A stretch of 64,000 bases of DNA, from assembly GCA_950106755.1 (NCBI GenBank), contig OX467087.1:7320047-7384046 (forward strand), in the 5' to 3' direction. The position numbers and the translations under genes are program-made. The first letter of the stretch is position 1. Each line of letters begins with the position of its first letter. Of the stretch, positions 1 through 64,000 are shown piece after piece. The notes under the pieces are model-generated. The model searched no databases, had not been told where the DNA came from, and saw only the letters and a list, made by a program, of their open reading frames with translations. Source of the stretch: Climacium dendroides (Eukaryota; Streptophyta; Bryopsida; Hypnales; Climaciaceae).

Positions 1-2122
1 GGGTGTGAAATGGGTGTGCAATCCACACCATCTATTATAGAACCAAGGTAGTGACAATGCATGCTATTGAATGTTATGTGGGCAAAGAGCAAACAAACAA
101 TTTTGCATACCCTTCACAAGTTTTTTGGTTAAAAGTCAATATATTAAAATAACTTTATAAGGTTTTTAAATTAGGATGTAGAAATGATAATTGACATATT
201 AGATACATACATATAGCAACAAACAAAATTGAGTATAGATTTGAAACTATTTCATTCAAACAATCAGACCATAAGTTGATAAGCATCAATGTGCTAAGTC
301 CAAAAATAGATGTATGAAAGTTGTGGTATGCAACATATAACACATTACTATGGAAGTTTGGAAAAAAAATTAGTTGTGATTTGAAAGAAAATTAATTTCA
401 GACTTTACTTATCCCTATCTAAAATTCAATTTTGTACGCTATAATTTGAAATTACTTTATTTTTTGTCAATTTTCTATTAAAAAACAAAAAAAATGTTCA
501 TTGGCATATTGATATACACCATCTCATATTGTTGTACACAAAAATTGAAGGAAGTTGACATTTATACAATTTATAATATTCACAATTTGACAAATATGCA
601 AATGATGTTGGTTCTCACAATATTTGAATACATTTTTGGAATTGCGAGCATGAAATTGCATTAGACATTGTAGACAAAGTATAGGTTGCAACATAAACCA
701 TTGTAACATCTTAATGCCTTTGCATTTAAAATATTTGTTGAAAATGACAATGTATACAACTTATATTTTAGAGCCATGTGATGTGTTTTTAGATTTAGAT
801 TTTTTATATGAAGACTAAAATTCATGACAATCATGATCACATGATATACATAATTGATTCAACCAATTCAAAAAAATGAAATTAATCGTCATAAAGTTTA
901 GAACCACTAGAAATTACATTAATTTTTATAAAATTGAATTTTTTTTGATGTTATCAAAACCAATTTGATTGGTTGAATCAATTATGAACATCAGCAAAAG
1001 TTGATGAGTTTTTTAATCCTTCACTTTGTTTTTATCAAAAACACTCCAATATTGCCATTTTTAGTACAAGTACCAAATTTTTGATAAAAAAATTTCTTTG
1101 ACACATGAAATTGTAGGATCTTGTAGTATGCTAACTTGAAAACATGTAGTTAAAATTTCGGAAATTTTCATTGCATGGATTGCAAGATATAAGCATTCAA
1201 ATTCATTGAAATCATTTTTTTAGCCTTGTAAAAAACAAGGAGCTGCACTTCACAAGCTCATTTTTCTATGAAAAAATGTCCAAAGTAGTGGTTACTCTTT
1301 GGATTATTTTTCCTAGACAAGTTGGTCACATGCTTGAAAATTTTGGAATTGTACAACATATAGGAAAAAATAGTAGGTAGACAATAGTAGAGAATGATCC
1401 GCTCAAAATATTAAATTGTTAAGGATTTAATTATGGAATTGAAATACGCCAATTCCAATGGTTGAAATGTTGTTATAAACAATCTATATACTACAATTTT
1501 TTTTCAAAAAATATTGAAAATTGAGTAAAATAAAGGACTTGAGAGGTTATTTTAGAGTAGAGGATTAATAATTGCCCACAAACAAAAACTCCTCATAACT
1601 TTCATTTGATTAATCAAAATGGAATGATTCAAAGCTTTACACACATGTATAACTCTAGAAAATCAATTTCAAATTTTTGTTTTTAAGAAAAAGTGATTTT
1701 TTCTGATTTGCCCATACAACCCGACCGATGGAAAAAAAATAATGTATTTGGCCATAACTTTTGACTCGTATTTTCAAATGTCATGAAATTTGGTGCGTTT
1801 GAAAGGTATTCCTCGCCCCACCTTCTATTACAATTTTAGCTTAAAATATGCAAATCTCTAGCCACATATACCTACCCAAAATTTCTATACAAACAAAAAA
1901 TGCATGTTGGTCCTATGAGGGGTAACCAACCAAGATTCCAAGGTATGTGTTTGTAGTACTAACAACCATCTAAACTACAAGAAGCTTTGACTTTCAGTAG
2001 CATTCAAGTGAGACTATAATTATTCAAACTTCTTCACATGTATAGTTTGTACATGTACACCAACACTATCCCAAATGCAATACCTACATTAGGATAAAAA
2101 AACATCATAAAAACTAGATATT
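1..2122. other. Noncoding repeat-rich stretch
   Basis: I see no gene here. The first 150 bases resemble 7,060-7,190 (shared words GGGTGTG, TCCACACCAT and GAATGTTATGTG), so the window may open inside the same segmental duplication that later carries the kinase fragments. The stretch also holds a dispersed repeat (about 1,050-1,690) listed separately. The short ORFs have no recognisable protein features. Confidence 0.5.
1050..1690 (+). repeat. Dispersed repeat R3, copy 1
   Basis: The reverse complement of this stretch matches 24,530-25,085 and 43,190-43,600 over several hundred bases. Conserved words, read on the minus strand here, include CTACTTACTATTTT, ATCTTGCAATC, TACTACAAGATC and TTTGGTACTTGTACTA. 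It is noncoding, with no clear terminal repeats. The family is unclassified and could be an old DNA-transposon derivative or an LTR fragment. Confidence 0.6.
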
Positions 2123-2515
2123 TATCCCCTAAATGCCCAAGGCCTTTTTTGAGCTTCTAGAAATTTGCTCTTAATTGAACAATAAGCAAGCAATTTGATA
2201 AGTTGTATCAATTTTCTTAAAAAATTTGATAAATTGTAATTGTAAAAATTCAAACTAGACATGTTAGAGATCACTTAGGAAAAAAAACAATAATATCACT
2301 TATGGATTGAAAGATTATAATGTTTGATCATAAGGGTATTAAAACTATAAAAATGATTTGAAGTCTTTCACTATAGAAAGTCAAGATTGCAAACTAAATT
2401 TCAAAAAGAATGTTTTTTAAATATACAATATTGAAAATAGCAACTTGGTTAGGTTTTATTTAACTTCAGAGTATTGTCAACACCAAAATTTGGTGCCTCA
2501 AGCATTTAGGGGTTA
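2123..2515. mobile_element. MITE-like element with TAACCCCTAAATG termini, copy 1
   Basis: The element starts TATCCCCTAAATGCC and ends GCATTTAGGGGTTA, giving inverted termini close to TAACCCCTAAATGC. The same termini and interior recur at 36,651-37,842 and, in reverse orientation, from 63,571 to the window end. It has no coding capacity. The target duplication cannot be fixed because the termini are flanked by short T/A runs. Confidence 0.65.
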
Positions 2516-2570
2516 TTACAAAAGATATACACAGTCAAAACATTATAGTGTATGATATTCTAATATTATA

Positions 2571-2756
2571 GGAAATTTTGTTGAAATGGCGATGTTCCAT
2601 ATGCCATTTTCAAATTGTGCGGTATAAACCATCTAGAATAGGTATCCAGATTATGGGGTTTAAACCATCTAAGATGGATATAGATTTCAAACCACATGAT
2701 TCAAACAATAAAAATGCCAAAGTTGCAGAATGATTGCCATTTTAACAAAATTCCCC
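2571..2756. mobile_element. MITE related to the 4,621 element (degenerate)
   Basis: It starts GGAAATTTTGTTGAAATGGC and ends GCCATTTTAACAAAATTCCCC, so the two ends are inverted copies of each other. These termini match the better preserved element at 4,621-4,931. The interior is shorter and target duplications are not clear. It is probably a non-autonomous Mutator-like derivative. Confidence 0.6.
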
Positions 2757-2924
2757 ATTATTGGGTTTGGCACACCCAGAGACAACACTTTAAAAATTCC
2801 TAACTTTTTCATATCTTGTCCAAAGAATGCATGCTTCAGTGTATTGAAATACTGTTGCCAACAAGATCCAACAAAAACAATTAATGTGTAGAAATAGTAA
2901 CTAAAGCACACTTGTAATCAGTGT

Positions 2925-4610
2925 CCATCATAGGTGTGCAAACCTTGATGCAGTTTTTTGCAGTTCAGAAAAGGTGTCTCACGTGGTCCATGCTGTTTTG
3001 TAAAATGACAGTCTCACTCAATGTAATGTAGCCTTGCAATAGCATACATTCAAAATCTTTAAAAACTTGACTACACCGACCTGGTTCTCAATGGTCAGTC
3101 CAGATTTTAAGAAATGAAATTGTAATTTTCCTATGTCATATTGGAATATACACATTCAAAATCATAAAAGCCTCTGACTATAATTAATTTACATGTTGAT
3201 CTTACACTTCAGACAAACCACAAATCTCTAACCAAATTGACAAGCAGTCCAAGAAGCAAGGGATTCCATTCTCATCATACTTGCAGAAAATGCGCAAAGG
3301 CTAGTTTCAGTGCAAACTGTATCAAATATTCCCAGGAGGGTGGACATGGACTGCAAAGTTAGAAGAAGGTGAGTGTGTGGTTGAGCTTGTTAAAAGCAGG
3401 GCTTGCTCATTCTGCCACTTTCACGACTCTGTTAGGGTGCAGAGTCTACAGTCAAGTTACCAGGTCCGATTCTGGCTTCAGAGTTGGCCAATATATACAT
3501 ATTTTCGTACAGAATGAGCAAGCCCTGCATTTAACGTTGGAGAGTGGGCAGGGTGTTGCTTGTTCTGCCCCGCGCAGCTACAGGTCTCGCCCTGCTGGAC
3601 TCGACCTACAATTGCTTGCGAGGCAAAACAAGCAACACCCTGCCCGTTCTCTAATACAAAGCTATTTGGGAGGATTCCAATGAATGGCAGAGTCCCAAAA
3701 ATTTTATAGTTGGTAAGGAAGGCATTCATATGGTGTTGATGGTAGATTCATTTTTCATATCTCTTCTTGTTGCAATATTTCATTCAGCTGTTGCATTAAG
3801 GGTTAGGTCTTTGGATTGGGAAGGCAATATAGGAGCCTCAACTTTGAGAGATTTGCTTCATGAATTTCAAAGTTGACATCCTCAAATGTTGATATGGGTA
3901 TGTTGCTACTAGTCAAATTGAGTTAGTTTGAATTAGGTATGAGCTCTCCATGTTGGTGAGGTATTGACCTTGAAGGTAGAAGAGATTGAAGTCTTGGATC
4001 TACCATATTGAAGAAAGATTCAAATTCATGAGCTTACCAAATAGTGTACAACAACACAAGATCCTCAAGTTCCACTCCTCTAAGATCCAAAGGTTGCCTT
4101 CCGCACACAACTTCAAGCACTAAGATGCCAACATTAGAATTATTCAATCCCATAGTGGCTTTGCCTGTGTAGGGTATCTCAAGAGCCATACATCGAAGAG
4201 TTGATGCTACCAGAGTTGTCTTTCTCTACTTTGTGGTGATCCATCAATGAACAAGTCCAAAATCAACCAAGTGCGCTTTGAAATTTGCATCCAACAATAC
4301 ATTCTTGGACTTGATATCTTAGGTGCAAAACATGACTTTGACAATCCTCATGCAAGTATTGCAAAATTGCAACCCCCTCCTCTTCTAGAATAGAATGTCA
4401 CATTTTTAAAGACTAATACTCAAGGTGTTGAAAATGAAGACCAGGCTTGTGCAACCATTCATTTAGTCCTCCATTGGGCATGCAGTCATACACCAACAAT
4501 CACAATTGACCTTTCTCTTGACACCACCTTTGCAACTACAACACATTCTAGTATTGAATTTGGCCTACCTCCCAACTTGAGCACAAAACACAAATTCTGC
4601 ATTCTCCAAA
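2925..4610. repeat. Segmental duplication, copy A (with kinase fragment)
   Basis: This segment aligns by eye with about 7,520-8,740 over most of its length, first the noncoding part (for example TGACAGTCTCACTCA and GACATGGACTGCAAA) and then the receptor-kinase remnant. Copy A has an extra insert at about 3,390-3,660. The kinase part continues to about 5,080 beyond a MITE, whereas copy B stops near 8,740. Confidence 0.75.
3390..3660. repeat. Double-hairpin insert
   Basis: Two inverted repeats lie side by side. The first has arms 3,396-3,414 and 3,510-3,528 (19 bp, perfect: GCAGGGCTTGCTCATTCTG). The second has arms 3,546-3,569 and 3,622-3,645 (24 bp with one mismatch, core GCAGGGTGTTGCTTG). 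The block is missing from the duplicate copy at about 7,990, so it was inserted here or lost there. It is GC-richer than its surroundings. The ORFs on both strands are a by-product of the inverted arms. Confidence 0.75.
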
Positions 4611-5080
4611 TATATCAATGGGGAATTTTATTAAAATGACGATTATTTTGTGACTTTGGCATTCTCACAGTTCAGACCAGGCGGTCTGAACTCTACTAGC
4701 GTCCTAGATTTTTGAAATCTATACCATTATTAGATATCTGAAATCTAAAAAATATATAGATTTTTTAAACCGATTGGTCTGAAATCTACATATTTCTTAG
4801 ATTTAATACATCTAATAGCGATATAGAGTTTACAAATCTAGGACACTAATTTCAGACCACCCGGTCTGAACTGTGGAAATGACACATTGTGAAAATGGCA
4901 CATGGAATATCGCCATTTTAATGAAATTCCCTATATCAATGTTTCACAGCAACATAAGTGCCATCCAAAGTACCTTTATAAATAGACATATACCCAATCT
5001 TTCCAAGTAGATTTCTCATGTCCAAGTTTTGAGGTACCTTTTGAAGTTCACTATATGAGAACACATGTTGTATGGTGGGA
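3795..5080 (-). pseudogene. Receptor-like kinase (lectin-RLK type) kinase-domain pseudogene A
   Basis: Read on the minus strand this is most of a Ser/Thr protein kinase domain of the plant membrane-receptor kind. From the N side it shows FSYSELQKVPQN, a glycine loop with a changed third glycine (LLGKIGYMSIYKG), the VAVK lysine motif, then RWCQEKGQL, LVYDCMPNGGLNEWL, GVAILQYLHEDC, DIKSKNVLLDANF, DFG in LVDFGLV, LEVVCGRQPLDLRGVE and NMVDPRLQS. The wording resembles L-type lectin receptor kinases. A MITE splits it at 4,621-4,931. One extra base breaks the HRD motif before DIK, and several stops follow, so it is not functional. No lectin domain is convincing, although HFTLQWSYPSGLGFP just upstream could be the end of one. 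Confidence 0.85.
4621..4931. mobile_element. Mutator-like foldback MITE with 10 bp target duplication
   Basis: The element runs from GGGAATTTTATTAAAATG to CATTTTAATGAAATTCCC and is largely a foldback, with both halves sharing TTCAGACC, GGTCTGAA and TCCTAGATTT. It is flanked on both sides by TATATCAATG (4,611-4,620 and 4,932-4,941). A 9-10 bp duplication with long inverted ends suggests a Mutator-like MITE. It lies inside the kinase pseudogene, between the N-lobe and the catalytic loop. Confidence 0.9.
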
Positions 5081-6459
5081 AGCCTCTAGTTAAGGGTGTT
5101 CTGCTCTGTGATGCCCTTTCATAAAGGGAAGCCAAGGCCCGAGGGATAAGACCATTGCAAAGTGAAATGTCCAAGATCATAAGCTTTCCACTATGTTAAG
5201 CAATGGAGGGAGTCCACTTAAATGCATTTCAAGAAAAAATAACTTTTCATGTGAAGAATATCATGCTAGGAACTATTATCATTAGATATTGTGTCCATGT
5301 CCTTGTGTCCAAGGCCCCATATGTAGTGACTATGCAAAAATTGTGCATTATACCATATAATCCCAGTTTTTTTTAAAAGAGTGTTTCGTTCCAGTGCTTA
5401 ACAAAGTTGGAATTTTCAATAGGGGTTTCAAGGGCTTCATCAAATAGGCATTTGACGTGTTAGCAAGCTACACTTCCAATGTGATGAGCCGGAGAAATTG
5501 ATCCAATGGATATTACTTCATGATAAAGAATATATAAATCTATCAAATAGATTTCAAAAATCAAGAGAAACTTCCAATTTTTTTTTATTTGACCTACAAC
5601 TACTACAAATAAACTGAATTTTCCAATCTTTTTACACCCAGATACTTAAGTTTATATTTGGAGTGTAATTTAGATTTGGTATAAACTATAATATTGTGCA
5701 TTTCACGACCAATATTTTCCTTACAAAAAGTTATATCAATGTTTGAAATTTTAATAATAAATAACAATTTAGAGAATAAAAATAAAATAGCTCTTTTGGA
5801 ATTTCAAATAACCTTAGCAATGCTGGTGTAAGGTTAGTGAAAAAGTGTTCTCTCAAAATTTCATCTCCTACTCTAAATTTGGATACGTAGTAATGACTAC
5901 TGGAAACTCTCAAAACCTTGAGTATGACAATATTTTGCTAGCCATTTTAAATCAGCATTTGATTTGTCTGAAACTAGAAAACACAAAATTCTTAACATAT
6001 GTACCTAACAAAGTTTCAGATTTCATATTAATTACAATCCAATCACTGCATAACATTCAGTAGTCTTCAAAGAGGTTGCCTTTCCTTCCCCGGAGGCAAA
6101 AAACATTCACACAGGGAATTAAAGTAAGCTCCAATATCAAGTGCCAGGATCATGACTTATGATTCATGCTTTTTTTTTTTTTTTTTCTCTTCCTTCTAAA
6201 TCTCCGACCAGCCAAACAAATATCCAAAGATTTTAGGATGATTTGACAAACACCATTAGAATCCTTTGAATCAAAACCCCAATGTCATTTAACCCTCCGC
6301 CATTCAAAGAATAATTTTGGTAGTCCAATGAAGGAATTGATTAGGAAACATTTGAGTGAGTGAAGGTTGGAGATGTCATTTTTATATTGAAATTAATTTT
6401 TCACCATGAATTCTCAAAGAATATGGGATAATTTGAAAATGAGTGCTAAACCGCTTATT
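5081..6459. other. Noncoding stretch
   Basis: I see no gene. It is AT-rich with a poly-T run near 6,171-6,186. The small ORFs at 5,731-6,063 lie on both strands and show no recognisable motif. Confidence 0.5.
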
Positions 6460-6845
6460 GTCAAAATGTCAAAATTATGTTTATGTAGAATTTCAAACCT
6501 CATTTAGTCATAATAGAATAACTTTCTTCAAAAAACTTTGGACTAAAAAAATTTGGGAAATCTATTTGAATTTCATTTCCAAAAATTTGTTTCATATTCC
6601 AAGCCTCCAATCAAAAGTTGTGGATAAAATTTATAGAGAATGTTTCAAGATGTAAAAGAAAATGTCCCTTCCAACCCCTCTTTGAAATTTGTCCATAACT
6701 TTTGATTGGAGGCTTGAAATATGAAACAAATTTTTGTAGATGAAATTTAAATAGATTTTCCAAATTTTTTTAGTCCAAAGTTTTTTGAATTTTTTTATTT
6801 TACTATGACTAAATGAGGCCTGAAATTTTACTTCAAACAAAATTT
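6460..6845. repeat. Large imperfect inverted repeat (foldback)
   Basis: The arms at about 6,470-6,640 and 6,680-6,840 are inverted copies, so both strands give the same short peptide with TSFSHN or ASFSHS, FKKLWTKKIW and LQSKV. The shared ORFs therefore reflect the palindrome and not a gene. It is probably a foldback transposon derivative. No target duplication was identified. Confidence 0.75.
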
Positions 6846-8104
6846 TTTCTTTAATTTGACTTAACTATGAGCAGTTAAGTTCCTACTAACTTTAATTTAT
6901 TTATCCCACATGATTTATTTTACCTCCTACAACCTGCATTGTTTTCTTATTAACCCGTTTTGTTATTTAACTTAATTGTAGTTTTGTCCCAAGTATCTAG
7001 GCAAGAGAGCTTCAATTTTCAGACAATTTGTGATGTGTGGATTGTTTGCTACTGATGGGTGTGTAATATTCCACACCATATCATCCGGGGATGAAATGGT
7101 GTGCAATATTCCCCATCATTCTGTAAGGGAAGGCAGTCCTTCTCGCTGCTACTGAATGTTATGTGCGAGAAAGAAAATTTTACAAGCATTCAACAATTGG
7201 TGTAAATAATAATACAAGTGTTTCTTGCAATCATATGTTGTGCTGTACATTACGGGTATCATCATCACAGATAATGCATCAATGCTCTGGAACCATTTCA
7301 GACCATTCTGCCCAAGCTGGCAGATCTCATTTATTAGATTTTATGAAGCATTCAAGAGAGCATGATAATAGCAATTCTAAAGCATGAAATGTAAAGTCTT
7401 AAACCATCACAAAGTGATGGTAATTCACAATATTAATTTGACAGGAAATTTGCTTCTCCAAAGCATCAAATCTGGCAGCCCAAACAATGATTTTCTAACT
7501 CTCCTTCATGGAGTATTTCACAGTTGAGTAAATGGTGTCTGAAGGTATTCCTCAAATCAGTGCAGTTTTGCAAAAATGACAGTCTCACTCATTGTAATGT
7601 AGCCTTGCCAGTTGTGATAGCATACATTCAAAATTGTTAACTAAGAAGCTTGATTACATTGACCTGGTTCTTGAGAATGATGTTCAGTCCAGATTTTCAG
7701 AAATTTTGCCCTTGTGCAACTGTAATTTTTCTATGTCAAATTGGAATGTGCACAATCATAATCATAAAAAGCCTCTAATTAGAAATAATTTACATGCTGA
7801 TCTTACACTTCAGATAAACCATAAATCTCTAACCAAATTGAAGAGCAGTCCAAGAGGCAAGGGATTGTAATGTAACCATACTTGCATAAAATGTGTAAAG
7901 GCTTGTTTCAGTGCGGGGTGTTCAAATATTCCCATGAGGGTGGACATGGACTGCAAACCTAGAAGAAGGTGAGTGCAAGGTTGAAAAGCTCAAAATTATT
8001 TGTGAGTATTCCAATGGATGGTAGAGTCCCAAAAGCTTTGTAGTTGGTAAGGAAGGCATTCATATGGTATTGATAATAGATTCGTTTTTCATATCTCTTC
8101 TAGG
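6846..8104. repeat. Noncoding, includes upstream part of duplication copy B
   Basis: No gene is visible. From 7,060 the sequence resembles the start of the window, and from about 7,520 it aligns with 2,925-3,390 and then 3,660-3,790. The double-hairpin insert of copy A is absent at about 7,990. Two short hairpin-like words, TGTGTAATATTCCACACC and GTGCAATATTCCCC, occur at 7,060-7,120. Confidence 0.6.
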
Positions 8105-8745
8105 GTCAAGTCTTTGGATTGGGAAGGCAATATAGGAGCCTCAACTTTGAGAGATTTGCTTCATGAATTTCAAAGTTGACATCCTCAAATGTTGATATGG
8201 GTATGTTGCTACTAGTCAAATTGAGTTAGTTTGAATTAGGTACGAGCTCTCTATGTTGGTGAGGTATTGACCTTAAAGGTAGAAGAGATTGAAGTCTTGG
8301 ATCTACCATATTGAAGAAAGATTCAAATTCATGAGCTTACCAAATAGTGTACAACAACACAAGATCCTCAAGTTCTACTCCTCTAAGATCCAAAGGTTGC
8401 CTTCCGCACACAACTTCAAGCACTAAGATGCCAATACTAGAATTATTCAATTCCATGGTAGATTTGCTTGTGTAGGGCATCTCAAGAGCCATACATCAAA
8501 GAGTTGATGCTACCAAAGTTGTCTTTCTCTACTTTGTGGTGATCCATCAATGAACAAGTCCAAAATCAACCAAGTGCGCTTTGAAATTTGCATCCAACAA
8601 TACATTTTTGGACTTGATATCTTAGGTGCAAAACACAATTTTGACAATCCTTGTGTAAGTATTTCAAAGTTGCACCCCTTTCCAAAATAGAATGTGGCAT
8701 TTTTAGAAACAATATGTTGTGTTGGAAATGGCAACCATGGCCAAA
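8105..8745 (-). pseudogene. Receptor-like kinase pseudogene B (C-terminal half)
   Basis: This is the duplicate of pseudogene A and covers the second half of the kinase domain on the minus strand: a GVA..L.YLH helix remnant, the DIKSKNVLLDANF-type catalytic loop region, LEVVCGRQPLDL, and the NMVDPRLQS end. Frameshifts and stops are present as in copy A, including the broken HRD region, so both copies probably derive from an already dead parent. Homology to copy A ends near 8,740, before the N-lobe. The MITE of copy A lies beyond this break, so its absence here is not informative. Confidence 0.8.
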
Positions 8746-10863
8746 CTTTTTGTTGACAAATTGAATTACAACAAAAAATTTACTTTTTAGCCATTAACAC
8801 TAAATACAATTGCACTCACAAGGAGCCCAACAATAGGTTGACCCAAATCTCCAACAATGCCAACTTCAAATACATTGTTCCATTGTATACTTACAACCTC
8901 TGTGGTCACACTAGTTGTTGCTCCTACTTCTCTAGTGGTAGAGTCTTCACTGTGTACTTTTGTATTTATCTTTGTCCTTGAATTCAATGATAGGAAAATG
9001 TTTAAGATTTGAAATTATATATTGTGTAGGAAAGGATGAAACAAGGATTTTGGATGCTTATGATGTATTCCCTTTGTCTCGAAATAAATTCAAGGTTTCC
9101 AAATATAATTGTTTCAAATTAAATTTGAAATTGGCTCTTTACAACTTGATGGATAACAATTAAAGCTAGTTCAAACACCCAAAAGCAAAAGAATTTGCAA
9201 ACAATTATATTCCATAGACTTTATAGCAATTCAATCCTTGCAAAGGGAATCAAAATGCAACCCCTAACAAACCAAAGGCAAAGGATTCAACCCACAACTA
9301 TACCAAAGCTGCTATTAACAATATCTTGTTGAGAATTTCTTAAACTTGAATCATAGGACATTGTCAAAATTGAATATAGAGGACATCAATGGACATCACT
9401 ATACCAACATTGCTTGGAGAATGATCAAAATTAATACCTCTGGGCAATTCCAAAAAGGGAAAAAATTGTCAACCCCATTGCTTGTTTTTAGCATGCACCG
9501 CTTCACTATTGACTTCCATTCTTTCACACCTAGTGGGGGTTAGTAGAAGCTACAATAACTACACAATCTTTTGGAAATAAGAGCTGCTCTCACACTAATC
9601 TAGCTATTTCTAAAAAAAACAGATATATTTCTGGATGGAATTAGTATAATGTTGGAGTTGTAATGATAAATTTTAGGAGTGAAAAAAACATTACAAGGTG
9701 TATATCACATAGGTGCACAGACTTAGGATGACTCAGTCTAACCTTCTTTCTATACCCAATATGCCATTAATTTATCTACTTTGGTTTTATTGGTTTTGTT
9801 TAATTTTTTTGAAAAATGTTGTTATTTAATTCTTGCGAGAACAATCAAATTAAAAATGTTCAATATTATAGTTAATAACCAAATAAAAAGCAACATCAAA
9901 GATTTATAAAATATTAATTCAATATATTTAGAAATTGTAGGACCAACATTATATTATAATAATGCTCAATTTTTTTAAGAAAAAATTCAAATGTTTTATA
10001 GAAAATTAATAGGAAAAATAGTAATCTTTTCACAAAACTGAACACAAATTGGACAATAATGTAAATTTTATGTAAAGCTTGAACAAATCCAATAAGTGAA
10101 GCTTTGAAGTGCTTATTTTTTATACTTAGACAACTTTGAAGTTAACCTTTGTTATTTTAGGAAGATAATTTAAGAAGACAATATCCTACCTCACTGATTG
10201 AATTGTTTTGAAGTTTCATTAATGGTTTCAAATTTACATTCCTTTGTTCAACCAAGAATACAATAGAATTCAACAATTGTCCACGTTTTGAACACTCAAA
10301 AGGTTATAGAAATTTGAGATTCAAAATCTATAGTCCCATGTGAGCAACTTATTTTGGAAATCTTCCTAAATTTGGACCACTAGAATATTAGGTTTTGACA
10401 AAGATTCTTGGGATCATGAAAAATTGGACTTTTTCAAAGATTTTGTGATTAAATTGTTGTAGTTTAGAATCAAAATGGAATTTGAAGGCAAATAGCGTCA
10501 AAGAGGTTTGGATACTAAAGCAATTAACTAGAGTGTAAATTGCAAATTTTTTGGAATGGTGATACATGTACTAATTTAAAAGAAGATTGAAATAATGATA
10601 CCAATATTGGGACCTATATTTGAAGAGGTTTCAAATGCTACAAGTCAATCTACAGTTCCACAAGTAACAATAGAGAACATAGAGTTTATAAATCAATCAA
10701 GTAATAACATTTATATTTTTTCTTTGAGAATAACTATTAAATTTTTGCAATCAAACTTTGCATTCCATTTAAAATTGGAATTGAAGCTTTTAGTGTCTAC
10801 ACAATAGCTTCTCCACATTGTATTTTTTGAATGGTGAATGTTTAATCCACCACCATATATGCC
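8746..10863. other. Noncoding stretch flanking the Copia element
   Basis: No gene is supported. The small plus-strand ORFs at 8,960-9,163, 9,346-9,543 and 10,595-10,807 have no family motif and sit in AT-rich DNA. Confidence 0.45.
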
Positions 10864-10868
10864 ATGCC

Positions 10869-11046
10869 TCTTGAGAATGGAAAAGAAGTATATATTATTA
10901 ATTAATTAATACATAATATATTTCCTACATATATAGGTTCCATTCGAGACTTAACATATAAGGACATGATTGTTCAATATAATACCTAATGACCTTTCTT
11001 ATATAACTATTTAATTTAAGGACGAAATATTAATTACATCCTAACA
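10869..11046 (-). repeat. Copia 3' LTR (178 bp)
   Basis: On the minus strand it begins TGTTAGGATGTAATTAATAT and ends CCATTCTCAAGA. It aligns with 23,690-23,796 apart from an internal segment of about 70 bp that the other LTR lacks. The first bases past its end form the ATGCC target duplication. The terminus ends in GA, not the usual CA. A run of five G precedes it on the minus strand and serves as the likely polypurine tract. Confidence 0.88.
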
Positions 11047-11059
11047 CCCCCAATTAAAT

Positions 11060-11978
11060 AGTGTTAGAACTATCATAATCTAAACCTAAGAGACATAGAC
11101 AATTGTAATGCTTGTCTTTGGTGAGGCTTTTTGTAAAAATATTAGCTGCTATATCAATGGTTGGACAATATGTCAAAGTTACTTCTTAAGCTTGAACTTG
11201 TTCACAAATAAAATAGATTTGAATATCTATGAGTTTACTTCAGTCATGAAATCTTGGATTTTCAGAAAGTTTGATTGCACTTTGGTTATCGGAATAAATG
11301 TTAGTGGTTTGTAATTGATGACAACCAATATGCTAAGTAGTCGCCAAAGCCAAACAACTTCAGTTGAGGCCTTTGAAAGTGACATATATATGCTTGCTTT
11401 TAGTAGAACTAAGTGCCATTGAGCTTGCTTGCGACTTAACTAGGCAATTTCCCAACATAAAACAATAGCTAGATGTAGAATGGCAATCATCTAAGTTGCC
11501 CATCCAATCAGCATCTAAAAATCCTTCTAAGATAAATGGTTGGCTAGAATTTTTATATAAAAGGCTTAAGTTTGAAGTACCTTTAAGGTAACGTAAGATT
11601 CTTTTGCATGTAGTCCAATGGCGTAAGCTAGGATTGGCTAAATATTGGGTAAGTGTACTAATAGAAAAATAAATATCCAGTCGAGTATTAAGGGCAATGT
11701 GGGATAGGCTACCTATTAAGGTTTTATATGGGCAATTCTTTATATAAGCTATATCTTCATTAGTTATAGGACAATCAACTTTTGTCAATTTGATGCTAGG
11801 TTCCATAGGGGTGGAAACATGATTACAAGATTCTAATTTAAACTTTGATAATAAAGATTGTATATATTTGGATTTATTTATTTTGAGGATACCAACTTGT
11901 TGATCATGTTGTATTTCTAAATCCAAAATAGAAATCTTCTTTATAGAACCTAAATCTATCATCTTGAATTTGGTAGAT
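11060..11978 (-). pseudogene. Copia reverse transcriptase end and RNase H
   Basis: The minus strand encodes the end of the Copia polymerase: KFKMIDLGSIKK, KYIQSLLSKF, STPMEPS, LIGSLSHIALNTRLDI, HWTTCKRILRYLKG, DADWMGNLDD, and ALSSTKSKHI where ALSSTEAEY is usual. After a stop it continues SDNQSAIKLSENP, IDIQ.YFICEQVQA and IFTKSLTKDKHYN, which is the usual RNase H end. The 200-codon open part at 11,360-11,962 is long for a dead element. The changed glutamate in the RNase H motif and later stops argue against activity. Confidence 0.92.
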
Positions 11979-14278
11979 GTAGTATTTTGATTTTTAAAAT
12001 TTTTCTATCAATTTGATTTTGAAGTGTAAATAGGGTTGTCAATTTGTTCCATTTCCACTAGCAAGTCAATTAGAATTGTAAATCTTCAATTAAAATTGGA
12101 AAGGTGGATTTGCTTAGACTTGGAAAGGGTCAAATTAACAAGATTTTGTAAAGTCAAATTGAATAGGTGTAGCTTTTGTGAAGAGTTGTCTTTACACATT
12201 TTTTGGGACTATATGTCCAAAGGTCGATTTGTATTTTCTTCAATTCATACCAAAGTTGTATGACTCACAGTGTACTTGGGCTCATTTCTATGAATAGAAT
12301 TTTCAACTTTCAAATTACAAATTGTCTAATTACTCTTGTATATAAGCGTTGTTGTTTAAGTGACTGCAAGTAGCAACATATATCAGTGTGTGTGATTGTA
12401 GAGACTTATAGGTCGTCTTCAAGTGAATAAGTCTATAAGTTGTGGTCAAATTGACAAGTTGTAATAATTGGGTGCAATTGTGTTTTGTCAAATTGGCTGC
12501 GTAATTTAGTTTATGTGTGTGTAAATTATTGAAGTTGAAGCTGTGTCAACTTGCTAGTCTGAGAATTGATTAACTTGTTTAATTATATGAAAAATTATTG
12601 AGTTTGAGCTATAGTGGTCAAGTTGTTGTAGAGTGCATACCATCTAAACTAGAGAGTTATGGTGGAGTCTAATTGATTGTTTGATGTAATTGAACATTGA
12701 AGTATTGTCCAATTGATTGAGTATTCAAGTCTAAATTATTGTTGAAATATTAAGCTTGTCTATTGGCTGAGAGATTCAGTTGTATGTGTGGTGATTTGGT
12801 CAAGTAGATTGCAAGTAATTGTAATGGAAAGCATTGTGTCTGTCTATTTGAATGAGTGAAAGATGTTGAGATATTGAATGTGATTGTGAGTCGATTGACA
12901 AGTTGATAAATTGTAAGCTTAGTCAATTAGTTTAATTGGAAAATCCCTATGTAGGTAGATGTTCTTAAGTCTACTTAAATGTAAGCGCAATTCAAATTGT
13001 TGTAGAACTGGTTGAAGGTCGACTCGACAAGGTTGAGTAGTGGAGGTTGGAAGATAAGTGGTCCATTTGACTCATGAGATTATCATGATTAATTGATTAT
13101 ATTGAATTTTTTAGTATATGAGTGCTTATGGCTTAGCATATGTGGGATTGAATCCTGTTATGATTCTACTTGTACCTTTAGTTTAGTGTTGAAGGTATGT
13201 GTAATGATGTTAGCTAATTGCGAGACCAAGTCTAATTGATTGTAATGTTGTCTGTTAAATGGGGCTGAGTTAATTGCAATATAATTGATGAACTAAGTCA
13301 TTGAATTGTGAGACTAGATATAGTATGATTTGAGTCCAATTGATGGGATTTCGGTAAATTTTTGGATCTTGGACGTTTTTCCAGCAAGTTGACTAAGTCG
13401 ACTAGTGCCTAATTCTTGAAGATGTGTGAATGTCGGATCTTGCTAGACTGTTTGTTTGTGTTAGAATGATTTAAGTCTAGTAGACATGGTAAATGCATGT
13501 GTGTGTGAATGCTGCAATGTGGCAATTGATAAAATTAACGAAAGTCTAATTGTTGTGCATTGTTGATTGTGGTAATCAGTCCATTCAACATTTTAATTAT
13601 TCATTCAAATTCTGCAAGCCTACATAATCTAAGTTTGATTAAGTCTAATTAATAAAGAACTAATCAAATTTTGCTCATCATTCATAAATTGACATGGTCC
13701 AGTTACAGTAGAGGTAGTTTGGAAAGATAATTGACAAATTCAAACCATAAATTAAATTAAGTTCACTGGATTTATGTTGGAAATTTCACCTTTGGAGTTT
13801 GTAAGTAGGATCAAATCTCTCATGCCAAACCTTTAGTAAGTTGAGATTTTCCATTGTCATTACAAACCAAGTCCAATTGTTCAATCAATAGTACTAATCA
13901 AGTCAGGAGTGTAGTTGAAGATTGGTGGCCAATTGATTGTGTCACTGCAAGTAGACAAAATGCACGGTCATAGGTCTAATTTTTTGGCTATATAAATCAT
14001 GCATTGGTAATAAGTCTAATTGACCCAACTACACCATAACTAAAAGACAAAGTTTAATTGACCTTGAGAAAGATGGAGTGTATTGGCTAACGTGAAGATT
14101 AATCAAGCACCAAGAAAGTATAACCTCCTTCCTTGAGATTTCCTATGGTAGAAAGAGGGTTGGAAATACGGAAATCTTTATACAAATAAAATTGTCAAAA
14201 AGAAAACAAAGGTGGTATGGCTTAGACAAGAATGAAAGAAAAAGAAGAATAGATTGTGAATTTAAAAGCTTATGGTAT

Positions 14279-14350
<72 letters not shown>

Positions 14351-14680
14351 AGCTAGAGCATACATCAAGACAAATTGATGATTCCCTAACAAATTGACTT
14401 GAGATTTGACATGAGCCACACACTAGACAGGACTAGGACTCCATGCATTGTGTCTATAATATAACATTGGTATTTGGACTGTGAAAATTGACCTTAGAGA
14501 GTGTTTTCTTGGGTTTCTTTCTTTAAAATCAATCACCAAAATACACAAATAAATATTCAAATTACAAATCAAGTGACCTTAGTCATACAAATGTTAGACT
14601 TATTAACCTTTCTTTAGGATTTATTCCCTTATACTAGTAGTCCCTGGTTTTTGGCAAGTAGACAAAATTTACATTATAGC
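11979..14680. mobile_element. 2.7 kb noncoding insertion in the Copia polymerase gene
   Basis: The Copia reading frame stops at 14,681 and resumes at 11,978. AGATG on the left and AGATA on the right form an apparent 4-5 bp duplication, and removing the insert with one copy brings the two polymerase parts together in frame. The insert has no recognisable protein. It is dense in words of the type GTC(C/T)AATTGATTG, and near its right end it has a (TA)n tract. Its left edge, TGTAGTATTTTG, resembles the inferred LTR edge TGTAGTCTCG of the second insertion. It may be a solo LTR or a non-autonomous element. Confidence 0.65.
14281..14347. repeat. (TA)n microsatellite
   Basis: About 33 uninterrupted TA units lie within the 2.7 kb insertion. 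This is likely polymorphic and prone to cruciform formation. Confidence 0.97.
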
Positions 14681-15350
14681 AGATAATTGTTGTTTTATCT
14701 TTTGTAATAAATTTTCATCATTAGTGACAAATAAACAATCATAAATATAAATAGCTAAGAGTATTAAATTTTGACCATCACGTTGTAAGTATACATTTGT
14801 GTCAGCTTCACTTAGAATATAGCCTATAGATATTAAAAATTGAGCTAATGTCTGGTACCAAATTCACCTAGATTGTTTAAGGCCGTAGAGTGCTTTATGC
14901 ACTTTACAAACTAGTTGTTTTGTTAAAGTTATGGATGGGGCCAAAACAAATCCTTTTGGTAATTCCATAAAAATATCTTCTTTGAGGTCAACATTTCAAT
15001 AGGCTATAATGACATCCATGTAAACAATAATATGTAGCAAAAGCTAATAAAACATGCATTGATGATAATTTAAGAATGGCGAAAAAGTGTCGCCATAGTC
15101 AAGGCCTTCTTGTTGAGAGTAGCCTTTAGCCACTAATCTAGCCTTTCGTTTTATAACTTCATTATTTGGGTCACATTTGGTTGTAAATACCCATTTACAA
15201 CCTATGGGGGTTCAGTTTGATGGTAATTGTAATAAACTCCATGTGTTATTTTTGGCTACTAATTGAAATTCAGCTACAATTGCAATTTGTCATTCTTTAG
15301 CATATGGGCTTTCCATAGCTTCTTGATAAGAAAGTGGATCATTAGATTCA
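14681..15350 (-). pseudogene. Copia reverse transcriptase, N-terminal part
   Basis: Minus-strand reading in several frames gives the Copia RVT_2 pattern: YQEAMESPYAKE, then CKW, KRKARLVAKGYSQQEGLDY, ALYGLK, and LAIYIYDCLFVTNDENLLQK. The catalytic YVDD is read here as YIYD, so the first aspartate is lost. The coding continues in the block ending at 11,978 once the 2.7 kb insertion is skipped. Several stops are present. Confidence 0.9.
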
Positions 15351-15439
15351 TCATTAATTATGCCATCATATATTGCTAGGGATTTCCAAGGTTTGTGTAG
15401 GTATTGATTTTTCTTAGTAGTCTTTTTAGAAGGCTTACC

Positions 15440-16700
15440 TTTTATAATATTTATTAGTCACTCGGGTAACTTTCTTTTGCGAGTAGATTGTCTTGGGACC
15501 AAAGGTAGACTAGGCACTGGTGGTACTGTACTTGGAGAAGTTTGACTAAAATCATCATTGGGCTCATGGTCATATGTTGGATTTCAAAATACATCATAAG
15601 CACCATTGAAGGCAAGATCATTGTTACCAATTTTGAGTTGACTAAAAGAATCACTTAATCTTTGAGTAATTGTACTTGGACTAGGAGGAGAATTGGCACG
15701 ATCAATTGATTCTTAATTAGATGGATGAGAAGTTTGAAAATGTATATTTGGAATATTTCTCGGTGGAAGATGTTGGTTTAAAATATTATTATTAGTTGAT
15801 AGTGGTGCACTAGGAGACTATTGAAAGAAATTTGGTACCAACTGCAACTCAAGATCTATAACATTTTCAAGATCTGGAAGTTGTAGCTTTGGTATTGTGT
15901 GTAATTTATTTTCTTTAAAAATCACATCTCTAGATATAAGAATGCACTTACTAGATTTATCTTGTAAGCAATAACCCTTGGTTCCATCTTTGTAACCCAA
16001 AAACCAACATTCAATAGATTTGTATTCTAATTGGGATTTTTGTCTAGTATCTTTAGGACGATGCACATAGGCAATGCAACCAAAAAACTTCAAATGTACT
16101 AAATTTGATTTATAACCATGCCATAATTCATAAGGGGTTGCATCTTCAAGTGCTTTAGTAGGTAAGTGGTTTTGAATATAATTAACAATTAATAAAGCTT
16201 CACCCCAATAAAGTTTATTAAATCATATACAATGAAACATAGAAAAGTTGATTCAATTAAAGTACGATTCTTTCTTTCCACTAAACCATTTTGTTGAGGA
16301 ATGTATGGGATTGTTAACTGTCGTTAAATTCTACCTAATGTACAAACTTCATTAAAGGTGGTTGAGGTATATTCCCCCCTCTATCCATACATAATATTTG
16401 AATAGAATTTTGAGTAAATTTTTGGAATAGACTTTAAATTCTTGAAATTTCCTTAGTACTTCACACTTAGCTTTTAGTAAATATGTTATCATATATTGAC
16501 TAAAATTGTCAATAAAAGTAATAAAATATTTAAACTGAGTGTGGGTGGGATGGAAGGGACCTTGGTGGAAGTCGAGGTGGCGAAAAATAAAGATTAAAAT
16601 AAATAGATATTGATCTTCTATGATTGGGTTCTCCTTCCCCTTGTATTCTACAAGTAGCCTCTTTTAATAATCAGTCAGGAGTTTGGCCTAACATTTCAAA
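15440..16700 (-). pseudogene. Copia integrase
   Basis: The minus strand shows GPFHPTHTQFKYFITFIDNF, then YMITYLLKAKCEVLRKFQEF, later GEALLIVNYIQNHLPTKALE, ATPYELWHGYKSNLVHLKFF, and FGCIAYVHRPKDTRQKS with GYCLQDKSSKCILISRDVIF, which is the C-terminal part of Copia integrases. At its start (about 16,690) EATCRIQGEGEP may be what remains of the CxxC end of the pre-integrase zinc finger. Stops interrupt the core. The linker to the polymerase (15,440-15,800) is low in complexity. Confidence 0.88.
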
Positions 16701-16903
16701 GAGGCCATAGATAGAAAAATAATTCTAAATTTTTTTTGTTCAACATTGGAGACTCGCTGTCTCAATAACTGGGTTAATGGATTCCTAGTGTTCGTCGAGT
16801 TCTCTGTCTTGTTTCTACTAAGATTCTTAAACTAGAAAATTGTCAAATTGAACTGAAGACAATCAATATGGAATATTATCTTCTTATTCTTGCTTGAGGT
16901 AGT

Positions 16904-17278
16904 TTAGGGACAAATTAGACTAAATGATGGACTCAAAGGATGGCTTTTCTCACTACACATAAATTCTGGAATCAAAGGTGTACGAGATGGATCGATTGGA
17001 CCATAGATGAAAATATAAAAATTTTGATTGATTTTATGGCCAGTCCAACCAGCATATATCCTTGGAATTTTAGGTTTGATTGTGTATTTGAGTTTTCCAA
17101 ATTGAACAAAAAGGTAGTGTAATGGTAAAACTAGATACAATTCTTGTTTCTTTACAACTACTCCTCTAAAAGCTTTCCCTTCATTCCAAATTTTACTCAA
17201 AATAATTATTTTTATATCTATAGGAAGTTGATCTATGGAGTTTTTAATTTTTTTATTTCCTAGGTAAGTTCCAATCAA
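16904..17278 (-). pseudogene. Unrecognised ORF in the nested element
   Basis: A 124-codon open frame on the minus strand lies downstream of the zinc-knuckle remnant, where polyprotein would be expected. It contains PLHYLFVQFGKLKYTIKPKI and GWTGHKINQNFYIFIYG. I do not recognise the family. It could be polyprotein (protease region) or chance. Confidence 0.25.
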
Positions 17279-17686
17279 TTGGAATCCTTGTCCAAAATAG
17301 GCTCCTTTATAGAATCTATATAGAACAGTAAATAGACAAGGTCCTGAATAATAATCCTCTAGTATTTCTAGAACTTCCTATGGAAATAAATAATCCATTT
17401 GGTTTCATTTATAAAAACTATTTTTTTTTTAAATTTAATAAAAATGTGCACTATATTTATGGATATTTTTCTGAGTCAAATGGTAATGAATTAGGGTGTT
17501 AACAATTGTCCTTATTCTAAGTAATTCCTCTAGGGATAACTCAAGGTTTCTTAATCGAGGTAATCCTCTAGTAGTTTCTAAAATTCTTGGTCAAAAAACA
17601 AAGGAGGTTAGACAAGAATTGGAAATTTGGTTTGCGAATTTGTTGGATGAAAAGGTATTCCTCTTGGATTATTGTATGCTTGTTTC

Positions 17687-17935
17687 TTAAAACAAGTGTT
17701 TTTGATGTGTCCTATTTCTCCACAAAAGTAACAACATTTTCCCTCCCCTGAGTCCTCCTATTTTTCCAAAGGTATGAATTCTAGATTCTCTAAAATTTAA
17801 ATTTTTAGTGTTTAAACTAGATGAATTCGAAATGGGTTTAGCTATTGGTTTTAATTTTTCTAATTGAGTCCATGTGTATTGTATTCTAGGTGAAGGTTCT
17901 AAAACTTCCTCTTTTGGAAAGATAGCGTCTAACAC
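17687..17935 (-). pseudogene. Gag remnant with CCHC zinc knuckle in nested element
   Basis: The minus strand reads IQYTWTQLEKLKPIAKPI, then, after a frame change, CYFCGEIGHIKNTC at about 17,703-17,744. This matches the C-x2-C-x4-H-x4-C retroviral nucleocapsid knuckle exactly. It lies about 0.4-0.6 kb downstream of the inferred primer site, as expected for gag. The rest of gag is not recognisable. Confidence 0.75.
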
Positions 17936-18319
17936 TTCTTTTATAAGATACTCACTAACCCTCTGACATAACTCATTTCCTAATCATGTTATAGACTGAT
18001 AAATTCTCATATTTTTATATTTTTATTTCTTTGTTTTATTTTATTTCTGAGCAATCACTTTCCACAACAATGTCTAAAATATTTTTTATTAAGTATTAAG
18101 GATTTTATAAATGATTTTAATCAAAATTTATTAAAGATACTATTAAAAAGAATTCTTGTCAACCCTTAAAGTGTTCAATAGCTCTAGGAATATTCATATT
18201 CTTTTCTTTCTAATTGTATCTTTATTCTCTTTTGATTAATTTGGGAAGAAGATTCTTTGTCTATTTTACATTTTAGCCACCATTATTTAAGACCAATCCT
18301 CGGTAGCAGCGCCAAAATG

Positions 18320-20550
18320 TAGTCTCGATTTTGCCTAACTTTTCAAAACCCCAAGACTATAGCATAGGGATTCTAAAATCGTGGGAATAGTCAAATAGTC
18401 TAACGTTTTGTGGCTAAAGTCACATGCATTCAAGAATATAAGGAAATATGTATGTAAATATATATAACTTTTAACTCAAAAATAATCTATAAGTAGGGTT
18501 TCACTTTTATTTCTGAGATAAAAATTTAGTGACAATCCTTTACCAATGAATGCAGACACGATGCATGAAAGTCCCAGTCCTACCCAATGTTCTAAGGGAG
18601 GTCAAATAGTCTAGGCAATATGTCAGGTTTGGTCAAATTGTCTTTATGCAGTGCACACTCTAGGCCTAATCACACAAGATAATATTTTAAAAATAGTACA
18701 CATAGATCATTAATTATACCTTTATATATTTAGGTCAAATAGTCCCGTAGGTGTTTGCCATGAACAAATCCTAATGCAAAATGTCTATGCCTATCCCTGT
18801 AGTTCGAATAGTCTAGTTATGCAGAGAATGGTGAGTTTAGGTTGTATACTTAAATTTCGTCTTTTTCCCTAAGCTTTTCTTGAACACTTTTTTAGGGCAA
18901 ATAGTCAAAATGGGCAATTTGTCCAAATCACTGTTAATACAAACACAAACATTGGAACAAATTACAAATTGTCCATATTCATATAATTAGTTCCTACATG
19001 CATCACAACATAGGACCAATTCATATTTTACTCAAACTACAAGTCTAAAATCATGTACTAAAACTCTAAGATCAAAGCAAACCGGCACCCAAAACCACAC
19101 AAAGTAAATAACTTAAAATCACCAAAACAGCCCTATTTTTGCAGTACAAGACCTATAAGCGTGGATTGCATACCTATTTCCGCGCAATCAGCCTAAAAAA
19201 CTGCACCATTGACCTATAACCTCAAAATTCAGCACCTATGACCGCAGTAGTAGACCCTATCATCGTGGACTACAATCCCTATGGCTGTACGCCTCACCCT
19301 ATTACCGTGGAAGAGCTCCCAACAGCTCCCAAATTCCTAATTTTACCGCAACAAGCTCCGCAACAACTGCTACAACCTTCGATTGGATTCTGATTTCACG
19401 ACTTCAATCAATTCATTGAGGTTTTATGAAAATTTGTATTTGATTCTCATGCAATTGATCAATTGGATCCTCACAATCCACCAACAATCAAAACCCAATG
19501 AACTTTTAAAGTTTGGAAGATTGACTATGAAGCCAGACCAGACACCACAACTTCCATAGTAACCAATTTCTCAAATCAATTCGCGATTTGAATCCTGAGT
19601 TTCTTGAATTTGAGAGCTATACTGATTGAATAATCAATTGATTATCCTCAGTCGTTGAATTGCACCGATCAAGTTTCAAAAGTTTGATCAGAATCAAAAT
19701 TGCGCCTCTAGATTGCTCCCAATCCTCGCATAGCTTGAATTCGATTCTGAATTGCTTAGTGCTTATTGTACAATTTTGATCGATCAGTGAAGTGCATTCA
19801 ACAATTTTTACACCAGATTCAAAAAAAATTCTTGAGTCCATCTTCCATTTAACCTTCTCTTGCCCACGTTGAATGCCTGACAATTAACAACGCTTGGGGG
19901 CATCCTCAACCTTCTTCCGCTCCTCGCCGCTCCGTCGAGGTGGCCAAATCCAGGATCTGCCAATCTGCAAGGAGGTAGCACCTCGAGTCGGAAGCGCCTC
20001 AAGAAATTGGCCGTGGATTCACTCTTCCTCCGTTTGCCTGCTCCTTGCACCACTTAGATTCCCAATTGTCGACTGCTGCTCATGAAGATGCCACAATCCC
20101 TCAATTTATCATTTATCAATTTCCTCGAATTGCAACCGCATCTGACTTCTCATTTCAAACCAACAGAAGTTAATGTTGCTCAGTGCCTTGCAATCTCCTT
20201 GCAGATTGCTCTCTTTTTCTTTTATTTAAAAATTTTGTTTCATTATTATCATGATTAATTCTCTCCAAAGATATATGCAAATTCACAATTACAGATCTCT
20301 ACTCGATTTCTTACAAGAATTCAACAAACTCAAATTTACACAATTACAAACTCACATAACCACAATAAGCACAAAAGGTGTATGGGACACACCCCATTCA
20401 TCCAAAGAATGTGTTTTTTCATCTTAAATATAAATAATCCTATTCACACTATAATATATAAATTAACTTTATTTTAAAAGTTCTTTCTACTTTTCTATGA
20501 ATAAGGGGCCCCTAACGGTCTCTTCTTCTAAATTTTAATAATTTGTAGCT
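18320..20550 (-). repeat. LTR-like region of the nested element
   Basis: This noncoding stretch lies upstream (minus strand) of the inferred primer site. Between 18,390 and 18,910 the word GTCAAATAGTC recurs (18,390, 18,601, 18,734, with variants near 18,802 and 18,899). From about 19,150 to 20,090 the DNA is GC-richer, which creates overlapping ORFs on both strands at 19,808-20,085 that I do not take as genes. The far edge is uncertain. Confidence 0.5.
19147..19320. repeat. Degenerate short tandem repeat (ACCTAT..CGTGGA)
   Basis: Roughly seven units of about 20-25 bp share the frame ACCTAT(N)nCGTGGA or CCGCG, for example at GACCTATAAGCGTGGATTGC, ACCTATTTCCGCGCAATC, ACCTATGACCGCAGTAG, CCCTATCATCGTGGACTAC and CCCTATTACCGTGGAAGAG. 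The units are unequal and diverged. Confidence 0.6.
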
Positions 20551-21130
20551 AAAAATTTCGTGTACACTCTTATATATCTTAAATTGATTCCTTTAACTAA
20601 TTGTTTACAAACCAAGTGTTATAGTCTTTTAAGACTAACTAAAGGTGTCCAAGGTGATTATGCCATTGAGACACTAATTGCGTACTAGTATTAGTTGCGA
20701 AAGCAAGGTGATTTATATTTGAGTGTCAACTTTTTGACATGGATAAGAATAACCAAAGGTGTATAAATTATCTTGGTTAATAGTACAAATAATAATTATT
20801 TTATGATTAGAATTATATAATCTTGCATGATTTTTTTTAATAAGGAATTGACCATCGGCTTCAGCAAGTTGTTGAGCGGAAAATAAATTGCATTTGATAT
20901 TTGGAACACGGTAAACCTTTGGGATAATTTTTTCATGTCCATAATTGAAACTTCACCAATGCTTTTAATATCATGGATAGATCCATCAATGGTATAAGCA
21001 AATTGACCTTTAAAAAGTGGAGTATAGGTAAAAAACTGTGCTTTGATCATGTGCCAGCATCCAAATCAACAATCCAAATATTGGATGAATTTATGTAAAC
21101 ATTTAGAGCCGCAACATATAAAAATTATTT
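20550..21130 (-). pseudogene. Copia protease and pre-integrase region
   Basis: The minus strand shows IWIVDLDAGTWHMIKAQFF, the Copia protease start in which the usual D-S-G is degraded, then DGSIHDIKSIGEVSI and a hydrophobic stretch. Further on SQWHNHLGHL followed by LKDYN matches the LWHxRLGH pre-integrase motif. The frame breaks several times. The coding is then interrupted by the second insertion. Confidence 0.82.
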
Positions 21131-21189
21131 ATTACATGCTTGAGGATTATTGGGCCGCTTGTTATTTTCATCATAAATTCATTTGCAAC

Positions 21190-22110
21190 AATCACTTTCA
21201 ATATGGTTAGGCTTACCACAATAAGAACAAAATCATATAGGAAATTAAAATTGAATTTTTTTACTATTTTCTAAAAATAAAACATCAAAGTATTTTTTTG
21301 AAAATTCTCATTGACCTAATAATTGGATTATTGAATCTATTAAAATTTAATGTATTTCTAGATGAATTTGTATTAAACCTATTGGTATTAGGTTTATTTG
21401 AAAAATTTAGTTTGGAGCCAAAATGGGGTCTATTGCCTTGGTAAACCCTATTACCATAACTATTTTGAGATTAGTAATTTGGATTCCTTTGGGAATTAGA
21501 TACCCAAGGCTTTCTACCAAAGGCGAAAGCTGAAGTGGATGAATTATTGGGGTCATCCAAACTTTTTAACATAGTCTCTTCTTATAAGAGGTAAGTAATT
21601 AAAGTTTGAAGGGTAAGAGTTTGACCTCAAATTGAAACTAAAAAATTTTGAAAACTAAGGGACATGCTTTGCATTAATGCAATAACAACATCTTCATTGC
21701 TTAAAGGGGCACCGGCCGTTGACAATTGATCTAGAAGGGATCTAAAAGTGTGAATGTACTTTGTCACACCTTCTTGCTCTTTCATTTTCAACATCGTTAG
21801 CCACTCTTTCAAATACATTTTAGTGACTAAGTCTTAAGCTTTGTATAAACAACATAATTTTTTTCATACTTCTTGAAATGTTTCTTTTGATGTAATATGT
21901 AAAACTTGATTTAATTCCAAACAATTTGTAATAATGACTTTGGCTTGTATATCTCTTATATCCCATTCTTCCTTATTACTCTGTCTAGTGGCCGGGGTAT
22001 GATGAATTTGACCACTGGTATCGTAATGTAGGCTACTTACTATTTGAATTAAACATTTTGTTAATTGAAAAATTAGTTGTTAGTATTGTGTGTTGTGAGT
22101 TGCTAGTGGT
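21190..22110 (-). pseudogene. Copia gag with zinc knuckle
   Basis: Minus-strand translation gives EEWDIRDIQAKVIITNCLE, QVLHITSKETFQEV, LKEWLTMLKMKEQEGVTKYI, FRSLLDQLSTAGAPLSNEDV and ALMQSMSLSFQNFL, the helical Copia gag (UBN2-like) pattern. Near 21,195-21,240 CSYCGKPNHIESDC is an intact C-x2-C-x4-H-x4-C knuckle. The part between is Asn/Ser-rich, as is common. Stops in several places make it a pseudogene. Confidence 0.9.
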
Positions 22111-23677
22111 GGGGTATGTAAGTGTTGGAAGCCTTGGTCTTGACTATGTTGTTGCCGATTGATAACTGGTTGTTAGTAGTTGATATCAAGGTAGTGGAGT
22201 TAGGGTTAGGGTTAGCTGGCAACTAGCTGGCGGGATTTGTGGTGGCTACTAGAGGCAAGGGTTGATCCCTTGTTCTCTTTCTTTTTTTCTTGTCTCTAGG
22301 AGGGTTGGAGGAGGTGGGATACTTGAGTGAATGAATTGTGTTGTTGTTATGAGAGGTTTATTTGAAGTAAAGTATTAATTTGGAGAGCTTAAGGGTGTCA
22401 AGTTTCAAATCTAAATCTACTATGGAGAAAAAGTTATGAGGCGTTAAAGTAGAGGTGTTTGGATTTCAAGGTAGTCAAGGAGGGTATATTGAGGAGCATC
22501 ATTCTTATTGGACTTTTGTGATATGAACATGAAACCTGGAGGGTACTCTTTTTATCTTATTTTCTACTTTGTACCAAAAATTTAGCTTCAATGAACTTGA
22601 AATCTAAAAGGTATGTACAAAATACAACTGGGGTGTGGAGGTAGTAAAGATTTGAGAAATTAGTATTGGGGAAATGTCCACCAAAGTTGGATAGTATTTT
22701 GAATTGAGTTGAAAATTGGTATGGAAATATTTAAGTAGTTCATCTATAATGTGACAAAATTTCAAGTCATTTGGAACCACTGTCCAATAGTTATGCTAGA
22801 TTAAAGCTAGATATGACGATTTCTAAGTTATTGAAGGAATTATAGGATAGAAATTTGGGAAAATAGGGACCTTGGAGATAGGTTTATGTTTATTTAGGGT
22901 GTTTAGGGAGATTATTGATGTATACAAAGCACTTTCACAACAAAATCTCAATACTATTCTGAACCTAATCACAAAACCTTGTGACACCAGGGGTAGCGGG
23001 TGGTGTAGATGGTCTAATCTTTTAACCATCTACTATTTTTAATAATTTTTTGGATTTTAAAATTAATTGTAGGGTATGCTTCCAAATATGGAAGTAAGTA
23101 CCATCAAACTTGGCAACATTTTAAAGGTTTGTTACATTGAATTGAGACATTGGATATAAATTCAATATTAAATATAATATAATAATTTATTATTATTTAA
23201 TAAAAATAAAATATGATTTGTTTATACTTAAAAGATTGACATTCTAAGAAACATTTCATCTTTAGTGGCATCTTTAGTGGCATCTTTAGTGACATTCTAA
23301 GAAACATTTCATCTTTAGTGGCAAAAAAATGTGGATTTATTTCATCAAAAGTAGGTCATTTTTTAATATAAGTAATAGGATCTTCTTTGATATCATTTGG
23401 AATTTCTGCAAATGTAGTTCGCACTTCTATTAATGGTACATTGTCGAATGGTAAATTTTGAAGTTGAAATTGAAACAATGCATTTTCAATTCTAAGATTA
23501 TTCTCAATGTTAATCTGATTTGAATCATCAATGAGCAAATTAAATACGTCCTTGCTTACACATTCTCCATTAGAAGACAGAGGAAAACACATATTTTTTT
23601 TAAAATGATCACAAAAATTATTTCATGATCCTTTTAAAATCTTGGATCTCTTGGAAACTTCTTGTCTTCTAATTTCT
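22111..23677 (-). other. Copia leader / start of gag, poorly conserved
   Basis: This is the 1.6 kb between the primer site and recognisable gag, longer than usual for Copia, so it may contain a further small insertion. A 78-codon minus-strand ORF at 23,356-23,592 begins just inside the primer site and is not recognised. A 33 bp sequence starting GACATTCTAAGAAACATTTC is repeated at 23,238-23,270 and 23,291-23,323. Confidence 0.5.
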
Positions 23678-23689
23678 GCTCGGATACCA
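23678..23689 (-). promoter_or_regulatory. Copia primer binding site (tRNA-iMet type)
   Basis: On the minus strand TGGTATCCGAGC follows directly after the LTR end. It differs at one base from the common plant Copia primer site TGGTATCAGAGC, complementary to the 3' end of initiator tRNA-Met. Confidence 0.9.
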
Positions 23690-23796
23690 TCTTGAGAATG
23701 GAAAAGAAATATAAATTATTAATTAATTATAATACCTAATGACCTTTCAAATATAATTATTTAATCTAAGGATGAAATATTAATTACATCCTAACA
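23690..23796 (-). repeat. Copia 5' LTR (107 bp, internally deleted)
   Basis: It matches the 3' LTR at both ends but lacks about 70 bp between ATTAATTA and TAATACCTAATGACC. The target duplication ATGCC follows at 23,797-23,801. It abuts the primer site without a spacer. Confidence 0.88.
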
Positions 23797-23801
23797 ATGC
23801 C

Positions 23802-25508
23802 TACATTGATTGGTATATTTTTGTATTTGTGACACCAATTTAGCAAAGTGACAAGTACATAATGAAATTAAGGTAGAGACATCTATTAATATTTATTCAA
23901 GTTGGTGAGTATAGATGGAGTCAAAGTCACAAATTCACAATTAGGTGTTAATTTTTCCCTATAGATAAATGAAATCCATTATTATTCAAAAAAACTAGAG
24001 CTCCAATGCTCTCCACACTACTAGTGATGTTTTTAAGGCCATGTTTTTTGGGTTAAAAGACTTTAGCAATGGAAATTTTCACATAGATATTGAACTCTTA
24101 AAATTATAAAATTTCTATTGGAAATCATTTATGGCATGTTTATCATATATAGACAATTAAAAGGCTTGAAATAATGGTTTTTTTTAATTTGGAAATATAC
24201 ACTAAACATTGGAATCTCTCAATGTTTTGCATGTATTGCTTATATTATATGCAAATCATTATGATCCCAATTTATGCAAAACATCATGAGATCGGTAGAT
24301 ATATACAAAACATCAAGAGATCCATGTCCTTCAACACTAAGAGATCTCCCAATGCTTTACAAACATAGTCTAGAATTGCATAAATAGTTAGATTTCATTA
24401 AATATTGTATAATTTTTCATACTCAATGAGCAATCTAGATAGCAAAAAAAATTCTTTAAACATCACTTAAAAAATTAAGAAAATAATTGAAATTGTTTCT
24501 CTAGATTTATTTATACATAGAAAGCTTTAAATCGTTCCATTTTTATTAATGAGATGAAAGTTACGAGGAGTTTTTAGTTGTCATTAGTTTGTGGGGAGTT
24601 ATGGAACCTCTACTCTAAAATAAACTTTGAAGTCCTTTATTTAACTCAATTTTTTATATTTTTGGAAAAATAAAAAATAGGTGTAGATTGTTTATTACAA
24701 CATTATAAAAATTGGGATTGCCTTTTTTCAATTCCATAAATGAATTGTTAACAATTTAGTATAATTTTGAATCATTTTCTACCTCTTTCTACTTACTATT
24801 TTTTCCCTATATGTTGTATAATTCCATATGATTTGAAATTTTTCAAGCATGAAGCCAACTTGACTTGAAGAATGAATCCAAAGAGTTACAACCATTTTGG
24901 AAAAATTTTCATAATGATTTGCGCTTATCTTGCAATCTACATGGTGGGAATTTCTGAAATTTTTTCCACGTCTTCTCAAACCAAAGTGCTACAAGATCTT
25001 ATGGTTAGATATGTTCAAAAATGTTTTTTTCCAAAAATTTGGTACTTATATTGGAAATAGTAGTATTAGAGCATTTTTAGTGAAAACATAGTAAAAAAAC
25101 TTTAGGGATTAAGAAGCAATTGTATTTGATATGAATTGTTTCACTTTTATTTTAAAATTCATTGTAATTTCAAATATTTGTCAAATAATGTGAAGTTTTT
25201 GCAACTAATAGAATACATATAATTACATCTATGAAAAATAAATATAAAAAACACATTCAGAGATATTTGCAAAATGAAGTTTGAAATATCTATTATACGC
25301 TTGGCCTTTAAAGGTTAAAAGTCTTTAGACTTTAGTTGATATAGAAGTCTTGGCAATTGTGAACTGACTATTGTGGACATTGGAGGTGTATGTTCACCAG
25401 TAGATGGCGTTGAACTCTACAATTCTCAATACTTGAACCCCAAATATCCAAAGTTTCAGATTTTGTAGATGCATAGGCCCCTAAGTCCCTATCAACAATC
25501 ATATTTTT
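23802..25508. other. Noncoding stretch with repeat R3, copy 2
   Basis: No gene is seen. 24,530-25,085 is an inverted copy of the repeat at 1,050-1,690. The ORFs at 24,174-24,368 and 24,779-25,060 fall in this AT-rich DNA and show no motif. Confidence 0.55.
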
Positions 25509-25541
25509 TCCAATTCCAATTCCAATTCCAATTCCAATCCA
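25509..25541. repeat. (TCCAAT)n simple repeat
   Basis: Five hexamer units of TCCAAT with slight decay at the end. Confidence 0.9.
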
Positions 25542-25799
25542 AATTTTATAGACTTATTTTGGAAATAAATCAAACTTCAAAGGTTCCTATTGGTTCCCTC
25601 AAACTACTTTTCAACTCCCTCAATTGAAAAGTATCCCACTCATTGGCTCAAAAACCTTTCAACTCTCATATTTTTTTAATCCCAATTTTTTTAGCCTTAA
25701 TTTCAAACATTAATGGAATCCCAAATGCTTTCATTGTTCCCTCAAAATCTTCAAAACTCCCTCAATTGAAAAGGGACCATGGGCTTCAATTTTAGTGTT

Positions 25800-26000
25800 G
25801 TGGCTTTGAAATTCCATTATTTTTTTGTCTTGGCTTCATTCCATTATTTTTGTCTTAACTTCATTCCACCATTTTTGTCTTGCCTTTGTTCTACCATTTT
25901 CATCATGGCTTCATTCTATCATTTTCGTCTTAGCTTCATTCAACAACATTTTCATTGTGGCTTTATTTCACTATTTACATCTTGGTTTCACTTCAATATT
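25800..26000. repeat. Degenerate minisatellite, period about 30 bp
   Basis: Units of the type TTCATTCCATTATTTTTGTC are repeated about six times with variation. The 109-codon plus-strand ORF across it (25,779-26,108) is a translation of this repeat and I do not take it as a gene. Confidence 0.65.
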
Positions 26001-27471
26001 TTAGTTGTTCTACTTCAAAGGCATTCTAAGGTCATCACTAGAATAAAAACTTGGAGAGTTTTTGTATTTGTGATGAATCTTCAAAATCAAGACTTGAAGA
26101 AACTCTAAAATGTTCAATAGGTACATATTTGAAATGCCATGGAAAAGATCCCAAACCATTCAATAAAAGTTTTTTATTATACAACTATGAAGCTTCATTT
26201 GCAAAGTAGGAGTCATTCAAAGTAAAGAGTTTGAAGTCATACTAGTGACACTTCAATACACTTCCATTGAGGCGTGAATGGAATCAAGTACTTCAATCTT
26301 AGTGCATTTTAAAATAATACTATATTATACTAATTTCTAAAAAAATTTAGATTTGTATGGACACTAATTTTCACCCTTACTAGCAAGACAAATGAGTGAT
26401 GGATGACTTTGAAATGTTTAACCCTTAAACGATGCTTGAAAAATGGATGATGGATGACTCAACTGTTCACTATAGAAACAAAGAATGCATTGATTGGTTC
26501 AATAAATTGAAGCATTTTGATGATGCCCTTGGTCATGGGGGGCACATCCTTCAAGGATTAACTTAATTTATATTTGCGCTAAGGTATGTGCACCTAAATA
26601 GAAACACTCTTCTAATTACAATAGTTATCTACAAGTTTCAAATCTTGGAGTTGTAGATAGGTGTTGCAATTAGGAGAGTGCCTCTTTTAGATGCACATAT
26701 GGTGGAAACACCAAGAATTGTCACTAAAGTATTTCAACATAGTTGGAGGCATCTTTTCCTAAAAATAATATTTTTGTAGTATTAGCAAGTGAAAATCATG
26801 AATATTTAAAAAAAAACTAGATTTTTTGGATATGATTAGTAATGTCTATGATTTTTCAAAGTGCCAACTCCGTAGACCATTGAAATTGTCACATAGGTGA
26901 ACCCTAAATCAAAATCTCAAAAAATTAGTAGTGAGCGAATCAAAGGCTAAGTATAAATCCTTCAAATGCATCAGTGAATCAGAGTTAAGCATTTGAAGGA
27001 CTCATTAGCAGAAGTCTAGGGACACATTTAGTCATAATTCAGGGTACAAGAATGGAAACAAGGATACTTTGGGGTGTTTCTACCTTACTCCTCCAATATC
27101 CTAGATAGTGTTCGGGAAACTTTTTAAGTTTTACCAATGAATTTCCTTTAGTTCTCATATTGAACTAGTTTTTAAGAACTAAGTCTAATTATTTTCTTTA
27201 TTTTTCACCGGTTTTTAGCGAGTTGCAACCAAATTTTTTCCCAATTCCTCCGGTTAACTTTGAATTAGCCGCCAGGTTTTTCCTGGAATGCTGGTATGTT
27301 AACAGAAGAAGCCTAAAATGCCCGTAATAAACAACAGAAATCTCTGACTGTCTGACAAAAGCCTTGGAACTCTGATAAGTTATCAAACTGAAGGGAGTCT
27401 ACATCAAATACTCTTGCTAGGGTGCTACTGTTTCCGCACTATTTCCGTGACACTTCACACTCATATAATTA
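26001..27471. other. Noncoding stretch with one hairpin
   Basis: No gene is supported. An imperfect inverted repeat lies at 26,588-26,697, with arms such as GTGCACCTAAATAGAAACAC against its inverted copy near 26,670-26,697 and TTATCTACAA against TTGTAGATAG. It may be a small MITE. Confidence 0.5.
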
Positions 27472-27945
27472 GTGTGGTCTGTGCAGTTGACACAGTCAAA
27501 AGAAAAAAAAGTAATTTTTTATAATTTAAGATTCAAAAGTAATTGGAAAATCAATAACTTTCACACCATAGGTTGGAACACCACCAAACAAAGCCCGTGC
27601 ATCCCTCCTTGCCGAGGGCTTTCCGACAGTGTTGAGCATGCGACTGGGAGATGCACTATCAAGGAAATCTCAATGTATCAAACAAACAAAACAAACAACT
27701 TATCTTGATGGATGGACTAGACAGTGTGCCTTATGCTGCTGCTATAGTCAAAATAAAAGTAATTTTCTAATTTTCTAATTCATAAAAAATTTGAAATTCA
27801 ATACCTTTTCAACTATGAGTCTAAATGCCACAAAACTAAGCCCATGCACCCTTCTTCACTAAGGGCTTTTCAATGATATTAAGCATACAACAAGAGGACT
27901 TGTGGTTGCAGAAATCTCATAACAAACAAACAACCATTAGAGGAA
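27472..27945 (+). repeat. Repeat family R2, two tandem units
   Basis: Two units (27,472-27,705 and 27,722-27,945) share a layout: a GTGTGCC/GTGTGGTC start with a TGACACAGTCAAAA-type word, an A/T-rich part, a word like GCACCCTTCTTCAC, the core GCCGAGGGCTTTCCGAC or its decayed form, AGCATGCGACTGGGAG, and an AACAAACAAA end. Related copies are at 46,304-46,535, 59,138-59,395 and in an array at 61,648-62,350. The family is unclassified and noncoding. Confidence 0.7.
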
Positions 27946-29120
27946 TTTTGGAGGGTCTGGAGGCCTATTTTAGGCCCGTTCCTTTTGTTGTTCCTCCACA
28001 AGCTAAAGAACAACTCATTGTCAAAAAAAATTTAATGAAAATAAAATGAAAAATGAAAAAAAATATTTGAAAAAAAATATTTTTATTTGGCATGGCAATC
28101 TCTTGGCCACATCATACTATTGTTGCAACGGAATTTCTAAGTTCCTAGGAGCCCATAGCCCTCTACAAGCCCCAAATCCCCTCTAATACTAACTTAATTG
28201 ATGTATATGGAATCAATAAAGTTGACGAATAAAATAGTTTTGAGTTTCTATGATGTATTCATGTTATTGATTTTGAATTTTTGGTCATGTACCTATGTGT
28301 TGGATTGGGCAAACTAATTAGAAGGGCAACCTAATTAGAAACGCAACATAATGAGAATAAGACAACACCTAAATGCATACGAATAAGCAATTTAGTATGG
28401 TAAAAAGTATTATTATATTGAATTTTTTTTTGTTAAGGTCTTATCCTATAAAGGACCAAGTGTCCATTGAATAAACACTTGGTTTCTTTTGTCAAGGTCT
28501 TATCCTTTAAAGGACCAAGTGTCTCATGTAGGTTCCTACAAAGTCAATTTGGGTTGAATGTTCATGAAATTTTGACACAAAGTGTGAACATTTATCTCTT
28601 TAGAGGGAATATAATTTTCATCCAATTGGATTCATAAATCAAAAGTTATTTTGTACAAAAAAAATTGGATAGTTCAATCAATTTGAATATCTTTGGAGCA
28701 TCTTTTGCTAAAATCCTCATCAACTTTTGAAATTTGGTATCTATGTTTATATGACTAATAACATATGGCATATAATTATCCTAAAAAATAATATTGGTTT
28801 TCAAACCACATTCTAATAATAGGAACTAAACTTTGTTAGCTATGTCGGGGTCAATTTCAAGGAAAAAAAAATCTTCTTCTAACTTCAATCCTTATCATCT
28901 TGCAATTTATAAACTCAAAGTTCTTGAATTTTTTTTCCCACACATTCCAAATGTTTGTCTCTAATTTTCTTTTGTTTGGATTTCGAATAAATAATTTTCT
29001 CCTTGCACAAGAAATCATCAAAAAATGACTAATGTATTGCCCATTTACTTAACCTCTTTGCATTGCAAGGTGATTTAGAGTAAGCCAAACTCTATATTTG
29101 CTAATGAAATTTTGCATGAG
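27946..29120. other. Noncoding stretch with short direct duplication
   Basis: No gene is seen. At 28,430-28,525 a segment with GGTCTTATCCT, TAAAGGACCAAGTGTC occurs twice, about 60 bp apart. Confidence 0.5.
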
Positions 29121-29404
29121 TGCATCACAAAGTTTAAACCCTACAGTTTGTCAACAATTATTATGTAGTTATCATTGTTTCATGGGTTTGCACATTAATT
29201 ACAATTTATTGCATCATTGCGATGCATTACTTTGCATTGTTACAATGTAGTTGCAAGTAGTGCATTGTAACGATGCAAAAACGATGCAAAGTAATGCATT
29301 GCAATATGACGTGATGAATTGTGATTAATGTGCGAACCCATGAAACAATAATAACCACATGATGATTGTTAACAAATTGTAGGGTCTAAACTTTGTGATG
29401 TGCA
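29121..29404. mobile_element. Foldback MITE, copy 1
   Basis: The whole element is a palindrome. TGCATCACAAAGTTTAAACC at the left returns inverted as CTAAACTTTGTGATGTGCA at the right, and GTTTCATGGGTTTGCACATT returns as AATGTGCGAACCCATGAAAC. A second, left-truncated copy is at 37,918-38,144. The centre is built from GATGCA/TGCATC words. There is no coding capacity. Confidence 0.8.
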
Positions 29405-30112
29405 CCTAACCACATTTAGAACTCAATGGTAGAGAGATTCAAATTCATCAAGAGCAAAATAATTTACTCTTACTAAGAGGGCTTGAAGTTTGTCAACCCA
29501 GTTTTGCAAGAATTAATTTTTTTTCCTCACTTCAAAACATTATAATCTTTCAATCCATGCAACTAAATGGTTTGAAATTTTTCCAACCCATTACCATATT
29601 AGTTTACTACACTTTTGTACACTTGAAGTTATTAAGAAGAAAAAAAAAGGTTTCACTTTCAAATTTTTGGGAAAGCACTAATAAATGGCAGTTTATGACC
29701 ATTTCTGTTGAAAAGGGAGATTCTAAATTCTCTGTGAATGCATTTTTGGAACTCCGGGTAAATAAATGGTGTTCACTGAGTGCGGAAGGTTCAGTTTCTC
29801 AATGAGCACCCACATGGCACCATATTTCAAAGAAATCAGATTCTACGTGACATGATGGTACTGTGAAGGCCCCCAGACTGGACTGCGTGACCTCTCCACA
29901 GTCCACACCAATCATGACCCCAGACTAATAAGTCCCCCAAGTAGCAAATAACTTTGCCTCCAATTCTCTAAAAGCACCACATAGACATGCTTCTGAAGTA
30001 AGTTCAGTTAGGGATCATGCCCACACCCCAACTGAAATTACCTAGTTTCCTGCTTCCACACTTACTGCAGTCACTGGAAATGTACCTTAAAAATACTGCA
30101 CTACATTTGCAT
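29405..30112. other. Noncoding stretch
   Basis: No gene is seen. A small ORF at 29,557-29,805 has no recognised motif. The part after 29,800 is GC-richer. Confidence 0.4.
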
Positions 30113-30185
30113 GACCGACATGAGCAGGAAAAAAAATTCACTGGCACATCTGAGTGGCCAGGGAGGATTGACCCACGCATTGGCA

Positions 30186-30322
30186 ACGAAGGCGTGCAAA
30201 GGTTTCCTCAGGCTGGACGGAAATCAACCTTTGAGTGTAAAGGCAAAAGGGAGCTTGACTATCCGTCGAGCACGGACGAAAGTCCTTAGTGATCCGACGG
30301 TACTAAGTGGAAGGGCCATCGC
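30186..30322 (+). rRNA. Fragment of organelle-type 23S rRNA (nuclear insertion)
   Basis: The stretch from GCAACGAAGG to GGAAGGGCCATCGC reads as bacterial/organelle large-subunit rRNA in domain V near the peptidyl-transferase centre: GGACGGAAATCAACC, AGGGAGCTTGACT, GTCGAGCACGGACGAAAGTC, TTAGTGATCCGACGGT and AAGTGGAAGGGCC. A short segment after CTTGACT is missing and several bases differ from what I recall of plastid and mitochondrial genes, so it is old. About 137 bp only, hence a nuclear insertion and not a working gene. Plastid or mitochondrial origin cannot be separated by eye. Confidence 0.82.
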
Positions 30323-30770
30323 CATGTTTCATCCCATGTTTTATCCCTGCAGAAAATACTGATTTTAAAAATAAAAAAAATTGCCGCATATGATAAAATT
30401 TGCAAATTCTGAATTCACATTTGTAACGAAAGGCCCCTCATTAGAGTGGAGATGTGGATGGAATACAAAATTGAAGTGGCACAAAACAGGGGGCCAGGGT
30501 GAATTGACCCCCTCATTGCCCCAGGGTGAATGGCCCCCCCGGCTTGGAGAGCAAGCCCTGGAATTTTTTATTTGCAAGGCTTAATTTTTTTTTTAAATTC
30601 TGAATTCATATTTGCAATCAGAGGCTCCAAATTACTCTAGGGAGATGCAAGAATTGCCAAAAAATTGGCACAACATAGGGGGCTTTTTGTCAAACCACAG
30701 TTGACCGGGGCAATGAGGGGGCCAATTCTCTCTGCGCCAAAACAGGGGGTGATTTTTACTACATTTATCC
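30323..30770. repeat. Diverged direct duplication, about 190 bp units
   Basis: AATTCTGAATTCACATTTG at about 30,402 and AATTCTGAATTCATATTTGC at about 30,594 each begin a unit that continues with AGAGTGGAGATG/CTAGGGAGATGC, TTGGCAC or AGTGGCAC, an AGGGGGC word, and a CCCCCTCATTGCCCC/GGGGCAATGAGGGGG word (inverted in the second unit). The small ORFs on both strands here are by-products. Confidence 0.55.
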
Positions 30771-31728
30771 TTCGATGGAACATTCCTCCCTGGCCCTTCT
30801 AAGTGACCGAATTTACAGTAAGCTTTTCTTTTACTCCTATCCAGGACTCCCAACTATATTTAGTACCCAACTACCCTCCTGGAACTGAATACCAATGTAC
30901 AAATAGAATTTTTTTTTCTGTAAAAAACTACAATAGGATTTGGGAGAAGCTAAATTAAATACCGGTAAGTTGAAAGCCACTCCAAGTGGCATTCTCACGG
31001 TCCCACGGTCTTGGCTAAAATAGAAATTTCCAACAACAGTCGCTAATTATGTGAACCTGTATGCTCCAACGTGTTTCATCTATGAGCATGATAGTTAGTT
31101 CATCACCACGCAATATTCATCCACGAAGGCCACAGGCAATTACGAGAGTTTTCATCTCTCTCTCATCCACAAAGGCCACAACAGCTACGAGAGTTTTCAT
31201 CGGGGACAGAACTCGTTACGTGTTGTGACCAACTCGCCGCCCCTGGCGGCTCGAAGGTCACCTAGTTCGTAATTGGATTCTCCAAACTGGCTTCCAGGAA
31301 GGGGGCCATTCCGAGGACCTATTCCCACGGTCCCACGATCCCAGCTTCTAGATGCCGTTTGAAGTTGGCAGGAAGTACGACAGTTGGTTACAGGAACGGA
31401 GGCTGCCGGCGGACTCAGTTGGTGGGCAGATGCTTGTGTCTTCTAGATAATACGAAATAAAATACAGGTATGGCACTGGTACATGTATTCTGTATTTATA
31501 CTGAAGACGCACTTATTAGATCTCTTTATAATCACACCTTCGACAATCCAAGCGCATGTGGCACAATGCAATTTGGGGTAGGAAACGAATGTGACAATAT
31601 AGAATTCAGACTTTGCACACTGCTGGAATGGGAATGTTATTAAAAAAATTCAACTCAGAAATTGTAAAAAATCATATTATATATATTTTTTATTGTAATG
31701 ATGAATAAAATGAAAATATAAAGTAGTA
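30771..31728. other. Noncoding, partly GC-rich stretch
   Basis: No gene is supported. TCATCCACGAAGGCCACAG and TCATCCACAAAGGCCACAAC, each followed by ACGAGAGTTTTCATC, form a short direct repeat at about 31,119-31,200. A small palindrome with GCCGCCCCTGGCGGC lies near 31,235-31,251. Confidence 0.45.
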
Positions 31729-31741
31729 CTCCCTCCGTTCC
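31729..31741 (+). mobile_element. Single end of a Stowaway-type MITE
   Basis: TA followed by CTCCCTCCGTTCC matches the conserved terminus of Stowaway (Tc1/Mariner-type) MITEs in plants, including the TA target. The opposite terminus, GGAACGGAGGGAG, was not found downstream, so this is a truncated or decayed copy. Confidence 0.6.
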
Positions 31742-34180
31742 AACATGATCTTTTTAATTGACAAAATGTTCCAAATTAATCAAATAAATATACCTTGATG
31801 AAAGAGTGCAAATAAGTTTTAAATTGATATTTTTATTAAGAAATAGATTTCATGAGTTTATTGAATCTTACTTGTAGTGGAAAGATAATGTCGATGTCTT
31901 CTAGAATGCATTTTTTGAACTATGTGAATAAATTATAAAATTTAAAATATTGATGAAAAACATATTTAAATTTTGATCCTAGATTCTTTTGGTTTGAGAT
32001 AATTTATATATTAGGCTAAATTTTATATGGCTTGATTATGGATAGAGGTTGCAATAATGTGTAGTTTAGGGTAAAAAAAATGGTTTTGGATTTTTTGTAC
32101 TCTTTATTCAAATGTACAAATACATTGAGTTGCAATTCTATATATAGTTTACCCCATGCCAAACAACTTCCAATTTGCACTTACAAGATCCCTTCCTCTC
32201 CATGGAAAATGGAAAATCTATAAAAAAAACATGGCCCCCAAAGTTGTTATTAATATATCCTTGTAATTTAATTGTAAATGAGAATTTAAAAATATTCCTA
32301 AATTATACTAAAGTGGTGAAGTTTAATGGAAAATGTTATAAGTTTTATGTTTTGAGAAAAAAATTAATTTATTTGTTTTATTACGCTTTACTATTTTATT
32401 GGCTTGTTGTTTTAGTGACATACTTTTAGTGTTGAAAGTTTTCAATGAATCTTACTTGTCTTTATTAATTAAAAAATGATGACCTTTGAATATTTAAGTT
32501 TGTGTTAAAAAAATTTAAAGAGTCTTTCATTATCATTAAACAATGAAAAGTTCTTTATAAACCTTATAATGATCAAAGAGGCTTAAGGTAGAAGTGCCTA
32601 AAACCAACTTGAATCATATAACAATCTTTGAAATATGCAGATTCAATTAGTCTAAAATGTTTTAAATGCATACATGAGTACAAAAATGGTTTTGGGTTAA
32701 AGGCATGAAGTTAAATTTCAGAATTTTATAATATATTTGTACAAGTTTAGACACTTGCAATCTTTCATTGAAAATTCATGATTTTTAATTGCCAATGTCT
32801 AAAAAGTAGTTTACGTATTGATTCCTCATTAAGGTATACTAAATTGCTTAACTCTTTAGAAAACCAACTTCCTCTAGTATATTATAATTGTTTTCAATAG
32901 CTCATTGTAGGAGCTAGAGAAAATGTATGAAGTACATTCAATTATGTTAAAATAACAAGTATTTTTCAAAGATGTGACTAGTGTGAATATTTGGTCAATG
33001 CTTCATGATTTTTGTGCTAAGCTTTGAATGGGTTTATGTAGGGATAGGAAGAAAAGAAACTTTAAAAATGAAGATTTGAAGTTTAGATTCTTAATTTATT
33101 TTGCTTAGAAAGCTCAAAAATCTACGTCCTCCTTCCTATCACAAACTCTAGTGAGTAGTTTACACTGGAAAATATTCCTTGTTGAAAATCGTGCGAAAGA
33201 AATATGTTGACAAGAAGGATAGAGCTCCATGAGAAGACACATTTTTTGCACAATTTTCAATGACAAGGGCATTGCCTTGTACAAAGATATCGAGCTTTAG
33301 TAGAAGAGATACAATCCACCTTTAATATATATTACCTTGATAAGTATTAAAATTGCATATGTGTTAAAAAGGAAAATTACACTCCCCCCAAATTTTAAAA
33401 AATACACTAATAAGTGTTGATGGTTAACTGGTAAAAAAAATTATAAATAATATGCTCCCTTCTTTAATGAATTCACCTCGATAAGTGTTAATTCAAATAA
33501 AAGTGAGGCTATGAAAATTTATAACTTGAATAAAATTGAATTAGGTCCATCATGTATTATATAGATCATGTTGTCGGGGACATTGTATTTAGCTCACAAT
33601 ATATATAGCTCACAGTATCTTCACATGTCATCCACTCCATATCATATAAACAACATTGGTTATAAATTCTATCAACCTCTTTAGGATTTAAACTTCAAGC
33701 TCCTTTGCATCAACCTCTTTGTATTCAAGTGTTATACCATTTGAGGAGTTAGCTATATTATGATGTTGTGACAAATTTGTACGTTGACATTCATATATTA
33801 TGTATTTTCATCCCTTATTTATATAAATATTATTGTTATTAATTTCATTGTCACATAAATGTTATTTATGTAAGTGTTACAAATTGTCTATACTACCCTC
33901 GATAAATGTTAAAAGTATTAACACCACATAAGTGTTAACCCTATAAGGACGGGCTGGTCTCTGTGGAATTCATCATTTTCTAAAATCGTGGGAATCAATC
34001 GCTTAAAAAAATGGAAAAGTACTCATTGGAAGTCAAAAAATGTCAAAAAATGTTTCTTTTTCTCAACAAAACTCTAAGGATGAATAGTTGCATTTATGTC
34101 CTTTATAGAAGGATTCTCTGTCATCCATCGGACACTAAGTGTATGTGGCGATGTTACAGAGTTAAGCTTACAAGTTTCCT
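31742..34180. other. AT-rich noncoding stretch
   Basis: No gene is seen. At 33,340-33,950 the word AAGTGTTA/TAAGTGTTAA recurs in AT-rich DNA. It borders the GC-rich promoter region of the CYSTM gene. Confidence 0.45.
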
Positions 34181-35289
34181 TGTTCCAAAGTGTTAACAGG
34201 TATCGGGTGGACCGTATTTCTACATACGTCAATACTGAATACGGGCATCCCGTACGTGATGCCAGAATTGGAGCAGGTAACCGTGGTCGGCGGACGCTAC
34301 AGACGGAGCTACGGACGAATTATAAAGCTTAAAGCCGCGTGCGTTGCGTGGGCACCGATGCCCGCGTTTCCGTTTGCCGCGTTTGGCAAGTGCGTACGCG
34401 CTTTCTGGGCTCCGAGTGCTTTTGAGCCTCTTCCTCTCCACATTCGCTGATTGCCTCGCACATATTTGCGGTGCCGGTTGCGGAGTTAAGAAGCGCAGGT
34501 CCAAGCGAAAGAAGCGCATTCAGTTTTACGATTTGTGCTCTTCTCGCAGGTTTTACATCAATTTCTCGCAGCAAGTTTAAGGTGCGCTTGGAGTTTGATT
34601 GAGCTTTTGTCCTTTCTTCTTAGGACTTCTTCTTTGAATTGATCATTGGCGAGTGTGAGACTGTGGGACGTCTTTTTTATTTTATTTTTTCTCTGCCTCT
34701 TTTTAGTTAGCTATGATGTGACTTGGAGGTTTTAATTGGAGGTTTTGCATTCGAGAAGATATTTCGTTGGTGAAGCCTTTGAGGTCTATATTGGACGTTG
34801 CTTTTAAACTGCGCAGTGCTGGATATTTGTATTGTGTGATGTTTTAGCAAGCCGTGTTTACTCCGCCTGTGTGGAGGTTGTATTTTGTTGTTGCTTGCGT
34901 ACGTTTTTAATTGTTGAGAACTAGTTGACGGTTAATACGGTGGGATCTTGGTTTTGGTTGTACGGATTTCTACTTTCTTTTGGCTGTTAAGATGTGATGT
35001 GGAATTGATAATTGGAGATTTTGGTTTCGATAGGGGTGGTGATGGTAGTCGCCTTGGGCTCGCTTTTGGAGTGGAGAGTTTTATCGTTGGAGTTCGCGAG
35101 GATGAGTTGTCTCGTGTCTCAGCATGTTTTCCGCTGTCGTTTGTTTTGGAGGGAGCCGGTGTTTGGTGTCGCTTGCATGTTTTCTTAATTGTCAAGCACG
35201 AGTAGGCAATTAACATGATGATATTTTTGTCTTTGGTTGGACGGAATGTGATGTGTTATTTCGTGGATGTGCGCAGAAAATTCTGAAAG
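34181..35289 (+). promoter_or_regulatory. GC-rich promoter and inferred leader of the CYSTM gene
   Basis: GC and CpG content rise sharply compared with the flanks from about 34,190 to 35,300. TATAAA at 34,321-34,326 is a good TATA box, which would place the start near 34,350. A leader intron is plausible from a GT at 34,582 to an AG at 35,276, leaving a short second leader piece AAAATTCTGAAAG before the start codon. Many overlapping ORFs on both strands in this block are by-products of the composition. The transcript start and leader intron are inferences from signals only. Confidence 0.5.
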
Positions 35290-35965
35290 ATGAGTTACTA
35301 CAATCAAGGAGGACCGCCTGTTGGAGCCCCGCCTCCACAATTCGGTATGGCTTTATTACTATGTTGTTCCCTGTTTCTTCTGTTTGTTACCTGTAGGTTG
35401 AAATGATGTCTAGCCGTTGTTTTAATCTTGAAACTGATTTTTGTTTATATCATGTGAGGTGAATCACTGCCTTCCTAGTTCGAGACGGATATTGACTATA
35501 GTAGCAGATCTTGGAAGATTTGAATTTTCTCTTCTGGATTTCCTTAGTCTGATTGTGCAAGGTGCTACTTGCAGCTCCCCAAGGGTATCCTCCTCAGGGT
35601 TATCCTCAGCAAGGGTATCCTCCTCAGGGTTATCCCCAGCAAGGATATCCCCAGCAAGGATATCCTCAGCAGCAGCAGTATGATAACCAAAGCAAGAGCC
35701 CATCGTTTTGTGAAGCTTTGTAAGTTCTGTTCAACTATCCCTTGTCCCTTATCTGTGTCGTGATGATCTTTAATATGTTCGATATGGGTGTTATTAACAA
35801 CTATTGAAGGGCACTGAAGGTAAGTAATCATGGTAAGGGCACTACATTGTTCAGGGTAAAGGAGTGTGTTGGTAGTGCGTGGCTTTTAAATTTCTGACAG
35901 GCTGTCTGTTATTTTGCAGTCTGGCTGCTTTGTGCTGCTGTTGTTTGCTTGACGCATGCTTCTAA
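35290..35965 (+). CDS. CYSTM: CYSTM (cysteine-rich transmembrane module) protein, WIH-like
   Basis: Three exons (35,290-35,344, 35,575-35,719, 35,920-35,965) with GT-AG introns join into an uninterrupted 81-residue protein. It starts MSYYNQGGPPVGAPPPQF, continues with about seven GYP(P/Q)Q repeats, a short polar linker (DNQSKSPSFCEA), and ends LAALCCCCLLDACF followed by TAA. The Gly/Tyr/Pro/Gln-rich N-part and the terminal hydrophobic segment with four consecutive cysteines define the plant CYSTM/WIH family: small tail-anchored membrane proteins linked to stress responses and, for WIH1/WIH2 in Arabidopsis, to megasporogenesis. Length and terminal motif fit the family. It is the only gene here that looks intact. 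The start codon is the first ATG after the inferred leader intron. Confidence 0.93.
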
Positions 35966-36650
35966 GCATCGTCTGATCACAACCTGGGTGGCGGAACGAA
36001 GGATTGTACTGCGGGACGCAAATAACATGCACAGGAAATGCTTATGTCTCTGCTGTATAATGACTAATTTCATCAGAAATGGTATTAATTATGTGGATGA
36101 AACACCAGAGACCAACTGAGTTGGTTCTCCAGAAGTTCTCTTTTTTTTAGAATCTGTTTTTAGAGAGCGAGACTCATCAACAGCAGTTGTCGCGGTGAGG
36201 AGAAGTTCTTTGTATTTTGGCTGTGAACTTTGATCTTCTTAATTCAATTGAGATCATTACTGTAATCGCAGCAGCTAGGATTAGGTTTGATTTGAATTAT
36301 TTTTTGGGGTCTGACTTCATTCTATCATGTTAGGTACATATTGAAGGGTTATATACCGGTACTGCAATTTTTGAAAAACTTTGTAGAAGTATTTTGGGAG
36401 CTCTGTATCAAACATGCTCACCTCACTCACAGTTCTGCAATGTCTTCTGAAATCTGAGTTCCTAGATTTCCTTCTTTGCACGAATTTATCTCTATTTGAT
36501 TTTTCGAATGAGAAATTCGCTCACGGTTATTCTCGAAAATTTGTTGATATTTCCTGTTTGAACGATGGAATTGTAAAAGTTTTCTAGAGAAACTTGCTTA
36601 GGGTAAGATGTGTGTATAGATGTACCCCACATATATCCACAATCAAACTT
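35966..36650. other. CYSTM 3' UTR and downstream spacer
   Basis: The first few hundred bases probably contain the 3' UTR, but no polyadenylation signal stands out. No other gene is seen. The composition becomes AT-rich again past about 36,300. Confidence 0.45.
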
Positions 36651-37842
36651 TAACCCCTAAATGTCCAAGGTTTGTTTTGAGCTTCTTGAAATTTGTTCTA
36701 AATTGAACAAAATGTCAACATTTTGATAAGTTGCATTATTATTTTTGGATTTGTAACCATTCAAATTCAAACTAGACATGTTAGAGATCTCATAGGAAAA
36801 GAAAACATAACAATATCACTTATGGATTGAAAGATTATAATGTTTCATCATGAGGATGTTAAAACTATGAAAATCTTTCAATTCTCTTTTTGCATGTCAA
36901 ATTTAAAAAGTTGGTGACTGGAGGGAGCACTCCCCTTTTTTGATATTAGCGTGCGAATAAAACTTTGGACCTTCTATATACTTTTTGAATTTTAAATAAA
37001 ATTAAATGAAAAAATATGAATAGATTTTTCTACTTTGAAAGTTTATGTTTTGAATTATTGATATTTTTATTTGTTAAAAATAATTAATTATAAATTTTTG
37101 AAGTAAAAAGATACATTGTAGAATTGAAAAATAACTTTCACTCCCTTGTATTATGTAAGAAAAAATTGTCTAAAAAATGAATAAAAATTTCCTAAAAATA
37201 ACTCTATTGAAAGTTCATTTTTAGTTGAATATTGATGCAATGGTCATCTAAATGTGTTCTCTAAAAATATTTGAGTTAAAAAAACATGCCATTTTAGTGC
37301 ATTTTTAACCTCTTCTAGAAATCATTCCATATTTTATTTGAGTTTGAAATTTTGGGAGTAGAATCCTATAGTCATTAGTAATTAATGCTCAAAATTTGAA
37401 GCTAAAATTATAATTTATTAGAAACCACTTTGGTTTGTTGTAGAACTAAGTGAACCCTTCAAGGTTGGAGACTAAAAAATTACAAGGTTAAAGGGCCTAA
37501 TATGTATAACTCCAATCAATTTATGGCTTCTTAAAATCTACTCTATAATTTTTTTAAATGAATTTGAATGTGATTTTTTCTCCAAGATCTAGTGTATATG
37601 GGGCTCGTTTTTAAGAGCTCTCAACAATAGGAAGTCAAGATTACAATGGATACCCTTGCACAAAATTGTGAATTGAAAAATTGCTATCATTTATTTTTAA
37701 GATTAGATTTTTGATGCTAAAATTAGACTTTAAGAACTTTCTAAAAATTATGAATTACTTAAAATAGCAACTTGGTTAGGTTTTATTTAACTTCAAAGTT
37801 TCACAAACACCAAATTTTGGTGCCTCGGGCATTTAGGGGTTA
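36651..37842. mobile_element. TAACCCCTAAATG-family element, copy 2, with nested insertion
   Basis: It starts TAACCCCTAAATGTCCAAGG and ends GGTGCCTCGGGCATTTAGGG followed by GTTA, matching both ends of the element at 2,123-2,515. Internal words such as CAAACTAGACATGTTAGAGA and ATAGCAACTTGGTTAGG are also shared. A 544 bp element is inserted in it at 36,920-37,463, so this one is the older of the two. Confidence 0.75.
36920..37463. mobile_element. 544 bp MITE-like repeat R1, copy 1
   Basis: It starts GGAGGGAGCACTCCCC and ends GTAGAACTAAGTGAACCC. The flanks GTTGGTGACT (36,910-36,919) and GTTGGAGACT (37,464-37,473) agree at nine of ten bases and look like a target duplication. The interior closely matches 48,086-48,631 and more distantly 54,320-54,800. 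No protein is encoded. A 9-10 bp duplication would suit a Mutator-like origin, though the inverted ends are very short. Confidence 0.75.
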
Positions 37843-37917
37843 AAAATTCAACACCAATTGTTTGCAATAAAATATCTTGTAAAACCATGAAAATTAACTT
37901 TAAAAATTCACCAAAAA

Positions 37918-38144
37918 TGTCAACAGTTATCATGTGGTTATCATTGTTTCATGGGTTTGCATATTAATTACAATTTTTTGCATCATTACAATGCGATTGT
38001 AAGTAAGACACTATAAAGATGCGATAACAATGTGAAGTAATGTATTGTAATGATGCGACAAATTGTAATTGATGTGCGAACCCATGAAACAATGATAACA
38101 ATATGATAACTGTTGACAAATTGTAGGGTCTAAACTTTGTGATG
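37918..38144. mobile_element. Foldback MITE, copy 2 (left end truncated)
   Basis: It matches the palindromic element at 29,121-29,404: TTTCATGGGTTTGCATATTA at the left, CGAACCCATGAAACAATGAT at the right, and the end TAGGGTCTAAACTTTGTGAT. The outer left part with the CACAAAG terminus is missing. It starts within 80 bp of the end of the preceding nested element. Confidence 0.78.
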
Positions 38145-38889
38145 ACTTCTTTAAAAGAACAAGGGTTCATTGGATTTGCAACACTGTAGTGAACCATTTT
38201 TATTTTTATTTTTATTTTTATTTTTTATTAATTATTATTATTATTATTTATTTTTATTCTATTTTATTTTTTAATTTACTTTTAAAAAAATATTTTTTAT
38301 TATTACAATAATATCATTGATATAACCTAAAAAATCATTATTATTACTATTTTATATATTATTATAATATAAATTATACTATAAAAATTGAATAAATATA
38401 GAATAATATTATTATAATACTAAAAAATTCATTTAATTTAAGAAATATAAATGCATTTAAATTTAATTTTTGTAATATTATAGAAGCAAGACGTGGGCTC
38501 TAAAGAATCTTCTTCAAAAATAATATTATACGTTTACATTAAAAAACTTGTTTTTACAATATGTAGATGGGGATTATTCTTAGAATTTGAGTAATATTAT
38601 TTATAGAGATCGAGGGATCACTAACATATATCTATTGTAGCCACATGTATTAAAGAGGGTATTTAAATCAAAACTATCACATACTTGGAATACTCAAAGT
38701 ATATTCTAGACACATCCTAATTAGATTCTCAAACTATTATATATAGAACACACATTAATAGACCAACAATCCCCCCAAAAATCTTCCAAAAATGAACCTT
38801 TGTCTCATTATCCTAAATCCATTCTGGGATCACTGGAATAGACACAAGGTAGAAAGAAAGAAGTTCAAACTTTGGGCATCATCCACATA
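38145..38889. other. AT-rich stretch with (TTTTTA)n tract
   Basis: A (TTTTTA)n-like tract and very AT-rich DNA occupy about 38,195-38,480. No gene is seen. Confidence 0.6.
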
Positions 38890-39720
38890 GCGTTGCCGAA
38901 CGGCACTTTGAAGTCCAAGAACATACATTGAAGCTAGAGAATGATGTAGTAACCGCAGTGCTTTGAGCAAGAATCATCAAATCATTCATTATACGATTTG
39001 TCTCCTCTTCCCACTAATGTGGAAGAGTACCCTCCGTGATCAAGCTGCAAGGAGAAACACACAAACATTATAAGCTACGGGGATGGTTAAAAATGGTAAT
39101 ACCAATGAAGCAGACACTTGACAACCAGGGAACCGAATTTGCAATCAAAGAAGGCAACGTAGACTAAACTCTCACATATCCACAATATTTGAACTACAGA
39201 CCGCGTGTTTACCGATTGAAAACCCGATCAAGATTATGCCATTGAAGGTCTCGGCAATGGTTACCCAAACCGGACCACCTCGTCCTTGAAAATTATAAGC
39301 TTGTGCCTAGTCTATCTCACATGTTGGATAACTGAAATCTCAAGATTGAGAAGAAGGATTTCTGAGACTCTCCAGGATACTTCATTCATAGGCTAGTCCT
39401 ACCTCAATTTACTAGGGTTGAAAAAATATACACTCATACTTCTTGTCAGATGCAGCAATACTCATGAATACTTTATAATCTGTGGAGATCATTAGAAAAA
39501 AATGAGTCCTCAAAGGGGCATTTCTTCTTCACTCAAAGATTGCTTTAGATTTGAAGCTTTCACAATTGTGTTGGCAACCTCGAATGCTAGAATGCCAATC
39601 TTGTTTGCTTTCGAAATGACCCCTGCTGCGAAAGTTGCCCTAGTAGGGTTCGCAATTGAATTTGCAAGGTTGTCCAATATTTCCATAGCCTTATCCAAGA
39701 CCTGTCACATTTAAACACTG
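38890..39720 (-). pseudogene. PSI: PSI / PSK SIMULATOR-like (DUF3475) pseudogene
   Basis: On the minus strand KAMEILDNLANSIAN, then NKIGILAFEVANTIVKASNL and KQSLSEEEMPL match the start of the DUF3475 region of plant PSI proteins, which are plasma-membrane associated and linked to phytosulfokine-type growth signalling. After a gap with stops, IFKDEVVRFG and, in another frame, NHCRDLQWHNLDRVFNR match the later [20 protein letters not shown] block, and IMNDLMILAQSTA may be the following helix. An AG directly upstream of the first block fits an exon start. Frameshifts and stops separate the blocks, so it is a fragment. The DUF668 half is not seen. Confidence 0.82.
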
Positions 39721-40889
39721 AAATAAGCCTATGAAACTTTCATTTTTATCCTAATTCCTGAACAAGCACGGATGAACCACAATTAGAAAACTATACTAAT
39801 CAGAATACTCCATTAACACCTAAATGATCAAGGATTCATGGATTAAAAATGAACAATTCAATTGATTGTACTACAAAAAATCAATAATTTATACCGGGCA
39901 AAATTTTAAATCACCAAAATCAATATGTGAAAAGCATTCGGCATGCGTTGGTCGAAAACTAAAATGAAATTGGGCAAAAGAAAGTCTGCAATATGACCTA
40001 CTTCCAGAATCCATGCCCATTCAGCTATGCGTAGCTGCTTCACAGGACATTTTGTGAATTCACCAATTTGCAGGACCTAGCAACAGAATCAAACAGAGGG
40101 GAGCAGTCAAGGCACGCATCCTTGAAGCATGCACCCTTTTGGCAACTATCTATAAACGTCATACTTCACACAGAACTGACTCTACTAGACAAGATTCTAG
40201 AAGCTTCGCTGGTGCTGTCTACATTACAAACCAACAGCACAAGCCTTTTGGGGAACTAAAGCAGAGTGTAGGCTTCATCTCCCCTGCCTTGACAGCAAAG
40301 TGACACATCCACAACAAAAGATTTCTTTCAATTATAGTCTCAGCAACGGATGGAATTGAAGGAATGTCTAAGCTCGAGATTTTGGTCGCCAAATTCCATA
40401 ACCGAAAGAGATTCAAGGAAGTGAAGCTTAAGATTCCACTTCTCAAACACTGAAACCAAGATTAATGAATCTCAAAGCATTCAACGAAAGGGCAGCACAT
40501 GGCAAAGCTACAACAGATGTTGGCCGTTTGGTCAAACTATGATACACACTCCAATCGATCAATATGCTTCAATCAAAAAGTCTGCAACGATTCCATAAGG
40601 AGACGCTCGCATCAGTCCCTATGAATGAAATTAGCGATGTAGTATAGTACTCTCAAGCGTGCCAACCACTAAATCAAATGCTACAAGTGTTTGTACGTAC
40701 CTCAAGGTCAACTTTCCCCGGCGACGAAGTTCCCCCGTTATTGTAAGCGTTCCCCGATGGGACCCATAACGAAGTTCCCCGTCAAGGGAGCGTAAGTGTC
40801 TCCTCACAGGGCCCATAACAAGACGTGAAGACTCCAAAGAATCACCTAAAAAAACAATTCTACATATTTGAGTTATAACAAAAGCATCC
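39721..40889. other. Noncoding stretch between gene remnants
   Basis: No recognisable gene is seen. Upstream exons of the PSI gene could lie here but none is identified. At about 40,710-40,815 the words ACGAAGTTCCCC, CCCATAAC and TCCCCGATGGGACCC repeat in a short diverged duplication, which gives a spurious 68-codon ORF. Confidence 0.4.
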
Positions 40890-41300
40890 TAAATAATACC
40901 TTTTGAATGTAAATATTTAAATTTAGAATCTTTTGAAGGATTCCCTTTTATTATGTTATACCCATTTTTTTCTTAATGTTTGGAGTGCAGTTATTGTATC
41001 TAATTCAATTGGATCACATTTATTTTTATTCGTAGATTTGTAGAGAACATCCATATTAAAAAAACTCTTCAAATGGTTTATATTTCTTTACGTTGGACTT
41101 CATACGAGATGGAGGGGTTAATTTATGTTGTTTGTATTGTCTTTTGGGGTCTATAGATTGGCCAATATATAATACTTGCAAGTGTCTTCTACTATTTAAA
41201 ACTCTTTCAAAATGCAAGTTTTCCACAATTAAAAAACAAAAGGTCAATTGATCATCTTGCTCACTTGAATCATTATTTGGTAGATGCGGCACAATCCATC
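40890..41300 (-). pseudogene. GIY-YIG-type nuclease-like ORF remnant
   Basis: A 78-codon minus-strand ORF contains LQVLYIGQSIDPKRQYKQHK followed by TPPSRMKSNVKKYKPFEEFF. YIGQS followed by P.R...H resembles the second half of the GIY-YIG motif and the arginine/histidine that follow it in these nucleases. After a one-base shift the coding appears to continue with NMDVLYKSTNKNKCDPIELD, TITALQTLRKKW and, after another shift, NIIKGNPSKDSKFKYLHSK. The first GIY block is not clear. Two frame breaks suggest a pseudogene. The family assignment is by motif only. Confidence 0.5.
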
Positions 41301-42210
41301 AGTAATACCCTCAGTAGAAGAAGCCATTCTAGCCTATGTCCTCCAATATACAAATATATATTAGTCAAAAGTATATGATAGGAATCCAATTACAATATAG
41401 GGTCTAATAAATTTTTTATTTAAGAAGGTTGTATATAGAGAAAAACAGCATAAATTATCGAATAAAAAATTTGTATTTTCATAAGATGAATTTGAGAGGT
41501 ACAAAGAATAGGAAGAATAGATCATACTACAATTGTCGGCGACGAAGGTCAACATCCGGTCTACTGGAGAGAAGTTGCTCCCTCTAAAAAAACAAAGCAA
41601 GTGCTAAAAGTTAAGTAGTGACTACATTTTCATCTACTTCAGTATTTGTGATTTGCTTGATGACATGTTAGATAAAATTTTGTGGCACCATTGCACTAGC
41701 AATTCAGAGGTGAGGTTTATTCCCATGTTTTATAGTTGCCATAAAATCACAGCAGTGTACATAGTGCACCAATGAATTAAGGTTTAAATTGCCCCCTTCA
41801 AGCATGAAACTAATTAAAAACACTTGCGTAGCCATGGAAGTAACAACTCCAAGTTTAAGGTAATACGTGGTCTTACCTCACTCAAAACAGCTTGATCAAT
41901 GTTTTTTTTAGCTTAAAGATTGGCATTTCTTGAGCTCATTTGCAATCTACACATACAAGCCAGAGTTGGAGACTTACATCAAATCATATAAAACCTTTCA
42001 CAAAGAACCATGCCCCTCACAAAAGCATCCACCCACCTACTTGCGGCAGAAGAACCCCAAACAACCTAATAACCTAAGATGTTGGACATTTGATCGCAAG
42101 GCAACCTTGAACCCTCTCGTAGCTTGCAAATTGTGATGTCTTATTGAAATCTTATTCATTAATGTTGGTCTTAATCTTAACGTTTCCTCTTCTAATTGTT
42201 GTGTGGTTAG
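41301..42210. other. Noncoding stretch
   Basis: No gene is supported. ORFs at 41,361-41,600 and 41,930-42,136 show no motif. The part just before 42,211 may be an intron of the proteasome remnant. Confidence 0.4.
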
Positions 42211-42480
42211 ATGGTTGGTAGGTATCCTTATGTCATGGGAACATCAGTGTTGGAAATCAAATTCAAAGACGGCAATCTTCTGGCGTCCGATATAGCAAGT
42301 ATATTTCTCTTTGTTTCTTTGCTTCTTTGGCAATTTGGTGAGGTGGGGATTTCCAATGTAAATTAAGATAGCAAAATTTTGTCTTTTGTATTGTTTTTCT
42401 TTTGTAGGATCTTATGGTTCAACTGTGAGGTACAAAAGTATTGAGCGCTTGAAAGTGGCAGGGAAGATCACTATGCAATC
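42211..42480 (+). pseudogene. PBG1: Proteasome subunit beta type-4 fragment, intron retained
   Basis: The first part (about 42,211-42,298) reads GRYPYVMGTSVLEIKFKDGN then LLASDIA. A GT-AG intron at 42,299-42,407 follows, and the second part (42,408-about 42,470) reads SYGSTVRYKSIERLKVAGKI. Together they match the PYVTGTSV...GGSYGSTLRYKSVERLK segment near the mature start of the 20S proteasome beta-4 subunit. The glycine at the splice junction is read as arginine. After GKITM the match ends. The retained intron shows it derives from genomic DNA and not from a processed mRNA. Confidence 0.85.
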
Positions 42481-43189
42481 ATGCATAAGATGGGAGAAAA
42501 CAAATCTCTTGCGTTTGTGACTACTTTTCATAAATATGGATCCAGAACCTGAAAGTATCTAAATGCATTGAAAACACATCACACATGTGACCAACATATT
42601 TATAGTTTTTTCTTGTCGATGCACTATATCGTTGTGCTCTATACGGAGACAGTATGTAGCATTTATTTTCTCCTTATGGCTTCCTTCTCATCAATTTTTC
42701 TGATAGGGCCCATAATAAAGTTGCAAATCCAATGGACCTTTGTTGCTCTAAAAATGTAGTCCAAGTGTTGGTCACCACCTAAAACAATCGCTTTTCCCAC
42801 ACATAATGTACATTGCATAAGACCTAAAATATAACATGTGAGCTAATATATGCCAAAATATATACATTGCACCACTTCAGGAAGGACATAATCAATTCTC
42901 CAAAAAATTTAAAATATTCTTGGAGTCCCTTCCCAAAATATTGTAGTAATCATAATCCTTGAATACACTCATCTTGAGTTCATGCACTAAATATAGAAAA
43001 TGTAGGCTAATTCTAATTGCAACATGTATTACCTCAGTTGCTAATATGTGAACCTAGGACCTTCAACCCATGAGCCTAGGAATCTAAGTACCTATATAAT
43101 CAGCACCATTCATAATTATAGGGTGCCTATGTTATAGAACACCTTCAATGGTTATAAGTACCTTTGTTCTTGGTGCTTATATTATAGAC
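42481..43189. other. Noncoding stretch
   Basis: No gene or clear repeat is seen. The ORF at 42,568-42,759 is hydrophobic but has no family motif. Confidence 0.4.
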
Positions 43190-43600
43190 AATATTACAAC
43201 CATTAGGATTGGCATTTTTCAATCCTATAACTAAATTCTCAATAATTTAGTATTTTGAATCCTTCTCTACTTTTTTCTACTTACTATTTTAATGCCAATT
43301 TGCCTTGAATAATAAATCCAAAGAAGCACCACCATTTTAGACCATTTTCATACAAATGTGACCTTGTGAAGATTGAAGAATAGCTGCCCTATTTTTTGTA
43401 AGGCCTCCAAAAGAATTTCTATCAATTGAAACGCTAATATCTTGCAATGCACATAGTGGAAATTTAAAAAAAAAATTTAACATCTTTTCAAATCAAAATA
43501 CTACAAGATCCTATGGTTACATGTGTACAACAATAGGTTTTTCTTAGAATTTGGTACTTGTACTAGAAATGGCATTTCAGTGAAAAGATAGTCAAGTAAC
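43190..43600 (-). repeat. Dispersed repeat R3, copy 3
   Basis: It has the same orientation as 24,530-25,085 and is inverted relative to 1,050-1,690. Shared words include CTACTTACTATTTT, ATCTTGCAATGC, CTACAAGATCCTATGG and TTTGGTACTTGTACTAGAAA. Confidence 0.6.
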
Positions 43601-46303
43601 TTTAGGAGTTAGTATGTAGAATATCCATCCATTAACCCCTATAGGAGCATGTAAGAATCCATTCATAGGATCTTGTACTTTATTTATCTAAGATCATGTG
43701 GTAAAAATTTCATAAAGTTTGAGTGTAAAGATTGGAAGATATTAGCATTCTAAGTTGAAAAATAATTTTTTTTTGAACACTAGCCTACAATTTCAAATGA
43801 CTTTGACTACCATTTCTAGAATTCTTTTGTATTATGGACTTTGAATTAAAAAAAAATTGTGTTTAAGAATTGAATTGAAAGTCCTAAAAATAATTTCAAA
43901 ACTTCCCCGCTTGATTTTCATTCTTTAAAAAATTATTATGTAAAAGTAGGTTTAAAATTGAATTAATATTCTATTGTTAATAGCTCTACGATGGAATTGA
44001 AATACAATAATTGCAACAATGAGATTTTTCTAGCAAGTAAACTTAAGGCTTAGCACCTAAATGTCAAGAATCTTCTCCATAATTGACAATTTGAAAAAAA
44101 AAATCATCATAAAGTTCTATTTGGAAGAATACTTTGGAATTGGTATTCAAATAAAAGTTGTAGATCTTGAGTTTTAGATTTCATCCATACAATTAGATTT
44201 ACCATTGCTATCACCAATATTTTTTTCTAAATTTGGAAAGAAAAATTTCAAATCTTTTTTAAAATTTGATAACAAGCAAAATGTTATCTTTTGTTGAGTA
44301 AAATTTGTTGGAATGGATCTGAAATGAAGTTAACTTGACATGGTGATTTTTGGAATTATATATATATATATACACACATATATATGACCTCATTTTTGCA
44401 AATCCAATTTTGAACTAGAGTCAATGCAACATTAGCTTTGTCAACCACTTGACATACTTTCACATTTATAATTTTAGAAAAATAATTATTGTAGTGATAC
44501 CAAATCCAACCATTAGATAGGATAATGACTTGATAAAGTATCTCCACAAATTAGGATGACTTTTGTTTGAGTAGTAATGAGAAAAAATAAGAATACCAAT
44601 TTTTACGTTGTCTAGAAAGTGGACATCAGAGCATTTAGGAGCTAAAAGACATAGGCCCCTATGACCAAGGTAGTCACCAAAACGTAGGGATTTTTGGCCC
44701 AATAGGTGCATTTTCTATTTCTACAATGAATAGTCAAGTCATTCATTGGCCACTTTTTGGCCTCAACATTGTTTAAGGGTTAACCTTGTCAAATTTTTTT
44801 TTTTTGAAAAATTATGAAAATTGTATTCAAAAGTGAATCCTATAAGTTATTTTTTCAAAAAGATGCATAAAGTCCCCAAAACAAGATTGTTCATAACTTT
44901 CACATCACTAATCCAAATGGAATGAATCAAAGTTTCACATGTAGACAAAAATATGATCTATAAGATATAAAAATGTAAAAATATAATTTCAATTTTTTGT
45001 GGATTTATTTTTTTGCTTGGTGACATGAAAATTATATTTAGGATGGCATAAATTTTACTCATGGGCACCAATTGAAATTAAACTTTTATTCCACAAAGCT
45101 AAGAAGTTTTTCTATCTTATGAGGAAGTTTTAAGAAGTTTTACTAAAAATTGTGGTCATAGGAACTTGCCCAAAATCCATTTTCTCTTTTGAGGGGACAA
45201 TAGTCCTTTAGGGATTAAGTTAGGCCGTTTATTTGTTTATTACGTAGAGATCTTCTAGACTGTACATCCCTAGTTGCATTCTTAGAAAGTTATTAAATTT
45301 CAAAAGATTTATGGATCAAAAAATAGAAATTACTTTTACTTTGACAATTATTGTGACAATAGCACAACGCACACTAGTTCTATATTGCACTAGCATGTGG
45401 TGTCTTTTATTTACAACTTAACTACAAACCTAAATACAAGCCAATCTCCATAAATTGAACAGAATATTACAATAGTTTCATTGCCAATAGTCTTCCTTGC
45501 ATTGGCTTAGAGGGAAATAAGGTAAGCTTATGTACACCCATGATCAACTCTGCCCTCAAAATATAATACTTACATTTGGGTCAAAATGTGTCACAAAAAT
45601 CTAGATGTTGTTAATAAAATATGTACATAATCAAAACATGTGAGTCTAAGAGTCTAACGGTGAATTTTATATCAAACTATGATGATGGAATGTATTCACT
45701 TATAAAGAAGTGTCTGAGTGCCTCTTTACATGTATTGGTCATCGAGGGAATTGCATAGCGGGTGCTACAAGGAAAAATAGGAATTGCACTTTCATGTGAA
45801 CCTGGTGGGTGGGGAGGGAAACAATAAAAAATTTACACGTATTAGATTCACTAGTCTCCGCTAATGAGGTTGTCCATCAGTATCAGTGAAATTTCAACTC
45901 CTCTTTTCCCGCTTACCTACCCCAGCAAGACAATCGGTGGAGCCGCTTTTGTCTTCTTGCTTGAATTAGCTGTAAACTTGCCCATTGGGCGAGCATGTAA
46001 GGAGACCTTGAGTTGAGACCATGATCAAACAAAAATAGCATACTATAAAAATAGGTGCCACACAAGGGTGACATTTCTCACCCATAAGTTTTTGGCTTAA
46101 AAATCTAATATGTATTCTATTTTGAAATAAAATTTAATATTCAAAATTTAAATTTCTATTTTGATGTTCAATCTTCAATGCAATGTACATACGAAACAAA
46201 ATCTCATTTTCAATGTCTAATAAAATTCCAGTTTCAATTTTGTACTAAATTGCATAAGAAACTAATATCTAAATATGAATGAATAATGCAAATTCAATGT
46301 CAC
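43601..46303. other. Noncoding repeat-rich stretch
   Basis: No gene is seen. It holds a short TA/CA tract (44,355-44,386) and, at about 44,880-44,950, words like ATAACTTTCACATCA and CCAAATGGAATGAATCAAAG related to 1,590-1,640. The ORFs at 44,356-44,711 on the minus strand are not recognised. Confidence 0.45.
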
Positions 46304-46535
46304 TAGTGTGCCTTGTGCCATTGTCATTGTCAAAAGAAAAAAAATCCTATTGATTTTATTAACTCTTAAAAATTTCCAAATTCAATATTTTGGTCATAAG
46401 TCAAAGCAACATGAAACAAAATCTATGCACCCTTCTTCACAAAGTGCTATCCAACGATACAAAGAATGTGGTCAGGGGATGCATGGTTCTAGAGATCTCA
46501 CCATAACAAACAAAACAAAGTATCTAACTTAAGAT
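46304..46535 (+). repeat. Repeat family R2, single unit
   Basis: It has the layout of the units at 27,472-27,945: GTGTGCCTTGTGCCATTG, GCACCCTTCTTCACAAAG, GGGGATGCATGGTTCTAGAG and an AACAAACAAAACAAAG end. Confidence 0.7.
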
Positions 46536-47599
46536 AGATGTCGGGGAGGTGTTAGGAGGCATAGAGTTTATGAGAACGTCAACTTAGACTAGGCACTTCG
46601 GTTGGGGACCTCAAACTTTTTGACCTTCACGTGGAAATTTTGGAGACTCATCTTTTTCAAGTTGAGTCTCCTACGTGATGGAGTGAGAGGCTTGCCTCAC
46701 GGAACTCCATCCAAACATACAATCATTCTTTAAGAATGGCATTGGCTTGACTTTGTAATTTGTTGTGAGTATTTTCCAGTTTGTTTAGAAGCTTTTCTTC
46801 ATGTTTATTACTTGAAAAAGATATCATTACGTTTATAGGTATGTATGTAGTGAAAATTTACACCTAAAGTAGTACAAAATTGGGTTTTAGAGTGTTTTTG
46901 AGGTGTTTTGTATGTGCTGGAATTGCAAGAGAGCTTAAAGCTTTGGCACCATAACCATGTTTCTAGGGTGTTTTAGGATTGAAAATGGGTTCTAGACCCA
47001 TTTATAAGAGTTAGGTGCATTATTAGCCTTATTTTGGGGACAAAAAGAGGACAACAATAAGAAAGGGGTGGATTAGAAATGAGCCACCTAAGAGAGTCCT
47101 AAACTTGAGGGGGAAGGTTTGTCTCTCCCCTAAAATCCCTCTAGGCTAGTTGGGAGGGGATAACCTGTACTGTATCTGGGGATTTATGAGGGAATGTGTT
47201 GTAGTAGGGAATGGTACATTTGCTTGGAGAGGGACTATTCAATCACAAGTGTGAGGCTTCTGATGGAGCGCTTTGATCTGCAAGAATCTTCTGGCATCCT
47301 AGAGTCAACGGTCGTCTAGTCTCACAGACAAGATCCTAGTTCATGGGAGGGGTGTTCGTCGCCAAGGCGGAGGAGGACATGCTAGTGACGGTGAATCTGG
47401 TGCCCAAGAGAAGCATATCCTTGTGGATAACAAGGATAGAGTACCGCAAGTAGAACCCACTTAGGACACCACAGAGTTTGGTTCTGTGGAAGAAACAACC
47501 AAAGCGTTTGTTCCAAGGGCTTCTGAATGTCATCAACCAGGTAGCTTTTGTATTGCCGATTCATATTCTGGAGCTGTTGTCCGTCATGTTTTGAACTCA
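46536..47599. other. Noncoding, with possible outer remains of the AMT1 pseudogene
   Basis: 46,536-47,300 shows no gene. 47,300-47,600 is GC-richer, with overlapping ORFs on both strands. The minus strand could be decayed AMT1 coding sequence further downstream, but I cannot match it to specific motifs. Confidence 0.35.
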
Positions 47600-48034
47600 A
47601 CTGTCAATGTCGTGGATTCGAAGACGGAGTTTGTAATTTGTTGACATTGATGCTGCTTCCATGGCCTCTAGTGGCAAGCTTCTCCTCGAAATTTGATTCC
47701 CAACAAATAGAGATAGGATTTCCAGCAATGAGTAGTTCCAGATGAGGTCAAGTTGATCGAAGACGTGACGTCGGTGCATGGTCATCAATTCGCCGTTGCA
47801 AAACAAAAGAGAGACCATGCAGAGCATGGCGAATCCCAACCGCATTGAGAACACCAAGTAGGCGAAGAAGAACAAGTAGTTGTTATCTATCGTCAGATTC
47901 ATATACCCAAGCTATGTGGAGATTCCATCGAGCTTCGAGCATAGAAAATCACTCAAGCCTGATGCATTGCTAAAAGCACCCAAGAACCCCTTGATCAAGC
48001 CCAGGTCCCCCTCCGCACACCCGAAATTCACCAT
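47600..48034 (-). pseudogene. AMT1: Ammonium transporter AMT1-like pseudogene (N-terminal part)
   Basis: Starting with the ATG at 48,034-48,032 on the minus strand the reading is MVNFGCAEGDLGLIKGFLGA, SNASGLSDFLCSKLDGIST, a stop, then NLTIDNNYLFFFAYLVFSM and RLGFAMLC. This matches the extracellular start and first membrane helix of plant AMT1 ammonium transporters (CSKLD...[24 protein letters not shown]). After that the frame is disturbed, and the expected SVRAKNTMN block is only hinted at. One in-frame stop and loss of the rest show it is dead. Plant AMT1 genes are often intronless, which fits the continuous block. A MITE-like repeat begins about 50 bp upstream of the start. Confidence 0.85.
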
Positions 48035-48085
48035 CGCGGCTCTCGTGGTGTAGACAAGAGTAGTGCTGTGGACGAAGACGGGGAC

Positions 48086-48631
48086 TCGGGGGGTGCATTC
48101 CCCTTTTTTTGATGCTAGTGTGTGAACAAAACTTTGGACCCCCTATATACTTTTTGAATTTTAAATGAAAATATATAAATAGATTTTTTTACTTTGAAAG
48201 TTTATGTTTTGAATTGTTGATATTTTATTTTTTGATAATAAATAGTTACAAATTTTTGAAGTAAAAAGATATATTGTAAAACTCAAAAATAACTTTCACA
48301 CCCCTATATTATATAAGAAAAAATTGTCTAAAAAATGAACAAAAATTTCTTAAAAATAACTCTCTATTGAAAGCTCATTTTGAGTTGAATATTGATGCAA
48401 TGGTCATCTAAATGTGTTCTCTAAAAATATTTGAGTTAAAAAAACATTCCATTTTAGTGCATTTTTAACATCTTCTAGAAATCATTTCATATTTCATTTG
48501 AGTTTGAAATTTTGGAAGTAGAATCCTATAGTCATTAGTAAACAATGCTCAAAATTTGAAGTTAAAATTATAGTTTATTAGAAACCACTTGTTCACATGC
48601 GGTTTGTTGTAGTAGAACTAAGTGTACCCCC
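48086..48631. mobile_element. 546 bp MITE-like repeat R1, copy 2
   Basis: This is the closest relative of 36,920-37,463, sharing most of its length (for example GAATATTGATGCAATGGTCA and GAGTTTGAAATTTTGG). Its ends are rich in G and C: GGGGGGTGCATTCCCC and GTAGAACTAAGTGTACCCCC, giving a short inverted terminus GGGGGGT(A/G)CA. CGGGGAC occurs directly on both sides (48,079-48,085 and 48,632-48,638) as a possible target duplication. It sits upstream of the AMT1 start. Confidence 0.75.
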
Positions 48632-49329
48632 CGGGGACGGAGAGCTCTTGGTGTCTATGAACTTTGAGGAGCAGAGTTCTAAGAGGAAAATTTGAAGCTG
48701 TAGGAGGTCAAGGAATTGTTGCAACACGATGGGGTGAATTCCATTCAAGTCGGTAGAGAGGCTGAAGGCAACATGCATCAACGTTGCGGAGAAGGCTTAA
48801 GGACGGCACCTTCTCCATCCTGTAAGCCGCTTCTTCACTTGACTATTGGGGGTGACTAGTGATATCCGGTAACAAAGGAGATTGGTGACCGGTTTAGTCA
48901 GTCATCCAAGTTTAATTGTCTATGCACAAGGCGCTTAAGACCCCCCAAATTTTAAAAAAAAAAAGACTTTTCTTTGAAGTTTAGATTTTCATAGAAGTCA
49001 AGTGGGTGTTGATTAGGGGCCAAGTTGGCAAGGGAACTTGTCAAATGGGAGAAAATTAGCTTGTATTTAGAAGTTTTAGCACCCTAATTAGAGTGGAAAC
49101 ATTCACTTGGAGGTCCTTAGATATAAATTTGACTTTCAAATTTGAATTCTATGGAGTGGGAGTATCCGTGGGATGATTATGGAGTATGTGGATGATTTAA
49201 GGGAGTTTTTAAGGATTTTAGGAGAGATTTTGGTATAGGGTCTAAACCTTAAAACCTAAAATCAAAAACTATAACAACGGTAGGTAATCAAGGTATAGGC
49301 TACTTATGGTGGCTATCAGAACATAAGCG
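48632..49329. other. Spacer before the Gypsy element
   Basis: 48,640-48,860 is GC-richer and may be the continuation of the AMT1 upstream region split by repeat R1. The minus-strand ORF there is not recognised. TGGTGGCTATCAGAAC at 49,306-49,321 could be a decayed primer site of the tRNA-iMet type for the Gypsy element, but no 5' LTR could be recognised. Confidence 0.35.
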
Positions 49330-49745
49330 GCTGTTGAGTGTAATTATGATGATCCTTATGCCCACCTGAGAGAGCAGCGTCAAATTGTGACTCTTGAAGA
49401 GCTGTTTGAGAAGGTACATTTTTCTGCCATTTTACTTCGGTTTCTACATGATCATGTGTTGGAACAAGGGTTGCAGTATCATGATGAACAACAATGGACT
49501 TGGTGGCAGGAAGATTTAGCTTGAACTTAAGAGGGTGACATAGAAGGGTTCAAGGTAGCAGCTCATTGATTATTTTGTGGGCTTACACTAGTCATTACCT
49601 TGGAAGGGTGGAATATCGATCACTATAAGATTCTTGAGGATTGCTTACATGTACAAATTGCTAACAAATTGATGGACGTGATTGTGTACATGGGGGGTAA
49701 CTACATCAATTCATCCAATTTATTGAAGGATTGAGTTCTCAAGTT
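49330..49745 (+). pseudogene. Gypsy polyprotein, N-terminal region
   Basis: One frame reads through with a few stops: NYDDPYAHLREQRQIVTLEE, LFEKVHFSAILLRFLHDHVL, QQWTWWQEDL and, after stops, IDHYKILEDCLHVQIANKLM then DVIVYMGGNYINSSNLLKD. The consistent frame and low stop density argue for coding origin. I do not recognise the domain. From its position it is the start of the element's gag polyprotein. Confidence 0.55.
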
Positions 49746-50119
49746 CAAAGCAATAGCAGTAGGAATAGTGAATTTTTTCTTTAGAACTAGCAATGTAGTT
49801 GGTTAGTTTTAGTTTTGGAGTGTAATTGGTAACATGTACCAATGACCAAACACTTCTTTTATTTCTAAGTGAGAGTTGATTTTTCCATACATGACATGTA
49901 ATTAACCTTTTGTGGGCTTTAGCTTGGGTTTGCAATGGTGGGTTGGACTATATGGTATCACCATGGACAAGAGAAAGGGTGTCCCCAAGCCTTTTAGACT
50001 AATATCAATTAAAGAAATGAAAGAAAAAAGAATTCGAATTGACTTGACTGAGGAAGAGTTCCAAGGTGTTTGAATCCTTCCAAAGTCTTCAAGTAGGATC
50101 ATTGGGTAAGTTACCTCCA

Positions 50120-50432
50120 AGACATCAACTTCAAGAACCATTGCTTGATTTATATTATCACCGTTGGCTTGAGATCGACTTGAGGTGCAATCATTCAAGT
50201 AGCCAGATATCAAAATTTTGAGTCTAAAAGCCATCAAGTTGTGGACTTAACAATGAGGGGTGAGCATCATTCGTGGCCAATGAACAAAGAGGCATGTGAT
50301 CAAAGCCCCACTAAGTCAGTCAAGGGGTCGGGTGGAGGCGGTGGATTTGGTCATTCCACGAGTGGCGGTTGTGCTAAGAAACGAGGGTCAACGCCGGAAA
50401 GTGGTAAGACATATTTCCAAGGAAAAAATTAA
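50120..50432 (+). pseudogene. Gypsy polyprotein, basic Gly/Ser-rich linker
   Basis: An open frame contains VVDLTMRGEHHSWPMNKEAC, SPTKSVKGSGGGGGFGHSTS and CAKKRGSTPESGKT. This is a low-complexity, basic segment upstream of gag of unknown role. 49,746-50,119 between this and the N-terminal block is disturbed by stops, and 50,433-50,640 shows no clear domain. Confidence 0.4.
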
Positions 50433-50639
50433 ATTGCCAACATTTTTGTTGATTTTCACTGAATTTTGAGCTTGGAACTACTTGTTCCACACTACTTGGC
50501 AGTGGAAACAAGGTTGGTGATTAGAGAGGGCATCCAATATTTGAGAATCCTTGATACTCAATTTTATCAATTTGGAGGTGTCACCAACGATTTATTATAC
50601 CTATACGCCCTCAAAATCAAGTAAGTTATTTACAGATAC

Positions 50640-51450
50640 TAATGAATAGCAAGTGGATTGGGTGGAAGATATTGAAAGTGACAAATGAGAAGATTTTCTA
50701 GTCAATACAATTGACCATGGAGTAAGACTCGCACATAGCAAATCTATATTTATTTGGGACGAGATAGCCACACCATATAGTGGTATTGATCGAGGAGTCC
50801 GGCGGTTTTCTAGTGTCAATGGCACCATGGAAGTGGATGATTTCCATAGAGAATTCACCATGTGGTGTGAACTCTAGAAATCACAAAACCCTAGTTTCAA
50901 TCCATATATTGTGTGGAGAGCATTATTTGGGTGCCTTGAAGAAGTACCCTTGGCAAATTATGGAAAATTTGAGTTTGTTCATTCCATGGAGATCTTGGTC
51001 TGGAGAGATTACTATGACCCAAATTATGCTGATGTGTGGGAAGAGGGATCCAATGCTATGGTAACCACTAACAAGAGAAAGAAGGAGGAAAGAGACATAA
51101 GCATGGGAGGATAGAATACCACCGTGACCACAAGCCCAATACCAGTGGTAGATCCACCATCCTTCAATCCTACTGCACAGTTTTTCTTGCAAGTGCAACA
51201 GGATTATTATGGACAAAGAGCTAATAAAATGAAGTTATTTCGCACATTCGCACGTGGAAGTGATGAGTCTTTGCGACAAGTGCATTTGAAACTAAGGCGG
51301 TTAATTTCTACCACACATGGAGTGATTGAACAACAGACTGTTCAACACTAGTATAGTATTTTGGACAAAGAGTTAAAAACTCTTGTTCGAGGTGAGGCCT
51401 TGAGGTTAGGTGTACTACCAACCTTGAGGTATGTTTTTTAGACTTCTAAA
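50640..51450 (+). pseudogene. Gypsy gag core
   Basis: The frame holds VNGTMEVDDFHREFTMWCEL, PSFNPYIVWRALFGCLEEVP, ANYGKFEFVHSMEILVWRDY, YDPNYADVWEEGSN, then NPTAQFFLQVQQDYYGQRAN, ESLRQVHLKLRRLISTTHGV and LDKELKTLVRGEALRLGVLP. The repeated tryptophans and long helical segment before the zinc knuckles suit a capsid-type gag. Several stops are present. The subfamily is not known to me. Confidence 0.65.
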
Positions 51451-51571
51451 AATTTGAAATTAATCTCTTGGAAAAAAAGGCAACCATGGGATTCTTGTAC
51501 AAGAAAGAAAAACCACAAAAAAGATCAAGTTAGCTAAAGCAAGCATTCTAGATAACACAGGAGATGTCGAC

Positions 51572-51802
51572 ATGATATGCTTCAATTGCAAGGGCATTGG
51601 TCACAGGCGACAAGATTATAAGAAGACATCTTGCAAGGATACACCCAAAACTAGAGGGTTTTGCTTTGGTTGCGATATCAAGGGCCATGTGGAAGTAAAT
51701 TGTTGGAACGATAACCTCAAATTCAAGCACAAAAGCACAAAAGATATTATAGGCAATGATTCTAAGGAGGCCAAGTTCATGGGAGGAGAAAAGAAATCAT
51801 AG
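51572..51802 (+). pseudogene. Gypsy nucleocapsid zinc knuckles
   Basis: Two knuckles lie in one frame. CFNCKGIGHRRQDY has tyrosine where the last cysteine is expected, while CFGCDIKGHVEVNC is intact (C-x2-C-x4-H-x4-C). Basic residues surround them, and MGGEKKS ends the open frame. This marks the end of gag and the approach to protease. Confidence 0.85.
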
Positions 51803-52498
51803 AAGGTACGTTTTACAAAGTTAGAGGCTAAGATAGCAACCATAAGTGCTACTGCTACTGCCAAAGGGTCCTCTTCACAACACAACGCAACTTCATTTTA
51901 TGCAGAGGAAAGCGATTAGATGCTATGTGGCATGGCAGATGCTCAAGACACACCAATAGATGCTTATGCGATAACCAAGAGTAAGATATGATACATGATG
52001 CACCACGAGAGGCAAGTTTGAGGTTAAATCTACAAAGAAGTGAGGCCAACCGCCAAGCCAGATTGCCGGAGTCATTTATACTCAAAAATATAGTGCCTAC
52101 ATCGTCTATGATTCCACCACGCCAAAATTCGAGCAGGTAATGGGCTGCTTGGGCTCTATATGATAATGGACAAGATACAAGCATATTCTTTGATGCAGCA
52201 ACCACGGTTTGTCAAGCTCCTTTATTTTCAGCATCCATGATTTCACAAGTACAATTTAGTGGTACTATGATGTTCCAATTGGCAACTACCATGTGTGAGG
52301 GCAACACTTCAATATCGGTGAGTTCCATAAAAGCAGTGCTTGAGCCGCAGGCAATGCTTGGCGGTGATTGGACTAAAGCAGAAGAGCTTTTCTTAGTCGC
52401 TGCTTGAGTAAAAAACTATGTTAATGCGCTCGACAATAGAACAGTCCTCCATTATTCTAACGGTGGTGGTATTGAACAATTCTTAAGGCATTTTCTAA

Positions 52499-52831
52499 TT
52501 GGTCGGGCTCAAAGGGAGAGTTTTTAAGCCTCAACGGGTACTATTGGATTTCGATGCACAACCCATGATGTTAGGTGAATCAGCAATTGAGGGCTTGAAT
52601 TTGACCGAGGATACGCTGAAAATGTGTCCGTGGACAATTAATACTTCTATAGAAGGGACTGAGCAAGCAAATGGTATCACGAATAGCAAATTGATACTAC
52701 AATTACACGATGATGATGTTGAAGATGCTAGCTTCATAAAGGTGAAGGCTATAGTTATGGAGACCAAGTCATATGATGTTTTGGTTGGGGCTCTGGTATT
52801 GTACCTTATGGGCTTCACCTTAGACTTTTGA
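52499..52831 (+). pseudogene. Gypsy aspartic protease
   Basis: RVLLDFDAQPMMLGESAIEG stands where retroviral-type proteases have D-S/T-G-A, so the active-site motif is read here as DFDA, a loss of the usual Ser-Gly. KSYDVLVGALVLYLMGFTLD follows, like the ILG block near the end of these proteases. The frame is open for 110 codons. The region 51,803-52,498 before it is coding-like in broken frames (for example MMFQLATTMCEGNTSISVSS). Confidence 0.75.
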
Positions 52832-53006
52832 AAAGAAACAACATACTGCAAATCGGGATGGCAAACAAGAAATGGGCGTAAAGCTCAACTGCTTGCTCCT
52901 TTTATACGAGTTCTTACTAGCAATTTGGCTGATTTCTATTGTTTTATTGGGCTTATGGTCAGGGGGCAATTATGATTTGAAGAGGATTTTGAAAATACTC
53001 TTATTG

Positions 53007-53771
53007 CACTACTAGAAAATGGTGTTCAACTCAACAAAAATTTAACAATTTTTTGTTGACTAGGATACTGTATTGACCATTTTAACAATTTTTTCTTGAT
53101 TTGAACAAGCTAACAAAATGGTCACTAAATTTTTGTTGATTCAAATAGTACAACATCCAAATCAACAAAAAGTTAACACTTTTTTGTTAAGAAGACATGC
53201 CTCTCATACACTAGTGATATAAGAGAGGTGACTTTGGTGACATAAGAGAAGAGAAGATAAGCTCTTTATAGAAATAGAGTAATAAAAGGTCAAAATAAAC
53301 CATATAGGATATGTAAATCATTTATAGTCTTAATTCACATATCTCATATGGTTTGTTCTACCTTCTACCACCCCATTTCTATAAAGAGATTGTCTACTCT
53401 AATCTCCTATCACCAAAGTCACCTCTCTTCTATCACCAAATATTGAGTTTTAAGAAACTTGTCTCCTAAATTAATTGTAAAGTCTAATTTTTTCTAATTA
53501 AATTATAAAATTTAATTTTTGGTCCTATTTATGTGTTGTTTTTGGCCTACATGGTAGAATGCACTGAGCTGGTTCTTGGCTTGCCATGTGGCAGCCATTC
53601 ATTGAGCAAATTTAAAATGAATTAATATTATTTTTTTATTTGACCACCATAACAAAATGGACAACAATTTTTTATTAGGTACTGTCCAAGACAACGCGAC
53701 CATGGATACAAATGCCCTAAACACTTTTTTGTTAATTTTTTGTTGATATGGTCACTGTTTTTCTACTAGTG
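53007..53771. mobile_element. CACTA-type non-autonomous DNA transposon
   Basis: The ends CACTACTAGAAAA and (inverted) CACTAGTAGAAAA match the CACTA terminus, and the 3 bp TTG is duplicated on both sides (53,004-53,006 and 53,772-53,774), as expected for this superfamily. Subterminal TTTTTGTTGA words recur at both ends. The middle (about 53,219-53,440) is a large imperfect hairpin with GAGAGGTGACTTTGGTGA against TCACCAAAGTCACCTCTC. It has no coding capacity. Removing it with one TTG restores the retroelement frame across the site. Confidence 0.93.
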
Positions 53772-53932
53772 TTGCCACTTCATTGGATGTCATCCAATGC
53801 GATGGTCATCATGATAGTGAGAATGTTGAGGGCAACATGTTGTGTCAACCCAGCATGGAAGCGGTATGAGAGAGTACCGTCAGATTACAAGAAGTGACCA
53901 ACAAAGTCATCTAGGAAGTATAGTAACAATCA

Positions 53933-54316
53933 TTGTTACCACAAGAGGATAAAACAATTGAAAGTGAGGACAATGACGGTCCTCCCTTAGACACTTCAAC
54001 AATCCAATGGAAGCCACCAGAAGACGGTATTACACTTTTGGAGTTAAATGGTGGTATTGACATTGGGTTGGCAATCGTATTGCAGGCAGGCATGACAATG
54101 AAGTGTTACATTTATGTAGATAATGATGATATGGCATAGCAAGTAGCCAAGCGCCATGCACGGTATTTGCGCCGAGCATTTCCATCATTATTACACATCA
54201 AGGCTATTATGACCGCATTTTTTGCACTATCAAACGATATTTCACTCATCTCGCTATAGGACATTGTCTAATTGGGGCCGGTAGACTTGATTATTGTGGA
54301 ATGGTCATGCCAAGGT
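53933..54316 (+). pseudogene. C5 DNA cytosine methyltransferase domain, N-terminal part (in Gypsy element)
   Basis: One frame reads STIQWKPPEDGITLLELNGG followed by IDIGLAIVLQAGM, corresponding to the AdoMet-binding motif I (usual form ELFxGxGG), then YIYVDNDDMA, the acidic motif II position, QVAKRHARYLRRAFPSLL, SNDISLISL, and GPVDLIIVEWSCQG, corresponding to motif IV with the catalytic cysteine codon at 54,308-54,310. The Phe of motif I is Asn, the proline before the cysteine is Ser, and three in-frame stops lie between the motifs, so it is inactive. It sits between protease and reverse transcriptase and shares their strand. The enzyme would have moved methyl groups to cytosine C5 in DNA. 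Right after motif IV the sequence changes to repeat R1. Confidence 0.88.
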
Positions 54317-54805
54317 ATCTATCATAAAATACATTTTAAAATTTAATTTAAAAAAAAATTATGGATAGATTTTACTACTTTAAAAGTTTATGTTTTGAAT
54401 TATTGGTATTTTTTATGCTAATAGTAATTAGTTATAAATTTTTTAAGAAAAAAGATACACCATAAAGCTGAAAATAACTTTCACACCTCTATATTATATA
54501 AGAAAAAAAATTTGAAAAATGAAAAAGAAATTCTATAGAATAGTTCTCTATTGAAAGTTTATGGTTGAATATTGATACAATAGTCATCTTCATGTGAGCT
54601 CTATAAATATTGTAGTTGGAGGACATGCCATTTTAGTTCATTTTTCAACCCTTTCTAGACAATATATCTTATGTTATTTGGAATTGAAATTTTTGTCAAT
54701 AGAAACCTTTAGTCATTGTTAAGCAAAGCTCAAAATTTTAGGATGAAATTATAGTTTATTCAAAAGTAAATAGGAGGTCAAAAAATCACTCCTCCACACG
54801 TGGGT
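54317..54805. mobile_element. MITE-like repeat R1, copy 3 (diverged) inside the methyltransferase
   Basis: From about 54,350 to 54,760 the sequence follows the interior of the copies at 36,920-37,463 and 48,086-48,631, for example GTTTATGTTTTGAATTATTG and TTGAATATTGATACAATAGT. The outer 40-60 bp at each end do not match the other copies, so this copy is older or truncated. It separates methyltransferase motif IV from motif VIII. Motifs V-VII are not visible, so some coding sequence was lost with it. Confidence 0.7.
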
Positions 54806-54821
54806 ACCTTAAATGTAGTGA

Positions 54822-55435
54822 GAGTGTCTTCCCCGTGCCGAGGCAACAGCGGTGGGCTCCAAGGCTTATAGGTCACAACTTTGGTAGACCAATTTGGCAC
54901 CACCAGAGCTATTTTATGCTACAATTAGACATATTCAATAGTTTGATGTGTATGTGAAGAATATCTTAGACCTTCACCAATCACCATGACATGTTTATCA
55001 TGATGATCAAGCACCACTTACGGTGGTCAACCGCAAAGATGAACCACAAAGAGCTTTGCCAACATTGGTGGGTTTTTCATGGTCCTATACATTCAAGGAC
55101 AATGGTCTGAGTTTGGTATGGGATGCCCATATCGAGGAAAAGGTTGAGTCTAATGCTGATGAGAGAGAACAAGCCATGGGATTTCAAACAAATATCACCT
55201 AGGCACTAGGCATCGGTGAGTTTCAAAGGTGATATCTCATTGGCCAAGCCATGGATTTAAATTGTCTATCATGGATTGTTTCTCTTGTATCAACCAAACA
55301 GAAGCAGTTAACTTCAACATTAGGTGGTCACTTGGTTTTTTATGAGCTGCAAGCAACTATGAAACTACCAAGTTCTAAAAGTCTAGACTTGGTGGTTGGG
55401 GGCAAAGAGGCCTTTACAGCTCACCTATAGGACAT
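54822..55435 (+). pseudogene. C5 DNA cytosine methyltransferase domain, C-terminal part (in Gypsy element)
   Basis: A single frame with few stops gives EATAVGSKAYRSQLW then TNLAPPELFYATIRHIQ, where the R-x-R/WTNL type block corresponds to motif VIII. It continues HVYHDDQAPLTVVNRKDEPQ, RALPTLVGFSWSYTFKDNGL, LVWDAHIEEKVESNADEREQ, AMGFQTNIT (motif IX-like ERxxxMGF..T) and, after a stop, LIGQAMDLNCLSWIVSL, which fits motif X (GN..xV type). The order and spacing complete the C5 methyltransferase fold begun at 53,933. After it SLDLVVGGKEAF closes the open part. Stops within VIII and after IX show decay. Confidence 0.85.
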
Positions 55436-55659
55436 ATAGAAAAGTTATTCTTTGAAGAATACATATCGGATCAAACGGAAGGATTATGGTATTTGAGCCA
55501 AGTTGAAGAGTGATACAATATGGTGGGTATGAAGCAAGATGAATCTATTCCAAGTGGTGTGCAATAGCAACCAAAGGTGGAAAAATCTGCTTCAAAAGAA
55601 GAACAAAAGGAGGCAGTGACCAAGGAAACGTGAAAACTGTTAGTAGGTTAGCAAATAAA

Positions 55660-56470
55660 CAATGGGAACAAGAGTTTTTCAAAAGTCACATAGATTGTTT
55701 TGCATTCAATCTGAAGGACTTGGGAGTTCTTTAGGGACAGAAAGTACGTATTAATTTGACAGATGATGCACCAATTTATCGCAAACCATACAAATATAGT
55801 GAGGTAGAACGCAAGATGATTCAAGACTGAACCAAGGAATTGTTGGAGGCCGGATTGATAGAGTTAGCACCTTCGGATTGTAAATATGCATCAGCAACGG
55901 TTATATCATTTATAAAAGACGTTTTTAGTAATTGGATGGAAAAAAAGATGTATGGAGATTATCAAAGAATTAATAAATTAACGAAGTCTGACCGTTATGC
56001 AATGCCAATACCAGAGGAGAACTTTGACGCCATCAGCCATGCCGAGGTATTTAGTACTTTAGATCCCCATTCGAAATATTACCAACTTGGTATTTGAAAA
56101 GGTGATAAGAAAAAAATGGCATTTTGAGGAATTGATGAGGATAAAAAGGGCTAACTTTATCAGTGGAGATTCCTTCCCTTTTGGTTTGAAAAATGCACTT
56201 GTTGAGTTCTAGAGAGTCATGGATCATATATTTTTAGGCTTAGATTTTGTGAAATGCTACATTGATGACATTATTATCTATAGTATGCATCAAAATCAAC
56301 ATAGAACTTACTTGAAGGAGGTTTTTACTAGACTAAGACTTCATGGCTTAAAATTGCATCCAAACAAATGCAAGTTTTATTATAACTGTATAGAGTACTT
56401 GGACCACATAATATATCTTGGTAGATTGGGTGTGATAGCTAGCAAAGTGGAAGTGATGATTTCTATATGA
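55660..56470 (+). pseudogene. Gypsy reverse transcriptase
   Basis: FKSHIDCFAFNLKDLGVL, VRINLTDDAPIYRKPYKYSE, LLEAGLIELAPSDCKYASAT, YQRINKLTKSDRYAMPIPEE and HAEVFSTLDPHSKYYQLGI are the palm and finger blocks of Gypsy polymerases. DFVKCYIDDIIIYS carries the catalytic Y-x-D-D intact at 56,258-56,269, and LRLHGLKLHPNKCKF follows. Frameshifts near 56,100-56,215 break the gene between the two ORFs. Confidence 0.93.
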
Positions 56471-57127
56471 AGATCGAAGGATGTAAGTAGATTGCGGGCA
56501 TTTTTGGGATTGTGCAATTACTATTGAAAGTTTGTAGAGACGTTTAGTGTCATTGCAAAGCTATGGACCATGCTGATGAAGAATGATCAATCTTGGATTT
56601 AGGAAGATGAACAAGAGGCCACCTTCAATCAACTAAAGGAGTGTTTATCATCGGCATCTATCTTGAGGAGGCCAATTTTTGATAGAACATATCAATTGCA
56701 TATGGACTAGGACTCACTGGGGATTGGTGCGGTATTGACTCAAATAGATGATGATAGCAAGGAGTTTATGGTAGCTTATGCTAATCACTCCAACAACAAC
56801 ACGGAGGCATAGTATTGCTCATATGAAGGAGAATGTTTAATAGCAATTTGTACCATTGCCCACTTTCATTATTATTTATATAGCATCAAATTTTTATTGG
56901 TTACAGACCACCAATTGTTGAAGTGGCTCATGGAGTCCGACAAGCTCACTAGCAAGCTTGTACGATGGACTTTGATGCTAATAGAGTATAACTTTAAAGT
57001 TGTGCACCATGTTGATTTGGTAAATATGGATGTTGACAGCTTGAGCCACAATCCAAGTCTTAGCCAAATGGACTCTATAGGGGCCCAATGGCACGTGGAG
57101 GAGGCAGAAGATATTTTACCATGTTAG
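56471..57127 (+). pseudogene. Gypsy RNase H
   Basis: SRLRAFLGLCNYY and FVETFSVIAKL link polymerase to RNase H. Then LKECLSSASILRRPIFDRTY, DSLGIGAVLTQIDDDSKEF, YSYEGECLIAI-like residues (read CSYEGECLIAICTIAHFHYY) and LLVTDHQLLKWLMESDKLTS, RWTLMLIEYNFKVVHHVDLV with DSLSHNPS. This is the standard Gypsy RNase H (RT_RNaseH) pattern, with stops at several places. Confidence 0.9.
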
Positions 57128-57329
57128 CATTTTGCCACCTATTTGAGTTTATTGGCAATAACTAGAGACGTTATCAAAGAAACCATCATGGCCACAATGA
57201 ATGTGGATAGTAGTAAAGAATCTAAGGGTGTCAAGGACATTTTTGAGGATGGGGACGTTATGAAGTATTTGAAACATGGTGAATTGGCAACCATAGTGTC
57301 AGCCAAGGAAAAGGACCAAATTCTACAAT

Positions 57330-58115
57330 GAGCAAAAAGGTTTGTTTGGCAAGGGGCTCATTTACTTTGAATATGGCCAGATAGCAACAAAAAAGTGTCG
57401 GCGCCTCATGAGAGTGAAGTTAGTGATGCATGCACATGAGGACTTGGAGCACTTTGGAGTGCGAAGAACTCACAACTTGCTATAGATTCACTACTAGTGG
57501 CGAGGTATGCAAATTCAATAGGTAGTAGCTAAATGCATGGTTTGTAATAGAGTGCGAGCATCATTTAATGCCCCAATGCCTTAATTACAATCATTGTCAA
57601 TCAAGAGATTGGACTATAGGTGGAGTTTGGACTTTGCAGGATCATTGTCGGTAACATCACGACACAATAAGTATGTGTTGGTGATGATTGAGCACTTTTC
57701 TAAATAGATCGAGTTGGTGGCATTGCTTGACAAGTTCAGTGAAGGGACAACTTATTCATTTTTGAATTGAGTGTTAAGTCACTTTGACGTTCTAGCTGAG
57801 GTATTGACTAACCAAGGTCGTAAGTTTCTTGGTGAATTTCAAGCCTTGAGTGAACAAGCTATGATTGATCACCACACTACGTCAAGAAATCATCTCGAAG
57901 CAGATAGATTGGTAGAGTGTATGGTACAAACAGTTAAGAGGGGACTTCGGAAATATAGCTTGAAGAAGGGTCATCATAGAAATTGGGACTTACAACTACC
58001 ATGGATAACAATGGGCTATCAATTTAATAAAAAACCATCTCTGGCTTTTTTTCACCCTATTATTTATTGTTTGGGTGCCAACCGGTTTTATCCATGGCTA
58101 TCAAACAAGATGTAG
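57330..58115 (+). pseudogene. Gypsy integrase (HHCC finger and catalytic core)
   Basis: HEDLEHFGVRRTHNLL, HY, then KCMVCNRVRASF form the H-H-C-C zinc finger (about 57,430-57,570). The core shows LDYRWSLDFAGSL (first Asp), VLVMIEHFSK, EVLTNQGRKFLGEFQAL, in which the second catalytic Asp (DQG) is read as Asn, and HLEADRLVECMVQTVKRGLR with the glutamate. NWDLQLPWITMGYQFNKKPS closes the core. One catalytic residue and several frames are lost. Confidence 0.9.
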
Positions 58116-58597
58116 ACAAGATATTGAATGATTTAGATGATCTGGACACGTGGGCACACGTCTGCAAACAACGGGCGGATCTATATAAGAGAGTTATGTC
58201 AATGGCTTTGGAGAAGCCTTCTATTGCACAATATAGAGACACTTTGCGTTATGCAACGATACAAGAAGAGGATTATCGACCTCAAATACGATGTTTTCTG
58301 CTAAACGATTATATTTACTTGCAACAGACAGCGCCAACCATCCTCAACATGACTGCAAGGCGTATTATCCTACAAGCGCATGAGGTACTCAAGTCTAATG
58401 TGCTACTCTTGGAAGGACGTGATGGCAAAATCTGGAAAGATCACACGCGCAATTGTACGACATGTCATTTGCCACACATAGACGGACATATTGATTCGAG
58501 TAATTCACAGATTTTAGTTGGGTTGAAATGTGTGTTGTGTGGAAGTGCCAAGCGCACTGCCACTATGATTTTGTATGATGTTTGTTCTATAGGATAG
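58067..58597 (+). pseudogene. Integrase C-terminal extension
   Basis: After the core a 176-codon open frame continues FGCQPVLSMAIKQDVDKILN, DLDTWAHVCKQRADLYKRVM, QEEDYRPQIRCFLLNDYIYL, QQTAPTILNMTARRIILQAH, VLLLEGRDGKIWKDHTRN and CTTCHLPHIDGHIDSSNS. NDYIYLQQ stands where Gypsy integrases have the GD.V.l..p block before a chromodomain, but no chromodomain follows. The frame runs directly into the PHD-like module at 58,529. It is one of the longest open stretches of the element. Confidence 0.75.
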
Positions 58598-58663
58598 TAC
58601 ATAGATTGTTTGAATCTTCCTCTAGAAGAAATTCTAATGGGCTGGTGGGTTTGTCTCAAGTGT
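58529..58663 (+). pseudogene. PHD-finger-like zinc module at the polyprotein C-terminus
   Basis: In the frame of the integrase extension the spacing is C-x2-C-x11-Y-x2-C-x4-Y-x2-C-x14-C-x2-C (CVLCGSAKRTATMIL, YDVCSIG, stop, YIDCLNLP, then GWWVCLKC). This equals the C4HC3 pattern of PHD fingers with the third Cys and the His both read as Tyr, and the tryptophan that normally precedes the His as a TAG stop, one base from TGG. The W two residues before the last Cys pair is also typical. PHD fingers bind histone H3 tails. Decay has changed two of eight zinc ligands. After this the frame is not recognisable to 58,880. Confidence 0.78.
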
Positions 58664-59137
58664 ATGTCGGGGCATGGACAAACATCAACATTCTAGTATG
58701 GGTTTTCCATTGGGTTCTCGTTGGTACTCCAGGAAAGGCCACTGAATTCACTAGTGTGAAAGGGGCTTCAGCAACAACAAAGGAGGCGAATAAAAGAGTG
58801 GTTGTAAAACCACTTTCTACACTTGGTGCACTGAGTATTATGGATGATTTATTTCCTTTACTATGCTCTAGATGTCATTAATGTTTAGTACTTATAGTGA
58901 TAGGATGTTTTTTGCATTTCTATCATATTTTACAAACTTTTACCGTGATTGTGACTCACATCACAAGTCACAAGGCGTTTTTCCTATGACTACGGTGTCC
59001 ACCGTTGGTCAGGAGCTATTGGACCTTGGTATGGTTAGATTGCTAGCCAATTACAAGGTCTATTGTTGACTTATTGCAAGCTTTTTCTCATGTGGGCTCG
59101 ATATGATCTTGGCACAATGTATTTGTGCACAATATAG

Positions 59138-59395
59138 ACTAGTGTGTCCTATGCCGTTGCTATAGTGAGTATAGTCAAAATAAAGTAAAAAAAACATTTT
59201 TTATTTTTTAAAATCTGAAATTAATTTAAAAATTCATAACTTTTACACTACAAGTTGAAGTGCTATGAAACAAAGCCCATGCACCCCACCTTGCAAAGGG
59301 CTTTTTGACAATACCAAGCATGCGACTAGAAGATGCATTGTTCTGAGATTTTAGTGTAACAAGTAAAACAAATAAATAGCCTACTTAAGGTATGG
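59138..59395 (+). repeat. Repeat family R2, single unit
   Basis: It has the same layout as the units at 27,472-27,945: GTGTGTCCTATGCCGTTGCT, GTCAAAATAAAGT, AAGCCCATGCACCCCACC, TTGCAAAGGGCTTTTTGACA and AAGCATGCGACTAGAAGATG, with an AACAAGTAAAACAAAT end. It follows the Gypsy element closely. Confidence 0.72.
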
Positions 59396-61647
59396 ATAGA
59401 ATACATAAATTCAATGTCATAGTATACATAAAATAAATTTTTTGTCTCCATATCAATTTAATTTTTGAAGTTCATTGTTGAATGTAATTTAGATTTAGAT
59501 ATTCAATGTCAAAAAATGGAATATCCTTTAAAGTCTATATTAAGCATCAATAATCCAATTCAAAAAAATTGTTTATGAGTTTTCTATTGAAGATTTTGTA
59601 CAAGGGTGTCCATTGCAAATCTTGAATTTTTTGGTGTTAGAGACTTTTGGAGATGAGTCTCACATACATTAGATCTTGGGTTAAAAATCACATTCAAAAT
59701 TTATTTGCTAAACTACTCTTTATCCCAATATTATTGAAATTGTAATTCAATAACACTTTGAAGGTAGCATCTTGAATAGAGGCAATTCAACCACTTTCGA
59801 GTGTTTTCTATGTAAATTTTTCTTGGAGTGAGTTTCTAAAGTATATCAATTATGCTATGATGTTTTTCATTATTATCTATATTTCTCAATTGTCATCAAT
59901 TTTACAAAGAATTTACTTTTTAAAATCATATAATTTCTATTTAATTTTTTTTATTAATTATTCAAAATTGAACATAAATTCAGGGTATAATATTACTACC
60001 ATGTGAAATGAAATAAATTGAATATTGTGTTTATTTGATGCTCTTCTCATGGATGTTATAATTGCAACAATCCTTTAGAGATGTACCTAATTATTTTGCT
60101 TATACTAAATAGTGAAATTAGATTGCCTCTCTCTAATTTTTTGACATTTTAGAGTATATAAATATTTATTATTACTTTACAAGGATGTAATAATTTTCAT
60201 CAATTGAGAACCATGTGTGTGGCATGGGTTGGTGCACCAATTTAAGGCCCAGTTCATAGAATTGTATAAACTTCCCATCGACAAGGGGTGAGTTATGAAG
60301 TAATTTTTTGGGGTGAGGTATTTTTTCTAATTAAGGCAACATAATTTCATTATTATATGTATTTGGTACTCGTAAGCATCTACAAATAAAATCAAAAGTC
60401 TCATTAGAAGTGTACTCAAACTTGTAAGCATTAAAATAAAATAAGAGGTCAAAAAAATACTTGGGCTCTAAAAGTATCCACTTTGTAAAGTATACACTAT
60501 TTGTATAGTAGTCACTAAAAGCGTGCACCTTCTAATATATACAACATTTGTACATTGTTGAAGCAATGAAAAATATAAAATACATCTCAACTTCAAAAAT
60601 TCATAGCTAATTCCACGAAGCTCCAAAAAATATGAAACAACTCGGGTTAAATGTTGATTCCACTTTTCTTTCAAGCAAGAAATTTATTGAAAAATATTTC
60701 AAGAAGTCTAACCTCTACAAATTTAATTGGATGCATTATAGACCTCCTACCTTATGTACAATCATGTAACAAATGTGATTGAAAAAAACTAATTGAAAAC
60801 CAATTGAAAAGAGTTTTAAAAAACAAATGCGAAGGCCACAAAGTCACTACAATTTATTGATTTCTACAATGCCCCATATTATTACCAAGTCATCTCAATG
60901 TGGCACATAGTAAAGAAGAGTAGCTTCACTCATGAATATGTGTAAATGCAAAAGGTTGAAAAAAATTTGTCAACAAAGTCACTTAACTCACTTGAATGAG
61001 TATGTGTAAACACCCTATCACAAGAATTTATGGAAGTCTAATGAGTGTTTTTGTACACTTAGAGACAACACTTTGAAACTTCACAACTTATTCATACAGT
61101 GTCCAAATAATGCATGCTAAAGAATATTGGAATCCTCCTTCAATTGCTCACAAGATCCATTGAAATAATTTATGAAATACTAAAAGGGCCTAAAAGCCTT
61201 TTACGGCCATATAGTATATTATGAATACAGTGGTATTTGACTAGAAAAACATTGACCAAATACTTTTCAGTACAAAGTAAACTAACGATCACAGTATCAT
61301 GTAAATAACAATGTATCACAATTCATATAACAAACCACAATTGAAGAATTATGAGGCTAAATACGGTTCATATGAAGAGATCGCAGGGGCTTTTCAAGGG
61401 TTAATACATAACAATAACTATGTTCACTTGAAAATTAATAATGATTCTTAGATGTGCATACATTACGCCATTACACAACAATGAAAGAACAAACCGTTTA
61501 AAATTAATGCCTGCAAAGTACAGTAATATCCATGGAACTGCCCTGTGAATTTACACTTGGGAGTAATTCTACCAATCATGGTATGTGGCAGAAATAATGG
61601 GGTGGTAGATAGTATGTATTCTAGCCTTGATAGATTAGTATGTACTA
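59396..61647. other. AT-rich noncoding stretch
   Basis: No gene is seen. ORFs at 60,331-60,674 and 61,463-61,675 on the minus strand have no recognised motif. 61,080-61,150 contains words (GAGACAACACTTTGAAA, AATGCATGCT) resembling 2,780-2,840. Confidence 0.45.
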
Positions 61648-62350
61648 GAGTGCCCTGTGGCGTTGCCACAATCAAAACAAAAATAAAAGAAATTTTTTTA
61701 GTTTTTTTAGAACCAAAAACAACTCAAAAATCCATAACTTTCTCACCGTGAGTTGGAATGCCATGAAACCAAGCCTCTGCACCCCTCCTCGTCGAGAGCT
61801 TTCTGACGGTACCAAAATTGTGACCAAAATATAAGAAAAAGTAATTTTTTAATTTTTTAGAACCAAAAATAACTCAAAAATGCATAACTTTCACGCCGTA
61901 CTTCCAAACAATACAAAACCAAGCCAGTGCACCCCTCCTCACCAAGGGCTTTCCGACAATACCAAGCACATGTGTCTTGTGTTGTTGTCACAGTCAAAAC
62001 AAAAGTAAAAGTAATTTTCTAATTTTTTAGTTCATAAAAATACTTCAAAATTCAATAACTTTCACACTGTACGTCCGAACGCCACGAAACCAAACTTATG
62101 TACCCCTCCTTGCTGAGGGCTTTCCGACGGTACCAAGATTGTGACCGAAATATAAGTAAAAGTAATTTTCTAATTTTTCAGAACAAAAAATAACTCAAAA
62201 ATGCACAACTTTCACACCGTACATCCGAACGCCACGAAACCAAGCTGGTGCACCCCTCCTTGCCGAGGGCTTTCCGACGGTACCAAGCACGCAACCGGGG
62301 GACGCACGGTTCGGGAGATCTCAATGTGACAAACAAAATAAACCACCTGT
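61648..62350 (+). repeat. Tandem array of repeat family R2, about four units
   Basis: Units begin near 61,650, 61,815, 61,972 and 62,135. Each holds AAAGTAATTTT(C/T)TAATTTTT, ATAACTTTCAC(A/G)CCGTA or AACTTTCTCACCGTGAG, CACGAAACCAAGC, a GCACCCCTCCT word and GGGCTTTCCGACGGTACCA. Units one and three start with GTGCCCTGTGGCGTTGCCAC or TGTCTTGTGTTGTTGTCACA, and units two and four with ATTGTGACC(A/G)AAATATAAG, so the array looks like two copies of a two-unit block. Only the last unit has the complete CGCACGGTTCGGGAGATCTC and AACAAAATAAACC end. Confidence 0.78.
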
Positions 62351-63570
62351 CTTAATAGGAGAGATGACCCACCCATATTGTATAACTCATTGTACAGGTA
62401 TAAATTTGCTGAAGTCATTGTATTTTTGACAATGGCTTGTTGTGCTTCAGCTAGGGTTGGCTATTAACCTTAAAAGGACTGAGCTCATGACCATGTAAGG
62501 TAAGGTAGAAGTAACTATTTGTAATAACTTAACCCATAAATGACACTGAGAATATTAACTTTTCTAGCTAATGAATGACAAAGAACCTCTCCATGCATGA
62601 CAGAAGTGCAATTATTCATCCTTCAAATTTGTGTGAAAAGAGAAAGTCTTCTACAATAGTATGTCTTCTAGTGAGTGCTTTTTCATTTTTTTAAGCCAAA
62701 AATTCACACAGCACCCAAATAGATGATTTCTATGGTGACCGGTTCATCCTTTAAGGGTTAAGCATTTCAAAGTAGAGGATGTGGGACAATAGTGGAGAAA
62801 TTGATGAGTTCAATGTGTGCAAAGATAAGGATGCGGGAGAATGTACAAAAAAATAATTCCAAAAATAAATATTTTATTCAATATTAACATGGATTTTTCA
62901 TTGGAACTATTTTTGGTTTCATACTCACCTATTATAATTAACTTTGACACTTCTCTCCAAGCAAGAAGGGAAGAGAGATGAGTAGACGAGAAGGTACAAA
63001 TAAAGAATATTTTTCAATGAATAGTGCATCTATCTATTATCCACTATAGGTCACCATAAAAAGCCTTCACAAGGGAGCTGTATGAAATAGGTACTTCTAC
63101 TATAACTACACCTAAAATGAACCACTTGCCTATCTTTGAAGGAAAATTGAATAGGGAGGATATCTATCCAAAATGAAGCATATAACAAGGATAAATGTAA
63201 GGTGAATTTTCAAGTAGTGTGCACAGTATTTTGGAGGTAGCAACCTTAGAAGTGAATAATTTTGGGTACTTTTTCTATTGCTTTAAATTTTTACTCTAGT
63301 GTCATTTTTCATGCGCATCAAATGCAATTTAGCATCGCTTGCATGACACTTTTATAACTCTACACCTTGCATCTTTGAAAACTTGTAACTAATTCACATT
63401 GTGCCCAAAAATTATAGAACCACTTGCATTTTCATTCATAGTCCTTCATCAATGTGCAAAAATTGTTGTTCATTTTTAAAGCATATTGGTTATGCCATAT
63501 AGCTTGTTTGTGTGATTTTAGATGTAGTAACCTTATTTAGACTGCAACCTCTCCACTCTCTGTCCTCCAT
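62351..63570. other. Noncoding stretch
   Basis: No gene or clear repeat is seen. The composition is AT-rich. Confidence 0.45.
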
Positions 63571-64000
63571 TAACCCCTAAATGCTCAAGGCACCAAATTA
63601 TGGTGTCTACAATATTTTGCAATTAAATAAAACCTAAACAAGTTGTTATATTTAGTAGTGTGATATTTTTGAAAATTCATTTTGATGTCTAGTTTTAGCA
63701 TTAAAAATCTAATTTTGAAAATGATTGATTATGATTTTTCTATTTAAAATTTAGTGTAAGGTCCGGCTTTTTTTGGCTTTTTGGAATCAAATTATACCAA
63801 AAAATAATAATTTGGCTAAAAATGGCAAAAAATCCATGAAGTTTTTGTCAAAAATCTTTTAATTAAAAAAATCTTGGATGAAATTGCCAGATTGTGGATG
63901 AAAATAGAATAAAAAGTTTACAAATAAAAAAGTCAATTGAGTTTGTCCAAATTTTGAAGAAAATCCTAAAGTGGGCTCCATAGTCTTTTAAGGGGTATAA
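63571..64000 (-). mobile_element. TAACCCCTAAATG-family element, copy 3 (reverse, reaches window edge)
   Basis: It starts TAACCCCTAAATGCTCAAGG followed by CACCAAATTATGGTG and AATAAAACCTAAACAAGTTG, which is the reverse complement of the right end of the elements at 2,123-2,515 and 36,651-37,842. The other end may be the AGGGGTATAA at the window edge or may lie beyond it. Confidence 0.65.

What the first reader, a model, noticed from the sequence alone, without database searches (positions are those of the whole stretch)
53933..55435. DNA cytosine methyltransferase domain inside a plant Gypsy retrotransposon
Seen: between protease (52.5-52.8 kb) and reverse transcriptase (55.7 kb), on the same strand, lie motif I (LLELNGGIDIG), motif II-like YIYVDNDD, motif IV with catalytic Cys (LIIVEWSCQG), a motif VIII-like block (SKAYRSQLW, stop, TNL), a motif IX-like block (DEREQAMGFQTNIT) and a motif X-like block (LIGQAMDLNC), in the order of C5 methyltransferases. 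Known: as I recall, retrotransposons with captured cytosine methyltransferases have been reported in dinoflagellates and charophyte algae. I am not aware of one in a vascular plant. Inference: the element carried its own methylation writer, perhaps to keep new copies methylated and tolerated or to act on host methylation. This copy is inactive, but a family consensus could show an intact enzyme.
Basis: partly seen in the sequence, partly recalled or inferred. Interest (0 to 1): 0.95.

Follow-up and report, generated by a model that had tools for sequence, protein, structure and literature searches.

The report
Retrotransposon carrying its own DNA methyltransferase
A dead copy of a plant retrotransposon still shows a DNA-methylating enzyme domain of the DNMT3 type, and many sister copies in the same genome carry it at the same place; the arrangement was known from a green alga and is shown here in a land-plant-like genome.

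Summary
Window 53,984-55,370 (+) holds a decayed C5-cytosine methyltransferase of DNMT3 type between protease and reverse transcriptase of a Ty3/Gypsy element (gag 50.8 to integrase 58.5 kb). The copy is dead: stops, a CACTA-type insert at 53,007-53,771, and a dispersed repeat at 54,329-54,760 where about 70 residues including motif VI are missing. It is no one-off. Of 53 family RT places picked in the window's own 413-Mb genome, 34 have a Pfam DNA_methylase match upstream on the same strand; of 8 of the other 19 fetched, 5 keep clear MTase sequence, 2 remnants, 1 none. Three MTase-bearing lineages coexist; most young copies (repeat pairs 96-99% identical) keep motifs I, IV, VI, IX and X. These have split direct repeats (A-coding-B-A-B), TG...CA ends and 4-bp target duplications, as if an integrase inserted a permuted DNA. 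Named relatives occur in Marchantia, Riccia, Calypogeia, Sphagnum and Closterium. The kind was published in 2018 from the charophyte Klebsormidium; a 2019 paper says it is absent from land plants. 'Vascular plant' is not supported: the host is a non-flowering streptophyte, perhaps a moss. What the enzyme does is inferred, and signs of selection on it in this genome are weak.

The parts
49692..59129 (+). Extent of the Gypsy copy that aligns with sister copies of subfamily A (two nested inserts included); true ends not found
   Evidence: blastn against L015, L016, L018, L019, L020, L023, L026
50782..51462 (+). gag region
   Evidence: tblastn with Marchantia P0117, 37% identity, E 4e-41
52412..53006 (+). 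protease region and start of the linker
   Evidence: tblastn P0117 52,412-52,957; P0114 52,655-53,008 at 56%
53007..53771 (.). nested CACTA-type element (ends CACTACTAGAAAA / TTTTTCTACTAGTG) with 3-bp duplication TTG
   Evidence: flank print; P0114 residues 118-120 bridge the gap; 7 of 7 sister A copies stop at 53,002-53,008 and resume at 53,772-53,802. Naming of the family by its ends is recalled.
53984..54319 (+). methyltransferase N half, motifs I to IV (Cys codon 54,308-54,310), with stops
54329..54760 (.). dispersed repeat lying in the methyltransferase; related copies at 36,913-37,457 and 48,080-48,629; about 70 residues incl. motif VI are missing here
   Evidence: gap P0114 300 to 370
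54840..55370 (+). methyltransferase C half, motifs VIII to X, with stops
   Evidence: tblastn P0114 58% identity, E 3e-60
55675..57367 (+). reverse transcriptase and RNase H (PF17917 at 56,813-56,989)
   Evidence: tblastn P0134, E 2e-137; Pfam 3e-12
57585..58459 (+). integrase (rve type)
   Evidence: tblastn P0152 E 1e-37 and P0153 66% identity; PF00665 on P0152 and P0153

Best explanation
Shown: this is an old, dead copy of a family of Ty3/Gypsy retrotransposons in which a DNMT3-type C5 cytosine methyltransferase is a regular part of the polyprotein, in the order gag, protease, MTase, RT, RNase H, integrase. Shown for young sister copies (subfamily B): termini TG...CA, 4-bp target duplications, and repeats arranged A-coding-B-nn-A-B, with one copy that is A-coding-B only. 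Inferred: reverse transcription makes a cDNA whose terminal repeat is B-nn-A; it closes into a circle with one or two repeats; the integrase cuts at the B/A joint, so that a two-repeat circle gives A-coding-B-nn-A-B and a one-repeat circle gives A-coding-B. Inferred, about 40%: the MTase, made in the same particle as RT and integrase, methylates the fresh cDNA before or at integration (shielding it, or making the copy look like host-methylated DNA).
For: Colinear match of relatives over the whole element. 34 of 53 hand-picked family RT places have PF00145 upstream on the same strand, 29 of them within 2.2 kb; the window is one of the other 19, and of 8 more of these fetched, 5 have clear MTase, 2 remnants, 1 none. 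17 of the 20 best PF00145 places are element copies. DNMT3 type: profile E 1e-20 to DNMT3A against 1.5e-9 for 4onj (a DRM, recalled), 4e-6 for DRM2 and 1e-7 for HaeIII; the 50 fold matches listed are DNMT3 structures. Motifs in subfamily B. Repeats, ends and duplications: A-coding-B-nn-A-B complete in 3 copies; target duplications identical in 3 of the 5 copies with both ends read (GATT, TTTG, GGAA), and 3 of 4 letters with one T/C difference in the other 2.
Against: No activity can be shown. Ka/Ks among young B copies is about 1 in the MTase (median 1.05, 28 pairs) and RT (0.98, 27 pairs), i.e. neutral decay; among A copies 0.61 for MTase (28 pairs) against 0.25 for RT (15 pairs), so the MTase is less constrained. 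6 of 8 B copies have 1-2 stops in the MTase stretch. No primer-binding site was recognised, so the order of reverse transcription is inferred. The repeats could not be resolved in the window copy or in L026.
Confidence: 0.72

Rival explanations
1. A one-off: a piece of a host methyltransferase gene landed by chance in this one Gypsy copy.
For: The window copy is interrupted and in two frames.
Against: The same domain sits between protease and RT in sister copies and in protein records of other genera.
Confidence: 0.01
2. Passenger: the MTase was captured long ago and is now a tolerated relic that adds little to transposition in this genome.
For: Ka/Ks of the MTase is above that of RT in subfamily A and about 1 in B; 6 of 8 B copies have MTase stops.
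Against: Three lineages in one genome and relatives in liverworts, mosses and a charophyte remain alignable at roughly 30-66% identity with most motifs kept, hard to see without constraint; B copies also show Ka/Ks near 1 in RT, so that figure mostly reflects decay after insertion.
Confidence: 0.2
3. The MTase acts in trans on host chromatin or on RNA rather than on the element's own cDNA.
For: DNMT3-type enzymes act on chromosomal DNA (established knowledge); B copies differ mostly by transitions (1297 against 103 transversions over 28 pairs), denser per site at CG and CHG than CHH, as if the copies were methylated by some enzyme.
Against: The host has its own DRM and DNMT3 genes, which can explain that pattern; the comparison repeats (33:18, 44:40, 45:41, 39:17) are AT-rich and not matched. 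Position inside Pol suits cDNA.
Confidence: 0.2
4. The host is a vascular plant, so the element family crosses into tracheophytes.
For: The window's MTase clade is separate from the clade of named bryophyte proteins; DNMT3 genes persist in gymnosperms (PMC6453930).
Against: No vascular plant among the names given; 413 Mb, ten contigs of about 28-52 Mb among the hits, and a window GC near 34% suit a moss better (recalled comparison). The marker-gene search did not complete.
Confidence: 0.15

Closest known systems
KnitGypsy-Dnmt3 of Klebsormidium nitens (de Mendoza et al. 2018, PMC5890265)
   Same: Gypsy domain set with a DNMT3 in the Pol polyprotein, intronless, and repeats 'the same as that of a DIRS retrotransposon' (Fig. 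4 legend; passages read).
   Different: The host here is a streptophyte with DRM and DNMT3 genes and three such lineages; TG...CA ends, 4-bp target duplications, the B-nn-A joint and an A-coding-B form are described here; no Klebsormidium protein is named, so direct kinship was not tested.
SymbioDIRS-Dnmt3 (same paper)
   Same: DNMT3 in Pol and A-coding-B-A-B repeats.
   Different: DIRS RT with a tyrosine recombinase instead of an rve integrase; the paper treats it as an independent capture.
Marchantia P0117 and P0134, Riccia P0077, Sphagnum P0153, Closterium P0152 (database records); also Calypogeia P0118 and P0081
   Same: The first five are colinear with the window over the parts they cover.
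   Different: Named only as hypothetical, uncharacterised or unnamed proteins in the listings; I saw no paper on them. The Calypogeia records were aligned in the MTase only.
DNMT3A/3B
   Same: Motif order, profile and fold.
   Different: No ADD or PWWP region was looked for; about 20% identity in the fold alignment.

Membership tests
Gypsy-Dnmt3 retrotransposons (KnitGypsy-Dnmt3 kind) | Gypsy domains PR, RT, RNase H, rve integrase on one strand | tested here: met
   PF17917; PF00665 on relatives
Gypsy-Dnmt3 retrotransposons (KnitGypsy-Dnmt3 kind) | DNMT3-type MTase inside Pol | tested here: met
Gypsy-Dnmt3 retrotransposons (KnitGypsy-Dnmt3 kind) | DIRS-like A-coding-B-A-B repeats | tested here: inconclusive
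   complete in 3 subfamily B copies, partial in others, A-coding-B only in one; not found in the window copy or L026
Gypsy-Dnmt3 retrotransposons (KnitGypsy-Dnmt3 kind) | Key catalytic residues conserved | tested here: not met
   window copy lacks motif VI and has stops; most sister B copies keep the motifs, so I read this as decay of one copy
Gypsy-Dnmt3 retrotransposons (KnitGypsy-Dnmt3 kind) | Common descent with the Klebsormidium element | not tested
   no Klebsormidium sequence named among the hits
DNMT3 | Linear motif order I to X, not rearranged as in DRM | tested here: met
   relatives
DNMT3 | Closest to DNMT3 among solved C5 MTases | tested here: met
   relatives' profile; model of P0114, (mean pLDDT 55; 213 of 550 residues at 70 or more)
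DNMT3 | De novo methylation activity | not testable with these tools
   PMC5890265 found it for SymbioDIRS enzymes, inconclusive for the Klebsormidium one (passage)
DIRS (tyrosine recombinase) elements | Tyrosine recombinase and no target duplication (recalled definition) | tested here: not met
   rve integrase and 4-bp duplications; no search for a recombinase model was run
DRM | Rearranged motifs and best match DRM2 | tested here: not met
   contrast host gene piece in L009, DRM2 E 1e-57

The most novel reading that the evidence does not exclude
DNMT3-bearing Gypsy elements are an ancient streptophyte lineage that survived into land plants, and they move by an unusual route: reverse transcription gives a circle whose B/A repeat joint, not the cDNA ends, is the integrase substrate, and the element's own methyltransferase marks that DNA before it enters the chromosome.
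Probability: 0.3. Interest if true: 0.8.

Novelty: new member of a known kind. Interest (0 to 1): 0.55.

Why it matters
A mobile element that carries the writer of the mark used to silence it is a direct handle on the contest between transposons and DNA methylation. A 2019 paper (PMC6338049, passages read) states that such elements are not present in genomes of land plants; database records from the model liverwort Marchantia and from mosses contradict that, and young copies in the window's genome make the question testable in tractable plants. The permuted ends with target duplications also pose a clear mechanistic question about how an integrase chooses its DNA ends.

Tried and rejected
Pfam on window pieces gave nothing for the MTase: too decayed, not absent. 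IMG/VR scan with P0038: 1 stretch, no relative. Host identification: a Copia piece (11,363-12,004 -) found 4 proteins at E<=1e-30, none named; an rRNA fragment was not followed; the LFY search (PF17538) did not complete. Junction-pattern counts over the genome did not complete either. Paired remnants at 46.33-46.53 and 59.18-59.37 kb (69%) as terminal repeats of the window copy: not accepted, since the same unit recurs at 61.7-62.3 kb. Selection as proof of function: rejected, see Ka/Ks. Transition excess as proof of self-methylation: rejected, controls not matched and host enzymes suffice.

Rows dropped before counts: one search scored 150 of 1360 candidates, found 197 matches and printed part of them. 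I kept 53 places by hand: identity 49% or more, one row per element (three of them N-half rows only); the second clade at 43-47% and second rows of the same element were left out and not checked for MTase. The 20 best of the 50 PF00145 places were fetched; of the 16 PF00145 places without family RT, four (L009, L023, L027, L028) were examined. Of the 19 unpaired RT places, the window and 8 others were examined, 10 not. Trees: one search holds 101 protein rows that span the C half (of 157) and the window; one search holds 32 of those, the window and 16 own copies (L019 fell short). In one search pairs with under 50 codons or Ks not above 0.01 were left out.

Full report
1. What is there. The C-half piece finds 113 proteins (129 candidates), best E 5.2e-66, 59% identity over 99%. 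Most are unnamed JGI metagenome proteins; the organisms named are Riccia sorocarpa, Calypogeia fissa and Sphagnum jensenii. A search for longer proteins (44 hits, composite query) names Marchantia polymorpha, Calypogeia fissa, Sphagnum troendelagicum, Sphagnum fallax and Closterium sp. NIES-54. No vascular plant is named in either list. Window MTase pieces alone match no Pfam model; of the relatives scanned, 4 of 9, 6 of 7 and 8 of 8 match PF00145 DNA_methylase, two of these 18 below the curated cut-off.

2. Anatomy of the window copy. tblastn of relatives lines up the whole element on the + strand: gag 50,782-51,462, protease 52,412-53,008, MTase 53,984-54,319 and 54,840-55,370, RT and RNase H 55,675-57,367, integrase 57,585-58,459. 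Two foreign pieces break it. 53,007-53,771 has CACTACTAGAAAA / TTTTTCTACTAGTG ends and a TTG duplication. 54,329-54,760 is a dispersed repeat with relatives at 36,913-37,457 and 48,080-48,629; here about 70 residues of P0114, including motif VI, have no counterpart. This copy cannot make an enzyme.

3. Type of enzyme. A profile of 14 relatives (A2) matches DNMT3A at 1e-20, 4onj (listed as DNA methyltransferase; a DRM, recalled) at 1.5e-9, HaeIII at 1e-7, HhaI at 3e-6, DRM2 at 4e-6. A model of P0114 (mean pLDDT 55; 213 of 550 residues at 70 or more) finds DNMT3 structures in all 50 matches listed, of 148 with E<=0.001. The motif order is linear, unlike DRM.

4. The same genome. The window lies in a 412.6-Mb assembly with 50 PF00145 matches, a lower bound. 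The 20 best places were fetched with flanks: 17 hold protease and MTase of the element. L009 is a host DRM gene (piece matches DRM2 at 1e-57); L028 looks like a second DRM by its likeness to L009 (read by eye; PF00145); L027 is a DNMT3-type host gene (one piece matches DNMT3A at 2e-7; its two pieces match no Pfam model). RT follows the MTase on the same strand in 15 of the 17 (in L021 after a gap; in L019 and L023 not within the stretch). An RT search gave 197 matches. Of 53 places I picked as this family, 34 have PF00145 upstream on the same strand, 29 within 2.2 kb. Of the 19 without, the window is one; 8 others were fetched: five keep clear MTase, one a 22-residue remnant, one an inverted fragment that may not belong to it, one nothing in 2.4 kb. 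Ten were not examined. So the domain belongs to the family.

5. Lineages. The C-half tree puts the window with six sister copies (SH-aLRT 99) inside a clade of unnamed metagenome proteins (subfamily A), nine copies in another clade (B, 96) and one copy, L021, with P0145 in a third (100) (quick tree). Named bryophyte proteins form a clade of their own. In one search (no own copies but the window; bootstrap not settled; midpoint root) the bryophyte clade and the window's clade group together (99/87) apart from the proteins that B falls among; one search leaves this join open. If one search is right, A and B parted before A parted from the bryophyte proteins.

6. Age and state. Subfamily A copies are 69-82% identical to the window in DNA. 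Four B copies show repeat pairs 95.9-99.3% identical over 92-343 bases, so B moved recently. In the 8 main B copies (L010-L014, L017, L022, L025) the motif scan found I in 7, IV in 7, VI in 8, IX in 7, X in 7, and VIII by a strict pattern in 5. Two of the 8 have no stop in the MTase stretch; I did not look for a fully open element. Ka/Ks medians: B 1.05 MTase, 0.98 RT, 0.96 RNase H, 1.10 protease, 0.72 integrase; A 0.61 MTase, 0.25 RT, 0.38 RNase H, 0.41 protease, 0.34 integrase (6 pairs). Between A and B silent sites are near saturation (pS 0.79 MTase, 0.89 RT), replacement 0.41 and 0.28. This tells against strong selection on the MTase within this genome; much of it is decay after insertion.

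7. Ends. In copy L022: A 101-440, B 9,243-9,349, A 9,352-9,694, B 9,695-9,801. L012 and L014 have the same four repeats; L025 has A, part of A, B; L017 only A-coding-B; L011 is rearranged; for L010 and L013 only the first A was found. Seven located A starts read TGTCA(C/T)GTGAGG with different flanks; the outer B ends in ..CGACA (..CGATA in one). Flanking letters: L012 GATT/GATT, L022 TTTG/TTTG, L017 GGAA/GGAA, L014 ATTT/ACTT, L025 TTCA/TCCA. In the four copies that have it, B and the next A are separated by two letters, as in a joint between two cDNA ends. A G-rich purine run stands before B in five copies; no primer site was recognised. The reading that fits is integration of circles cut at the B/A joint. 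This is inference. PMC5890265 gives the DIRS-like repeats of its Klebsormidium element in a figure legend; the passages I saw do not describe ends, target duplications or an A-coding-B form for it.

8. Methylation traces. Pairwise MTase stretches of the 8 B copies differ by 1297 transitions and 103 transversions; counts against available sites are CG 227/448, CHG 312/446, CHH 758/2891 (pairs are not independent, so only the ratios mean anything). Four repeat pairs of the window give 33:18, 44:40, 45:41 and 39:17 but are AT-rich. This suggests that the copies are methylated in all contexts by some enzyme; host DRM and DNMT3 suffice. No MTase-free Gypsy was available as a control.

9. Host. DRM is restricted to streptophytes (PMC12344493, passages) and DNMT3 was not found in angiosperms (PMC6453930, passages). 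With both, the host is a non-flowering streptophyte. Genome size, ten contigs of about 28-52 Mb among the hits and window GC near 34% suggest a moss (recalled comparison). The LFY test did not complete.

10. Literature. Seen as passages: PMC5890265, PMC6338049, PMC12344493, PMC6453930; everything else as search listings. [quoted passage not shown] I saw no paper reporting DNMT-bearing Gypsy elements in land plants in the listings; searches failed, and most subscription papers are not held, so absence from print is not established.

11. Verdict. A real, regular part of a Gypsy family, DNMT3 type, a new member of a published kind, now in a non-flowering streptophyte genome with several lineages and informative ends.

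Noticed in passing
window 36913-37457, 48080-48629, 54329-54760: Three copies of an AT-rich dispersed repeat, 77-87% identical.
   Followed up: partly
window 30196-30322: Decayed piece of a bacterial-type 23S rRNA (Rfam RF02541, 73.5 bits), probably plastid DNA (recalled).
   Followed up: no
window 11360-12004 and 15818-16222, - strand: Copia-like polyprotein remnants; the first matches P0158 at 64% (PF07727), the second was read by eye only.
   Followed up: partly
window 61660-62300, also 59170-59380 and 46300-46540: About 150-base unit present four times in a row, with single relatives on either side of the element.
   Followed up: partly
genome places at 43-47% identity: A second, more numerous Gypsy clade, many with long open frames (up to 1564 codons); not checked for an MTase.
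   Followed up: no
P0156 (metagenome protein, 1408 aa): A distant MTase-like start (15.9 bits, below the Pfam cut-off) followed by G-patch, integrase and a PHD finger: a different mix in another retroelement.
   Followed up: no
L009, L028, L027: Host cytosine methyltransferase genes: one DRM, a probable second DRM and one DNMT3 type.
   Followed up: partly
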